A stretch of DNA of 56,137 nucleotides from Bacteroidota bacterium (GTDB taxonomy: Bacteria; Bacteroidota; Ignavibacteria; OLB7): assembly GCA_018266795.1 (NCBI GenBank), contig JAFDZV010000016.1, positions 1 to 56,137 on the forward strand, written 5' to 3'. Below the pieces are notes generated by a model. That model did no database searches. It was given only the letters and a program-made list of their open reading frames with translations, and was not told where the DNA came from. Positions 1 to 56,137 of this stretch are shown here, piece by piece. Both the position numbers and the translations under genes were made by a program. Position 1 is the first letter of the stretch. Every line of letters starts with the position of its first letter.

Positions 1-73
1 CGCACGCACTACCAACCGGCTTTCTGTCTTCTGCTACTGACTACAACGAGGCGTAGCCGAGCGTACAACTACC

Positions 74-622
74 TCAGTACGGCACCTCGCTCAGGCTGAG
101 CGGGTTCATGCTCGCCAGCAGGTCGCGTGTCTTCTCCATGTCGAACTTCGGGTCCTCAGACTCCACGCAGATGAAGAAGCGATCGTTCGACGCGCGCTCG
201 AAGCGGTCCACGTTGAACACGGGATGGTACGGCCTGGGCAATCCGTTCAGCAGGATCATGCCGAACACCGCGGTGCCGGCGGCAAACAGAATCGAAAGCT
301 CGAACGTTATCGGGATGAACTGCGGCCACGAGAAGTTCGGACGGCCGCCGATGTTCATCGGGAAGTAGTAGACCGCGATATATGTCTGCAGCCCAAGGCC
401 GCTGAACATTCCGCACAGGCCGGCGATCAGGATCAGCCAACCGAGATACGGACCGCGCTTCGGCATCTGATCCTCTACCGCCTCCACCGGAAACGGCATG
501 TAGGCATCGTAATGCTGATACCCATCGTTCTTGACGCGCTCCGCAGCGGCGGCAAGCTGCTCCGGCGTATCGAATTCCGCCATCAATCCGTGGATGGGAT
601 GCTTTGGAGTATTCTCGTTCAT
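74..622 (-). CDS. actD: Alternative complex III subunit ActD (DUF3341 membrane protein)
   Basis: Small membrane subunit of alternative complex III, which passes electrons from quinol to a periplasmic acceptor. The 182-residue product has a soluble N-terminal region (residues 1-56) followed by two hydrophobic helices at about 59-86 and 103-127, the second reached through a short loop containing FSWPQFIPITFE. This matches the DUF3341/ActD architecture, and its place directly after actC fits the usual act order. The gene lies 66 nt downstream of actC on the same strand. Further act genes (actE, actF) would be expected beyond the left edge; the first 73 bases hold no gene start that I can see. 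Confidence 0.9.
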   Translation of the reverse strand: MNENTPKHPIHGLMAEFDTPEQLAAAAERVKNDGYQHYDAYMPFPVEAVEDQMPKRGPYLGWLILIAGLCGMFSGLGLQTYIAVYYFPMNIGGRPNFSWPQFIPITFELSILFAAGTAVFGMILLNGLPRPYHPVFNVDRFERASNDRFFICVESEDPKFDMEKTRDLLASMNPLSLSEVPY

Positions 623-688
623 AGTTCCTTGTCCGCGATGGCGCCGCGTTGCTTCATGCGGCGCGAATTATCCGGATTCGTATTCCTC

Positions 689-2071
689 TCAATGATGTCC
701 GTGCTCAACTTCGTGCGAGAGCTCGCGCATTTCGGCAATCGAGATCACGGGCACGTAGCGGATGAAGAGGAAGAAGAGCGTCAGGAAGAAGCCGATCGTT
801 CCGAAGAACATTGCGAAGTCCCAGATCGTGGGGACGTAGGTGTGCCACGAGGAGGGAATGAAGTCGCGATAGAGGCTTGTCACGATGATCACGAAGCGCT
901 CCAGCCACATGCCCACGTTCACCACGATCGAGATGATGAACAGCCAGAGCGTGCTGCGGCGCGCGCGGCGCAGCCAGAGCGTCTGCGGGATCACGATGTT
1001 GCACGCGATGAGCGCCCAGTAGCTCCACGCCATCGGGCCGGTGGTGCGATTGATGAACATCCCCATCTCGTGCGGGCTGCCGCTGTACCATGCCATGAAC
1101 GCTTCCATCGCATAGCCGTATCCTACAACCAGCCCCATCGCAAGCATCACCTTCGCCATGTTGTTCAGGTGGCGCGCCGTGATGAAGCCCTCCAGACCGT
1201 ACGCCTTGCGCAGCGGGATACAGAGCGAGAGCACCATGGCGAAACCGGAGTAGATGGCGCCGGCAACGAAGTAGGGAGGGAAGATGGTCGTATGCCATCC
1301 CGGGATCAAGGACTCGGCGAAGTCGAACGACACGATGGTATGCACCGAGAGCACGAGCGGCGTGGAGAGGCCGGCGAGCACCAGGTAGGCGATGCGATAG
1401 CGGCGCCAGTGCTGGGCCGATCCGCGCCAGCCGAGCGCGAGGATGGCGTAGATCTTTCGCGCAACCGGCTTCACCGCGCGATCGCGCAGCACTGCCAGGT
1501 CAGGAATCAGACCAACGAACCAGTAGAGCGCGGAGACGCTTGCGTACGTCGAGATCGCGAACACGTCCCACAGAAGCGGGCTTCGGAACTGCTGCTGCAC
1601 GCCCATCGAATTCGGGAACGGGAACAGCCAGTAGTCCAGCCACGGACGACCCGTATGCAGAAGCGGGTAGAGACCCGCGCACGCAACGGCGAAGATCGTC
1701 ATGGCTTCCGCGAAGCGGTTGATCGACGTGCGCCAGTTCTGCTTCAGCAGCAACAGAATTGCCGAGATAAGCGTGCCGGCGTGGCCGATACCGATCCACC
1801 AGACAAAGTTGATGATGTCGAACGCCCACCCGACCGGCTGGTTGTTTCCCCAGATACCGACGCCGGTAAACAGGAGATGGATAATGGCAACAACCATGCA
1901 CCCGGCGAGGGTGATCGCGATCGAGAATCCCCCGAGCCACCCCCTGGTGAGTTTCGGGTTCAGCGAGAGATCGCTGATCTTTTCGGTAATGGCGTCGTAG
2001 GTATACCCCTTTGCAAGCACAGGGGGATTCGGCGCTATTCCTCTAACGTCAGGCGATTGCAGGCGCTCCAT
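689..2071 (-). CDS. actC: Alternative complex III subunit ActC (NrfD-like quinol-binding membrane protein)
   Basis: Integral membrane subunit of the NrfD/PsrC family, about 460 residues with roughly ten hydrophobic helices. In alternative complex III this subunit carries the quinol-oxidation site at the membrane and faces the iron-sulfur part of ActB. Recognisable stretches are the helix with FVWWIGIGHAGTLISAILLL, typical of NrfD proteins, and the later GMFINRTTGPMAWSYW. The start codon shares one base with the actB stop (TGATG arrangement), so translation of the two is probably coupled. Length and order agree with the family; I see no truncation. Confidence 0.93.
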   Translation of the reverse strand: MERLQSPDVRGIAPNPPVLAKGYTYDAITEKISDLSLNPKLTRGWLGGFSIAITLAGCMVVAIIHLLFTGVGIWGNNQPVGWAFDIINFVWWIGIGHAGTLISAILLLLKQNWRTSINRFAEAMTIFAVACAGLYPLLHTGRPWLDYWLFPFPNSMGVQQQFRSPLLWDVFAISTYASVSALYWFVGLIPDLAVLRDRAVKPVARKIYAILALGWRGSAQHWRRYRIAYLVLAGLSTPLVLSVHTIVSFDFAESLIPGWHTTIFPPYFVAGAIYSGFAMVLSLCIPLRKAYGLEGFITARHLNNMAKVMLAMGLVVGYGYAMEAFMAWYSGSPHEMGMFINRTTGPMAWSYWALIACNIVIPQTLWLRRARRSTLWLFIISIVVNVGMWLERFVIIVTSLYRDFIPSSWHTYVPTIWDFAMFFGTIGFFLTLFFLFIRYVPVISIAEMRELSHEVEHGHH

Positions 2072-5000
2072 CAGGCTCCCTTCTCGAGTTCAGGATTCGG
2101 GTTACGAAGCTTCGTCAAATACGTCGTGCGCGGCGCGGTTCCGAGATCGCCCAGCAGCGCATAGTTCAGCGGCGACTTCTTGGCCTTCGCGACACGGCTG
2201 TCCTTGTCGTTGATATTGCCGAAGGTGATCGCCTCCGTGGGGCAGACCTGCGCGCAGGCGGTGACAACCTCGCCGTCGCGGATCATGCGCCCCTCCTTCT
2301 TCGCCTCGATGCGCGCGCTGTTGATGCGCTGCACGCAGTAGGTGCACTTCTCCATCACGCCGCGGCTGCGAACGGTGACGTCGGGATTGCGCATCATCTT
2401 GAACGACGGAGTGTCCAGATCGGAGAAGAGGAGATAGTTGAAACGGCGCACCTTGTACGGGCAGTTGTTCGAGCAGTAGCGCGTTCCGATGCAGCGATTG
2501 TACACCATCTCGTTCAGGCCCTCTTCGCCGTGCACCGTTGCACCCACCGGGCACACCGTCTCGCACGGAGCTTTCTCGCAGTGCATGCAGGGAAGCGGCT
2601 GGAAGTGCTGCGCCGGCGCGGCGGCATCCCCCTCGTAATACCGGTCGATGCGAATCCAGTGCATCGCACGTCCGTTGTTCACCTGCTCCTTCCCGACAAC
2701 AGGAATGTTGTTCTCCGACTGGCAGGCAACAACGCAGGCGTTGCACGCCGTGCAGGCGGTCAGGTCGATCGCCATCCCCCACGCATGGCCCTTGTACGTA
2801 TGCTCCTTGTAGAGCGAAACGATCTCCGGCTCGTGATGGCGCTCCTCCATGAACTTCTCGTTCGCCATGAACTCGGCAAGCGTGCCGTGGCGGACGATGT
2901 CCCGCCCCTCCATGCTGTAGTGGGTCTGCGTCGTGACCAGCAGGTAGCAGTCGCCCGTCTTGTTGGCCGTGGCCGCCGCCGCGCGCCATGGCGCGTCGGA
3001 GGTACGGATGGCGTAGACGTTCACTCCCACATCGTTCCCAACCCGACCGGACCGCGTGCGCCCGTGGCCGAGGTAGAGCGTGCCGCAGCCGTCGGCATGG
3101 CCCGGCATCTCCCACACCGGAACCTTCACCGTCAGATTCTTGTAGCCCACCTCCACAACGTCCTCCGTCTTCCAGCCACGCTGCTTCGCGGTAGCCGGGC
3201 TCACCAGAAGCGCGTTGTCCCACACCAGCTTGGTGAGAGGCTTCGGCGCTTCCTGCAGCCAGCCGATGTTCGCGAAACGGCCGTCCAGAAGCATCGGGTC
3301 CACACGGAAGACGATATCGAACGCGTCCGCGCCGGCAGGCGTAGCCGCAAGCAACGCCGCCGCCGCCGTGGCCCACCCCCCGTTGAGCGTCGGGCTCTTC
3401 GGTGGAAGAGCGGAGCCGGCAACGATGCCGCGGTACAATGCCTGATGCCATCCCCGTTCAAAGTCACCGTTCACGGCGATCGAGGCAACCGGTCCGGCGT
3501 TCATGGCGGCCGGAGCAGCATGAGCCGCAGTGCTGTCGCCGGGTGTCGGCGCCGCGGCCGGAGCCGGAGCAGACTTCGCACCCTGCCAGTATGCGCGCAC
3601 GATGTCGTATGCCGTTGCCGACGGAGTACCGTTCAGGATGCTCACCACTTCGTGCAGCGACTTCGAATCCCAGAGCGGCGCCACCAGCGGCTGAACGATG
3701 GAGACCGTGCCGTCCATCGCGCGCGCATCGCTCCAGTTCTCGAGATAGTGCGAGAGCGGAAGATGCCAGTGCGAGAGATAGGCGGTCTCGTCGTTGTAGT
3801 CGCCCGCGTGAATGCGGAGGCGAACCTTCTGATAGCGCTCGGCGAACTTCAGGTCCGCCGGCGCCGTGAATGCGGGATTGCCGCCAAGCACCACCAGCGT
3901 ATCCACCTTGCCGCTATCGATCTGCTGCATCAGCGCCCCGAGCGACGCAGCCTGATTCGTCGGGTTGGCTTCAACCGGATCGGTGTAGACAACGGTGGTC
4001 CCCACATTTCCAAGCGCGGCGTTCATCGCATGTGCAAGCGCGTGAACGGCGGGCGACTGTTCGTCGCCGGCAACCACAACGCAGCGGCCGCGGTGTGCCT
4101 GAAGATCCTTCACCAGCGACGGGATCCACGCCTTGCCGAGAGCGTCGACTGCAGGCGAGGAGCCTTGTGCAGATACGCCCGGCACTCCGAGCGCGGCGCC
4201 TACTGCCCACGCGGCCTGCTCAACGGCTGCCGGAGCAAGCGCGGCGCGGTGATCGGCAACGGCGCCGGTAACAGACGGCGAGCTCTCGAGCGCATAGAGG
4301 CGGTTCATCCCCTTCACCTCGCCTGCGGTACGGCGCATGGTGGAGAAGTCGCGCGAATAACGAACGCTTCCCGGCATCGTGAGGAGGAAGTCCGCATCGA
4401 TGGAGAAGATCACCTCCGCCTTGTCGAACCGGTAGGTGGTCTCAACGTACTGTCCGAAGGCCATCTTCGCCCCCTCGCGCACGCAGTCGCGCCCGGCCGG
4501 CTCATACTGATGCCACACGGCGTTCGGATAGGTGGCCATCAACTGGCGCATCTGATCGGCGAGTGTGGGGGAGCTGATGGTCTCGGTGAGGAAGTGCAGG
4601 CCCGTTCCCTGCGCAGCCTTCCACGCGCCCACTTCGGCGGCGATGGCGGTCTTGAAGCTGTCCCAGCTTGCAATGCGCGAGCGCGAGAGCACGGTCTGCG
4701 AACGGTCGGGATCGTACAAACCCAGAATCGAAGCCTGCGTGATGGCGTCGGTTGCGCCAAGGCTTGCCGGATGATCGGGATTCCCCTCCACCTTCGTCGG
4801 GCGCCCCAGATGGCTCTCCACCAGCAACCCGGTTGCGTATCCACGCAGCGGCATCGCCGTGGCGAAGAAGCTCGGCTTTCCCGGAACGAACTCCTCCGGC
4901 TGCTTCACGTACGGGACGATCTTCTCTTCCGGTTGCTTTGCGCACGCCCCGATGCCGGCAAGCGCAAGCGAGGCTCCCATCAGCTTCAGGAAGTTTCGCC

Positions 5001-5190
5001 GGCCAACCGGATCAAGCCACTCGCTCGCTCCTTCCGGAAATTCACGATCCACCATCTCGCGAAACTCGGTGGTCTCGGCAATTTCCTCGAGGCCACGCCA
5101 GTACTGCCGACCAGTCTTGTTTGCAAGATGCTCGGTGAACGACGGGTTGTCGAGGGCTTTGCGGTTCGAAGTCTGGTTGTCGTTCTGCAT
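2071..5190 (-). CDS. actB: Alternative complex III subunit ActB (molybdopterin-like plus iron-sulfur fusion)
   Basis: Large periplasmic subunit of 1039 residues. A Tat-type signal with RRNFLKLMGASLALAG lies at about 64-79, not at the extreme N-terminus, as is usual for ActB. The first about 750 residues resemble a molybdopterin oxidoreductase that lacks the cofactor. The C-terminal quarter is a ferredoxin-like domain with four cysteine clusters: CTACNACVVAC, CMHCEKAPCETVC, CIGTRYCSNNC and CTYC followed by CAQVC. By family knowledge these hold three [4Fe-4S] and one [3Fe-4S] cluster. The start overlaps the actA stop (TAATG) and the stop overlaps the actC start, so the operon is tightly packed. 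An Ala/Pro-rich spacer lies near residues 540-570. Confidence 0.94.
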   Translation of the reverse strand: MQNDNQTSNRKALDNPSFTEHLANKTGRQYWRGLEEIAETTEFREMVDREFPEGASEWLDPVGRRNFLKLMGASLALAGIGACAKQPEEKIVPYVKQPEEFVPGKPSFFATAMPLRGYATGLLVESHLGRPTKVEGNPDHPASLGATDAITQASILGLYDPDRSQTVLSRSRIASWDSFKTAIAAEVGAWKAAQGTGLHFLTETISSPTLADQMRQLMATYPNAVWHQYEPAGRDCVREGAKMAFGQYVETTYRFDKAEVIFSIDADFLLTMPGSVRYSRDFSTMRRTAGEVKGMNRLYALESSPSVTGAVADHRAALAPAAVEQAAWAVGAALGVPGVSAQGSSPAVDALGKAWIPSLVKDLQAHRGRCVVVAGDEQSPAVHALAHAMNAALGNVGTTVVYTDPVEANPTNQAASLGALMQQIDSGKVDTLVVLGGNPAFTAPADLKFAERYQKVRLRIHAGDYNDETAYLSHWHLPLSHYLENWSDARAMDGTVSIVQPLVAPLWDSKSLHEVVSILNGTPSATAYDIVRAYWQGAKSAPAPAAAPTPGDSTAAHAAPAAMNAGPVASIAVNGDFERGWHQALYRGIVAGSALPPKSPTLNGGWATAAAALLAATPAGADAFDIVFRVDPMLLDGRFANIGWLQEAPKPLTKLVWDNALLVSPATAKQRGWKTEDVVEVGYKNLTVKVPVWEMPGHADGCGTLYLGHGRTRSGRVGNDVGVNVYAIRTSDAPWRAAAATANKTGDCYLLVTTQTHYSMEGRDIVRHGTLAEFMANEKFMEERHHEPEIVSLYKEHTYKGHAWGMAIDLTACTACNACVVACQSENNIPVVGKEQVNNGRAMHWIRIDRYYEGDAAAPAQHFQPLPCMHCEKAPCETVCPVGATVHGEEGLNEMVYNRCIGTRYCSNNCPYKVRRFNYLLFSDLDTPSFKMMRNPDVTVRSRGVMEKCTYCVQRINSARIEAKKEGRMIRDGEVVTACAQVCPTEAITFGNINDKDSRVAKAKKSPLNYALLGDLGTAPRTTYLTKLRNPNPELEKGA

Positions 5191-5846
5191 TATCTATGGC
5201 AGATAGAGCAATTGGTGAGCTGTTTGACGTTGACGTGGTACTCGTTGACCAGCTTCGGCCCGAGCACAGCCTGATCCTCCGCGGGCTTGTAGCCCATGGT
5301 CACGATCTGATCACGCGGGCGGATGTTCTTTGCAGGATCGCGGTGGCAGGAGAGGCACCATTGCATGTAGAGCGTGTTCGCCTTCCACATCAACGGCATC
5401 TTGTCCACACGTCCGTGACAGCTCTCACATCCGATTCCCTTGGCAACGTGGATACTGTGATTGAAGAAGACATAGTCCGGAAGGTCATGCACGCGCGTCC
5501 ACTTCACCGGAATGCCGGTGCGGAAGCTCTCGCGGATCGGCGCCAGGATGGCGGCATTGGTCCAGACCTGCGAGTGACACGACATACATGTCTCTGTGGG
5601 CGGGATCCCAGCGAAGGATGACTTCTCGACGGAGGTGTGGCAGTAGCGGCAATCGATTCCCAGACCGGCCACATGGTGTTCGTGTGTGAACTGCACGGGC
5701 TGTTCACGCGGCACGTCCACATAGGTCATGTAGTCGGAATTGTGATACGCATACAGGAACGCCAGCGCTCCTGCTATGAGGAAGAGTACCGCAAAGATGC
5801 TGACCTTCGAGAGGGTGTTGGAACTGCGATGAAATAATTGGGCCAT
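5190..5846 (-). CDS. actA: Alternative complex III subunit ActA (pentaheme cytochrome c)
   Basis: Membrane-anchored multiheme cytochrome c that takes electrons inside alternative complex III. The 218-residue protein has one N-terminal transmembrane anchor (about residues 15-34) and five CxxCH heme sites at residues 66-70, 87-91, 140-144, 164-168 and 213-217. Several extra histidines (HEHH near 55, NHSIH near 129) could be distal ligands. Five hemes and this length match ActA. It is the first gene of the operon seen here and begins about 170 nt downstream of a promoter-like sequence at 6022-6053. Confidence 0.93.
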   Translation of the reverse strand: MAQLFHRSSNTLSKVSIFAVLFLIAGALAFLYAYHNSDYMTYVDVPREQPVQFTHEHHVAGLGIDCRYCHTSVEKSSFAGIPPTETCMSCHSQVWTNAAILAPIRESFRTGIPVKWTRVHDLPDYVFFNHSIHVAKGIGCESCHGRVDKMPLMWKANTLYMQWCLSCHRDPAKNIRPRDQIVTMGYKPAEDQAVLGPKLVNEYHVNVKQLTNCSICHR

Positions 5847-6021
5847 CGTGCAGCTACGTTATGATCGTTACCACAATGCTCTTGCCTCCGCGCACCAGCG
5901 AAGAACCGGCGCACAGGCCGCCCGCATTCTGGAAGAACAACGTGTGTCAATGAGAACCGAACTCCACGTGCGCCATGCCCTCAGAGCAGTATGAACGGCG
6001 CCCTCCCCACATCGAGCGGTG

Positions 6022-6053
6022 CGAAGATACATTCCTCGCACTAAGAGCCCAAA
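6022..6053 (-). promoter_or_regulatory. Candidate promoter of the act operon
   Basis: Read on the minus strand this stretch gives TTTG, a 20-nt spacer and TATCTTCG. This is close to the Bacteroidota housekeeping promoter pattern (TTTG about -33, TAnnTTTG about -7; seven of eight positions in the second box). Transcription would start near 6015 and leave an actA leader of about 170 nt. It is the best promoter match in the 555-nt gap 5847-6401. The assignment rests on pattern and position only. Confidence 0.45.
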
Positions 6054-6233
6054 TTTAATCCCACATGAATGCGTCTACCATGACATTTGTCATGATTTGG
6101 CGCCGCGCGCAATACCGGGGGCCCGGCGCCGGCCGCTATTTGAATTCAGTCCCGATAAAGAGACCGGGCACGGCATCGGCACGCCGCCGGGCACGGCGAC
6201 GCAACTGCAGGGCACAGGGCACACCCAACAGAG

Positions 6234-6265
6234 AGCGGGCGCGATGCCGATGCAGCGCGCCCGCT
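6234..6265. terminator. GC-rich hairpin downstream of the EF-G-like gene
   Basis: Perfect 10-bp stem (AGCGGGCGCG with CGCGCCCGCT) around a 12-nt loop, lying 137 nt past the stop of the minus-strand GTPase gene and upstream of the act promoter. There is no clear U-run on either strand, so it may be a factor-assisted terminator or simply a stable structure. It is the only strong structure I see in this gap apart from the promoter. Confidence 0.3.
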
Positions 6266-6401
6266 TGGTTATACCATCGTGCCAGCGTGTACGACTCGCC
6301 GGCGTGGATCCGGGGTCCGCACGCACGGGACCAGCGGAACGCCGATGAACGGTCCGCACACGGGCCGCAGCGCTTCACGCAGACCGCTCCGCAGCGCGCG
6401 G

Positions 6402-8549
6402 CTACTCCTCCACCTCCTCCAGCTCCGCGGAGGCAACGATCTTCGCCTCGATCTCCTTCGGCACCTCCTCATAGTGGCTGAAGCTGCGCGTATAGCTGCC
6501 GCGTCCCTGCGTAAGGCCGCGCAGCCGTGCGGCATAGCCATAGAGCTCGGCCAACGGGATCTGCGCCTTGATCATCTGCGACGTCCCCTTGGAGTCCATG
6601 CCCAGAATGCGGCCGCGGCGGCTGGAGAGATCGCTCATGATATCTCCCATCGCATCAACCGGCGCAACCACCTCGATGTTCCAGATCGGTTCCATCAACT
6701 GCGGCCGGCACTCCTTCACTCCCTGTTTGAAACACATGCGCGCGGCGGTCTTGAACGCGTTCTCGTTGGAATCCACCGGGTGCATCTTGCCGTCGAAGAG
6801 TATCACGCGAACGTTCGTCATCGGATAGCCGGCAAACGCTCCGCGCTGCAGCGTCTCCAGTATCCCCTTCTTCACCGCCGGGATGAAACGTGCATCGATG
6901 GTGCCGCCGACGATCGAGTTGACGAAGTGGAACTTGCCGCCGTACGGGAGCGATTCCAGATCCTCGCTTCGCACCTGGTACGGATGCGGAACGGGACGTC
7001 CCTCCTCCCACGGCTCGATATGGAAATGCACCTCGCCGAACTGCCCCGCGCCTCCTGTCTGCTTCTTGTGCCGATAGCTGGTGGTTGTGGAGCCTTTTAT
7101 CGTTTCACGATACGGGATGCGGGGCGGCTTCATCTCCACCTCCACACCGTACTTCGACTGCAGGCGCTTGATGATCACTTCCAGGTGCATCTCCCCGAGG
7201 CCGCTTACCACCGTCTCGTGCGTGTCGGAATCGTGGTAGACGTTGAAGGTGGGATCCTCCTCGTGCATCATGTGCAGCCCCTCGCTCACCTTGGCCTCGT
7301 CTCCCTTCCCCTTCAGATACACCGCAGCATCCGCGATCGGCGCCGGGTACCAGATGGTGGGGATGGTAAGCTGGCGCGCCTTGGAGGAAAGCGTGTTGTT
7401 GGTGTGCGTGCTCTTCAGCTTCACCACCGCGCCGATGTCGCCGAAATGCAGCGTGCTCACATCCTGCCGGTTCTTGCCGTTGGTGGTGAACAACTGATTC
7501 AGCCGCTCCCCCTTGCCGTTGGCATTGTTCACCAGTTCCATGCCGCCGCTCACATGCCCGGCGAACACGCGGAAGAACGAGAGCTCGCCGACATGATGTT
7601 CGCTGACGGTCTTGAAGACGAAGAGCGCGGGATCGGCATCGTTGGGGCTGAGCGCAATCCGCTCATCGTGCGGCCCGGCGCCAACCGGCATCGGCGCATC
7701 CAGCGGGCTTGGAGCATAGTCGATGATGAAATCCATCAGCGGCGTGATCCCCACATTCTTCGTGCTCTGCGCCGCGAAGAGCGGATAGATCTTGCGCCGC
7801 CGGAACGCCGTGCGCAGGCCGATCTCCACCTCGGCATCGGTGAGCGTGCCGTTGTTGAAGTAGGTATCCATCAGCGTCTCGTCGGACTCCGCAAGCGTCT
7901 CCACCAGCGTGGTGCGCAGTTCCAGGCAGCGGGCCTGAACCTCTGCTGGGATGTCGGCGCTGTCCGCATGCGAACCGCTGCCGTCCTCTGCGAACGTCAT
8001 CACCTTCATCGAGAGGATGTTGACCATCGCGGCCAGCGTCTTGTTCTGATAGACCGGATATTCCAGCGGCACCACGTCGCGGGAGAAATGCTCGCGGAGG
8101 TACTGAAGAGTCTCCTCGAAGTGTGCCTGCTCAACACCAACCTTCGTCAGAACGAAGAGCACCGGGATCTTCGCCTCCTCGGCGAACTCCCACGCGGAGT
8201 CCGCGCCGAAGCCCACACCGGCGGAGGCATCAACCGTCATCACCATGGCATCGGCCACTCGCACGGCGGACTTGGTTTCGCCGATGAAGTCGGGGAATCC
8301 CGGCGTGTCCAGGATGTTGATCTTCTTCCCCTTCCAGGTACAGTGCATTGCCGAGAGTGTGATGGAGATGCCGCGCTCGATTTCGTCCGTATGATAGTCG
8401 CTGACCGTATTCCCCTCCTCCACGCTTCCCATTCGGCTGGTCTCCTTCGCCGCATACAGCATCGCCTCGGCCAGTGTCGTCTTCCCCGATCCTCCATGTC
8501 CTGCAAGAACAATGTTGCGGATGTTATCGCTTGTGAACTCAGCAGCCAC
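6402..8549 (-). CDS. EF-G-like translational GTPase (FusA2 type)
   Basis: A 715-residue protein with the five-domain layout of elongation factor G. The start is taken as GTG at 8549 because GGAGGTACACA sits just before it; an upstream ATG has no such site. The P-loop is GHGGSGKTT (residues 17-25) instead of the canonical AHIDAGKTT, switch I has RGISIT, and G3 reads DTPGF rather than DTPGH. G4 is TKVG at 135-138 where NKxD is normal. These features place it among paralogous EF-G-like proteins (FusA2 group) rather than the main translocase. Its role in translocation, recycling or stress is unproven; the genome should carry a canonical fusA elsewhere. The gene stands alone between opposite gaps. 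Confidence 0.88.
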   Translation of the reverse strand: MAAEFTSDNIRNIVLAGHGGSGKTTLAEAMLYAAKETSRMGSVEEGNTVSDYHTDEIERGISITLSAMHCTWKGKKINILDTPGFPDFIGETKSAVRVADAMVMTVDASAGVGFGADSAWEFAEEAKIPVLFVLTKVGVEQAHFEETLQYLREHFSRDVVPLEYPVYQNKTLAAMVNILSMKVMTFAEDGSGSHADSADIPAEVQARCLELRTTLVETLAESDETLMDTYFNNGTLTDAEVEIGLRTAFRRRKIYPLFAAQSTKNVGITPLMDFIIDYAPSPLDAPMPVGAGPHDERIALSPNDADPALFVFKTVSEHHVGELSFFRVFAGHVSGGMELVNNANGKGERLNQLFTTNGKNRQDVSTLHFGDIGAVVKLKSTHTNNTLSSKARQLTIPTIWYPAPIADAAVYLKGKGDEAKVSEGLHMMHEEDPTFNVYHDSDTHETVVSGLGEMHLEVIIKRLQSKYGVEVEMKPPRIPYRETIKGSTTTSYRHKKQTGGAGQFGEVHFHIEPWEEGRPVPHPYQVRSEDLESLPYGGKFHFVNSIVGGTIDARFIPAVKKGILETLQRGAFAGYPMTNVRVILFDGKMHPVDSNENAFKTAARMCFKQGVKECRPQLMEPIWNIEVVAPVDAMGDIMSDLSSRRGRILGMDSKGTSQMIKAQIPLAELYGYAARLRGLTQGRGSYTRSFSHYEEVPKEIEAKIVASAELEEVEE

Positions 8550-8757
8550 TGTGTACCTCCGTTCGAAAGAAAGTCCAAGGATTCCGTCGGTGCGTCGCAC
8601 TGGGGCGTGTAACGTCCAGGTAATGTTCGGGGAGGAGTATACGGAGCGTAATGGTGGATTTCAATAGTGGGGCGGGGTGAAGAGGGGGCACGGTGCGGAA
8701 TTAATGGGGGAACGTCGTACCTCGTTCCCCTCTATCCGGATACGGTGCGCCGACGGT

Positions 8758-11085
8758 CTATCCGTTCACGACCAGGCGCTCGAGACAGCTTCTAGTACTG
8801 TCGCGAAGCAGGAGAGTATAGATCCCGGGAGGGAGCCCACTGAGCGACAGGTCCGCCTCATAGCTGCCGCGCGCCATCTCACGATCGAGCAACGTTGCAA
8901 TGAGGGCCCCACGACCGTCATACAGCTCTAACATGATCCGATCGTCAGATGGAAGCGTGAAGATGAACCGTGCATTCGAGGAGGCGGGATTCGGAACTAC
9001 ACGGCCCGCGATCGCATCGTGCATCGAGGGTATTGTATTCGATCCGGGATTCGGTGACAGTCTCAGTATCGGTGCGCTGATCACGACAATTCGCTCCTCG
9101 GAGTACGATGAGAACAACCCCTGAGTGTCCCTGGCACGAAGCTTGTAGCGGATGGTACGCCCCTCCTGTGGCTGACCATCCGGAATGGAGACGGATAGAT
9201 CGGTATACTCGCCAACATCGCCATTCACCGTGGTGACAAGTATCCACGAACACGCTGGCGCAGAATCGCAACGCCAGATCTCGTAAGTACCGCCGGGTTG
9301 CATATCCGGCTCGATGTTCAACTCCCATGTAAGCCGGGGATGCAGATTGCCCGAAACATCAGGGAGCGTCAAGGTGGTATGAGGATCCTGCGGCCTCGAC
9401 GGAGGAGCATTTTCAGGGTGCACCGTATAGAAGCGCACGCTCACATCCGTCCCACTGGAAGGGAGCACCTCCAGACCGAACGTTGTGGCATTCCGCGGAT
9501 CCTCGCTCATGTGCGTAGTTGGATTGCTCCATGGCGAGAAGATGTTGTTTTCATCGGCGCTCCAGCGGTCGTGCCCATCCCCCTTGTGTCGGGGCCTGTC
9601 GGAGGTAAACTCTCGAGAGTTGAGCCTGAGTGCCCCGGTTTCCTCATCGAACCAGGAATAGATCGCATCGGAATACCAGCCCTCCCCGGGCAATGGCCCG
9701 CGATGGTAGTTGTTGACAGGTTGGCGATCAGTGGTGCCGTTGATTCTGTCGATTGAACCACGACGAAACACCGGCTGCATGAACGGAGCATACGACGGAT
9801 CGGAAACACGGAGCGAATCCTGGTTCCAATTCCAGCGTCCGTCGGCGCAGACTACACGTGGATTGTAGCGGCGCGTTTCTATGATGTATAGACCCGGAGC
9901 CCCCGTCCAGTCCACAACGTCATACGAACTGCTGCCCCCTTGAGAATCCATGATGTAGTGTGAAGGTAGCCCCTGATGATTCTCCAATATGAAGTCTTCA
10001 AAATCGGGGAGCACCGGCGCGTACCGATAGGCTACCCCCGTCGTCCCGAAGTCAGGGATCTGTGCTGTCGTACCATCCGCAACGTGGGAGACATCGACGT
10101 AGTCCATCCAGCCAAGTTGGTACCGCTCCTGCGCGTTCATGAAGAGGCTCACGTTCACATAGTGCGATTCTCCCTCCAGGCTCCATAACCCCTCGTTCAC
10201 GCCATTGTACCGCTCATACGAGCCAAGCAGGAAGTGCCCCATCTCGTGGATGTAAATATCAATGCGTCTGCTTTTTCTGGAGTCGAAGCAGGTGATACCT
10301 GATCCGCCATTGCCACGTGGGCCGAACTTGATGTGTTCAGCCCCTTTCCCTACCGACATCGTCATCGCACTATTCACGCCACCAAGATCATTGAACCCCT
10401 CACCGATGAAGCCATTGTTGGGAAGCCTCGGATAATTCCGATAGCACATGATGATCATATCGATCACGCCGTCCGGTACCTGCTGGTGGATATAGTTCCC
10501 GCCTTTCCGGAAGCTCCAGGTATCATACTCCTTCCAATCGTTGGAATCGAGTCGTGAATCGAGGATCTGCAGCACGTCGCGGTTAACGTAGTACGGCACA
10601 TTGGCCGCTTGGCTGTCAGCCTCCTTACTGCCATCATTCTTCAGATTCTGTTGATACCTCCATAGCGGCTTCGGTGCTTGTACGTAGAAAGGATGTCCAA
10701 TCACAACGAACTGCCCGAAGCTGGCATCGCGGAAGTACGTAGTGATGTTGAACTTTTTGCCGCTCGGGATGTTGGGAGAAGCATCAACAATATCCTGCAT
10801 GAACGTGGGGCCAGCCCCGACCGGCCAGAGCGTGGAATCCTCAGCCGTCATTGGATCGTCAGGGAAATCGACGAAGACCATCATAACGTTCACCACACCC
10901 TTGGAGGTCATGAAGACGCCATCCCGCGGGGACCCGGGAGCCCATGCTGGATTTGCAGCAGGCACACAGGACGCTCCACAGATACCATCGCACTGCGCAT
11001 ACAACGATGATGCCGCAAGCGAGATGAAGCCCGCGAACATCACAGCGACTATGAGACTCCGCCATTGATTCGAACGGTGATTCAT
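8758..11085 (-). CDS. Secreted M6-family metalloprotease with T9SS C-terminal signal
   Basis: A predicted 775-residue secreted protease. The start at 11085 gives a signal peptide ending near SSLYAQ. The zinc site HEMGH is at about residues 280-284 inside IYIHEMGHFLLG, typical of immune-inhibitor-A-like M6 peptidases (gluzincin/metzincin-like HExxH). A later fibronectin-like region (about 570-680, with TYEIWRCD and GRTIRYKLRARD) precedes a C-terminal type IX secretion domain containing VVPNPASSNARFIF and GIYTLLLRD. The protein is therefore probably exported by Sec, then carried across the outer membrane by the Por system. The neighbour 105 nt upstream on the same strand has the same kind of tail. 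The extended upstream in-frame ATG lacks a signal peptide start. Confidence 0.88.
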   Translation of the reverse strand: MNHRSNQWRSLIVAVMFAGFISLAASSLYAQCDGICGASCVPAANPAWAPGSPRDGVFMTSKGVVNVMMVFVDFPDDPMTAEDSTLWPVGAGPTFMQDIVDASPNIPSGKKFNITTYFRDASFGQFVVIGHPFYVQAPKPLWRYQQNLKNDGSKEADSQAANVPYYVNRDVLQILDSRLDSNDWKEYDTWSFRKGGNYIHQQVPDGVIDMIIMCYRNYPRLPNNGFIGEGFNDLGGVNSAMTMSVGKGAEHIKFGPRGNGGSGITCFDSRKSRRIDIYIHEMGHFLLGSYERYNGVNEGLWSLEGESHYVNVSLFMNAQERYQLGWMDYVDVSHVADGTTAQIPDFGTTGVAYRYAPVLPDFEDFILENHQGLPSHYIMDSQGGSSSYDVVDWTGAPGLYIIETRRYNPRVVCADGRWNWNQDSLRVSDPSYAPFMQPVFRRGSIDRINGTTDRQPVNNYHRGPLPGEGWYSDAIYSWFDEETGALRLNSREFTSDRPRHKGDGHDRWSADENNIFSPWSNPTTHMSEDPRNATTFGLEVLPSSGTDVSVRFYTVHPENAPPSRPQDPHTTLTLPDVSGNLHPRLTWELNIEPDMQPGGTYEIWRCDSAPACSWILVTTVNGDVGEYTDLSVSIPDGQPQEGRTIRYKLRARDTQGLFSSYSEERIVVISAPILRLSPNPGSNTIPSMHDAIAGRVVPNPASSNARFIFTLPSDDRIMLELYDGRGALIATLLDREMARGSYEADLSLSGLPPGIYTLLLRDSTRSCLERLVVNG

Positions 11086-11189
11086 ACTGATAATAAGATT
11101 GAGTGAATGGAATAGCACGGCCACGAGGGTCCATGCCCGAAAGGGATCGAGAAGAAAACCGTGTGTGGAGGGGCTGAGGGCGTGAAACG

Positions 11190-12101
11190 TTATCGCTCGA
11201 TACGCAACGGGAGCGTGCGTGTGGTGCCATTGAAGCTTAGCCGGATGAAACAGATGCCGGAAGAAAGTCCGCTGCCGTCGAGCATGACATGATGTTCCCC
11301 GGCTTCCTGGGGCTCCTCGGTGAGATACGCCATTACATGTCCAAGTGCATCATACGCAATGGTCCGTACGAAACCTGCCGTGGGCAGCGTATAGCTGATG
11401 GTAGAGATTCCGGAGGATGGATTCGGGTAGATGCGCAATGCAACGGGTTCGGCCCGCTCAACAGCCACATCCGCCAATGTGCCGTATCGTACCCCGTTGA
11501 TGATCGCGCCACTTAAATAGTCCACGGAGGATGGATGCGATTCATACATGACCATTCCAAATCCCCCAGCAAGTGTGACAACATACTCCCACTGCTCCGA
11601 TTCATTTGTCGCATAGTAGTACTCGACCTTCATCGTTTCCGTGGGCGTTCCGAACACCGACGTAGGCGAACGATCGATTACCTGGGCCCATGTGATCGTA
11701 TCGTCATGCCGTACACGCCACTTGTCGCCGAGCTTGGCGTCCAGCTTGTAGCTGAGATTCTGCCTGATCGCATCCGGATCCACGGACGAATACACCTGGT
11801 TCAGGGAGTCGACCCAATACCAGCCGTGTGACAACGATGCCGTGCCGGCATCCCTTTGCGTGTACGCAACCAATGTGTCTCCGGCGGCATTCACGGTATC
11901 GCCGATGATCGTGATTGTGAATGACCATTCACCCGTTGCCCCATCACGATACTCCCACGTATTCCCCTGCTCGAGGGCAAGGAACTGGCGCGCATTCACT
12001 ACCTGCGCATGAACGGCGCAAGCAAAGCATGATGCCAGCATCATGCAGACGACGAGGGCCAGAGGATGCCCAGAGTGGAGACATTGTCGAGAGTGGTTCA
12101 T
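11190..12101 (-). CDS. Secreted protein with T9SS type A sorting domain
   Basis: A 303-residue exported protein of unknown function. It has a signal peptide (hydrophobic stretch around LALVVCMMLASCFACAVHAQ), then about 190 residues of beta-rich sequence beginning NTWEYRDGATGEWSFTITI, which resembles extracellular domains that recur in Ignavibacteria-type proteins. Residues from about 225 form a Por secretion tail: RIYPNPSSGISTISY, then GLSSGICFIRLSFNG. It lies just upstream of the M6 protease on the same strand, and the two may be cotranscribed. No catalytic motif is visible. Confidence 0.8.
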   Translation of the reverse strand: MNHSRQCLHSGHPLALVVCMMLASCFACAVHAQVVNARQFLALEQGNTWEYRDGATGEWSFTITIIGDTVNAAGDTLVAYTQRDAGTASLSHGWYWVDSLNQVYSSVDPDAIRQNLSYKLDAKLGDKWRVRHDDTITWAQVIDRSPTSVFGTPTETMKVEYYYATNESEQWEYVVTLAGGFGMVMYESHPSSVDYLSGAIINGVRYGTLADVAVERAEPVALRIYPNPSSGISTISYTLPTAGFVRTIAYDALGHVMAYLTEEPQEAGEHHVMLDGSGLSSGICFIRLSFNGTTRTLPLRIER

Positions 12102-12332
12102 GTCATCAACACAACAGAATGCAGCAGACTACCGGAAAGAAGAACAGAGTCACAAACATAGAGCACTGCAAACGTAGTGTGAGCCGGAACCGTATCCAAA
12201 CCTGAACCGCGTTCGCATAGAACACGAGGAGCGCCTCCCAACAGATCAGCAGACCATCGCATCAACCCATCGGCCCCATCAACTGATGTCCCGGCCGGGG
12301 CAGGGCTCCGCAACGGCATGGCATGTCGCTTC

Positions 12333-12426
12333 GGAAGGCCGGGGTGATCCTCTCCCCGGCCTTCCACCCCCTGTACCGGATATATCAGAAATGATGAAGC
12401 CGCGTTCCGTCACGAAACGCGGCTTC
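12333..12426. terminator. Two neighbouring perfect hairpins in the gap 12102-12509
   Basis: The first hairpin (12333-12365) has a 12-bp perfect stem, GGAAGGCCGGGG with CCCCGGCCTTCC, and a 9-nt loop. The second (12396-12426) has an 11-bp stem, GAAGCCGCGTT with AACGCGGCTTC, and a 9-nt loop. Both lie downstream of the minus-strand gene ending at 12510, and neither is followed by a strong T-run. They are the only notable structures in this 408-nt gap and are best read as terminator or attenuator structures between 12510 and 12101. Confidence 0.4.
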
Positions 12427-12509
12427 ACTGATGGCACAGACCATGCCGCTTGGCTCTCGCGCCAATCTCGTCGCAGCATGGTAATCACGTCATAACCGGA
12501 ACTACCTGG

Positions 12510-13127
12510 TTAGTTCAGCGGCCCGTTACCGGCACCGACAGTCACGAATGTAGTTCCTGCCTGCAGACGGAGCGTAATCGTACGCGCCGGATCGTGTACG
12601 TCGTAGAAGTCGACGTCGTTCGAGAGCGTGAACCTCTCATTGACGAACGGCTGCAGACTGTTGGCGTTGTCGCTGCTCAACTCGATCTCGTTGGCATTGG
12701 CGTAAACCTTGCCCGGCTCGGACGAAACCGTCACGTTGGCATTGAAGTGAATGCGGACACGCGCCGGGAATCGATCGGCGCCGACAGAATTGATCGTGGT
12801 ATTCGACGGCGGGCGAGAAGCGTCGTATGTGGTTCTGATCACACCGAGATTCGGGTCTACACTCGTTGCATCAACATTGTCCGGTTGAAGATCCACATTC
12901 ACCGGCCCATCCGGAGGGATGGTCTCGCCGTTGACCGGCGTGAACTCGGCATTCCCGGTACTTCCGGGAGGGCAGTCGATGCTGATGATGTTCCCGGCTG
13001 CGTCCAGGTGCTCGATGCACCACACGCCGTTGACGATGACACATGTATCGGACTGAGCCTGCACACGGCTTCCGGTAACGACCATCGCCGCAAGTGCAAG
13101 GAGTGGAAGAGCAAGTATTCGTTTCAT
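12510..13127 (-). CDS. Secreted protein of unknown function
   Basis: Not recognised. The start at 13127 is chosen because GGAGAAC precedes it and it opens directly with a signal peptide (MKRILALPLLALAAMVVTG, cleaved near VQAQ). The mature part of about 180 residues has three cysteines near its N-terminus (CVIV, VWCIEH, DCPPG). It then has a beta-rich region with repeated hydrophobic alternation, such as VRIHFNANVTVSS and ITLRLQAGTTFVTVG. No lipobox, sorting tail or catalytic motif is visible, so it may be periplasmic or released. A long in-frame extension exists upstream, but its sequence has no export signal and looks non-coding. Confidence 0.6.
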   Translation of the reverse strand: MKRILALPLLALAAMVVTGSRVQAQSDTCVIVNGVWCIEHLDAAGNIISIDCPPGSTGNAEFTPVNGETIPPDGPVNVDLQPDNVDATSVDPNLGVIRTTYDASRPPSNTTINSVGADRFPARVRIHFNANVTVSSEPGKVYANANEIELSSDNANSLQPFVNERFTLSNDVDFYDVHDPARTITLRLQAGTTFVTVGAGNGPLN

Positions 13128-13595
13128 TCGATTGTTCTCCATGTTGCTATGGCTTGATACGGTTGTGAGTTGGGATGAACGTGCCGACCGTTCAGGAGAA
13201 TCACGGCCGGTGGTTGCAACGGCAAGAGCCACGCCAGCGGCATGCGCCGTTGTACTGGAAATCCAACCATCCGCGGTACGACCCGCGCGGTATTGCGTAG
13301 GTTCCACCGGAGGCACCCCATCACGGTTGCCATCCGCGACCTGGAATAGCCACCCCCCGGTATCCGTTGGCGCCAACGCGCTGTACTAGAGACTTGATTG
13401 CACGAAAGAGTTCACAAGTTGTGGGAATCGGCCGCGAACAACTACTTCTACTTTGCTATCATGATGCCGTTCGGTGGGTATCCCGGCTCGAGCAGGGGAT
13501 GGCAGCCGGAAATGTACAGGCTGTTCTGCGGCCGCAGTCTTTAATGATGTCATGTGTAATGACACTCAACCGGCCAGGAGCTCCCTCCAACGCAA

Positions 13596-13627
13596 AGCGG
13601 CCGCGCACGATATCGTGCGCGGCCGCT
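13596..13627. repeat. 32-bp perfect palindrome without loop
   Basis: AGCGGCCGCGCACGAT is followed immediately by its exact reverse complement, centred on GATATC. It lies 75 nt past the stop of the minus-strand DUF4397 gene and within the 574-nt gap 13128-13701, where I see no gene. It may be a cruciform or dimeric-protein site, or a terminator stem with an unusually short loop. No T-run follows on either side. Confidence 0.55.
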
Positions 13628-13701
13628 GCCGGTTTGTGCGTTGCGAACTGCGGGCATTGCAATCGGGGCGGAGCATCGATTGCCGCTCCCCGAACCCGGG
13701 C

Positions 13702-14412
13702 TCAGTCCTCTTCGATCTTGTACGTGAGCTTCACCGAAGGATCGGCGTTCACATCGGTGGAGCCGTAGACCACGATCGTATAGCTCTTCCCCGAGACGAA
13801 CGTGACCGGAACCTCCAGCAGCTGCGTGGTGTTGTCCGAGCGCAGGATGATCAGCTTCGTAGTGGAGGCAATCGGCACCGTCACGTAGTCGCTGGACTGC
13901 TGATACGGGATCGGCGTCTGTGTCAGCGGCAGTCCCGTGGCGCTGTTGATCTTCACGTTGATGTTGCCGTTGATCGTCTTCGAGGCATGCACCACACGGA
14001 TTGCGGCATTGTCCGCCGTCACCGCCAGCTTCTTGTTGGTGATCCTGAACGACTCCTTCTCCGTGGAGCTACCGGTGTAGATCACCCAGATGGAGACGGT
14101 GCTGTCCAGCGCGATGGACGTGGAGCTCAGCGAGGCGCCGTCGGTTGCGCGAATGTCGATCGTCCGCGTGCCGTTCAAGACCGTGACATCCTTCAGCGTG
14201 CCGTAGCTGAGACGTCCAAGCGTTGTTGTGTCCTGCTTGAAGATCACATCGGAGCTGAAGCCCGGGTTGGCATGCATGACCGTGATCGTCGACGAGCCCA
14301 CCGGCCCGGACGGCGAGCTTGGGCTGTCGCTGCTGCATGCATTGAACCCGATTGCTGCCGAAACGGCCATCAGCACGAAGAGACTCCGGAGGAGCATCGA
14401 AAAGCGATTCAT
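13702..14412 (-). CDS. DUF4397 domain lipoprotein
   Basis: A 236-residue cell-envelope protein. The N-terminus has a hydrophobic segment ending in a lipobox-like FNAC (Cys about 26), followed by a Ser/Pro-rich spacer SSDSPSSPSGP typical of exported lipoproteins. The rest is two beta-sandwich-like repeats of the DUF4397 kind. Each starts with a short TVMHANPGFS or RVVHAS motif and contains LSYGTLKDVTVLNGT or VKINSATG stretches. DUF4397 proteins are surface or periplasmic and of unknown biochemical role. It is transcribed away from uvrA and shares the upstream gap of about 215 nt. Confidence 0.8.
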   Translation of the reverse strand: MNRFSMLLRSLFVLMAVSAAIGFNACSSDSPSSPSGPVGSSTITVMHANPGFSSDVIFKQDTTTLGRLSYGTLKDVTVLNGTRTIDIRATDGASLSSTSIALDSTVSIWVIYTGSSTEKESFRITNKKLAVTADNAAIRVVHASKTINGNINVKINSATGLPLTQTPIPYQQSSDYVTVPIASTTKLIILRSDNTTQLLEVPVTFVSGKSYTIVVYGSTDVNADPSVKLTYKIEED

Positions 14413-14626
14413 TGCCTTTCCTTCCTGATTATGGATAAAGACCTTGTGTTGCCGAGTTGACTCCGATGCAGTTCCGAGACAAAGGTTTTATCATCCGCAC
14501 ATCGGCGTGCGCCCACTTGCCCCCGGTTGCCGGAGATATGTAACTTACAAGATTGCTCCGGCGCCATGCGTCTAATTTCCGCCGGGCATCCGCTGCATCT
14601 TTCTTACCATTGACCCGCTCCAGACT

Positions 14627-17884
<3,258 letters not shown>

Positions 17885-17916
17885 CGTCTGACAGCTGAAA
17901 CGCAGTTTTTGCAACA

Positions 17917-17948
17917 GAATCGCGGCAAATACTCCTTTGCCGCGATTC
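17917..17948. terminator. Hairpin downstream of uvrA
   Basis: Perfect 13-bp stem, GAATCGCGGCAAA with TTTGCCGCGATTC, around a 6-nt loop, 33 nt past the uvrA stop. No long T-run follows on the plus strand. It separates uvrA from the histone-like gene and probably ends or stabilises the uvrA transcript. Confidence 0.5.
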
Positions 17949-18094
17949 GTATGCAAAATTGTACCACTGCGGTTGCAAAAGGGCCGCTTTTGTATATTAC
18001 ACCACGATTTTCCTCAAATTTTCGTGATGAGCGGGAGCCGGTTACGGAGGTGCAGGCTACCCACGACAAGAACCACAAACTCGGGAGACTTATC

Positions 18095-18283
18095 ATGGAG
18101 CGGTTCAATCAACTGAAGGCCTTGGTTGAGAGTTTCGAGAAGGACTTCGAGAAGTTCTACGTAAAGCACAACAAGGCCGCCGGCGTAAGGGTCCGCAAGC
18201 ACATGCAGGAGCTTCGCTCGCTGGCGCAGGATATCCGCGCAGAGATCCAGTCACTCAAGAAGGAAGAAGGAGAGAGCGAGTAA
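18095..18283 (+). CDS. Histone H1-like nucleoid protein (Hc1 family)
   Basis: A 62-residue, helical, charged protein. Its core reads FEKFYVKHNKAAGVRVRKHM and then LRSLAQDIRAEIQSLKK. This pattern is shared with the short histone-H1-like proteins common in Bacteroidota, related to the N-terminal part of chlamydial Hc1. Such proteins probably bind DNA and help compact the nucleoid. It lacks the long Lys/Ala-rich tail of chlamydial Hc1. The ATG at 18095 is preferred; the longer upstream frame reads through an AT-rich leader that includes TATATTAC near 17992, a possible -10 region. It is probably a single-gene transcript. Confidence 0.78.
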   Translation: MERFNQLKALVESFEKDFEKFYVKHNKAAGVRVRKHMQELRSLAQDIRAEIQSLKKEEGESE

Positions 18284-18425
18284 GAAAGGACCGCTTCCGG
18301 TCGCTTTAAAGCCTTTCCCCTCCTCGGCAGTTTTCGCACGGGCGATTGAGCGCGCATTGGTTCGCCATCGGCGATGCGCTCAACCGCCCGTGCCACTTTC
18401 ACGCATCGAGAATTTGCGCACACGC

Positions 18426-19436
18426 ATGTGGTGCCAGCTTATCGCAAACGGCGCGGGATTCGCCGCGATTCTCACACTGCTGCTTGCCGCAGCCGGCTGC
18501 GGCCGCACCGAACAACAGGCTCCGCCCAGGGAACCGGGCCGGGTTGACTCCGTAGTTGCCGGAACCGAATTTCACGCGCCGGTGATCGCTCCCCCGGCGC
18601 GGCTGGATACGATCATCGCAATCGATCTCGTGCCCGGCGGCAAACCGGAATATGTGGTTGCCAGCATCCGGCCGGACAGTGCCCGCCCGCGAACGGCCCT
18701 TGCGGACCGGCTGGCGTTCTATCGATACGATTCCTCCGCGCGCGCCTACACTCTCGCGCTGGCCGACAGCATGCTCTGGGCCGTCCGCTTCGAAACGCGC
18801 GATGTTACCGGCGACGGCGCCCCCGATCTGGTTGTGTTCACCGACGGCGCCGGGACCGATGCCATTGCAACGCGCGGCATGATCGTCTACGCGGCATCGA
18901 ACGGCTCCATCGGCCGGCCGCTCCGGCTGGATCATGGCAGGCCCGCGTTCGGCAGCGCCGCGCCGGACGGTGAGACGACGATCTTCGTGTACAATGAACT
19001 GTGGCCGGCCTTCGCCTCGCATGCCCAGGCAGTGGAGTACCTGGACGATATCCTCGTCTACAGCGAGGGGGCCTTCGCAAGCGCGCGTGCGGCCTGGAAT
19101 GCGCCGCTGCTGCTGCAGGCGGACAGCGCGCTTGCACGGTACCGGCGGCTTCGCCCGCAGTTCCGCACCGACACGCTCCGCCCGACGGACAGCATGCATG
19201 CACGGGAGGGCGCGGCGGCCGCCGGCGGACGTGATTCCGTGGAAGCCATGCCCGCCGGCCCGCATCCGCTTTTCACGGAGGCGGCGCTGGTGATGATATC
19301 CTACGGCCGCGGCCTGCGGCCCGAACGCGTCCGCTCCTTCTGGCGAGCCGAAGCGGAGTATCTTCGCGGACGGATTCCGGCGGAGCAGTTCGCGGAACTC
19401 GAGTCCATTCAGGCGCGCATGCTCGGGCCGCAGTAG
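18426..19436 (+). CDS. Lipoprotein of unknown function
   Basis: A 336-residue protein whose start at 18426 gives a lipoprotein signal: hydrophobic FAAILTLLLAAA and lipobox AAGC. Near the middle, DVTGDGAPDLVVFTDG resembles the calcium-binding loop of FG-GAP/VCBS propeller repeats, but only one such loop is clear. The C-terminal third is rich in Arg and Ala and ends in a helical segment (EAEYLRGRIPAEQFAELESIQ). It precedes the LytR_C gene by about 130 nt on the same strand. No enzyme motif is visible and the role is unknown. Confidence 0.65.
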   Translation: MWCQLIANGAGFAAILTLLLAAAGCGRTEQQAPPREPGRVDSVVAGTEFHAPVIAPPARLDTIIAIDLVPGGKPEYVVASIRPDSARPRTALADRLAFYRYDSSARAYTLALADSMLWAVRFETRDVTGDGAPDLVVFTDGAGTDAIATRGMIVYAASNGSIGRPLRLDHGRPAFGSAAPDGETTIFVYNELWPAFASHAQAVEYLDDILVYSEGAFASARAAWNAPLLLQADSALARYRRLRPQFRTDTLRPTDSMHAREGAAAAGGRDSVEAMPAGPHPLFTEAALVMISYGRGLRPERVRSFWRAEAEYLRGRIPAEQFAELESIQARMLGPQ

Positions 19437-19563
19437 GCTCCGCGAAGCGCGCGCGCGGAGTACCTGCCCAGGGCACCTGCGAAGCCCGGCGCCGTTGGGG
19501 CGCGGAGTGGTGGTGAGAAGGCATGCATGTATCAACATTGCTTCGTTTCATGAAGTTGGTTCC

Positions 19564-20064
19564 ATGAAGAACGTGCGGCCACGACGGGTTCGCAAGGCGG
19601 GCACGCCAACGGCGAACGGCTCCGGACGGACGCGCACGCTTCTGATCGGCGCGATCGCACTGATCGGCATCCCGCTTGCGGTGCTCGCCTTCGGCTTCAT
19701 CAAGCATAGCATCGTGCGGCGCCCGGTATCGGCAACCGTTGAGCGCACGGACATGTTTGTGAAGGCCGGCGAGCATATCCAGGTGGATGTGGTGAACTCC
19801 TGCGGTATCGACGGGCTGGCCACGAAGTTCACGGAGTTTCTCCGGGCCCGGAAGTTCGATGTACCGGAGTACAGCACAACAAAGGCCCGCGTGCCGTACT
19901 CCAAGGTGATCGATCGCATCGGCGACCCCCTCTCGGCCCGCAAGGTGGCGTATGCCCTCGGCATCGACGAGAGCCGGATCGAGACCGGCATCGACAGCTC
20001 GCTCTATCTCCGCGCCACGGTGGTGATCGGCATGGACTACAGGACACTGCGGCCGATGAAGTAG
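19564..20064 (+). CDS. LytR C-terminal domain (LytR_C) membrane protein
   Basis: A 166-residue protein starting at 19564, with a basic N-terminus (MKNVRPRRVRK), one transmembrane helix at about 25-46 and an outer domain. The outer domain begins IQVDVVNSCGIDGLATKFTEF and ends near SLYLRATVVIGMDY. The VxNSxGxxGLA opening and the closing ATVVIGxDY pattern are typical of LytR_C domains. These occur at the C-terminus of LCP cell-wall ligases and as separate envelope proteins. The gene stands before rsfS with a 73-nt gap, a pairing I believe is frequent in this group. Direct biochemical role unknown. Confidence 0.78.
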   Translation: MKNVRPRRVRKAGTPTANGSGRTRTLLIGAIALIGIPLAVLAFGFIKHSIVRRPVSATVERTDMFVKAGEHIQVDVVNSCGIDGLATKFTEFLRARKFDVPEYSTTKARVPYSKVIDRIGDPLSARKVAYALGIDESRIETGIDSSLYLRATVVIGMDYRTLRPMK

Positions 20065-20137
20065 GATTTCAGAACAACAGCGATTCCGTGTACGCTCTGC
20101 TTGCCCACGGCCCGCCGAACATGATGACGTTATAACG

Positions 20138-20533
20138 ATGGCAACAGCAACAAAACAACGAAAGCCGGCACATGCAAAGACGCTCGCGCGCCGCTGCGCG
20201 GAGCTGATGCTGACGAAGAAGGCGAAGGATGTGGTGATGCTCGATATCCGCAAGCTCACCGACATGGCGGACTTCTTCGTGATCTCGAGCGCAGACAGCG
20301 ACACGCAGTTGAAGGCGATTGCCGATGCCGTTCACGACGGCCTTGCCGAGCTTGGAATCAAGCCGTACCGCACCGAGGGATGGAGCGGCGGGCAGTGGAT
20401 TATCCTGGATTATGTGGAAGTAGTGGTGCATGTCTTCTACCGCGAGGCACGCGACTTCTACAAGATCGAGCGGCTCTGGTCCGACGCCGTCGTTGAGCGC
20501 GTCACCGATCAGCCGGCCGCACCGGCGCCGTAA
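20138..20533 (+). CDS. rsfS: Ribosomal silencing factor RsfS
   Basis: RsfS (Iojap family) binds ribosomal protein uL14 and blocks joining of the subunits, lowering translation in poor conditions. The 131-residue product shows the family core: DVVMLDIRKLTDMADFFVIS, then SDTQLKAIADAV, GWSGGQWIILDYVEVVVHVF and REARDFYKIERLWSDA. It is full length with a short basic extension in front. It lies between the LytR_C gene and the ArgRS-like gene on the same strand, so the three may form one transcript. Confidence 0.93.
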   Translation: MATATKQRKPAHAKTLARRCAELMLTKKAKDVVMLDIRKLTDMADFFVISSADSDTQLKAIADAVHDGLAELGIKPYRTEGWSGGQWIILDYVEVVVHVFYREARDFYKIERLWSDAVVERVTDQPAAPAP

Positions 20534-20650
20534 ACGGATAGCCTGCGGCCCCGTCCGCGGTATGCATCGTGCGCCCGGCGCCCGGCCTGCGTACCGCACG
20601 CCGCCGGCCCGCCGTCGCTGCCAACCATCAACCGTCCACCATCGCCGGCC

Positions 20651-21838
20651 ATGCTCCGTTCCCGGCTGCTCCCGATAATCGAGGAGGCGCTTCGCGCCGT
20701 CGGCGCGCCCGAGGGGGTGCGGATCGTGCTGGAGTACCCACGCGGCGAGTCCCGCTGGGACTTCGCTACACCGGTGGCGCTTGCGCTGGCGGCACGCATC
20801 GGAGCCAGTTCCGATGCGCGAACGCGCGATGAACGTTCGGAGAGTGCCGGTCCGGGCAACGCATCGCAAAACGATACATCGCCGCGCTGTACGCCGATGG
20901 AACTCGCCGGCCGGATCGCGGCGGCTCTGCCGCGTGAAGCGGCCGGCATCGAAGAGATCGCCATCGCTCCGCCCGGATTCATCAACCTGCGCCTCTCCCC
21001 CTCCTTCTGGCACCAATGCCTGCGCGCCGTGCTGGCCCCCGGCTCCGTGCAACGTGAGGCCGGGCGGGCGGAGATCGCCATCGGGCTGCCGCGCCGCGCC
21101 GGGTGGAACGCGCCGGAGAGTTCAGCGGCATTGCCGGAGGTCGAGGCACTCCCGCTGGCGTATGCACGCGCGATGCTCGCCGGCATGGCCATGCGGAGGC
21201 TGCTGGAGCAAACGGGTTGGGAGTGCGGATTGAGGATGGCGGACGCAGACGATGGGGACGCGCCGTTCGTTCACGTTCATCGTGCCGGACCCGCCGGCGT
21301 TGCGGATGATACGATACGGCCGAACGCGCATGTCGTGGCCGGCCGGGAGGGAACGGCGGCACTGCATACGTTCGGCGACCTTGCCGGCGAGATCGGCAGC
21401 GAGGCAGCGCGGTGGGTGCTGCTCGATTCCCAGCCGGCCATTCCGATCACGATCGATCTCGCGGAGGCGCGCACGCAATCCGAACGGGTACGCGCACGCT
21501 ACGCACTGTACGCGCACGCACGCGCCGCCGGTGTCCTGCGCCACGCCGCCTCCGAAGGAATCGCCGTGGAACGCGGCGCGCCGCTGGAACTGCTCCAGGC
21601 CGATGCGGAGATCCGGTTGATCAAACAGATTGCGCAGTGGGATGACATCCTGGAGCAGGCCGCCGAAGCCCTGGCGCCGGAGACGGTCGCGGAGTACATG
21701 CTGCGGCTGGCGGCAGCGCTGAACCGCTTCCTGGTGGAATGCCGCATCCTTCCGGAAGCCCCGCCGCTACGGGCCGCACGGCTTGCACTGCTGACCGGGG
21801 CGGTGGAGGTAATGTCGCGTTGTTTGTCGATCACGTGA
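20651..21838 (+). CDS. Arginyl-tRNA synthetase-like protein lacking the catalytic core
   Basis: A 395-residue relative of ArgRS, which is normally about 550-590 residues. Residues 1-120 match the N-terminal Add-1 domain (ends IAPPGFINLRLSPSFW). The C-terminal about 130 residues match the DALR anticodon-binding domain: EIGSEAARWVLLDSQ, RYALYAHARAAGVLR, then AEYMLRLAAALNRFLVECRIL. Between them about 200 residues are missing. Where HVGH should occur the sequence reads LPLAYARAMLAGMAMRRLLE, and no KMSK-like motif precedes the DALR part. It cannot plausibly charge tRNA. It could bind tRNA-Arg as a regulator or be a decaying gene, although the frame is intact. The 3' end overlaps the convergent phosphoesterase gene by 8 nt. 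Confidence 0.82.
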   Translation: MLRSRLLPIIEEALRAVGAPEGVRIVLEYPRGESRWDFATPVALALAARIGASSDARTRDERSESAGPGNASQNDTSPRCTPMELAGRIAAALPREAAGIEEIAIAPPGFINLRLSPSFWHQCLRAVLAPGSVQREAGRAEIAIGLPRRAGWNAPESSAALPEVEALPLAYARAMLAGMAMRRLLEQTGWECGLRMADADDGDAPFVHVHRAGPAGVADDTIRPNAHVVAGREGTAALHTFGDLAGEIGSEAARWVLLDSQPAIPITIDLAEARTQSERVRARYALYAHARAAGVLRHAASEGIAVERGAPLELLQADAEIRLIKQIAQWDDILEQAAEALAPETVAEYMLRLAAALNRFLVECRILPEAPPLRAARLALLTGAVEVMSRCLSIT

Positions 21839-22853
21839 ACCGTACGTCGAATATATCCCCCGTACGGAAACGCCACGCACCACGCTGCACCAGCATCCGG
21901 ACTTCGAACGCCAGACGGTCATCATGCACCGTCATCACCATGAAATGGAACGGGCGCAGCGTCCCCTCGCGATAGGCATCGTTCCTGTACGGACGATGCT
22001 CCGTGATATCCACCGTCCGCCGCGGCCCGCCGCCGCCGCCGCTTACAACGAACGTCTTGCCGCTCCCCTCGGCAACAAAGCGCTCGTAGGAGTGCACGTG
22101 GCCGGAGAGATAGAGCCGGGTTTTACGCGCGCGCAGAAACGGAGCGGCAAACATCTCTTCCACCTGCTTCAGATCCGTTCCCGAGTGAAGGCTGCTGTTG
22201 GTGTAGGGAGGATGGTGCGATGCAACGATCACGCAGCGCACATCGGGCGCGGCATCCAGCTCCGCAAGCGTCTGCGCGTAGCGCCGCACCTGCTCCTGGA
22301 CCTGCCGATCCGAAAGGCTGGGGAAGTTGGAGTCCACCGTCAGGAGCGCAACCGGCCCCAGCCGCGTAAGGCCGTGGACCCGATCGCGCTGGTGCGGGAA
22401 GCGCTGGCTGAAATTCTCGATGCAGGCCGGGGTCTTCTCCCCTTCGTAATCGTGATTGCCAAGCATGCCATGTACCGGTATTCCCGCCCTGCGGACCGGC
22501 GTCATGATGGAATCGAAATACTCCCACGCCCTGCCGTCACCGGTCACCACCTGATCGCCAAGCATCAGGAGCATCTCCGGCCCCTCCTCCGCAATCGCGC
22601 GGAGCACTGCAACGCGTTCGGCGTCGTTCTGATGCCGGCCCAGCAGCAGCATCTCCAGCATGCCGGTGCGCTGCACATCACCCACAATCGCCACGCGCTT
22701 CGGCGCCAGCCCCTCGCGCCATGCAAGCGGCTGCGCGCCCGCGGGGGCGAACAGAACGGCGCCGGCCGCCGCATCCGCGCCGTACGCGGCGAGCGAACCA
22801 ACGGCAAGCGACGCCATGAAGCGCCGGCGCGATATCGTGGGCCTGCTGTTCAA
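21831..22853 (-). CDS. Tat-exported metallophosphoesterase
   Basis: A 340-residue calcineurin-like phosphoesterase. The N-terminus carries a twin-arginine signal, SRRRFMASLAVGSLAAYG, so it is exported folded. Metal-binding motifs appear in order: VAIVGDVQRTG, LMLGDQVVTGDGR, GMLGNHDYEG, VIVASHHPPY and LYLSGHVHSYERF. The GNHDYE and GHVHSYER motifs are like those of purple acid phosphatases. The first block has GDVQ where GDxH or GDxG is usual. The substrate is unknown; phosphomonoesters are likely. A long hairpin (22891-22967) lies in the divergent promoter gap. Confidence 0.88.
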   Translation of the reverse strand: MNSRPTISRRRFMASLAVGSLAAYGADAAAGAVLFAPAGAQPLAWREGLAPKRVAIVGDVQRTGMLEMLLLGRHQNDAERVAVLRAIAEEGPEMLLMLGDQVVTGDGRAWEYFDSIMTPVRRAGIPVHGMLGNHDYEGEKTPACIENFSQRFPHQRDRVHGLTRLGPVALLTVDSNFPSLSDRQVQEQVRRYAQTLAELDAAPDVRCVIVASHHPPYTNSSLHSGTDLKQVEEMFAAPFLRARKTRLYLSGHVHSYERFVAEGSGKTFVVSGGGGGPRRTVDITEHRPYRNDAYREGTLRPFHFMVMTVHDDRLAFEVRMLVQRGAWRFRTGDIFDVRFT

Positions 22854-22890
22854 GAGCCGGTAAACTACCGTTCACGCCGGGAGGATGCAA

Positions 22891-22967
22891 CGGAGGAGAA
22901 GTCATTGGTTAGTAGTTAGTGGGCGTCTTCCCTACTGACTACTAACCAATGACAACTGACTCCTCCG
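22891..22967. repeat. 77-nt nested hairpin between divergent genes
   Basis: The outer arms are CGGAGGAG (22891-22898) and CTCCTCCG (22960-22967). The inner arms are 22901-22920 and 22934-22953, complementary over 20 nt except for one G-T position, with a 13-nt loop. The inner arm contains GGTTAGTAGTTAGT. Composition is more AT-rich than the surroundings. A related string, CTACTGACTAC, occurs near positions 34-44. It may be a mobile palindromic element or a regulatory structure. Confidence 0.6.
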
Positions 22968-23076
22968 CACTAGGATCACTCCCAGGCGCATCGTACGTTG
23001 TGAAGCCCCGCAGTTCCTTGCAACGCACTCCCGATGGCCCGCGTGCCATCAAGCCTCCTGGTGATGTACAGATGGA

Positions 23077-23415
23077 ATGGTGAACGACATGATGATTACC
23101 GAACAGAACCTGCTGATCCAGGCATACAATGCCTTCAACGCGCGCGATGTGGATGCCGCGCTGGACACCATGCATCCCGATGTGGACTGGCCCAACGGCA
23201 TGGAAGGCGGGCGGGTACAGGGCCGCGGCGCCGTCCGCAACTACTGGTGCCGGCAGTGGACCATCATCGATCCGCATGTGGAGCCGGTGGCGTTCACCGC
23301 CGATGTGAACGGGCAGATCATCGCCGAAGTACATCAGGTGGTGCCGGCGCAGAAGCGGCTCACCGCGAAGGGCGCGGAGGGCTTCCTTCGCGGGCCGTGG
23401 CGTCCTTTGCTGTAG
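23077..23415 (+). CDS. NTF2-like (SnoaL-type) protein, possibly truncated
   Basis: A 112-residue protein. The first about 90 residues follow the NTF2-like fold: NLLIQAYNAFNARDVDAALD, then HPDVDWPNGMEGGRVQGRGA and a strand with IIAEVHQVV. Such proteins are small cone-shaped enzymes or ligand binders of many kinds. The usual last two strands are replaced by PAQKRLTAKGAEGFLRGPW, which does not look like the fold, so the 3' end may have been altered by a frameshift or rearrangement. The gene ends 47 nt before tRNA-Arg. Confidence 0.6.
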   Translation: MVNDMMITEQNLLIQAYNAFNARDVDAALDTMHPDVDWPNGMEGGRVQGRGAVRNYWCRQWTIIDPHVEPVAFTADVNGQIIAEVHQVVPAQKRLTAKGAEGFLRGPWRPLL

Positions 23416-23462
23416 CCCCCTTGCCGCCAGAAGCCATAGCCGTATCTTCGGGGTTCGTATAC

Positions 23463-23536
23463 GCGCCCGTAGCTCAGTCGGATAGAGCAACAGCCTTCTA
23501 AGCTGTGGGTCACTGGTTCGAATCCAGTCGGGCGTG
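23463..23536 (+). tRNA. tRNA-Arg (anticodon UCU)
   Basis: A complete 74-nt cloverleaf. The acceptor stem is GCGCCCG with CGGGCGT (one G-U pair), D-arm GCTC/GAGC, anticodon stem ACAGC/GCTGT with loop CTTCTAA, so the anticodon is TCT reading AGA. The T-arm is ACTGG-TTCGAAT-CCAGT and the discriminator is G. The CCA end is not encoded (the next bases are CTG). A possible promoter box GTATCTT lies just upstream. Confidence 0.96.
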
Positions 23537-23599
23537 CTGGGGTAGCGTCTCAGTTTGCCTTTCGATGGGAGCAGTCTTATCTGCATGCAAGACTGGAGC

Positions 23600-23771
23600 G
23601 CTCCGCTGGAGCTTGAAGATTTCATCCGCTCTTATGCTACCGATGGGACGCCGCTACGCGGCTTGATAGCATGACTGGCTGGACAACTGCCGGGTATTGC
23701 AAGCGCCGTCAGGCGCGAACCGTCGGTAGTATGCGCACGCCCAACGGGAACAAGCACCGTAGGTGCGAACC
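23600..23771. repeat. Cluster of four short triloop/tetraloop palindromes downstream of tRNA-Arg
   Basis: Four 5-bp hairpins with tiny loops stand within 172 nt: GCTCCgctGGAGC (23600-23612), GCCGCtacGCGGC (23650-23662), GCGCCgtcaGGCGC (23703-23716) and GCACCgtaGGTGC (23754-23766). The last two are each followed by GAACC. The 561-nt gap 23537-24097 holds no convincing gene and is visibly more AT-rich towards its right end. Confidence 0.5.
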
Positions 23772-24097
23772 ATTCGGCGCACGAGCTCCAGCAACCGGGA
23801 CATTACCGTGCTTGAAGAGCTTCAATCACTATTCGATATATTGCGTTCTGCCACTGCCACCCCCGGTAGCAATCAAATATCTTTTCCGCGACCTGTACTG
23901 CAAGTGCCGGATTCGTATGGGATATCCGCTTGAACCGACACGATCGAACTCAGCGGGAAACGATACGCCGACTACAAAGCATTTTGAGTCCGTAGTAGGA
24001 ATAGATCTCATAGCAACGCCGGCGCAGAACTATGAACTTTGTCAGCGGCGTAGTACACTCCCACATCGAGCAGGTCACAAGGGATATCAGGCATCAC

Positions 24098-25240
24098 ATG
24101 GCACCTAAGAAATCTAGTCGAACACCCGCGCAATCATCGACCAATGATGATACAAAGGCGGGTTCCCATTCGACTCCACCCGTGTTCATCAGTCACGACA
24201 CTCGCGACGCCGACATAGCGGAGGCATTCTCAAACCTACTTCAGGATGCCAGTGGCGGAGTCCTGCGTTCTTTCCGCTCTTCTGATCGCAAAGGAACCGC
24301 TGGCATTGAATTCGGAGCCGAATGGTATAGCGCAATTATGGACAAGCTAAAAGATGCAACAGACGTGGTTGCCCTGCTCACGTCCAACAGCATCGGCCGA
24401 CCATGGATACTGTATGAAGCCGGCGTTGCGAAGGGGCGACTGGATTCCATTGTTTTTGGAGTAGCCATTGGCGTACCACTTGAGAAAGCGAGCGTTGGCC
24501 CGTTTGCGCAGTTTCAAAACTGCGGCGACGATGAGGACTCTCTCACGAAACTCGTCCTTCAACTTATTCGGCGCAATCCCGACGCGAACCCTCGCGAGGA
24601 GGCCGTACGACGCCAAGTAGCGGCATTTCTAGAGAGCACGGCATCGTTGTTTGAACAACGTGCGAAAGAAAACGACGAAGTCTCTTCGACGGAGATCGAC
24701 GCGAGTGCAGTTGCAAAGCTATTCGAGGAAGTCAAAGTGATGTTTCGTCAGCTTCCGGAGCAGATTAGAACGCCATTTAACAACAGGCACAAGAAAGACT
24801 CGCTCTTCATCCGCCATGATGTTATATACGAAGAACTCTTTTTTAACCTTGAGAGATCCCCGTCAAATGATGAAGGCATTGCATGGCTGACTTTCGCCTC
24901 GGTTTTACGAGAGGATCTACCCTGGATTTATGAGCTAGCCATGGAGATTTACAGGGCGTTCCAGCAACGAGACAAAGAGCGAGTCTCTCGTGCGAAGTGG
25001 AACCTTTTACATTTTCTGCGATCAAAAAGACACCACTTTCTCATGGACGCATTTTCTCGGTATGATGATGGTCGCAGGAGATCCGGATTAATGCGTCATC
25101 TCCCAGAATTACTTGAGCATATGCTGGAAGAGAATGAGCTTGGGTATCGCGATCACGCGACGACAAAATCTGATGCATCAGCAAGTCAAGATGCGAATCA
25201 GTCGGAGGAGGAGCGAGGTCTTGGTAACGAAGAAACGTAG
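24098..25240 (+). CDS. TIR-domain protein, candidate anti-phage or NAD-cleaving effector
   Basis: A 380-residue cytoplasmic protein. The TIR domain spans about residues 28-150: VFISHDTRDADIAEAFSNLL, then FRSSDRKGTAG, DVVALLTSNS and PWILYEAG. Glu107 in WILYEAG matches the catalytic glutamate of bacterial TIR NADases, so NAD+ cleavage is plausible. The C-terminal 220 residues are helical with no recognised domain and end in an acidic, Gln/Ser-rich tail. No partner gene such as a SLOG (ThsA-like) protein or short Argonaute is nearby. Base composition is lower in GC than the flanks, and the gene follows tRNA-Arg, both hints of horizontal transfer. An in-frame ATG 66 nt upstream is an alternative start. 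Confidence 0.8.
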   Translation: MAPKKSSRTPAQSSTNDDTKAGSHSTPPVFISHDTRDADIAEAFSNLLQDASGGVLRSFRSSDRKGTAGIEFGAEWYSAIMDKLKDATDVVALLTSNSIGRPWILYEAGVAKGRLDSIVFGVAIGVPLEKASVGPFAQFQNCGDDEDSLTKLVLQLIRRNPDANPREEAVRRQVAAFLESTASLFEQRAKENDEVSSTEIDASAVAKLFEEVKVMFRQLPEQIRTPFNNRHKKDSLFIRHDVIYEELFFNLERSPSNDEGIAWLTFASVLREDLPWIYELAMEIYRAFQQRDKERVSRAKWNLLHFLRSKRHHFLMDAFSRYDDGRRRSGLMRHLPELLEHMLEENELGYRDHATTKSDASASQDANQSEEERGLGNEET

Positions 25241-25255
25241 CACTCAACCGTCCAC

Positions 25256-25900
25256 CTACCGGAACAGACCGAAGAGACTAATGCCGATGTACGGCTTCCT
25301 GCCGCGGGCATAGACGTCTGCCAGCGGAAGCACGGCGCGTGCGCCGGCCTGGATGCCGCCGAGGCGTCCGTGAAGGCCGAACGAGACCTCGCTGTAGGTC
25401 TCGGCCGGAGTCTCGAAGAAGAAGATGTCATTGCGCAGCGCCGCGTCCACGTAGAGGCGATCCTTGAGGATCGGATACTGAAGCGTGGGGTTGGCGAGTG
25501 AGAGAAAGAATCCCACCCATGCCAGGCTTTGCCATCGATATCCGTTATTCGAGGAACCGAGCAGATCCAGCAGCGCAGGCACAACAAGGATAACCGGGTT
25601 GGCGGACACGTGCAGACGGCCGCCGGCACCGTCCCGGACAAGGGCTACGGTGATCGGCGCCAGCATCAGGTAATCGTTCCCCGTGCCAGCCACCAGCCTG
25701 AGGCCGCCCGAACGCGTTGTGATCGCTTCGAGGCCGGCGCTGGTCCAGAGCGATGGAATGGCTGCAGGGGAACCGCTGCGTGCCGTTGGAACGGCGGCGT
25801 CGGCCGGTTGCGCGGCGGCGCACGTGGAGAGGAGGATGTACGCTCCGCAGGTTGCAACGGCGAGCACCAGGATGTGCGGAGCGCCTCTGCTCCCGCGCAT
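25256..25900 (-). CDS. Exported hypothetical protein
   Basis: Not recognised. From the ATG at 25900 it has a signal peptide (MRGSRGAPHILVLAVATCGA, cleavage near CAAAQ) and about 185 mature residues. These alternate hydrophobic and polar stretches (LRLVAGTGNDYLMLAPITVAL, LYVDAALRNDIFFF, YSEVSFGLHGRLGG) and end in ISLFGLFR. The pattern suggests beta strands in the outer membrane or periplasm. An earlier in-frame ATG at 25954 is possible. The gene is convergent with the TIR gene, with a 15-nt gap. Confidence 0.6.
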   Translation of the reverse strand: MRGSRGAPHILVLAVATCGAYILLSTCAAAQPADAAVPTARSGSPAAIPSLWTSAGLEAITTRSGGLRLVAGTGNDYLMLAPITVALVRDGAGGRLHVSANPVILVVPALLDLLGSSNNGYRWQSLAWVGFFLSLANPTLQYPILKDRLYVDAALRNDIFFFETPAETYSEVSFGLHGRLGGIQAGARAVLPLADVYARGRKPYIGISLFGLFR

Positions 25901-26079
25901 TCCAGCACCGTCCCATTGAGCCGCGGTCCTGTGCTTCGTCCGATATCTCGTCATTGTGCAGGTACATCGATAACTTTCAGCCGCGCAGAGAATAGAACGA
26001 GCGTCGATTTCCTTCAAACCAAAAACGGCGGCAGAACAGGAAGTGTATATTCCCGCCTGACTACTTTCTCCACGAACTC

Positions 26080-26604
26080 ATGAGCGTTATCTCTTCCTGC
26101 CCCAACTGCGGTGCGGATGTCCCCTGGAATGCAGCTGCCTGCCCGGAGTGCGGCTCCGACGAAGCCGCCGGTATGGCGGAGGATACGGACTCCTACGGTG
26201 CGCTCCCGGCTGAGTACGAACCCGCGTACTCAGCCGGGAACGGGCGCGTGGACCATGGAGCGAAGAACACGCGCCGCTGGGTTCGCTACACGGCAGCCTT
26301 CCTGGTGGTGGCGATAGCCGTGCCGGCATGCATCTCCCTCTTCAACTCCGGAGTCGCGGTTACCGGCACTCTGCTGGTGGCAGCGCTGGCGGTAGGCGTG
26401 GTGATAGTGCTGCTCAAGGGTGGCGGCGGCACGCTGGGCCGCTTCTCCGGCAACGGCGCTCAGTATGAAACGCTGGTCCGCCGCGCCCGTGGCGACCGCG
26501 CCCGTGCGGAACGGCTGATCGAGTACGAACGGCGGCGCAACCCCTCCGCCTCGCGCGCAGAGCTGATCCGCGACGCCATTGACCGGCTGGCACGAGACCG
26601 GTGA
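26080..26604 (+). CDS. Zinc-ribbon membrane protein
   Basis: A 174-residue protein with an N-terminal zinc ribbon, CPNCG at residues 7-11 and CPECG at 21-25. An acidic Tyr-rich linker follows, then two transmembrane helices (about 68-88 and 93-110). The cytoplasmic tail (about 120-174) is highly basic, with ARGDRARAERLIEYERRRNP and SRAELIRDAIDRLARDR, which look like helices. No enzyme motif is visible. The start has the sequence TGTATATTCC about 30 nt upstream, a possible -10 region. Confidence 0.65.
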   Translation: MSVISSCPNCGADVPWNAAACPECGSDEAAGMAEDTDSYGALPAEYEPAYSAGNGRVDHGAKNTRRWVRYTAAFLVVAIAVPACISLFNSGVAVTGTLLVAALAVGVVIVLLKGGGGTLGRFSGNGAQYETLVRRARGDRARAERLIEYERRRNPSASRAELIRDAIDRLARDR

Positions 26605-26633
26605 GCGCTCACCGCTGACGTTCAGAGCGGCCA

Positions 26634-26749
26634 CGGTCGTGGAGAGAACGCCGCGATAGCACTGCCAACCGGCTGCGGTCGCGGAGAGAACGCCGCGATA
26701 GCACTGCCAACCGGCTGCGGTCGCGGAGAAAACGCCGCGACAACACTGG
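26634..26749. repeat. 42-bp tandem array containing REP-like palindromes
   Basis: Two complete 42-bp units starting at 26634 and 26676 and a partial third from 26718. Each has the core GGTCGCGGAGAGAACGCCGC, whose arms TCGCGG and CCGCGA can pair. The units are almost identical (gtg for gcg in the first, aaa for aga in the third). This is the same palindrome family as at 27333, 30366, 31316 and 41694. There are no variable spacers. Confidence 0.85.
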
Positions 26750-26784
26750 CCCATCATTCGCCGACGAAACCCTGAAGGCCCATC

Positions 26785-27438
26785 ATGAAGTTCCCCATGT
26801 TCAGGAATAGGAAGTGGATCGATCTCTATCCGGCGGTCGAGGATGTGTTCGCAGGCGATTACGATCAATGCCGCCGGGCGTTCTTCCCTGTCTGCTCGGT
26901 CGATCTTCGCGCGCTGGATTCCAGACTGCAGCAGAAACTTCATCTGGTGTATTTCAACAACGACCCCTATAACGAAAGCGCCCATTCACATTTCACGACC
27001 TACTGCAACCTCCATTCGATCGGCTTCGATGTCATCGGGCACAGATACCGGTTCCAGGCGGACTTTGGGTATTTCGACATGACACCCGACTGGCAGGAGC
27101 CCTACGAGCAGACATGCCAATCATATGCGGAGCTCAGGAAGAGATTGCGGGACACGGATTTCGAGTACCAACTGGGCGGGACTCCCAACTGGGTTCAGGA
27201 GGACGCGACACCGGTTGACCCCTCCGGGCGTCCGATGCGATTCATCATGCACTACTTCTCGATGTTCGACTTTCAGGATGGCTGTGCCAGGGATATCTAT
27301 CTGTTCTACAGCGCCGCGCACAACCTTCCACGGTCGCGGAGAGAACTCCGCGACAACACCACGTTCGGCCGCGATGGTGGAGAGAACTCCGCGACAACAC
27401 GACAACACGGCATCGTTCCGCGCTTTCACTTGATCTGA
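26785..27438 (+). CDS. Hypothetical protein with a repeat-derived C-terminus
   Basis: A 217-residue protein. The region QLGGTPNWVQEDATPVDPSG with the following PMRFIMHYFSMF resembles the core of DUF1963 (YwqG-like) proteins; this is a tentative match. From about residue 183 the reading frame runs through two REP-like palindromes, giving the basic tail RSRRELRDNTTF and GENSATTRQHG. This tail is therefore not ancestral and the original C-terminus was probably lost. The stop overlaps the 3' end of the convergent SUI1-type gene by 13 nt. Confidence 0.6.
   Translation: MKFPMFRNRKWIDLYPAVEDVFAGDYDQCRRAFFPVCSVDLRALDSRLQQKLHLVYFNNDPYNESAHSHFTTYCNLHSIGFDVIGHRYRFQADFGYFDMTPDWQEPYEQTCQSYAELRKRLRDTDFEYQLGGTPNWVQEDATPVDPSGRPMRFIMHYFSMFDFQDGCARDIYLFYSAAHNLPRSRRELRDNTTFGRDGGENSATTRQHGIVPRFHLI
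27333..27394. repeat. REP-like palindromes inside a coding 3' end
   Basis: The first copy is a perfect inverted repeat GTCGCGGAG-agaa-CTCCGCGAC form at 27333-27354. The second (about 27371-27394) is a decayed copy, with GGTGGAGAGAACTCCGCGAC. Both are followed by AACAC. They belong to the window-wide family and are translated as part of the upstream gene. Confidence 0.85.
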
Positions 27439-27767
27439 TATCCGAGCTTCTTCAGCATCGCGATGATGGCGGTTCGATGGTCCCCCTGAATGGCGATCGC
27501 GTTATCGAGCACGGTTCCACCTGCACCGCACAACCGCTTCAGCTTGCCTGCGATTTCCTCCAGTTCATCGGGGGTCGATTGAAAGCCGGAGACGAGTGTC
27601 ACAGTCTTTCCGCGCCGGTGCTTCGAGTCCAGCCGCACGTCCAGCTTCTGCGGCCTGCCGTCGTACCCCTTGCGCGGCGCGGCGGTAGGCGCCTGTTCCT
27701 TCAACGCCTTCTTCTCCGATTCGGAGAGAAGGCTGCCGAGATCATCGAGCGAGGTGAGTTTTGCCAT
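27426..27767 (-). CDS. SUI1/eIF1-like translation factor (YciH family)
   Basis: A 113-residue protein homologous to archaeal and eukaryotic eIF1 and to E. coli YciH, which influence start-codon fidelity at the small ribosomal subunit. The core is visible as RRGKTVTLVSGFQ, LKRLCGAGGTVLDNAIAIQG and the closing helix AIIAMLKKLGYQIK. The N-terminal 30 residues are a short helical and linker region. The start at 27767 is preferred over an upstream in-frame ATG because the protein then begins with the conserved MAKLTSLDDLGSLLSE. Confidence 0.88.
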   Translation of the reverse strand: MAKLTSLDDLGSLLSESEKKALKEQAPTAAPRKGYDGRPQKLDVRLDSKHRRGKTVTLVSGFQSTPDELEEIAGKLKRLCGAGGTVLDNAIAIQGDHRTAIIAMLKKLGYQIK

Positions 27768-28170
27768 GGCGGAAATATAGGGGTAACGCTCCGTGCCGGC
27801 GTTGGGTAGCATCTCGGTTTGAGCGCCAACACTGTCGTGTCATGCTGAGAACATCAACCTCGACTGCGGCAAGGTATCCATCGGCGATGCCCCACCTGGG
27901 GTCTTCGCGAAACGAGCGCAGCGAAGACGCGGCGATCTGTGCGGGCCGGTCTCGCGTGGCTGGTTCGGTTCGATACGTTGAGCGGGAGAGGTCGCCACGC
28001 ACCGCCTCCGGCAGTGCTCGCGACGACGATCGATGGACGAGATAACACCGACGTCCCCCGCCGCTGCGTTGCTACTGATCGAACGCGTCGGCTCCGTAGA
28101 TTACCCCGGTGCTCGCCGACATTCGCCGGCAGCGAGCGTATCCCACGGCACAGATATCATTGAACACTGC
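27768..28170. other. Intergenic stretch, no gene seen
   Basis: This 403-nt gap contains TGTCATGCTGAG at 27837-27848 and CGCAGCGAAGACGCGG near 27918. These resemble the ends of a common dispersed palindromic element but do not form a clear hairpin here. I see no convincing reading frame. Confidence 0.3.
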
Positions 28171-28581
28171 ATGGCTTCCCAACTCAACGGCCTCTTCGTG
28201 ATGCTCGTCGCCCTTGGCGGGCTGCTCATTCTTATCGGTGCGTTCGTCTTCTTCCGCATGCGGCGCCCTGCGGGGCGAACGATGCGATCGTCCGGCGTGG
28301 TGATCGATCAGGAGGAAGACGAGAGCGATGGGAGCCCGGTCTACTCCCCCATCGTGAAGTTCACCGCGCACGATGGAACGGAGACAACGTTCACGGATGA
28401 GTTCGCCAGTTATCCGGCGCTCTACAAGGTCGGCGAGCGGGTTGATGTGATGTACGATCCGGGAAACTTCCGCAACGCCCGCATTGCATCCGGGCTTCGG
28501 CGGCATCTGCTCGCCATCATCATCCTTGCCCTCGGCATCGGGCTCCTCGCCGTCGGGCTGTGGCTGAAGCCGCACGGGTGA
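28171..28581 (+). CDS. DUF3592 membrane protein
   Basis: A 136-residue protein with two transmembrane helices (about residues 8-29 and 112-131) flanking a small outer domain. The domain shows the DUF3592 pattern: a strand with ATTGVV-like RSSGVVIDQE, then VYSPIVKFTAHDG, and YKVGERVDVMYDPGNFRNARI. Function is unknown for the family. The start at 28171 begins with the first helix; the longer in-frame extension upstream has no membrane features. Confidence 0.8.
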   Translation: MASQLNGLFVMLVALGGLLILIGAFVFFRMRRPAGRTMRSSGVVIDQEEDESDGSPVYSPIVKFTAHDGTETTFTDEFASYPALYKVGERVDVMYDPGNFRNARIASGLRRHLLAIIILALGIGLLAVGLWLKPHG

Positions 28582-28900
28582 TCGGTCTCACGCGCCACGC
28601 CCATGCGACTCCGCACAAACCCGAACGCGCGAAGCCTCCATACCCTTTGCGCATGGTGGGGACCGGATCGCGCCCCTCATTGGTAACCGCCGACTCTCAC
28701 CGGGTTGGTGTGCACTGAGGGACCGTGCCGCATCCGGAGGCGGAATGGAAATCCCATCCATCATGGAACTCTCCGGCATGAACGGAGTGCTCGATGCATC
28801 CAATGGTTGCTTTACGTCGGAATACCACTGAGCACGGATTGCTCACTCCGGCGCCCGTACCCTGCCACCGGTGCTCGCCGCGGCAGGAGCACCCCCTCCG
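28582..28900. other. Intergenic stretch upstream of the cysteine-rich gene pair
   Basis: A 319-nt gap with no convincing gene. It leads into the conserved promoter and leader of the first 14-cysteine gene. Confidence 0.3.
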
Positions 28901-29063
28901 GTACACCATGATGTACTCCCCACGCCTGCCTGACACCGGTAACTTGCCGGCGCAAACCAACCAACCTTCTCCGGGATTCGAACCGGCAGTCACCTCGTGA
29001 CGGTGCCGCAATTCGGGAGAAGTGTTCCGGCATGAAGGTTGGTTCACATCATCAGGAGGATAC
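28901..29063 (+). promoter_or_regulatory. Conserved promoter and structured leader, copy A
   Basis: A 16-bp imperfect palindrome GTACACCATGATGTAC (28901-28916) is followed after 23 nt by TAACTTGC (28940-28947), a TAnnTTTG-like box. The leader of about 110 nt then contains AACCAACCTTC, later answered by GAAGGTTGGTT, with inner arms CTTCTCC and GGAGAAG and CGGCA and TGCCG. It ends in an AGGAGGA ribosome site just before the ATG at 29064. The same order is found at copies B and C. No other copy was noticed in the window. Confidence 0.65.
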
Positions 29064-29498
29064 ATGTCTACTCGATGTTCGCTTCCCGTGCGCGCCGCCG
29101 CCTTCATCATCGCGATGGCAGCACTGTTTCTTGCACCATCGGCCGGCAGGGCGCAGGTGATCGATTGCAGCCGCTGCGATCACTTCACGTTCGCCGTCAG
29201 CGCCAGCCTCAACTGTTCGGTCACCATCTGCTACGTTCCTGCTCCGATCGGCGATCCTCTCTGCCAGACAGTCGCTCCCGGCGGCAGCGTCTCGATCCCC
29301 TGCAACGTCTCCCGCGTGTGGGTGAACACCTGCTCCGGGAATTACTCCCTGATCCCGGCAAATGTAGCTTCAACCTGCAGCCAGCCCCTGAAGTTCGCGG
29401 ACGGCTGCTGCGGGCACATCTGCAATGTGCCGAGCATGGATGTCTGCACCAGGCTCGAGGTGCAGCCCCTCCCCTGCGCCACGCCCGGCTGCCCGTAG
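29064..29498 (+). CDS. Secreted 14-cysteine protein, paralogue 1
   Basis: A 144-residue exported protein of unrecognised family. The signal peptide ends near SAGRAQ; the mature chain of about 113 residues has 14 cysteines, 12 % of its length. Landmarks are CSRCDHFTF, VTICY, VWVNTCSGNY, KFADGCCGHIC and a final PCATPGCP. All 14 cysteines are kept in the paralogues at 29788 and 42956, so they probably form disulfides or bind metal after export. It has no lipobox, no T9SS tail and no known toxin motif. It shares promoter and leader with its paralogues and seems to arise from a tandem duplication with a period of 725 nt. Confidence 0.8.
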   Translation: MSTRCSLPVRAAAFIIAMAALFLAPSAGRAQVIDCSRCDHFTFAVSASLNCSVTICYVPAPIGDPLCQTVAPGGSVSIPCNVSRVWVNTCSGNYSLIPANVASTCSQPLKFADGCCGHICNVPSMDVCTRLEVQPLPCATPGCP

Positions 29499-29625
29499 AA
29501 ACAGGAAGAACACAAACGATGCCGCGCGGCCGGAGCCCTTGCTCCGGCCGCCGCGTTCCCGCTCCGGAGCCCACGATGGAATGCTCTCCCCTCCGCGCCA
29601 CGTACACAGATGGGCACTCCCTCCG

Positions 29626-29787
29626 GTACACCATGATGTACTCCCCCACGCCTACCGGACACCGGTAACTTGCCACACAACCAACCAGCCTTCTCCGGGA
29701 TTCGAACCGGCAATCGCCTCGTGACGGTGCCGCAATTCGGGAGGAGTGATCCGGCATGAAGGTTGGTTCACATCATCAGGGGGATTC
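29626..29787 (+). promoter_or_regulatory. Conserved promoter and structured leader, copy B
   Basis: The palindrome GTACACCATGATGTAC lies at 29626-29641 and TAACTTGC at 29666-29673, 24 nt apart. The leader keeps AACCAACC and GGTTGGTT as outer arms. The inner arm changes GGAGAAG to GGAGGAG, which still pairs with CTTCTCC through one U-G pair. The ATG at 29788 follows 114 nt after the TAACTTGC box, close to the 116 nt of copies A and C. Confidence 0.65.
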
Positions 29788-30219
29788 ATGAACACTCGAT
29801 GTACGCTTCCCGCGCGCCTTGCGGCGCTTGTGCTTCTGCTCGCGGCTCTCGTTCTGGTTCCGGCCGCAGGCCACGCCCAGACAATCAATTGCAACACGTG
29901 CGACCACTTCACCTTCGCGGTAAGCCCCAACCTCAACTGCGCGGTCACCATCTGCTACTCCCATTCGCAACTGGGGCCGGTGATCTGCGAGACCGTCAAG
30001 CCCGGCACCAGCATCGTCATCACCTGCCCGATCTATCAGGCATGGGTGAACACCTGCTCCGGCCGGTACTTCCTCGTGCCCGGAGCGGCAGCCAATTGCA
30101 CGCCGGACCTGAAGTTTGCGGCGGACTGCTGCGGGCACATCTGCAATGTGCCGAGCGCTGATCTCTGCAGCCGGCTGGAGGCGCAGCCCGTACCATGCGC
30201 AACGCCAGGCTGCCCGTGA
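29788..30219 (+). CDS. Secreted 14-cysteine protein, paralogue 2
   Basis: A 143-residue exported protein, tandem paralogue of the gene at 29064. The signal peptide is rich in Leu and Ala and ends near GHAQ. The mature chain opens TINCNTCDHFTF and keeps all 14 cysteines with the same spacing, including FAADCCGHIC and PCATPGCP. The loops between the cysteines differ, so selection appears to act on the cysteine framework. Its own promoter copy suggests separate transcription from paralogue 1. The start is fixed by the position of the shared leader and a GGGGG-rich ribosome site. Function unknown. Confidence 0.8.
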   Translation: MNTRCTLPARLAALVLLLAALVLVPAAGHAQTINCNTCDHFTFAVSPNLNCAVTICYSHSQLGPVICETVKPGTSIVITCPIYQAWVNTCSGRYFLVPGAAANCTPDLKFAADCCGHICNVPSADLCSRLEAQPVPCATPGCP

Positions 30220-30365
30220 TGCGAGCGCCCCGGGCACATCATGATTGAGAAGACGATGCTTACGTCGGGCCGGAGTTCCACTCCGGCCCGACCTGTTTCC
30301 ACCCCGCCGCAGACGCCGCATCGGCTACCGACGGATTGCTCCTGGCGAAGCTCCAAGCCCGTGGC

Positions 30366-30610
30366 CGTCGCGGACCGACATCCGCGGCAACGGATAACGG
30401 GGTGTTGCGGCTACGCGTTCGTCGCGGAGGAAACTCCGCGACTACGAACTGCAAACGACCCCGCGACTACGAACTACAAACGACTCCGCGACAACAAACT
30501 GCCGGATGGCAATGCTGCAGACAGGACGCTACGCCGATACGTCATGGCTCTGTTCGCACGTGCTGCGCGGCGGTTCATCCTATCTGTAGCACGCCGCGTA
30601 CAACGGCCCG
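30366..30610. repeat. Composite REP/BIME-like module upstream of the RAYT gene
   Basis: Three sub-elements in order. Part 1 (30366-30418) has CGCGGA/TCCGCG arms and then GCAAC/GTTGC. Part 2 (30421-30500) has GTCGCGGAGGAAACTCCGCG plus two shorter ACTCCGCGACTACGAA-like pieces. Part 3 (30511-30610) starts CTGCAGACAGG and ends CCTATCTGTAGC, arms that can pair. Modules of the same order occur at 31316-31512 and in part at 31513-31651, on the other side of the transposase-like gene. The 501-nt gap 30220-30720 holds nothing else I can identify. Confidence 0.8.
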
Positions 30611-30720
30611 GGCGGCAGGCGTTCGGCCGGAGTTCTCTCCGGCCGAGTGCGTATCATCCGTGAGGAAGGAAATGCAGCAACGACACTGTACATTCGCAGT
30701 CGGATTCCCATCCGCATACG

Positions 30721-31284
30721 ATGCTCTCCCCGAAGCCGGAGCATCCCATGTCACGAAGATATCGGCACTATCCCGACAGCGATTATCTCTACTTCATTAC
30801 GTCCACTGTCGTTGAGTGGATCCCGCTCTTCCTCTCGCATCGGCACTGCGATATCCTTATCGATGCGTTTACGTATTGCCGCCTCAACAAGGGACTGTTT
30901 GTGCACGCGTACGTGCTGATGCCGAACCACATCCATGCAATCGTTTCGTCGGAACCAGGCTCTGCGCTCCCAGGCATCATGCGCGATTTCAAGCGCCACA
31001 CCTCCACTCGTCTGCGGCAATGTCTGCTTCAGGAGAATTCGCAGTTTTTGTTGCGAACACTTCGAATCGCGAGCAGCTTGCGGTACAGGCAGTTGTGGCA
31101 ACCAGGATATGGTCCGGTTGCCATTTACACACGGATGTTTCTTCGCCAGAAGTTGAATTATCTGCACAACAATCCTGTACGCAAGGGCTATGTGCGAACG
31201 CCGCAGGACTGGCTGTACTCCAGCGCCTATGATTATTTCGAGGATAGGATGGGAGTGATGGAGATCGACCGATTGGAACTGTAG
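30721..31284 (+). CDS. REP-associated tyrosine transposase (RAYT, Y1 transposase family)
   Basis: A 187-residue single-strand nuclease of the IS200/IS605-like Y1 family. The HUH motif is HIH at residues 70-72 in VLMPNHIHAIV. The candidate catalytic tyrosine is Tyr147 in KLNYLHNNPVRKGYV. The opening SRRYRHYPDSDYLYFITSTV and the ending WLYSSAYDYF are typical of RAYTs. The start could be 30721 or the ATG at 30748. RAYTs are single-copy, usually vertically kept proteins thought to move REP palindromes, cutting near the foot of the hairpin. Here palindromic modules lie on both sides (30366-30610, 31316-31651) and elsewhere in the window, so this gene is the obvious mover. Confidence 0.9.
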   Translation: MLSPKPEHPMSRRYRHYPDSDYLYFITSTVVEWIPLFLSHRHCDILIDAFTYCRLNKGLFVHAYVLMPNHIHAIVSSEPGSALPGIMRDFKRHTSTRLRQCLLQENSQFLLRTLRIASSLRYRQLWQPGYGPVAIYTRMFLRQKLNYLHNNPVRKGYVRTPQDWLYSSAYDYFEDRMGVMEIDRLEL

Positions 31285-31315
31285 CAGCAAGGACGTTGCA
31301 TGGCGCGCTCCGAGC

Positions 31316-31651
31316 TCGTTGCGGATCAACATCCGCGGCAACGGATAACGGGATGTTGCAGCCATGCGTTCGTCGCGGAGGAAACTCCGCGACTACGAAC
31401 TACAAACGACTCCGCGACTACGAATCGTGAGGATGGCGATGCTACAGACAGGGCGCTACGCCGATACGTCATGGTGATGTTGGTTCCTCTCTGTAGCGCA
31501 GCGTGTGCAACCCTCTCTCGTCGCGGATCAACATCCGCGGCAACGGATAACGGGGTGTTGCAGCCATGCGTTTGTCGCGGAGGAAACTCCGCGACTACGC
31601 ACTACAACAGACTCCGCGACTACGCACTACAACAGACTCCGCGACAACAAA
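31316..31651. repeat. Two REP/BIME-like modules downstream of the RAYT gene
   Basis: A full module (31316-31512) repeats the order seen upstream: GCGGATCAACATCCGCGGCA, then CGTCGCGGAGGAAACTCCGC, then GCTACAGACAGG answered by CTCTCTGTAGC. A second, partial module (31513-31651) repeats the first two parts and carries a triplicated ACTCCGCGACTACGCACTAC-like piece. All point the same way as the upstream module. The array fills the convergent gap between the RAYT gene and the RND permease gene. Confidence 0.85.
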
Positions 31652-31673
31652 CGAGCGCGAGATTCCGGACGAG

Positions 31674-34600
31674 TCACTCCGCAGCATCGCCGACCGTTGG
31701 TTCGCCCGGTTCGGTGTTTTCACCGTTGCCGGATCTACGTCCACCGATCAATCGGTAGACCATCGGCAGGCCGAAGAAGAGCAGGAGGCTCGACATCGAG
31801 AACCCTCCGATAACGGCGATCGCAAGCGGCTGCTGCATCTGCGCTCCGGCGCCGATCCCGAGCGAGAGCGGAAGCAGCGCCAGTACGGCCGCCATCGTGG
31901 TCATCAGGATCGGTCTGCGCCGAAGCCTGCTCGCGCCGATCAGCGCGCGATCCAGCGTCATTCCACCGGCACGAAGATGGTTCATCTCATGCAGAATGAA
32001 GATGGCGTTCTCCGCGACGATGCCGATCACCATGATGGTTCCCACCATGCTGGAGATGTTCAGCGTCACCCCCGTAATCCAGAGCGCACCAACCACGCCG
32101 AGGAGCGATAGAAGATTGATGATGAGAATGGATACGGGAGCCGAGAACTCGCCGAACTCGATCAGCAGAACGATGAACACAAGCCCGAACGCCGCAAGCG
32201 CCACCAGCACCAGCCCCCGGAACGATTCCTGCTGCGTCTGATAGAGCCCGCCGTACTCGATCGATATCCCCGCAGGAATCGTCAGGTGTCCAGCCAGCCT
32301 GCTCTTGATGTCGGCGATCGTGCTCCCCAGATCCCGTCCGGTGATCCGGGCGGTAACCGCTACCAGACGGCGCAGCCCTTCGCGATGCAGCTCCGGCTGG
32401 CCGGTGCTCTTCGTGATCGTAGCAATCGACGTCAACGGAACGGCGATCCCCTGCTGATTCACCAGCCGCACTCCGGAGAGCAGGTCGATGTCGTGCCGGT
32501 ACTCATCCGGGTAGCGGACACGGATATCCACCAGCTTTTCTCCCTGCAACACGGTGGAGCCGACGCTGCCGCGCATGATGGTCTCCAGCTGTGCAGCCAC
32601 CTCGGTAGCGTCCAGTCCGGCTCTGGCTGCGCGCTCCGGATCCAGGTTGACAACGAACGACGGCCCGGTGATCACGATGCCGCTGAACGCATCCACAACG
32701 CCGGGCACGTTCTCGATCAATCGTGTGATCTCCTCCGCCTTCGCCTGAAGGATCCTGCTGTCGGAGCCGAAGATCTTGATTTCGATCGGGGAAGGAGAGT
32801 TGGTGAGATCGCCGATCACATCCTGCATGAGCTGTCCGAAGTCGATGCGGAGCGCCGGCTGTGAGGATTCGATCTTCGTCCGAACCTCATCGATCACCAG
32901 ATCGATGGAGCGCGACCGCTCCTTTCTGAGCTTCACCAGGTAATCTCCCCTGTTCGGCTCGGTCAGGAAGAAGCCCATCTGTGTGCCGGTCCTGCGGGAG
33001 TAGGATTCAACCTCCGGCGTCTTCATCAAAATCTGCTCCACCTGGGTCAGCATCCTGTTCGTTTCATCGAGCGATGTTCCGGGCGGCGATTCGTAATCCA
33101 GCACGAACGATCCCTCATCCATATCCGGCATGAAGCCGCTCCCCACCTGCGAGTAGACCAGACAGGTGGCGGCGAACATCACGAGTGCGAACGGGATCAC
33201 CGTCCACGAATGCCGGAGAAGCCATCCGAGCCACCGCTCGTACCAGCCTCCGGTACCGCTTCTCCGCTCCTGCCGCTTCAATTCCCGTTCGATATCCCTC
33301 TCGCGGATCACGACCGACGCCAGAAGCGGGGCAAGGGAGATCGAGAGAAGGAACGACAGCACGAGGGCGAAGACCATCGTGATCGACAGGGAGGCGAAGA
33401 AGGCGCCGGTGATCCCGCCGAGAAATGCCAGCGGGATATGAATCACGAGCGTACTGGCCGTGGAGCCGATGATAGCCGGCATCAGCTCGTGAAGAGAGAG
33501 CCGGGCGGCCGCGCCGAACGCACTCTCCGCCACCCGCACATCATCGCGCACCGTGTTGAACCGGGCGAAGATGTGCTCGATCACCACGATCGAATCATCG
33601 ATGATCAGCCCGACTGCGGCAGCCATTCCACCAAGCGTCATGATGTTGATCGAGAAGCCGACGGCGTTCAGACAGAGAAGCGTTGCCGCGATGGTCACCG
33701 GAACAACCACGGCGATCACGATCGTCACGCGCCAGCTCCGGAGGAATACCAGCAGCACGATCATCGCCAGCACAACACCGATCACGATGCTGTCGCGCGT
33801 GCTGGAGATGGAACTGTTGATGAAGTCCGATTGATCGTAGAAGTTCTCGAAATGGACATCGGAGGGGAGCCGAATCCCGGCGAGAACGCTGTCCACATCC
33901 GTGCCGATCTGCACCGTGCTGCCGGCCGGCTGCCGGATCACGTTGATCAGCACCGCCGGGTGCCCGTGCGCCGTGGTCCTGATAAGCTGATCGGCAACCG
34001 AGGGAGAAACCACCGCCACATCGGAGAGATGCACCGGCACGCCATTGCGTGTCGCCACCACCACCGCTCCGATATCGTTCACCGATGCCAGCCGCTCCAC
34101 AACCAGCGAGAGGTACATCTGATAGTTGTTGTCCAGGATTCCCGTGGAGGCGACGATGTTGCTCCTGGCGATGGCGTCCGAGACCTGACGGACCCCCAAC
34201 CCATACCCCGCAAGCTTTTCCGGGTTCACCGTCACGCGGTATTCCCGCACATCGCCGCCGGTGATCTCCACCCTCGCAATCCCCTTCACCTGAAGCAGCG
34301 CCGGACGAATCGTATAGAGCGCCAGATCGCGCAGCTCCACCAGGCTTCGCCTGTCCGACGTGAGACTGTACCCCTGAATCGGGAACACCGAGACCCGCAT
34401 CTGCTGCGCCTGGATCGCCACTGTAGCCGGCAGCACATTGCGGACATCCTGCAGCCTCCCCTGAAGCGATTGCAGCGTCTCCTCCACGTTCGCTCCCCAG
34501 TCCAGATCCACGGAGATCTCCGTGGACCCACGGCCGGTGATGGACCGGACCAGCCGCACGCCCTGAAGCGAGCTTGCCAGCCCTTCCAGCGGAACCGTCA

Positions 34601-34787
34601 CCTCGGACATCATGCGCTCCGCGGGCTGCTCGCCGTTATCGGCCAGGATCACGATGCGGGGAAAGGTGATGTCCGGAAAAAGCGACACCGGCATGGAGGT
34701 CATCACCGCAATGCCTGCCGCCGCGAGCAGCGTCACCGTGAAGAAGAGCGCCTTCCTGCGACTGACTATCTGGCCGTAGAAGTTCAT
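31674..34787 (-). CDS. RND-family efflux pump inner-membrane permease (AcrB/MexB-like)
   Basis: A 1037-residue proton-driven exporter with the usual pattern: one helix at the start (LFFTVTLLAAAGIAVM), a large periplasmic loop, helices 2-6, a second loop and helices 8-12. Helix 4 has GLIIDDSIVVIEH with an Asp pair as in drug-type RND pumps, not the DFGxIVDG pattern of heavy-metal (HME) pumps. PVSLFPDITFPRIVI near residue 33 and GVVDAFSGIVITGP are typical. It is the last gene of a tripartite set; the adaptor gene ends 6 nt upstream. Substrate unknown: drugs, detergents or metals. The linked two-component system suggests it responds to an envelope or toxicant signal. Confidence 0.93.
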   Translation of the reverse strand: MNFYGQIVSRRKALFFTVTLLAAAGIAVMTSMPVSLFPDITFPRIVILADNGEQPAERMMSEVTVPLEGLASSLQGVRLVRSITGRGSTEISVDLDWGANVEETLQSLQGRLQDVRNVLPATVAIQAQQMRVSVFPIQGYSLTSDRRSLVELRDLALYTIRPALLQVKGIARVEITGGDVREYRVTVNPEKLAGYGLGVRQVSDAIARSNIVASTGILDNNYQMYLSLVVERLASVNDIGAVVVATRNGVPVHLSDVAVVSPSVADQLIRTTAHGHPAVLINVIRQPAGSTVQIGTDVDSVLAGIRLPSDVHFENFYDQSDFINSSISSTRDSIVIGVVLAMIVLLVFLRSWRVTIVIAVVVPVTIAATLLCLNAVGFSINIMTLGGMAAAVGLIIDDSIVVIEHIFARFNTVRDDVRVAESAFGAAARLSLHELMPAIIGSTASTLVIHIPLAFLGGITGAFFASLSITMVFALVLSFLLSISLAPLLASVVIRERDIERELKRQERRSGTGGWYERWLGWLLRHSWTVIPFALVMFAATCLVYSQVGSGFMPDMDEGSFVLDYESPPGTSLDETNRMLTQVEQILMKTPEVESYSRRTGTQMGFFLTEPNRGDYLVKLRKERSRSIDLVIDEVRTKIESSQPALRIDFGQLMQDVIGDLTNSPSPIEIKIFGSDSRILQAKAEEITRLIENVPGVVDAFSGIVITGPSFVVNLDPERAARAGLDATEVAAQLETIMRGSVGSTVLQGEKLVDIRVRYPDEYRHDIDLLSGVRLVNQQGIAVPLTSIATITKSTGQPELHREGLRRLVAVTARITGRDLGSTIADIKSRLAGHLTIPAGISIEYGGLYQTQQESFRGLVLVALAAFGLVFIVLLIEFGEFSAPVSILIINLLSLLGVVGALWITGVTLNISSMVGTIMVIGIVAENAIFILHEMNHLRAGGMTLDRALIGASRLRRRPILMTTMAAVLALLPLSLGIGAGAQMQQPLAIAVIGGFSMSSLLLFFGLPMVYRLIGGRRSGNGENTEPGEPTVGDAAE

Positions 34788-34793
34788 GCGTCC

Positions 34794-35813
34794 CTATCTG
34801 GCTACGGTTACGTGCGTGGAATCCGCCAGCGAGTAGTGCCCCTCGACGATCACCTGCATCCCCGCATGCAGCCGGTCGCTCCGGATCTCCACAATGGAGT
34901 CGCGCGCAGAGCCAAGCTCCACCGGAACGATGTGCGCCAGCGAATCCGCGCCCACGATGACCACGGAGTTGGTGTTGTCCTCGTCGTTTCTGAGCACGGC
35001 CTTCTTCGGCACCAGCATCGCCTCCGGATGATGGCCGGTGACGATGGACGCCGTGCCGGCCATGTCGGTCTTGAGCAGGCTGAAGGTGGATGTGGGAAGG
35101 TGATTGAACCGCAGTCGGACGCGCACCGTCTGGCTCTGCGCGTCCGACTGCGGGCTGATCGCGGCCACGATGGCCTCCAGTTCCTCGTCCGGAAGCGCCT
35201 GAAGCCGTATCCTGCATGCCGATCCCAGCCGCACCCTGGCGATCGCGCTCAACGGCAGATCGGCCACGAAGACGAGCGTGGAGAGATCCACGATCGAGAA
35301 CATCTCCGCCCCCTCCGCGACACTCTCCCCCTGGTTGGCGTTCTTCGTTGCAACGATGCCGCCGATCGGCGCACGCACCTGCGCGCTGTTGTCGGCAGAC
35401 GCAGCAAGCTGGAGCATCCGCTGCGCCTCCGCCTTCTCCTCGGGCGTACGTGCGGCCGCCAGCAGAGCGTTGGCGCCGTTGATCTGCGCCTGCGACTCCT
35501 TGGTCCGGATCACTGCAACCACCGCCCCGTTCCCAACCGATTCCCCCTCCACAACTTTCAGGCTCAGCACCGTTCCCGCAACGGGAGCGTAGAGCTTTTC
35601 CGTGCGAAGCGCCTCGATCTTTCCCACGGCATTCACCACGGACACCGCGTCGCCCTGCTGGATGCCGGCGATCTTCACGGTCACCATCGGAGGAGGAGTC
35701 TTCTCCTCCCCGGCCTGTTCCTGTCGGGAGCATCCGCCAACGGCCAGCATCAACGCGATGGCTCCCGGAAGCCGGCACCGCCATCGGTTCATAATCTTCA
35801 TTGCCACATTCAT
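34794..35813 (-). CDS. RND efflux periplasmic adaptor (membrane fusion protein)
   Basis: A 339-residue periplasmic bridge between pump and outer-membrane channel. The N-terminus is a lipoprotein signal with lipobox AVGGC. The biotinyl-like half motifs are APVAGTVLSLKVVEGESV and RAPIGGIVATKNANQGESV; a short helical hairpin (about residues 105-140) lies between them. The beta-barrel and membrane-proximal parts follow (RVRLGSACRIRLQALP, then MLVPKKAVLRNDEDN). It overlaps the TolC-like gene by 4 nt and stands 6 nt before the pump gene, so the three are one operon. Confidence 0.92.
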   Translation of the reverse strand: MNVAMKIMNRWRCRLPGAIALMLAVGGCSRQEQAGEEKTPPPMVTVKIAGIQQGDAVSVVNAVGKIEALRTEKLYAPVAGTVLSLKVVEGESVGNGAVVAVIRTKESQAQINGANALLAAARTPEEKAEAQRMLQLAASADNSAQVRAPIGGIVATKNANQGESVAEGAEMFSIVDLSTLVFVADLPLSAIARVRLGSACRIRLQALPDEELEAIVAAISPQSDAQSQTVRVRLRFNHLPTSTFSLLKTDMAGTASIVTGHHPEAMLVPKKAVLRNDEDNTNSVVIVGADSLAHIVPVELGSARDSIVEIRSDRLHAGMQVIVEGHYSLADSTHVTVAR

Positions 35814-37156
35814 GGAGTTGTTAGGCGTTCGAGTCTTGCAATCAGCACCTGAAGCTCCGCAAGCGTCTGAAGTTCCGCCAGCCTGTTGTCGGCCAGAAGC
35901 TGCTGTGCGTCCAGCACCTCCAGCGCCGAGCCGCCGCCGCCGGCATATTTCGATTTGGTCAGCAGGAAATTCTGCTCAGCGTCCGCTATGGTTGCGCGGA
36001 TCAGCACCAGCCGATCGCGCCCCCGGGCTATTCGCGCATGCAACTCCACGTTCTGCCGCATCAGCGAACGCCGAAGGAGATCGGCCTGCAGCCGGAGTGT
36101 GTCCACGGCAATCTGCCGCTGCTCGACACGCAGATCGGTGATCCCCCAGTTCAGGATCGGAATATCCACGGTCACTCCGGCAGACACGCCGACAACACTG
36201 GACCGCTCGCTCCGAGGCAGCGTGATATTCTGCACGGAGGTCAGTGCGCCGGCATCTGCAAGCAGACTGACGGTCGGGCTGTTCTCCCGCCGCGCCAGCT
36301 CCACTTCGATCTGGCTTCGCCTGACGGCGAGATCGACGGCGGCGAGATCGGGGTTGGCCGCAGGGTCGAACATGCCCACGTCCGCCAGTGAGTCCAGACG
36401 CCCGGCCACGGAAACCAGCGTATCGAATGGAAGGCCGATCAGCTCCGCGAGCGCGAACCGTGCGGTATCCGCCGCATTGTGCGCATCGTCCAGCGCCAGC
36501 CTGGCGTCCGAGAGGCGGACACGGGTTTTCAATACATCGGTGAGCCCCACGAGGCTCCCGGCATACATCGTCTCCACCAGCCGGAGATAGTCCGCAAGCT
36601 GCTGGACATTCACCTCCCTGAGAGCCACTTCATCACGCGCGTGCATCGCGTCATTGAACGCCAGCTCCACGTTCAATCGCAGATCGCGCTCCATCAGCAG
36701 CCGCTCCCGGCCGATGAGGTCGATATCGATCCCGCTCTGGTCCAGACGGAGATCGCGCCGGCCGCCATCGTAGAGAAGATGCTCGATCATTACCTGTGCA
36801 CCGATCTGCCCGCCGTTGGTCAGCGCGGGATCGTAGCCGAACGAAGGGAATGTGGGAGCATAGACGGCGTTGCCGTGGAAGCTGACCCTGGGAAGGCGCT
36901 GCTGGATCAGCTCCCGGCGGGATGACTGCGCTCCGGTAAGCCCCCTGTCGGCAATACCGAATCGCGGATTGTTCTCCCGTGCGATCGCCAGGGCACGATC
37001 CACCGTCAGCACGGTCTGCGCGCTCGCAACCGTACCGGTCACGACCGTATCGGTCACGACCGCAATGGCCGCGAACAGCAGGACGTACGAGAGGAGAAAT
37101 GGATTCGAAGATGATCGCACGATCGGGATCGGAAGTAGTGTTGGGACTCGTTGCAT
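35810..37156 (-). CDS. TolC-family outer-membrane efflux channel
   Basis: A 448-residue outer-membrane factor. After a signal peptide (hydrophobic LLSYVLLFAAIAVV, cleavage near ASAQ) it shows the TolC duplication. Each half has long amphipathic helices (for example VDRALAIARENNPRFGIADR and ILNWGITDLRVEQRQIAVDTL) and short strand segments (PRVSFHGNAVYAP, PTVSLLADAG). It would form the trimeric exit duct for the pump. It follows the PepSY gene by 84 nt and overlaps the adaptor gene by 4 nt. Confidence 0.9.
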   Translation of the reverse strand: MQRVPTLLPIPIVRSSSNPFLLSYVLLFAAIAVVTDTVVTGTVASAQTVLTVDRALAIARENNPRFGIADRGLTGAQSSRRELIQQRLPRVSFHGNAVYAPTFPSFGYDPALTNGGQIGAQVMIEHLLYDGGRRDLRLDQSGIDIDLIGRERLLMERDLRLNVELAFNDAMHARDEVALREVNVQQLADYLRLVETMYAGSLVGLTDVLKTRVRLSDARLALDDAHNAADTARFALAELIGLPFDTLVSVAGRLDSLADVGMFDPAANPDLAAVDLAVRRSQIEVELARRENSPTVSLLADAGALTSVQNITLPRSERSSVVGVSAGVTVDIPILNWGITDLRVEQRQIAVDTLRLQADLLRRSLMRQNVELHARIARGRDRLVLIRATIADAEQNFLLTKSKYAGGGGSALEVLDAQQLLADNRLAELQTLAELQVLIARLERLTTP

Positions 37157-37240
37157 CGATCTCTACACTGCAAAGCGGGCGGCTCCAGGGACGGAACCAC
37201 CCGCTTCGGTGCTCTCGACGCCCGCCACACAACAAGCCGG

Positions 37241-37588
37241 CTACCGGCTCTTCTTCACATGTCGTTGTTTCTTCTCGGCCTGCGCTTCGTTCTTTTCGTC
37301 GGCCTTCGTTTCATTCTCCGTCCTGGTCACCTTTCCGGTCATTGCATCCACCCACACCTCCTTGATGCCGCTGCCGGTTTTGATATCGAACGAATAAATG
37401 AACTGGCCATCCTCGTGCTCGAGTTCGGCACTCTTGATCCTGCCGTCCGGCACCGCCTGCTGCGCAGCTGCGCGCGCCTGCTTCATGGTGACCTTGGGCT
37501 TTTGTGCGCTGGCCGGAACCGACGCAGAGATCATGACTGCGACTGCACATGCAAGCGCCAGACCGATTGATTTCATGGGGGATTTCAT
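37241..37588 (-). CDS. Exported PepSY-domain protein
   Basis: A 115-residue periplasmic protein. The start at 37588 is fixed by GGAGGCAGG just upstream and gives a signal peptide (GLALACAVAVMISASVPASA). One PepSY domain follows: VTMKQARAAAQQAVPDGRIK, then LEHEDGQFIYSFDIKTGSG and KEVWVDAMTGKVTRTE. The tail is Lys/Glu-rich. PepSY proteins often sit beside two-component systems and act as periplasmic inhibitors or sensors. Its place between the kinase gene and the efflux genes suggests it tunes signalling for the pump. Confidence 0.87.
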   Translation of the reverse strand: MKSPMKSIGLALACAVAVMISASVPASAQKPKVTMKQARAAAQQAVPDGRIKSAELEHEDGQFIYSFDIKTGSGIKEVWVDAMTGKVTRTENETKADEKNEAQAEKKQRHVKKSR

Positions 37589-37756
37589 TCCTGCCTCCTG
37601 TATGATTGATTCCTGTTGTTTCCGGTTCTGCCTGCGGGAAGTTTCCGTCACTCCCGATCAGGTGCATTGCGAGAGAACCGGATGCAATGTAGGAGCCTCA
37701 TATGGAGACAGGATGAAATTCCCCGAAGCCTGGAAAATGAGATGAATATTCCCAGC

Positions 37757-39148
37757 CTACCGAATCGCAGATGCGGGAAATCGCAGAGGTAATTCCAGCG
37801 TGAAGCAGGCTCCCCCGGTCTCCACGTTTCGCGCGCGCACGCTTCCGCCATGCAGTTCCGCAACGCGCTTCACGATGGCGAGCCCAAGCCCGTATCCTTC
37901 GCCACGAGCCCTCGATTCATCCGCGCGATGAAATCGCTCGAAGATGTAGGGAAGGCTTGTCGCACCGATGCCGGGCCCATTGTCCGTGATGGTAATGCGG
38001 GCAACGGCGCCTACATTCTCCAGCACGATCGACACCTTCCCTCCATCATTGGAATACTTGATGGCATTGTCGATCAGGTTGATCAACGCACGCTCCAATT
38101 TCTCCTCGTCCCCTTCCGCCTCGAAAGCTTCTGCGATATGCGGCGCAAGCTCTATCCCACGGTTCTGAGCCAGCACCTGCATACGATTGACCGCGCGCAT
38201 CACGATCTCATCGAGGCGGACAACCGCAGTGTTCAACGGACGATGGGGGCTGTCCAGGCGAACCAGCAACAGGAGCGACTGCGTCAGCAACGCCATGCGG
38301 TCCACCTCGCCGAGCGCGATGCCGATACTCTCCTTCACCTCGGCGATGTCGTTGCTTCGCTCGCCGAACTCCAGTTCCGTCTTGATGATCGTCAGCGGCG
38401 TACGGATCTCGTGCGATGCATCGGCGATGAACTGCCGCTGCTGCTGGAATGCCGAACCGATCCGCTCGATCATGGCGTTCAGGGTCTCGGCGAGATGGCG
38501 GACTTCATCCCGGGTTTTCGGTACCGCGATGCGCTGGTCCAGGTTCGCCGCGCTGATTCGATTCGCCGATGCCACCATCGAGGAGACCGGGCGGAAGCCG
38601 GCGCGGGTGATAACGAACGCGGCGATTGCTCCCGCAATCAGAGCGAGGGGGATCACGGTGAGGAAGATCAGCTTCAGGCGCTCTGCATCCTCGCGCACTT
38701 CATCGAGCGGCGCGGCGATGCGCATGATCATGCCGTGATTGTTCTCTACATCGACCGGACCGGTGCGCACTCGATATTCTCTATCGCCGATACGAGCGTT
38801 CACCGTGCGGGCCTGGTCCGGAGCCAGCCGCCCGCCGGCAACGGGAACGGCCGCAAGGAGCGAATCCGGGAGAAGCATCCGCCCGGCGGTGTCCATGATC
38901 TGCAGCCGAATGCCGTGCAGGCCGCTGGTGGAGAGGGTGCTGATATCCTGAACGGAAGGGAACTCCCTGTTCCGCATCTCCTCCTCGATCTCCGTGGAGA
39001 CCTTGTCCGCATGGCTCTCCAGACGGGCATCGATCTTCTCGATGGCAGACTGCTCCGTGCTGTGATAGATAATGAAGGCAAACCCTATCAGCATCACTCC
39101 GAAGACGAGCGTGTACGCAAGAACGATCCTGGTGGTAATGGTAAACAC
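37757..39148 (-). CDS. Membrane sensor histidine kinase
   Basis: A 463-residue kinase partner of the response regulator that ends directly before it. It has two transmembrane helices (about 9-29 and 165-187) around a periplasmic sensor of about 135 residues. A HAMP segment with ANLDQRIAVPKTRDEV follows. The H-box is FIADASHEIRTPL, the N-box INLIDNAIKYS, and the ATP-lid motifs are DNGPGIG, IFERFHRAD and GYGLGLAIVKR. The start is GTG at 39148, immediately after the regulator stop. The layout resembles CusS/CzcS and other efflux-linked kinases, but the ligand is not evident. Confidence 0.93.
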   Translation of the reverse strand: MFTITTRIVLAYTLVFGVMLIGFAFIIYHSTEQSAIEKIDARLESHADKVSTEIEEEMRNREFPSVQDISTLSTSGLHGIRLQIMDTAGRMLLPDSLLAAVPVAGGRLAPDQARTVNARIGDREYRVRTGPVDVENNHGMIMRIAAPLDEVREDAERLKLIFLTVIPLALIAGAIAAFVITRAGFRPVSSMVASANRISAANLDQRIAVPKTRDEVRHLAETLNAMIERIGSAFQQQRQFIADASHEIRTPLTIIKTELEFGERSNDIAEVKESIGIALGEVDRMALLTQSLLLLVRLDSPHRPLNTAVVRLDEIVMRAVNRMQVLAQNRGIELAPHIAEAFEAEGDEEKLERALINLIDNAIKYSNDGGKVSIVLENVGAVARITITDNGPGIGATSLPYIFERFHRADESRARGEGYGLGLAIVKRVAELHGGSVRARNVETGGACFTLELPLRFPASAIR

Positions 39149-39826
39149 TCAGGGCCTCGCGTCGGAAAAAATGTATCCCGCGCCACGCACCGTATGAATG
39201 AGCGGCTGCTCGAATCCACGATCGATCTTCTGCCGCAGGAACTTCACAAACGACTCGATGACATTGCTCCGCTGCTCGTAATCCATTCCCCAGAGATGCT
39301 GTGAAATCACCTCTCGAGAGAGCACGGTATTGGGCCGGGTAAGGAACAATTCCAGAAGTGCAAACTCCTTCGCCGTCAGCGAGATCTCCTTCCCGTCGCG
39401 AAATGCCCTGTGGGAGTTCATATCGAGCCGCAGCCCGTATTTCTCGATCACCGACGAACGGACCGTTGTTCCCCGCCGTGCCAGCGATCGTATCCGGGCC
39501 AGCAGCTCGGGAAAATGAAACGGCTTCGCGAGATAGTCATCGGCACCTGAATCGAGCCCGCGCACCTTGGCGTCGACATCGTCCAGGGCAGTGAGCATCA
39601 GGATGGGAGTGTCAACATTGCTCCGCCTGAGTTCGATACAGGTGGTCCAGCCATCCTGCTTCGGCAGCATCACGTCGAGGATGATGACGTCGTACTGGTT
39701 GACGAATGCGAGATCCTCGCCGGTGACGCCGTCGGAAGCGATATCGAACGTGTAGCCGGCGGCCTTCAGGTGCTTCCCGATCGCAGCCGCCACCTTTACA
39801 TCATCTTCGATCAGGAGTATTCTCAT
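39149..39826 (-). CDS. OmpR-family response regulator
   Basis: A 225-residue transcription factor. The receiver domain has the acidic pair Glu7/Asp8/Asp9, phosphoacceptor Asp51 in VIILDVMLPKQDG, a Thr in MLTALDD and Lys in DYLAKPFHF. The winged-helix effector domain covers about residues 125-222, with LTAKEFALLELFLTRPNTVLSR and HTVRGAGYIF. It is first in the operon with the kinase, PepSY protein and efflux genes and probably activates them. The start ATG at 39826 follows a gap of about 590 nt. Confidence 0.93.
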   Translation of the reverse strand: MRILLIEDDVKVAAAIGKHLKAAGYTFDIASDGVTGEDLAFVNQYDVIILDVMLPKQDGWTTCIELRRSNVDTPILMLTALDDVDAKVRGLDSGADDYLAKPFHFPELLARIRSLARRGTTVRSSVIEKYGLRLDMNSHRAFRDGKEISLTAKEFALLELFLTRPNTVLSREVISQHLWGMDYEQRSNVIESFVKFLRQKIDRGFEQPLIHTVRGAGYIFSDARP

Positions 39827-40418
39827 GACCAGAATCTAAAGGTTCCTGACAAAAGGGTCTCGAACGTCGTCAACGACCGTTGACGACCATGGGCCTGGTT
39901 CTTCGGACGCTCGCCTTCGGCTCGCCGAGAGTTCCTGGTTCGTTGCGGGAAGACGCCGAGCGGATGAGGGCAACGGCCTGTCGTGTCGGGAACTCTAAAC
40001 CGGACGTTGTCCAATCGCTGAGAGCGAATGGCGACGACCAGTGGAAGACAACACGGGCCTGGAAGTTTGTGACGTCGGCATCGGCTCCGCTCATCAGGGA
40101 ACTCTCTGCGGCCAACACGTGGCTCACCGTGTGAGCTCCGGCAGACATCGGCAGGCCGGTGGGTCTCCGGAGGAGGCACCAATCGGTAGAAGGTCTGTCG
40201 CAAGCGTTCTGAAGCTCCATTTGGAGCGTCCCGGTCATCACGATCGGGGGGACGGTCCGCTCCCGGCGGAACTTGACGATTCGCGGCACGGACCGGAAGC
40301 AACCGATGGGCGCCCCCTCCCGGGAGCCGATCAACGACGGCGTGCCATGCCATCACCACGGCATCGTGGCCATACCTGATTGGACAACGTCGAGCTAAAC
40401 AGACGTGAAGGGAGCATG
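39827..40418. other. Intergenic stretch upstream of the response regulator
   Basis: A 592-nt gap. A minus-strand frame of 154 codons (39870-40334) is open but has no recognisable domain, no clear ribosome site and a composition like a non-coding frame; I do not call it. The promoter of the two-component operon should lie near its left end, but no convincing box was found. Confidence 0.35.
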
Positions 40419-41462
40419 CTACCGTGCGTAGTCCAACACCATGAACGATCCGCTTACGATCTTCGGCCGGGGATGGGGCTCCGTGGTGCCGGAGGCAGGT
40501 TCGAACCGTGCCGTGGGAAGATAGAGATGGTGCGTAACCGGGTCGAGCGCCATCGTGCGTGCGCCTCGCTCGGTTGCGACATTGTCGATCACGGTAAAGC
40601 GGTCGGCGGAATCCTCGTGAACTACCGTGAGAGTCCCGTCGCCATTGGACGCGAAGGCGAAGCCCGTGGCGGGATCGAAGGCAGTGGCATCGACACCGGC
40701 TCCGATCGGAAGTGACGCGACGATGCTCCCGTCGTCCGCATTCATCACCACCATCAGTTTGTTGTGGCAGCCTGCGAACAGGCGCCGATGCGCGGGGTCG
40801 ATAGCGAGCCCGGTTGGCTCCTCTCCCGTTCCGAGTTTCCAGTAGCGGCGCACCTTCAATGCCTTCACATCGATCTCTCCGATCTCGCTGCGATCCTCCA
40901 CATTGAAGTAGACGTGGCCCGCGCCGTCGGAGACGGCAAACTCCGGTGCTCCCTCCAGGGGTATCGTGCCGGCAACATCTCCCGTTGCTGCAGTGATCAC
41001 CGTAACATCCGTGCTCTTGCCATTGAACACGAAGACATCTCCCGATGCTCCATCGTACAGAATCGCATCCGGCTTCCCGCCGGTCTTCACCTCCTTGAGC
41101 ACCTTCAGAGTCTGAAGATCGAAGATCGAGCAACTGTTGCTCCGGCCGTTGCTGGTAAAGCCCCGCCCCAGCGCCGGAGCCAGCGCCACGCCGTGGATCC
41201 CCGCCGTGTTGGCAACAGTCCCCACCACCGAATCGTTCGCGGTGCTGAGGACCTCCACGTGATCGCCGTGACTCAGATACAGACGCTTCGCAATCGGGTC
41301 AACGGTCGCATAGTCCCACCCTCCCTCTCCGCCAATCGTGACGGTGTTCACCCGGCGATATCCCGATCCCGGCTGAGCGAACAGCAGAAAGGGAACGTTG
41401 ATGAGGATGCAGATCATGGCAAGCAACCTGAGGGTTGCGAAACTGGCAACTCTACTCCGCAC
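40419..41462 (-). CDS. Exported YncE-like beta-propeller protein
   Basis: A 347-residue protein made of repeated propeller blades. Typical pieces are ATVDPIAKRLYLSHGDHVEV, GIHGVALAPALGRGFTSNG, PTGLAIDPAHRRLFAGC and ARTMALDPVTHHLYLPTARF, matching the YVTN/YncE family. Such proteins are periplasmic or secreted and of varied or unknown role. The start is uncertain. GTG at 41462 gives a normal signal peptide with Arg residues before MICILINVPFLLFA; ATG at 41417 would drop them. Longer in-frame extensions upstream run into REP-like repeats and look non-coding. Confidence 0.78.
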   Translation of the reverse strand: MRSRVASFATLRLLAMICILINVPFLLFAQPGSGYRRVNTVTIGGEGGWDYATVDPIAKRLYLSHGDHVEVLSTANDSVVGTVANTAGIHGVALAPALGRGFTSNGRSNSCSIFDLQTLKVLKEVKTGGKPDAILYDGASGDVFVFNGKSTDVTVITAATGDVAGTIPLEGAPEFAVSDGAGHVYFNVEDRSEIGEIDVKALKVRRYWKLGTGEEPTGLAIDPAHRRLFAGCHNKLMVVMNADDGSIVASLPIGAGVDATAFDPATGFAFASNGDGTLTVVHEDSADRFTVIDNVATERGARTMALDPVTHHLYLPTARFEPASGTTEPHPRPKIVSGSFMVLDYAR

Positions 41463-41582
41463 GGAATCACCTATTGGGGTTATGTGTCTGAAACGCTTCT
41501 CGTGGAGCGGCAAGGTACAAGGCGAAGATGGAGGCAGGATGAAAATGGAATCCGGTGATGGACGGCACACGATCGGGCCCTG

Positions 41583-41770
41583 TAGCGATGCTACAGACAG
41601 GGCGATCTGTTGATGCGTGATGGCGCTGTTGGCTACGTACGGCGCCGCGGCCCATCCTATCTGTAGCGCAGTGCGTACACCCTCTCCCAGGTTCGTCGCG
41701 GAGAAAACTCCGCGACAACGGATAGTGGAGATACGGGTTGGTCGCGGAGCGAACTCCGCGACAACAAACT
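41583..41770. repeat. REP/BIME-like module upstream of the propeller gene
   Basis: Part 3 of the module comes first: GATGCTACAGACAGGGCG (about 41587-41604) is answered by CATCCTATCTGTAGCGCA. Two copies of part 2 then follow, GTCGCGGAGAAAACTCCGCG (from about 41694) and GTCGCGGAGCGAACTCCGCG (from about 41742). This is about 10 kb from the RAYT gene, showing that the family is dispersed. Confidence 0.8.
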
Positions 41771-41851
41771 CGCGACGACGAACGGTGGAAGACCGCACAT
41801 TGCAATTCTCACCGGCCGCAACAACGGGCGGTGCAATCCTGTTCGGGCAAC

Positions 41852-41892
41852 AAAAAATCCCCGGCCTGGAATGAAATCCGGACCGGGGAATA
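41852..41892 (-). terminator. Rho-independent terminator
   Basis: On the minus strand a CCCCGG/CCGGGG stem (plus extra A-T pairs) is followed by ATTTTTTG. It lies about 40 nt beyond the stop of the minus-strand gene at 41930. This is the most canonical intrinsic terminator in the window. Confidence 0.8.
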
Positions 41893-41929
41893 GGAACGTG
41901 TCGCCCGCAGTACCAGTATCGCTCTCCCG

Positions 41930-42571
41930 CTACTTCTTCTCCCGCAACGACACATTATCGACATTCACCCAGGAGACGGTGTTCGGCGTATCGTTGTCAC
42001 GCGTATCGTTCTCCGCGTTGACTGCAAACGCCGCATAGTCCGCATCGGCCGTCCACTCCCCAACGTTGAATTGCTTCCAGGCCGTCTCACCGGTTGTGAG
42101 GGTTCCGATCACGGCCACATTCCCGGGGCTGGGATGCCAGTGCAGGTTTTCCGTGGCTGGCGCAGTGTTGTATGCCACGAAGCGCACGCGGGCCTGCCGG
42201 GTATAGTTTGCCGGATTGTCGTCCATGAATCGAGCCTGCGCCGTGAGAACGTATCTGTGCCCCTTGCGGATCGGCGTGGCAAGAGTTTGATAGGCACATT
42301 CACCCAGATCGTAATTCCCCCACATCTGCAGATATCCCAGGCGGCCGTCGCAACCGGCGCCTGCACCGATCTGCGGCGAGCCGTAGGCAGCCTTCCAGGG
42401 CGCCGCCTCATTTCCGGTAACGATATTTCCTCCCTGGCTCAGTGTGGTTGTGAACGCACCGTTCGTGATCAGCTCATCGCCAAGCTGGCCGGGCGGTGTA
42501 ACGGGATTATCCCGGCATCCAACCACAATGGCTGCAAGCACGGCAATGAACAGCACCAGATTCCGTTGCAT
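41930..42571 (-). CDS. Lipoprotein with a possible carbohydrate-binding fold
   Basis: A 213-residue lipoprotein. The start at 42571 follows GAGGAG and gives LVLFIAVLAAIVVGC, with a lipobox VVGC. The mature part opens ELITNGAFTTT and closes WVNVDNVSLRE. This arrangement (N-G-x-F near the start, DNVSL at the end, with KGHRYVLTAQARF in between) is common in jelly-roll carbohydrate-binding modules of the CBM4/9/22 type. The sugar is unknown and there is no catalytic domain. A good intrinsic terminator follows. Confidence 0.7.
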   Translation of the reverse strand: MQRNLVLFIAVLAAIVVGCRDNPVTPPGQLGDELITNGAFTTTLSQGGNIVTGNEAAPWKAAYGSPQIGAGAGCDGRLGYLQMWGNYDLGECAYQTLATPIRKGHRYVLTAQARFMDDNPANYTRQARVRFVAYNTAPATENLHWHPSPGNVAVIGTLTTGETAWKQFNVGEWTADADYAAFAVNAENDTRDNDTPNTVSWVNVDNVSLREKK

Positions 42572-42792
42572 GAGAACTCCTCCGCATTTGGTTACGTGAA
42601 ACACCAACACCGGAGAGCTGTGTTTACATGATCAACACCGTGCGGCGAAAAGGTTGCAGGTCTACGAAGAAAAAATTACCGGCAGGCGTGCGAAGCCGGC
42701 TGGTAACGCCGGCTCCAGAGCACTATCACGACTTCATTCAATTTCATTCAATCGATTCCGCAGCCGCCCCGAACGCACGGGGAATCGCGCCG

Positions 42793-42955
42793 GTACACCA
42801 TGATGTACTCCCGCGCGGCCACGCATGCGGCTAACTTGCTTTCACTCCCCTCCAATCCTCCCCGGAACAACAGTGCTCACACATGCACGGCACCGCCATT
42901 ATCCCATTCCGGTGCGCGGATTGGCTCACATCAACTCACATCCAGAGGTGGAATC
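42793..42955 (+). promoter_or_regulatory. Conserved promoter and structured leader, copy C
   Basis: GTACACCATGATGTAC lies at 42793-42808 and TAACTTGC at 42832-42839, 23 nt apart, exactly as in copy A. The ATG at 42956 again lies 116 nt past the box. The leader sequence differs from A and B, yet outer arms CCAATCC and GGATTGG stand where A and B have CCAACC and GGTTGG. Both partners changed together, which supports an RNA stem. An inner GCACCG/CGGTGC hairpin is also possible. Confidence 0.6.
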
Positions 42956-43390
42956 ATGAACATTCGATGTACGCTTGCTGCGGGCATCGCGACACTCGTC
43001 GTGGCCGTTGCAGCACTGTTCGCTGCACCCGCGGCGGCACACGCACAGGCGGTTGACTGCAGCCGCTGCGATCACTTCACCTTCAGCGTGGCGGCCGATG
43101 TGGCCTGCCCAATCTCCATCTGCTACTCGCTTGTTGCCGGCGAGCCGGACCTTTGCCGCAGCGTCGATCCGGGGCACAGCGTCTCCATTCCATGCTCGGC
43201 CACCCGCGTCTGGGTACTGACCTGCTCGGGACCGCATTACATCGTCCCGGCGGATGCCGCCTCACTCTGCAGCGGAATCCTGAAGTTCGCATCTACCTGC
43301 TGCGGCCGGATCTGCAACGCGCCGAGCATCGATCTCTGCACGCATCTGGAGGTACAGGCGGCCCCCTGCCTCAGCATCGGCTGTCCCTGA
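42956..43390 (+). CDS. Secreted 14-cysteine protein, paralogue 3
   Basis: A 144-residue exported protein, more distant paralogue of the pair near 29-30 kb. The signal peptide (LVVAVAALFAAPAAAHAQ) is followed by a mature chain that opens VDCSRCDHFTFSV. It holds the same 14 cysteines, for example KFASTCCGRIC and PCLSIGCP. The two closely spaced CxxC and CC positions and the C-terminal PC and GCP are unchanged. It lies 13 kb from the others but has the same promoter layout, so the family is likely coregulated rather than just tandem. Function unknown. Confidence 0.8.
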   Translation: MNIRCTLAAGIATLVVAVAALFAAPAAAHAQAVDCSRCDHFTFSVAADVACPISICYSLVAGEPDLCRSVDPGHSVSIPCSATRVWVLTCSGPHYIVPADAASLCSGILKFASTCCGRICNAPSIDLCTHLEVQAAPCLSIGCP

Positions 43391-43693
43391 CCGCGGGCGC
43401 ACGACGTTCATGCCGTTGCCCCATAAATCGCTTGCTGTGCGGGCTCCATGCCACGCATCGGCATGCATTCCGGAGGAGGGCCGGGGGCGCGCGATCCCGG
43501 CCCTCGCTGCTGTTCCGCGATGCCGGCAGCAATCGGCCGGGAGACACCCAACGCCAGCCATCTCCTCTCCATGCATTCATTGCAGACGATCGCCTATCTT
43601 GCGCCCCGCATTTGCGATGCCGGCACCCCGAGGGCACGCTGCGGTGCCGATGGCGGGCCGGGCAGAGTTGCATTCATCTCCAGTGAAGACTTC

Positions 43694-44263
43694 ATGAACA
43701 CGGCAGAGCGCACAGAGGTTGGATGGACGATACGCAGGGCGTTGAGGGAGGAGGCCGCACCCCTCAGCGAGGTTGCCGCGCGCATTTTCCACGATACGTT
43801 TGCGAGTTCCAACAGTGCGGAGGATATGGAACTGTATCGTTCGCAGACGTTCACGCCGGCTGCGATGGCGGCGGAGATGGACGATGCGGATGCCGACCTG
43901 CTTGTAGCCGTATCCGGCGGTGCGATTGTTGCCTATGCACAACTCCATTCCGGCAGCACGTTGGAGATTGCAGGCCCCGGACCGTGGGCAGAGTTGAAAC
44001 GATTCTATGTGCTCGCCTCGATGCACGGGAGCGGACTTGCCCGGGAGCTGATGCGCGCCGTGGCGGAACGCGCGCTGGAGCGGGGCGCGGTGACGCTCTG
44101 GCTGGGCGTATGGGAGCACAACGATCGCGCCATCCGCTTCTACAACAAACTCGGTTTTCACGAGGTGGGGGAGCAACCGTTCATGCTGGGAAACGATCTG
44201 CAGCGAGATCTCATCATGGCTGCGCCGATATCCGGTCTGCAGGCGGCGTGCAGCGGCACGTAA
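43694..44263 (+). CDS. GNAT-family N-acetyltransferase
   Basis: A 189-residue acetyl-CoA-dependent acetyltransferase. The first strand and helix are WTIRRALREEAAPLSEVAAR. The acetyl-CoA loop lies in KRFYVLASMHGSGLARELMR, and the last motif is LGVWEHNDRAIRFYNKLGFH. The fold is complete. The substrate is unknown; similar proteins modify small amines or ribosomal and other N-termini. A possible promoter box TATCTTGC lies at 43595-43602, within the 303-nt gap after the cysteine-rich gene. Confidence 0.9.
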   Translation: MNTAERTEVGWTIRRALREEAAPLSEVAARIFHDTFASSNSAEDMELYRSQTFTPAAMAAEMDDADADLLVAVSGGAIVAYAQLHSGSTLEIAGPGPWAELKRFYVLASMHGSGLARELMRAVAERALERGAVTLWLGVWEHNDRAIRFYNKLGFHEVGEQPFMLGNDLQRDLIMAAPISGLQAACSGT

Positions 44264-44399
44264 CCTCATCCGATGTTCATGGCGGCGCGCAACACCGATT
44301 CCGTATGTTCGCCCGCAGTCCCGGGCATCGACTATCGCCGATGGCGGAGATCGCGCCTGCCCGGCGCTCCCGCGCGCCAATTCAACGAACCGCACACCG

Positions 44400-44765
44400 A
44401 TGAACACGATGGACCGCAAGGCTCTGAAACGTGAATACATGGAAACGCCCAAACCCATGGGCGTCTATCGCATACACAACACTGTGAACGGTAAGTCGCT
44501 GGTGGGAACCAGCGTGAATCTCACGGCAATGCTCAATCGCCACGAGGCGCAGTTGAAGATGGGCCTGCATGCGAACGCCGCACTGCAGAGCGACTGGAAC
44601 GTGATGGGGCGTGAGGCATTTCAGTTCGAAGTGCTGGACACGCTCACGCCGCCCGATCGCCAGGGCTACGATCCGGCGGACGATCTTCGTACGCTCGAGG
44701 AGTTGTGGCTCGAGAGACTGAAACCGTTCGATGAACGCGGCTACAACAAGCCTGCCCGGCCGTAG
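44400..44765 (+). CDS. GIY-YIG nuclease-like protein with altered motif
   Basis: A 121-residue protein with the small GIY-YIG fold. The first motif is GVYRIHNTVNGK and the second is SLVGTSVNLTAML, where YIG has become LVG. The downstream part, LNRHEAQLKMGLHANAALQ, then FEVLDTL and LEERLELWLERLKPFDERGYN-like sequence, agrees with a family of short GIY-YIG proteins. The metal-binding Glu is present in RTLEELWLERL. Whether it still cuts DNA is uncertain. It is followed by a hairpin at 44813. Confidence 0.78.
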   Translation: MNTMDRKALKREYMETPKPMGVYRIHNTVNGKSLVGTSVNLTAMLNRHEAQLKMGLHANAALQSDWNVMGREAFQFEVLDTLTPPDRQGYDPADDLRTLEELWLERLKPFDERGYNKPARP

Positions 44766-44812
44766 CCGAGCGTTCACCAGGCAGCCGGATTCCCCTCCCC
44801 TCCATCCATTCT

Positions 44813-44839
44813 GCCCGCACGCCGATTATTCGTGCGGGC
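44813..44839. terminator. Hairpin after the GIY-YIG-like gene
   Basis: Perfect 9-bp stem, GCCCGCACG with CGTGCGGGC, and a 9-nt loop, 47 nt past the stop. No strong T-run follows, but the stem is stable and well placed between two same-strand genes. Confidence 0.45.
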
Positions 44840-44883
44840 GTCGTTCAATCACAACGCATAACATCATCGGGAGGAACATCATC

Positions 44884-45294
44884 ATGTCCACACAGGGAGA
44901 AAATGTCGCGCAGCTTGCGCGGTCCGGCGCATTGAATCTGAGCGATGTACAGAGCATGTTTGGCACCGCCGCCGGCAACTTGGTTACGGTCACGGATTGG
45001 GACGCCTGCTACAGCCAGGCCACAGGACAGTTGAGTGCGTTCGCAACCGTTACGGTGAACAATTCCGGCAATGCAATCACCGGGGTTGGCCTGCTTGTAT
45101 ACTCGACAAACGGCGCGACTCTCTACACGGCACAGTACACCAGTGCGTTCAGCTCTCCAGCGATCAATACCTCCGTCGGCACAACGTTGTACCAGCCGTC
45201 AATGGGGAACACCGTGCTCTGCGTGGTCTATGGCTGGACCGAGCAGGGCAGTTACTATATGACGCGGACGATCACGATCGGAAGTTGCCAGTAG
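44884..45294 (+). CDS. Small protein of unknown function
   Basis: A 136-residue protein not recognised. The start at 44884 follows GGGAGGAAC. It has no signal peptide; the N-terminus (STQGENVAQLARSGALNLSD) looks helical and the rest is rich in Thr, Ser, Gly and Val in an alternating, beta-like pattern: LVTVTDWDACYSQATGQLSA, FATVTVNNSGNAITGVGLL, YYMTRTITIGSC. Three cysteines are widely spaced. It could be a cytoplasmic or contact-released beta-sandwich protein. No neighbours hint at its role. Confidence 0.6.
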   Translation: MSTQGENVAQLARSGALNLSDVQSMFGTAAGNLVTVTDWDACYSQATGQLSAFATVTVNNSGNAITGVGLLVYSTNGATLYTAQYTSAFSSPAINTSVGTTLYQPSMGNTVLCVVYGWTEQGSYYMTRTITIGSCQ

Positions 45295-45414
45295 CTCTCA
45301 GCGGGCATACACAACCGGTCCGCAAGAATGGAGATCGATGAGCGCCGGGATATACGGCGCTCATCGATCTCATCTTCAGGTACATGCACTCAACATCACG
45401 TCAACCTTCCTTTC

Positions 45415-45990
45415 ATGAACAGCGGAGCCGAGGGTGCGAGCATTTCGCCGGAGAACCATTCCCAATGGTTCATGCGAACGGAGCGTCCCGGATTCGGCAT
45501 CTGGAAGATGGATGGCTTCGAGTTGGCATCGGGGCTGTGGGCGGTGCGCGTGTAACGCGATTGATCGATTCGCGGACCCCCTCTTGCCGGGCATCAGGTT
45601 CGCCAACGCCCGGTGCGTGAGATGGCCTCGTGCGGACTTCAATACTGGCCGATAGTTCTTCTCACCACGGGGGAACACATCTGCTGCAGCGGACTACGTC
45701 CGTACAACGCCTCCGAGGGGATCCACGAGTTCGGTGTACACATTCGCGCCGGACACTGGGGGAAGGGATATCCCCTCGAGGGCGGGCAGGCGGTGCGGCA
45801 GCATGCGTTCACAACGCCGGGCGCCGGCGAGGTGACGGCCGGGCACAACACCGCGAACACCAAATCGCAGCGCATGCTCGCCGGGCAGGGATTTCGCTAC
45901 ACGCACCATGCGTTTCACGAGCCAGGCGGACAGTATCATCCCACTTATCCGATAAGCGCCTTGGAGTATCGTACCGAGACAGGTTGTTGA
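45415..45990 (+). pseudogene. Frameshifted GNAT acetyltransferase (RimJ/RimL type)
   Basis: Three pieces of one acetyltransferase lie in two frames. The first, ending GFGIWKMDGFELASGLWA, stops at a TAA near 45553. The next, ARVTRLIDSR, continues in another frame. The third returns to the first frame with VREMASCGLQYWPIVLLTTG, GVHIRAGHWGKGYPLEGGQA and RMLAGQGFRYTHHAF to 45990. Two opposite one-base changes, near 45535-45545 and 45575-45585, would restore one reading frame of about 190 codons. The acetyl-CoA loop reads AGHWGKGYP instead of a Q/R-x-x-G-x-G/A pattern with a following Ala. Confidence 0.75.
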
Positions 45991-46284
45991 ACGCCGCCGC
46001 CGGCCGGCGGAACGCTGCGAAGGCCGTTGAAGCGAAGCGCGCATGTTCGCACTCACGGGTCACCGCGTATACAATCGGCAAACGTGCATTACGAACCCGC
46101 AACGGATGTGATGGTTCCATTCCAAGTATCTATCTTGCGCGCCATCTCCCTCCCGATCCGTTCAGTTACCGGGCCGTGCCGATGCCGACATTCACGCTCG
46201 CGCACAACCGTACCGATGCGGCATGCGGGCACCTGCCCCGCACCGCGCAGCTCTCATCATTTATTATTCGGAAGGACCATCACC

Positions 46285-46857
46285 ATGCCCTGGAAGGGAA
46301 TCGTAGGAAAGAACTTCACCGCTACCGAATTCGACGCCTACTGCCACTCACTGCAATGGACCTCGTGGCGACCGTCGTTCGTGGTGCTGCACAACACCGC
46401 AACCCCTTCGCTCGCGCAGCGCCCGGACGGGCTTACACGGCAGCATATCAGCAATCTGGAGACGTACTACCGGGACACGCAGAAGTGGAGCGCCGGCCCG
46501 CATCTGTTCATCGACGACCGGACAATCTGGGTGTTCACTCCGCTGACCGTTTCCGGCGTGCATTCTCCCTCATGGAACAAGGTTTCGCTCGGCCTGGAGA
46601 TGCTGGGGAACTTCGAGACGGAGTCGTTCAACAGCGGCCGCGGCGCCATTGTACAGCGCAACACTGTTGCCGCTCTTGCAACGCTGCATGCGGTGCTGGG
46701 AATCGATCCCGCCACGATACGCCTGCATCGCGAGGACCCTCGCACCACGCACGCCTGCCCGGGCAAGAACGTAAGCAAGGCAGCCGTGATCCGGGAGGTG
46801 CAGGAGCTGATCGTTGTGCGCCACCATGGTGAGCATGAGATTGCGATCTATGAATGA
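46285..46857 (+). CDS. N-acetylmuramoyl-L-alanine amidase-like (amidase_2/PGRP fold)
   Basis: A 190-residue zinc amidase-like protein related to phage endolysins. Likely zinc ligands are His36 in FVVLHNTATP, a His near 156 in RTTHACPGK and Cys158. GPHLFIDDRTIWVFTPL and SLGLEMLGNFE are typical of the fold. It would cut the bond between N-acetylmuramate and L-alanine in peptidoglycan. It has no signal peptide, so export would need a holin, lysis or another route. No other phage gene is nearby. A TATCTTGC box lies at 46131. Confidence 0.82.
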   Translation: MPWKGIVGKNFTATEFDAYCHSLQWTSWRPSFVVLHNTATPSLAQRPDGLTRQHISNLETYYRDTQKWSAGPHLFIDDRTIWVFTPLTVSGVHSPSWNKVSLGLEMLGNFETESFNSGRGAIVQRNTVAALATLHAVLGIDPATIRLHREDPRTTHACPGKNVSKAAVIREVQELIVVRHHGEHEIAIYE

Positions 46858-47106
46858 GGCGGCGTGCAATCGCACCGGAGCATCGTTTGTACCGGGTGGT
46901 TTCATTCGGTACAACGGCACAAACCATTGTGCCTGTACCCGCGTTATCAGGATGTGGATCACGTACGGTTGCAGTGCGCTGCCCAATCGCAGCCATGCAA
47001 ACGTAAACGTGATGATCGCGCCGCGATATGTCGATATCCGAAGCGCCGCAGTACGTCATATGCGTGCGAGCGCAGCGCGGCTCATATTGAAACAACGGAG
47101 TCAATC

Positions 47107-47370
47107 ATGTCTGTAGGTGGATTGATCGTGTTCCTGGTGATCGGTCTGATCGCAGGATGGCTTGCCGGGAAGATCACGCGCGGCAGCGGCTACGGCATCG
47201 TTGGAGACATCGTGGTTGGTATTGTCGGCTCGCTCTTCGGAGGCTGGCTCTTCGGCCGTTTGGGATTCAGCCTCGGCATTGGAGGATTCATCGGCGCCGT
47301 TATCACCGCAGCCATCGGAGCAATCATTCTCATTGTGATCATTCGCCTGATCCGGCGGCTGGCACAGTAG
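47107..47370 (+). CDS. GlsB/YeaQ/YmgE-family membrane protein
   Basis: An 87-residue protein with three hydrophobic helices and conserved glycines: FLVIGLIAGWLAGKITRG, then GIVGDIVVGIVGSLFGGWLF and IGGFIGAVITAAIGAIILI. This is the transglycosylase-associated protein family, linked to general stress response in other bacteria but of unknown mechanism. The ATG at 47107 starts at the conserved first helix; the upstream in-frame extension is not membrane-like. Confidence 0.9.
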   Translation: MSVGGLIVFLVIGLIAGWLAGKITRGSGYGIVGDIVVGIVGSLFGGWLFGRLGFSLGIGGFIGAVITAAIGAIILIVIIRLIRRLAQ

Positions 47371-47638
47371 GGGGCGGGGCTCAGCCCCTCCCCGCACGCG
47401 CGCGACATCCCGCCACACATCCGGTCCCATCCGCGGCACGCATGCCCGAGTGGCATGGCTGCAGCAGTTCACTACTGCGGCAATGCGCCGTGGCGGCCAG
47501 ATGCTGCACTCTTCTTCGGGATCATGCGCGCTCCCGACCATGTTGCGGGCTCCGGAAATCGTGCGCCACCATTACCCGGTGAAATCGCGTCCGGGAACCG
47601 GCCGTTGAATATTCAAACCACATCGCGAACTTCGCGGC

Positions 47639-48238
47639 ATGAACCATGTCCCTGAAGAGACCGCACACCATGTGGTTGCCGATCGCCTGCAACTCCCGTT
47701 CCGTTTCGATCCGGCCAGACTGCACGACGATCTGATGCGGCTGGAGGAGTTGGAATGGGCGGATCATTTCGTGAAGCAGAACTACGAGGGAAGCTGGAGC
47801 GTGCTTCCACTGCGGGCGCCGGCCGGCGAAACGCACATCGTGCGGATGATCTATCCGGACCCCACCTGCACGGAGTTCGTGGACACGCCGTTGCTTGAAC
47901 GTTGCGAATACTTCCGCGAGGTGCTCGGAACATTCAGCGCCCCGCTGGCAGCGGTGCGGCTGATGAAGCTTGCCCCCGGCTCCGTGATCCTGGAACATCG
48001 CGACCACGACCTCGCGGCCGAACATGGAACCGCCCGGCTGCACATCCCGGTGATGACGAACGCCGACGTGGAGTTCAACCTGAATCATCGGCCGGTGCGG
48101 ATGGAGGCGGGCGAGTGCTGGTATCTGCGATTGAGCGATCCCCATTCGGTCGCCAACCGGGGCGCAACGGACCGGGTTCACATGGTGATCGATCTGGCCG
48201 TCAACGACTGGTTGCGTGGCCAACTTACCATGGCGTAA
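47639..48238 (+). CDS. Aspartyl/asparaginyl beta-hydroxylase-like dioxygenase
   Basis: A 199-residue cupin-fold, Fe(II)/2-oxoglutarate-type enzyme. The metal site fits His120-x-Asp122 in ILEHRDHDL and His169 in SDPHSVANRG; Arg133 in TARLHIPV and Arg174 could hold 2-oxoglutarate. The family hydroxylates Asp or Asn side chains or related small molecules; the substrate here is unknown. It is full length compared with small bacterial members. It overlaps a weak minus-strand frame at its 3' end. Confidence 0.87.
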   Translation: MNHVPEETAHHVVADRLQLPFRFDPARLHDDLMRLEELEWADHFVKQNYEGSWSVLPLRAPAGETHIVRMIYPDPTCTEFVDTPLLERCEYFREVLGTFSAPLAAVRLMKLAPGSVILEHRDHDLAAEHGTARLHIPVMTNADVEFNLNHRPVRMEAGECWYLRLSDPHSVANRGATDRVHMVIDLAVNDWLRGQLTMA

Positions 48239-48494
48239 CCGCGGCCTGCCAGGTCGGCACGGAGGGCGCTACACCCCATTGAGTACCGAACCACAGCTCT
48301 GCAACATCCTCAAATGACGGCGGGAACGCCTGATTTGTCGTGAAAACACGCTTCTCACGCACAATTTGGGCCTCTGCCTGCTCGAATTGGCCGGCCAGCG
48401 AACCTCCCTGAGTAGAAATTGAGTACTCAACCACTTCGAGAAGGCGATATGTTGCAACTGTTCCGATACGACAATCGGGCGCCGACACCGGCAA
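48225..48494 (-). CDS. Possible small protein or gene fragment
   Basis: An 89-codon frame whose sequence looks protein-like (SLAGQFEQAEAQIVREKRVF, then FPPSFEDVAELWFGTQWGVA) but is not recognised. The DNA is more AT-rich than the flanks. It may be the C-terminal remnant of a lost gene, since the first 20 residues look unlike coding sequence. It overlaps the convergent dioxygenase gene by 14 nt. Weak call. Confidence 0.3.
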   Translation of the reverse strand: MPVSAPDCRIGTVATYRLLEVVEYSISTQGGSLAGQFEQAEAQIVREKRVFTTNQAFPPSFEDVAELWFGTQWGVAPSVPTWQAAVTPW

Positions 48495-48570
48495 CGGACG
48501 GCATCCCGTGCCACGTGGAGCGACCTGAGCGGGCTGCCGACCTTACAGCCCAATCGTCGAACCGGAGAGT

Positions 48571-49248
48571 GTGGACGCCAATGCCATGAGCAACATCAAC
48601 CTGCATGGTTCCGGCCTGTTCGGCCGCGATCTTCCGGCGGAGCACCCGGGCCGGTTGCCGGCGATCCGGAATTCCGGCTTCACAGCGGTAATGCTCGGGT
48701 CGCTTCACGTAGGGAACAACGGCGATCCGGCGTACAACAACTCGGCAACACCCACGAACGGCGAGTTCGTGAATCGATACAGCTACCTCCCCGATCTCAT
48801 CGCTTCAGATGAAGACCGGGGGCACCGTGACCAAGGTGCCTATTTCGATCGGCAGCGGCGGGGCATCTGACTTCGCAGCGATTCAATTATTTCTCTCGAC
48901 GCCTGACGGAGAACGGATACTGCAGAAGAACTTTGGGGCACTTGTCACCGCCCTGCCGATCGATGGGTTCGATTTCACTCTCGAGGAAATGCCGCTCTGC
49001 AACTTCACGAACGCGGTTGTGAATCCGGCGCAGATGCTGAACGGTTGCCGCGGCATGGTGATCACCTTCGGTCCGCACTACATCCGCCCTGCGGACCGAA
49101 CCGGACCTTCCGGCGGAGCTCTCCCGGGCAGATCGATCAGCGGAACACCAGCACGCAGATCGTGAGCTGGAACAACCTGCAACGCTACGCCGACGGCTCA
49201 CCCAATAATCCGGCAACCTGGATGGAACGGACCTGGGGTCCGGACTGA
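48571..49248 (+). pseudogene. Frameshifted GH18-like glycosidase remnant
   Basis: Three consecutive fragments in two frames read as one protein. Fragment one runs to YSYLPDLIAS (near 48808). Fragment two contains TGGTVTKVPISIGSGGASDF, then LPIDGFDFTLEEMPL and RGMVITFGPHYI. Fragment three ends QIVSWNNLQRYADGSPNNPA and ATWMERTWG. The SIGSGG and DGFDFTLEE pieces resemble strands 3 and 4 of glycoside hydrolase family 18 (consensus DGxDxDxE). The catalytic Glu could survive in LEE, but the first Asp pattern is altered to DGFDFT. The frame is broken near 48808 and again near 49150, so the gene is not functional as read. Confidence 0.65.
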
Positions 49249-49472
49249 AGAAGAATGCACGTCGTACCGCGGTTCCCCCCGGACTGCGGCCTGCCGCAAC
49301 CGTACGACAACCTCACTGGCGCCATGTGCCCGTGCCACAACATCGGTCCCGGACTGATCCGGGACCATCCTTTTGCAGATAACCCGGAACACAGGGAGCC
49401 CGGGCTGCGATGGGTTGAGCGAGGCCGTCCCCTTCGTTCACTCCGCACCGCGTCTCTCATCTGCAGCGTTGC

Positions 49473-49503
49473 GCGGCGGTCCCGGTAATAACCGGACCGC
49501 CGC
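49473..49503. terminator. Hairpin downstream of the barrel protein gene
   Basis: A long stem, GCGGCGGTCC with GGACCGCCGC, extended by CGG/ACC-type pairs around TAATA. It lies 25 nt beyond the minus-strand stop at 49528. No T-run is present. Confidence 0.45.
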
Positions 49504-49527
49504 ACAGGAGAGGCGGCACACCACCGC

Positions 49528-50145
49528 TCACTTGAAGTAGAAAATTGCACCGATCGATGTGCCCACCAGACGGTACTGATCGTTCACAGTCTGATAGGTG
49601 CCTACGAAACTCCCCGGGCTGTTCACAGTGGTAGTAGTGCGGCTGTAGGCGGCTGTTATCTCGGCAACCAAGTGCAGCTGGCCCGCAAGTGCGTACTGCA
49701 CACCGATCCCGGCGGATAGCGATGCCATGTTCGATGCCTGCGAAATTGTCAATACGGTGTCCGAACCGCCAATCCGCTGATGGGTATCCTGCGTCGTCTT
49801 CCCGGCCGAATACCCGCCCCCGGCCATCACATACGGAGCAATCGCACCACTCCGAACGAGATAGCAATTCAGGGTGATCTCTCCCCCCACATTCCATTGA
49901 CTGCTCCCCTCATTCTGAAAGAACGGGCCGCCGGGGCTCTGACTGCTCACGGTAACGGAATTGTCGTTCATGGTAATCGCCGGCCGCAGCGCAACGTCCG
50001 TGGAGACATGCCAGATAACTCCCACCGACGTACTCCCGAGCGCCGTGGCAATGATGCCGATGCGGCCCGCATCCTGGGCGCGCAATAACGATGGGTCTAA
50101 ATGGCAGGCCGCGAGAAGGGACAGCGTGCAAATGATTGCTCTCAT
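49528..50145 (-). CDS. Outer-membrane beta-barrel protein
   Basis: A 205-residue exported protein. The start at 50145 follows AAGGAG and gives a signal peptide ending near LLRAQ. The mature chain shows alternating amphipathic strands of an eight-strand barrel (GGEITLNCYLVRSGAIAPYV, LHLVAEITAAYSRTTTTV) and ends in SIGAIFYFK, with an aromatic C-terminal residue near the end as in barrel proteins. No specific family is recognised. A perfect inverted repeat lies upstream at 50251-50275. Confidence 0.72.
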   Translation of the reverse strand: MRAIICTLSLLAACHLDPSLLRAQDAGRIGIIATALGSTSVGVIWHVSTDVALRPAITMNDNSVTVSSQSPGGPFFQNEGSSQWNVGGEITLNCYLVRSGAIAPYVMAGGGYSAGKTTQDTHQRIGGSDTVLTISQASNMASLSAGIGVQYALAGQLHLVAEITAAYSRTTTTVNSPGSFVGTYQTVNDQYRLVGTSIGAIFYFK

Positions 50146-51623
50146 GAACAGGCTCCTTGTTGGATGGATCGCCATGTAAACCCGGCCGGTGTCGCTTGCA
50201 ACGGTCCGGAGCGGCATGGCGTGCAAACATTCCACAGAGATATTGCTCCCGCAATACCATTACCGGTGGTATTGCCGGAAGGCAACGGCAGACGCCCGGG
50301 CTGCAACGCAACGCCGGGACATCCCATTGACGGCCTCGGCAATGCGGGCAGCAGACAGCCTCCGGAGCGAACGAATTCCCCATTCGGAGATGTCGCGGCG
50401 GGATTGAATATCACCGAAGGTATTCATATGCTCCGCGCCGCATCCTCGCGCACTCGCAGGCGACCATGCCGCACAATCACTCACGGTACGCACGGGCTGC
50501 GAATCAGGATCCGCAACCACTCCGTGGCCGAACCTCTGCATAAAAGGCACGGGACCGATTATCCACACTCGGACTGCCATCCCGGGCAGTTGGGGATCCG
50601 CGCTCATTACCGAACAATTCTTTCAATCCATTTACATTAATACTGCAAAAGTCCATATAGGAATTCGAACTCATTGGTCGCGGCGGAGATGAGGAAGGAA
50701 TAATCATCGAGAAAACCGGATAACCACCGCGAATACGCACCGCCGTGACCGTCAATCCACAAAACTCTTTACATCGCCCATCGGATTTATTATCTTGTCA
50801 ACGTCTCTCCCCAAACAGAGGCCCGACAGAGGTTCACGACAGAACAATAGAACGATCCAACATCGTACCACGCCCCCTTTCTCCCGGCTGAGCTCTTCAA
50901 CACTCAACCCAGAGCCCAGGCCTTGGCATGCCGTTCGGCTTTCTCTCTAATCCCGATCCGGCAGCACGGAGGGGTTGCATCGGATACAGCAGAGGTCCAA
51001 CGACTATCAACCAGCCAGAGCACGGCAATGCCCACTAATATGCCGGCAATTTCCAACACACAACAGAACGACAGCGCAACCGCAGACTGAACGCGACTAC
51101 GGCCGACGCATTATCTTCATGCCCGGAACAATCGGACCAGGATAATCAGTTGCGCCCGAAACGCAGTGTAGTTTTCTTTCATACCCATGAAAGAGACACA
51201 CCAGGCCGCGATACAGCATCACAGGAATTGCACCATCTGCCATCATTCAGGCAGCGGGCATTCCGGGAGGCGGCGCTTTGTCACGCCGCGTACAGACTCC
51301 CGGCATTCGCGGACAGATTTGCTCGCGACAACGCGCGCACCGCGCGGGGCACCGGATGGGTCTCCGGGACAACGACTCGGCGAACGCTGTGCCGGCACGA
51401 TGCCGATGACTCGGGAACAGGCGAAACACTCCGTGGCGGGATTTGCGCCGCGATTTACGCTCCGGTTTATCCTGCTAAATACGAACGTTCGCCCAAGGGA
51501 GAATATCTCATTTGAAATATTTCCGATGCAAATCCAAATCCGGAATTACGACGTACTTAAGCTCCGACAGGTCCGATCTCGCGAATATCCGGCTCACGAA
51601 TCAGCGCCACGGAGTACACCGAC
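50146..51623. other. Gene-poor, AT-richer gap of about 1.5 kb
   Basis: No convincing coding frame on either strand; the open frames are short, lack ribosome sites and resemble nothing I know. GCAATACCA and TGGTATTGC (50251-50259, 50267-50275) form a perfect 9-bp inverted repeat around TTACCGG, about 105 nt upstream of the barrel gene. A TATCTTGT promoter-like box occurs at 50791. The stretch 50640-51550 is visibly lower in GC than the flanks. It could hold a small RNA or be decayed DNA. Confidence 0.4.
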
Positions 51624-52520
51624 ATGACACATCGCTGGATCACATCAACGGCAATTATTCTACTCGCGGCATCTGCGGCATGGGCGCAGCGCCTGGAGCG
51701 TCAGGTTATTACTCCGGCCGGCGGCGTTGCCGGCATTGGCCGCACGCATATCTCATGGTCCGCAGGACAGAGTGCAACGCAGGCCGTTCGGAGCGACTGG
51801 ATGAGAATCACCCAGGGGTTCCAGCAACCCTATTTCGAGCTTGGATGGCTGCGCGCAGGAAGCTTTTCCGGCAATCCGGGAGCGCATGGCGATGTGGCGA
51901 TTACTCTGACATCCTCCTCCGTTATCCGGGCAGCCTCCATGATCCGCGTACGGCTCCGCTTCAACGCAACGCTCCTGGAACCTGTTGGAAGCACGCCGGC
52001 CGGAATCACCCAGGGAGATACCATCATCGATGGGAAACGACTGCTCGATCTGGTTCTTCCGATTCCTTCCGGCACCCTCGCGCCTGCAACACTTGCGACT
52101 CTGCATTTCGCAGTTGGCCTTGGCAACGATTCCGCGAGCGCAATCGACCTCTTGGACGCATCCCCTGTGGATGGTCCGCTACAATTGCGCCGGGAGTCCG
52201 GAGCCTTCACCCTGCTCGGCATCTGCCGCGAAGGGGGAGCGCGGCTGGTGAACCCGGTGCGGCGTGCAACGATGGCATTCCGTCCCAACCCGATCGTCTC
52301 GATGGCCGAGATAGAGTTCGACTTGTTCGAGGAGTGCCCCGTGCGCGTTGCCGTTGTGGATCTGTTCGGCAACGAGGTGCGCGTGCTCACCGACAGCCGA
52401 TTGTCTGCCGGCACCTACACGCTGAGTAACGATCTCAGCCAGATCCCATCGGGGTCCTATGCCATCGTGCTCAGCACCCCCTGGCAACGGATTGTTCGCC
52501 AGGCGATCGTGCACCATTGA
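51624..52520 (+). CDS. Secreted protein with T9SS C-terminal signal and cohesin-like region
   Basis: A 298-residue exported protein. The signal peptide (STAIILLAASAAWA) is followed by a short module, VITPAGGVAGIGRTHISWSA then MRITQGFQQPY. This is the 'ISWTxGE...LTQGFQQP' pattern often found in T9SS substrates. Residues about 85-190 resemble a cohesin-like beta sandwich (SMIRVRLRFNATLLEPVGS). The end is a type A sorting domain: FRPNPIVSMAEIEFDL, VAVVDLFGNEVRVL and GSYAIVLSTPWQ. Role unknown, probably a surface or matrix protein. The barrel gene follows 35 nt later on the same strand. Confidence 0.8.
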   Translation: MTHRWITSTAIILLAASAAWAQRLERQVITPAGGVAGIGRTHISWSAGQSATQAVRSDWMRITQGFQQPYFELGWLRAGSFSGNPGAHGDVAITLTSSSVIRAASMIRVRLRFNATLLEPVGSTPAGITQGDTIIDGKRLLDLVLPIPSGTLAPATLATLHFAVGLGNDSASAIDLLDASPVDGPLQLRRESGAFTLLGICREGGARLVNPVRRATMAFRPNPIVSMAEIEFDLFEECPVRVAVVDLFGNEVRVLTDSRLSAGTYTLSNDLSQIPSGSYAIVLSTPWQRIVRQAIVHH

Positions 52521-52555
52521 GCGCAGCCAACGGATTCACCGGAAGGAGTTTTCAC

Positions 52556-53356
52556 ATGAGGGTCATCCTGCCACTGCTCTTCGGTCTGCTCTTCCTCCTG
52601 CAACCAGCACCTGTCCGCGCGCAGGGCGTGGGTGCTGCGGGAACCATCGGGCTTGCGGACACGGCTTCGCCGCACCGGATTGGCATTGCGGGCGGATTCG
52701 ACCTTCTCTTTCACCATGCCGATTTCCAGACGCTGCCCGGCGTTTCCTCCTGCTGTTCCAACTATGGTTCCGGAAGCGGAACGGGGTTCGCGATTGCGAT
52801 CATCTACGAATACGCATTGAGCGATCGCTGGGCGATCGGAGGAAGGCTGGCCTATGAACGTGCAGGAGCAACGTTCAACGACCGCGAGAGGACCACGCTG
52901 ATTGTCGGCGGCCATGCCACCGACGGTTGGTTCAACTACGATCTGGACGCACACTATCAGCTGCTCATGGTGCAGCCTACGGTGAGCTATCGCTTCGCCC
53001 ATGACATTCTCGGCAGACTTTCACTGTACGGACATCTGGGGTTCGGGCTCGGGGTGAACGTTGGATCCGGATACATGGAGAGCGAGCGGATCAGCGCACC
53101 GGACGGCATTGGCACCTACACCGGCACCGGCGATGCCGTTCGGAATCAATCGGCCGGAGGCATACCGCAGGCGGCCGCGGTTGCAGCGGATCTCCGTCCG
53201 GGCCTTGGCATCGAAGCGCAGCTCAACGCGGCACGGACCATCACGCTCGGCCCGGAGATCTGGTATTCCATCGGGCTCAGCCATGTGGTCCACGCTCTTG
53301 CATGGCGCGCCGACGCACTGCGTCTTGGGTTGAGCCTTCGCTACAGGCTGATGTAG
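52556..53356 (+). CDS. Outer-membrane beta-barrel protein
   Basis: A 266-residue protein with a signal peptide (LPLLFGLLFLLQPAPVRAQ) and barrel-like strands throughout: HRIGIAGGFDLLFHH, AIAIIYEYALSDRWAIGGRL, LSLYGHLGFGLGVNVG and ALRLGLSLRYRLM at the C-terminus. The last residues fit an outer-membrane insertion signal. It is probably cotranscribed with the T9SS substrate upstream; GGAAGGAG stands 6 nt before the start. No transport or enzyme motif is visible. Confidence 0.75.
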   Translation: MRVILPLLFGLLFLLQPAPVRAQGVGAAGTIGLADTASPHRIGIAGGFDLLFHHADFQTLPGVSSCCSNYGSGSGTGFAIAIIYEYALSDRWAIGGRLAYERAGATFNDRERTTLIVGGHATDGWFNYDLDAHYQLLMVQPTVSYRFAHDILGRLSLYGHLGFGLGVNVGSGYMESERISAPDGIGTYTGTGDAVRNQSAGGIPQAAAVAADLRPGLGIEAQLNAARTITLGPEIWYSIGLSHVVHALAWRADALRLGLSLRYRLM

Positions 53357-53636
53357 CCCCGCGTTCGCAAACGAAAACGGCTCGGACGCCGCACCCGCGG
53401 TTGAGCGATGCTCCGGATGGCATCGCGCCGAAGGCATTGAAGGATTGAAAGCATCAAGGGATTCACCCCGACTACGGCCGCAGCCGGCAGGCCGGATTCC
53501 CTCGATGGAGAATTGAATACCCCCCTCCGAATCGAACCGTCTCCAACCACGAGCGCCGTGGCCCGGACTTCCCAGGCCCATGCAACGACACAGCTCCGCT
53601 GCTCGTGGCTCAACTGCCAGAATTCAGGAGCCCATA

Positions 53637-56137
53637 ATGTTGGCATCTACTACGAAATCCGTTGCCATTGCCCTTGGTTTTCTTCTCATGGCAATCGCAA
53701 CCCGAAACGCAGTTGCACAGGATGTGCCTCAGGCGATGAACTATCAGGCAGCGGTTCGCGATTCGCTCGGCCTGCCGCTTGCCGGCAGGAACATCGGCGT
53801 TCGCATAGCCATTCTCAAGGGCTCCGGCGGTCCTGAGGTCTACGCCGAGACGCACGCCGCAAAGACGGACGATCTTGGCCTGTTCAGCATCGCGATCGGA
53901 CGCGGCACGCCGATCAGCGGCGACTTCACAGCAATCGACTGGCGGTCGCCTGAGTACTGGATCGCGGTGGCCGTGGACCTCACGGGGGGAGGTGCCTATG
54001 TGCCGTTGGGATCCCAGCAGCTTCTCAGCGTGCCGTACGCTCTGTTCGCGCGCCGGGCACTCTACAGCGACACAGCGCGCGTTGCGCTCACCACAGCCGG
54101 CGGTAGCGGCGCATCATGGAACGTTGCAGGCAATGGCGGCACGAATCCGGTCAGCAACTTCGTGGGCACGGCGGACTCCACGGATCTCGTCTTCCGCACC
54201 GGCAACCGGGAACGCATCCGGATAACGGCCGCCGGACTGTTGCAGCTCAAGGATCTCAGTGCCGGCGGCACGCGGGTTCTGGTGAGCAACGGAACCAGCG
54301 ACGCAACAGTAGGGAGCCGGATGCTCGTGGACCTGATCGACAGCGCCGTGATCCGCGCCATCGGCGCCGGGCTGAGCCACAACAGGACATTCATCTCCGA
54401 TCTCGGCAGCGACAGCCTCTTCATCACGCGCGTGCGCGCACTGGCAGGCGCCTCGACAACCGACTCGCTGGTGGTTGTCAGGCTGCTGCGGGACTCCGCG
54501 TTCATCAGCAGCGTGATGCACCATCTGGATTCGCTGATCCGAAACGACACGCTGGCAGTCCGCGACTCGGCAGCCATCAGGACAATCGTGCAGCAGGTGC
54601 GCACGCTTCTGGAAAAGGATACGGCATTCATCACGGCCCTTACCGGCGACAGCCTGTTCATCAAGAGAATCAAGACAGTGGGCGATGGCCTGTTCTGGTC
54701 GTTGACCGGCACGCGCGGCTCCGACCCCGCACGTAACTTCGTGGGCACCGCCGACAACAACGACCTCGCCTTCCGGACCAACAACATCGAGCGAATGCGG
54801 ATCGCGGCACCGAACGGCAATGTCGGGATCGGCACATCCACTCCGGGTGAGCGCCTGCATGTAGCCGGCAACATCCGGGCCGACGCGCTGGCAGGGCCCG
54901 ACACGCGACTTGTGATGGTGGACGCGAACGGCTCGCTGCGCCCAGGCCCGGGTGCCGGCTCGATCATCGTGCGGGAGATCAACACGGTGCTGGGACATGA
55001 CTCCACATTCGTTGCATCTCTGACCGGCGACGCACGCTTCATCAACGGCGTTCGGCAGGTGGGAGACTCCACCTACTGGTCGCTGCTCGGCAGCCGCGGC
55101 ACCGATCCGACCCGCAACTTCCTCGGAACCACGGACAACCAGCCGCTCGCGTTCAGGACCAATAATGCCGAACGCGTCCGCATCGATGCCGCAACCGGCA
55201 ACGTCGGCATCGGAACGGCGGCGCCGGGCGCGAAGCTCCATGTGGCCGGTGATCTCCGGGCCGATGCGCTCGCCGGAACGCCGCGAGTCCTCTTCTCCGA
55301 CATCAACGGTTCGATCGTCACACGCGCCGATCAGAACAGCTTCCTCGCTGCTTCCATCGATACCATCCTCGCATCCGATCCGGCCTTCATCAACGGGCTC
55401 ACGAACAACCCCACGTTCGTCAGCTCGCTTACCGGCAACACGGGCTTCGTCAACGCGCTGACGAACAATCCAGCGTTCGTTGGATCGCTTACGGGCAACC
55501 CGGCCTTCGTGAGCGATATCCATACCATCGGCAACGGCGCGTGGTGGTCGCTCACCGGAAGCGCCGGCACAAACCCGGCGACCAACTTCCTCGGCACAAC
55601 GGACAACCAGCCGCTTGCATTCCGAACCAACAATGCCGAGCGCATCCGCATCGACGCAACGAACGGCAACGTCGGCATCGGTACGGTAACCCCGGCTACA
55701 CGCCTCCATGTGGCCGGTGCCGTGCGCTCCGATGCGCTCGCCGGAACGCCCCGTGTCCTCTTCTCCGACATCAACGGATCGATCGTCACGCGTGCCGATC
55801 AGAACAGCTTCCTCGCGAACTCCATCGATACCGTACTCACGTCGGATGCGACCTTCATCAACGGACTCACGAGCAACGCCACGTTCGTCAGTTCGCTTTC
55901 GGGCAACACGAGCTTCGTCAACGCGCTCACGGCAAACCCGACCTTCGTCACCGATGTCCGCGCCATCGGCAACGACACGTGGTGGTCGCTCACCGGAAGC
56001 GCCGGCACAAACCCGGCGACCGACTTCCTCGGCACAACGGATAACCAGCCACTCGCATTCCGAACCAACAATGCCGAGCGCATTCGCATCGACGCCACGA
56101 CCGGCAACGTCGGCATCGGAACCGCGGCGCCGGGCGC
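53637..56137 (+). CDS. Large repetitive fibre-like surface protein (truncated by the window edge)
   Basis: An open frame of at least 833 codons with no stop before the right edge. AGGAG precedes the ATG. A signal peptide (SVAIALGFLLMAIATRNAVA) leads into a domain of about 110 residues starting QAMNYQAAVRDSLGLPL and ending QQLLSVPYALFARRA, a module common at the N-terminus of Bacteroidota surface proteins. Long repeats follow, each with WWSLTGSAGTNPATNFLG, FRTNNAERIRI and GNVGIGT...LHVAG, the last typical of phage tail-fibre-like and collagen-like proteins. Between them are short FVSSLTGN and FINGLTNN units. A long, stiff adhesin or filament is likely; the C-terminus is not visible. Confidence 0.85.
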   Translation, partial: MLASTTKSVAIALGFLLMAIATRNAVAQDVPQAMNYQAAVRDSLGLPLAGRNIGVRIAILKGSGGPEVYAETHAAKTDDLGLFSIAIGRGTPISGDFTAIDWRSPEYWIAVAVDLTGGGAYVPLGSQQLLSVPYALFARRALYSDTARVALTTAGGSGASWNVAGNGGTNPVSNFVGTADSTDLVFRTGNRERIRITAAGLLQLKDLSAGGTRVLVSNGTSDATVGSRMLVDLIDSAVIRAIGAGLSHNRTFISDLGSDSLFITRVRALAGASTTDSLVVVRLLRDSAFISSVMHHLDSLIRNDTLAVRDSAAIRTIVQQVRTLLEKDTAFITALTGDSLFIKRIKTVGDGLFWSLTGTRGSDPARNFVGTADNNDLAFRTNNIERMRIAAPNGNVGIGTSTPGERLHVAGNIRADALAGPDTRLVMVDANGSLRPGPGAGSIIVREINTVLGHDSTFVASLTGDARFINGVRQVGDSTYWSLLGSRGTDPTRNFLGTTDNQPLAFRTNNAERVRIDAATGNVGIGTAAPGAKLHVAGDLRADALAGTPRVLFSDINGSIVTRADQNSFLAASIDTILASDPAFINGLTNNPTFVSSLTGNTGFVNALTNNPAFVGSLTGNPAFVSDIHTIGNGAWWSLTGSAGTNPATNFLGTTDNQPLAFRTNNAERIRIDATNGNVGIGTVTPATRLHVAGAVRSDALAGTPRVLFSDINGSIVTRADQNSFLANSIDTVLTSDATFINGLTSNATFVSSLSGNTSFVNALTANPTFVTDVRAIGNDTWWSLTGSAGTNPATDFLGTTDNQPLAFRTNNAERIRIDATTGNVGIGTAAPG
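54113..56137 (+). repeat. Long tandem repeats within the fibre-like gene
   Basis: Five units are recognisable by the TGGTCG (Trp-Ser) anchor or its equivalent: about 54115 (diverged), 54696, 55077, 55545 and 55983. Spacings between the last four are 381, 468 and 438 nt, all multiples of three. The last two units are nearly identical over the first about 250 nt, so recent duplication grew the 3' side. Confidence 0.85.

Follow-up and report, generated by a model that had tools for sequence, protein, structure and literature searches.

Canonical group 2/3 REPtrons, such as those of E. coli, Stenotrophomonas and Marinomonas, pair an HuH/Y1 RAYT with hairpins bearing a GTAG-type foot on their 5' side; the RAYT lies between REPs, which occur in tens or more of intergenic copies and form inverted BIME/REPIN pairs (PMC8266576). 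Groups 2 and 3 cleave single-stranded REPs at CT or CA and use the GTAG foot for binding and as a guide, A and G of GTAG picking CT, in the guide model, and T and G picking CA (PMC8266576). The GTAG and CGTC REP superfamilies consist of tagged intergenic stem-loops in mosaic associations, linked to RAYTs in the case of GTAG and without a RAYT in that of CGTC; inverted pairs are favored, and most genomes have few head-to-tail dimers or none (Di Nocera et al. 2013, PMC3733652). Reports of GTAG REPs come from Proteobacteria, Cyanobacteria, Chloroflexi and PVC, and none from FCB phyla (PMC3733652). A further, little-studied Bacteroidetes group of RAYTs, subclass 2.6 of Quentin et al. (2018, PMC6006769) or group 5 of Bertels, comprises proteins near 179 aa with NH[LIV]H, WQ, Y-x-H-N-N-P and SS-tail motifs and an insert before beta4. 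Their median HuH-Tyr spacing is 82, against 58–67 in most subclasses, and they are remarked not to be conserved at the positions of E. coli E100, H101 and R104 (PMC6006769). Repeated hairpins beside these genes, with copies elsewhere in the genome, are already published as atypical companions of subclass 2.6 RAYTs, described as weakly structured and without GT[AG]G (PMC6006769); this description concerns the known members and is no criterion for placing a protein.

We analyzed a 56,137-nt stretch of a Bacteroidota genome (GTDB class Ignavibacteria, OLB7; contig JAFDZV010000016.1), hereafter the window. It holds a locus that is like the canonical REPtrons in its HuH/Y1 RAYT, a foot 5' of the hairpin that resembles GTAG, the position of the RAYT between REPs and the tens of intergenic copies, and like the GTAG and CGTC superfamilies in its tagged intergenic stem-loops and mosaic associations. 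It departs from the former in that its RAYT belongs to another group and is without the E100/H101/R104 contacts, and from both in that its neighboring REPs are all head-to-tail; unlike CGTC REPs, they flank a RAYT. We consider it likely that this is a REP-RAYT system of group 5 (TnpAY1 subclass 2.6), probably acquired horizontally, and we infer from the family, fold and flanks of the RAYT that it mobilizes the REPs. The features of the locus are as follows.

26636–26741, minus strand: three tandem REP hairpins with a period of 42 nt
27333–27395, minus strand: two tandem REP hairpins, in the 3' end of the ORF at 26785–27438
30262–30294: GGCC-GGAGT palindrome GTCGGGCCGGAGTTCCACTCCGGCCCGAC, which belongs to a second dispersed family of palindromes
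30366–30499, minus strand: left module, REP dimer (30367–30388 and 30421–30442) with truncated units; foot GTAG on the minus strand
30504–30605: third element, left copy, a long-loop inverted pair CTGCAGACAGG/CCTATCTGTAG
30623–30646: related palindrome TCGGCCGGAGTTCTCTCCGGCCGA, just upstream of the RAYT gene
30721–31284, plus strand: RAYT (TnpAREP) gene, 187 aa; NF047646, Pfam Y1_Tnp, fold match 4er8
31317–31450, minus strand: first right module, REP dimer (31318–31339 and 31372–31393) with a truncated unit at 31408
31431–31512: third element, right copy, between the two right modules
31519–31652, minus strand: second right module, REP dimer (31520–31541 and 31574–31595) with truncated units at 31610 and 31635
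41585–41682: third element, distant copy
41695–41762, minus strand: two tandem REP hairpins (41695–41716 and 41741–41762), foot GTTG

The initial annotation had recognized a Y1-type protein with an HIH motif and a candidate Tyr between same-orientation copies of one module, and both points held. The protein encoded at 30721–31284 on the plus strand has NHIH at residues 69–72 (HIH at 70–72) and Tyr147 in YLHNNP, and His70, His72 and Tyr147 are invariant in an alignment with ten relatives. The NCBIfam profile NF047646 (REP_Tyr_transpos) matches it with 115.2 bits (cut-off 80) and Pfam Y1_Tnp with 31 bits. Its AlphaFold model (pLDDT 91.5) has as top PDB match 4er8, E. coli TnpAREP with a bound REP hairpin (E=4e-9). 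An alternative start at 30748, which gives 178 aa and fits the relatives better than that at 30721, is the likely one. With W126Q127 and YSSA, the protein carries the subclass 2.6 set of NH[LIV]H, WQ, YIH[QN]NP and SS tail, with Leu for Ile in YLHNNP, and it has the long HuH-Tyr spacing that stems from the alphaC-beta4 insert, a region occupied in the model by a predicted helix (99–109 in the numbering from 30748); the H72-Y147 distance is 75 residues, against the subclass median of 82. In a tree built without published 2.6 sequences, it joins Bacteroidota-dominated RAYTs, apart from the E. coli protein and from the second RAYT of its own genome. Judged by its motifs and relatives, then, the protein appears to be a RAYT of the Bacteroidetes group. 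In the alignment, the E. coli foot contacts W94 and Q95 are retained, and E100, H101 and R104 are replaced by P, V and Y; as these positions are not conserved, the foot may be read differently. The gene has a GC content of 0.52, against 0.61 for the window, and a GC3 below that of 97% of predicted genes, which suggests a foreign origin.

The minus-strand sequence of the REP is GTTC-GTWG-TCGCGGAG-TTNN-CTCCGCGA-C-GAAC, predicted to form a 9-bp stem with a 4-nt TTNN loop, an outer stem of 4 bp and, in the foot, a bulge of 3 nt (predicted stem stability about −20 kcal/mol). Three REP-dimer copies flank the RAYT on both sides within the 134-nt modules, which are 78–90% identical and share one orientation. 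The module had been taken for three different hairpins in fixed order, a description that we revise: compared by sequence, its first two hairpins are divergent members of one REP family, making the module a head-to-tail REP dimer, and the third is CTACAGACAGG...CCTATCTGTAG with a loop of about 65 nt, found in the 5.97-Mb genome only at 30504, 31431 and 41585, all within the window. A three-part module as the dispersed unit was ruled out, since its third element occurs only these three times and dispersed REP cores stand in other mosaics. The TCTGTAG end motif of the third element recurs near other REPs. Among the further module copies that had been proposed, those at 26634 (three units) and 27333 (two) are REP cores only, and that at 41583 does contain the third element together with two REPs. 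Truncated units, consisting of foot and left arm, adjoin the module hairpins every 25 nt. The plus strand of the REP reads CGTC, and we set aside membership of the CGTC-tagged class, in which published stems start almost always with A/T pairs, tails are CCA-like and no link to RAYTs exists. Rfam gave no match over 26000–42500. The 3' end of the ORF at 26785–27438, which has no Pfam match above cut-off, is composed of two REP hairpins, and REP insertion may have supplied its C-terminus.

Pattern matching across the genome located the REP at 42 forward places with at most two mismatches, against 0 for a reversed-pattern control, and at 64 with at most three, against 3; we estimate about 40–60 copies, nearly all apparently intergenic. 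Within 446 kb selected around REPs, where a simple home-made codon model called 78% of bases as coding, 37 of 40 REPs are intergenic. That the repeats recur elsewhere in the genome was thereby borne out, and the "hundreds of copies with one RAYT" anticipated by the initial annotation shrank to some 40–60 in a genome with a second, unrelated RAYT that has REPs of its own. An intergenic 11-mer census recovered only the REP core. Two subfamilies are represented among the REP places. Subfamily A mostly has a GTTG foot and a GAAC outer arm; its 42 copies include 23 with GTTG and 3 with GTAG, all three RAYT-flanking copies having GTAG and most others GTTG. Subfamily B is ATCGCGGAGTAAACTCCGCGAT, usually with an upstream GGCCTGAGT...ACTCAGGCC palindrome. 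Another palindrome family, GGCCNGAGTNNNACTCNGGCC, has 31 forward places in this genome and 0 in the congener; its members often lie about 20 nt from subfamily-B REPs and share the GAGT..ACTC apex of REPs on a different stem.

Pairwise alignments of dispersed subfamily-A copies stop about 37–39 nt left of the hairpin, and RAYT-flanking and dispersed copies have in common a core of about 30–36 nt only. The flanking REPs, with their GAAA loop and GTAG foot, are of a different subtype from most dispersed copies, which are therefore not simple copies of them. Neighboring oriented units are head-to-tail in all 11 cases, with no REPIN/BIME-type inverted pair among them. Arrays often form ladders of truncated units with a full hairpin at the end, most clearly at C2:182995-183107 (genome G000; L002:1390-1522), where truncated units 22 nt apart precede one full hairpin. 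As a gauge of replication-strand bias, REP orientation relative to local GC skew was split 30 to 26, a tally of no informative value, since many palindromic matches are counted on both strands. Many copies are diverged and there are only about 40–60, so the activity of the system may lie in the past.

The single congener genome (G001, 95% complete) has no RAYT match and no REP; repeats in a relative without the RAYT, which would have told against the REP-RAYT reading, thus did not turn up. That reading, already proposed in the initial annotation, is upheld by family profile, fold, genome-wide intergenic copies and the absence of REPs from this RAYT-less congener. At most one mismatch, 394 other genomes of the phylum yielded one REP-like place, against 29 in the window's own genome. 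An RND efflux operon at 31746–41545 is 80–82% identical in the congener, and on either side of it the homology stops next to the REP blocks; these blocks bracket the operon, with synteny breaking at 31652 and 41585. Screening 1.4 Mb of the congener for empty sites gave one closely comparable interval, at C44:345846, where two conserved segments are separated by 232 nt in the window's genome and by 34 nt in the congener, no junction being resolved to the base at such divergence. Left of the RAYT locus, the tandem paralogues at 29022–29498 and 29746–30219, within a 724-nt duplication, encode a small Cys-rich, secreted-looking protein with no Pfam match above cut-off; related sequence lies at 42947–43390 and also in the congener (C31).

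For a wider view of the group, 80 group-5-like RAYT loci were analyzed together with loci of relatives. An exact repeat of at least 15 nt is common to both 700-nt flanks at 67 of about 90 loci (the maximum in shuffled flanks is 15), and perfect hairpins are eightfold denser within 300 nt of a group-5 RAYT (2.31 per kb) than beyond 700 nt (0.28). The first three stem bases contain GTC or GTT in 37% of hairpins near the gene, against 11% for shuffled stems and 8% for distant hairpins. Before any tree was built, we had assigned the hairpins in the flanks by eye to six stem types; on a tree of 92 group-5 RAYTs, hairpin type changes 9 times, against a shuffled mean of 29.1 (0 of 200 shuffles as low), and so follows RAYT phylogeny. 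The GTTCC type occurs in Ignavibacteriota, Planctomycetota and Hydrogenedentota as well as in the window's own class, a distribution that kinship of the hosts does not by itself explain. Hairpins of the GTTCCCAA type abound in several of the genomes in which the RAYT itself has a flank of this kind (51, 34, 19 and 8) and are few in three others (2–3); there are 49 in G045 and 24 in G018, each with several RAYTs, and 0 in G000, G036 and the genomes of loci L094, L119 and L104. Neighboring hairpins in the wider group have the same orientation in 24 cases, 11 of them from one locus, and opposite orientation in 9. Two loci deserve mention in their own right: an Ignavibacteria RAYT (L103), a good comparison case, has the hairpin CGTTCCCAATCTCCCGATTGGGAACG some 14 times within 500 nt, and its genome contains 51 hairpins of the GTTCCCAA type; at a group-5 RAYT elsewhere (L148), the two flanks share an exact direct repeat that is 200 nt long or more.

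Taken together, these patterns permit a tentative proposal, which we regard as somewhat less probable than its negation: that group-5 RAYTs have a recognition mode of their own, in which REPs are near-perfect hairpins that often start with paired GTC/GTT and in the present system have a relaxed GTWG foot, each RAYT lineage is tied to its own stem sequence, and amplification in this genome is head-to-tail instead of through inverted REPINs. In the group-5 REP-RAYT reading that we favor, the RAYT would bind the REP in single-stranded form, folded into a hairpin with a 9-bp stem and a 4-nt TTNN loop, with the GTWG foot serving as guide, and would cut nearby dinucleotides via Tyr147 at an H70/H72 metal site and rejoin the ends, a cycle that would spread REPs into intergenic gaps. 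Ladders, with foot and left arm every 22–25 nt and the full hairpin last, would be products of recurrent joining at the foot or of slippage at the hairpin during replication.

The strongest competing account, which we judge unlikely, though worth weighing, is that REPs spread by replication slippage, recombination or another nuclease, the RAYT merely sitting among them, perhaps domesticated for another role or as a late arrival. The differences in loop and foot between flanking and dispersed REPs would fit it, as would the resemblance of truncated ladders to slippage products and the location of some dispersed copies within longer duplications of 200–500 nt. It leaves unexplained, however, that REP and RAYT are jointly absent from the congener, that hairpin type tracks the RAYT tree in group 5, and that hairpins cluster at RAYT genes.

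It is very improbable that the REPs are instead mobilized by the second RAYT, even though that gene (C9:73717-74097; locus L022, G000 C9:72217-75597) scores 87 bits, above the cut-off. It is flanked on both sides, in inverted orientation, by a different REP, GTAGGCGCACGTCTTCAGCGTGCGCC, which has dispersed copies of its own (10 places in the genome), some with compensatory stem changes (CACG..CGTG to CAGG..CCTG), and its 3.4-kb locus contains no GTCGCGGAG hairpin. The protein, with motifs DHLH, WQ and YILNNP, groups in our tree with E. coli TnpAREP, both being long branches that may attract each other. The two RAYTs thus have different REPs, as reported for RAYTs sharing other genomes (PMC6006769).

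Equally improbable, in our estimate, is the view that the hairpins serve as conserved regulatory structures of an ordinary kind, for example terminators or mRNA stabilizers, and do not move. Most REPs do lie 3' of genes, in convergent or same-direction contexts, and their stems are stable at about −20 kcal/mol; but they carry no consistent T-run, are missing from the congener despite the 80–82% identical operons next to them, and in one orthologous interval the block is lacking. That the locus is an IS200/IS605-type insertion sequence with subterminal hairpins is scarcely credible: the HuH/Y1 superfamily is shared and an IS200 TnpA profile matches weakly, but at 25.8 bits against a cut-off of 55, the Tyr motif is of the YxxNP type and not Y---Q, the gene has a single copy in its genome, and no near-identical multicopy gene-bearing elements with fixed ends were found there.

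We retain the reading of a group-5 REP-RAYT system. The suggestion that it represents a distinct one holds in part: subclass 2.6 RAYTs with atypical hairpins had been described (PMC6006769), and the present system departs from that description in the sequence of its REP, in the GTWG foot, in the strength of the stem and in the head-to-tail arrays. What is new is the REP family itself, with a GTWG foot and a strong stem in a subclass described without both, together with its ladders of head-to-tail units and the association of hairpin type with RAYT clade across the tree. Published tests cover RAYTs of groups 2 and 3 (PMC8266576), and the papers that we found contain no group-5 biochemistry; the window offers a defined group-5 enzyme with a putative substrate, and for its natural foot variants, GTAG and GTTG, the guide model predicts a switch of cleavage dinucleotide. 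The survey provides evidence of RAYT-REP co-diversification in a group described without a canonical REP. If the head-to-tail amplification is real, the inverted REPIN would not be the sole unit able to multiply.
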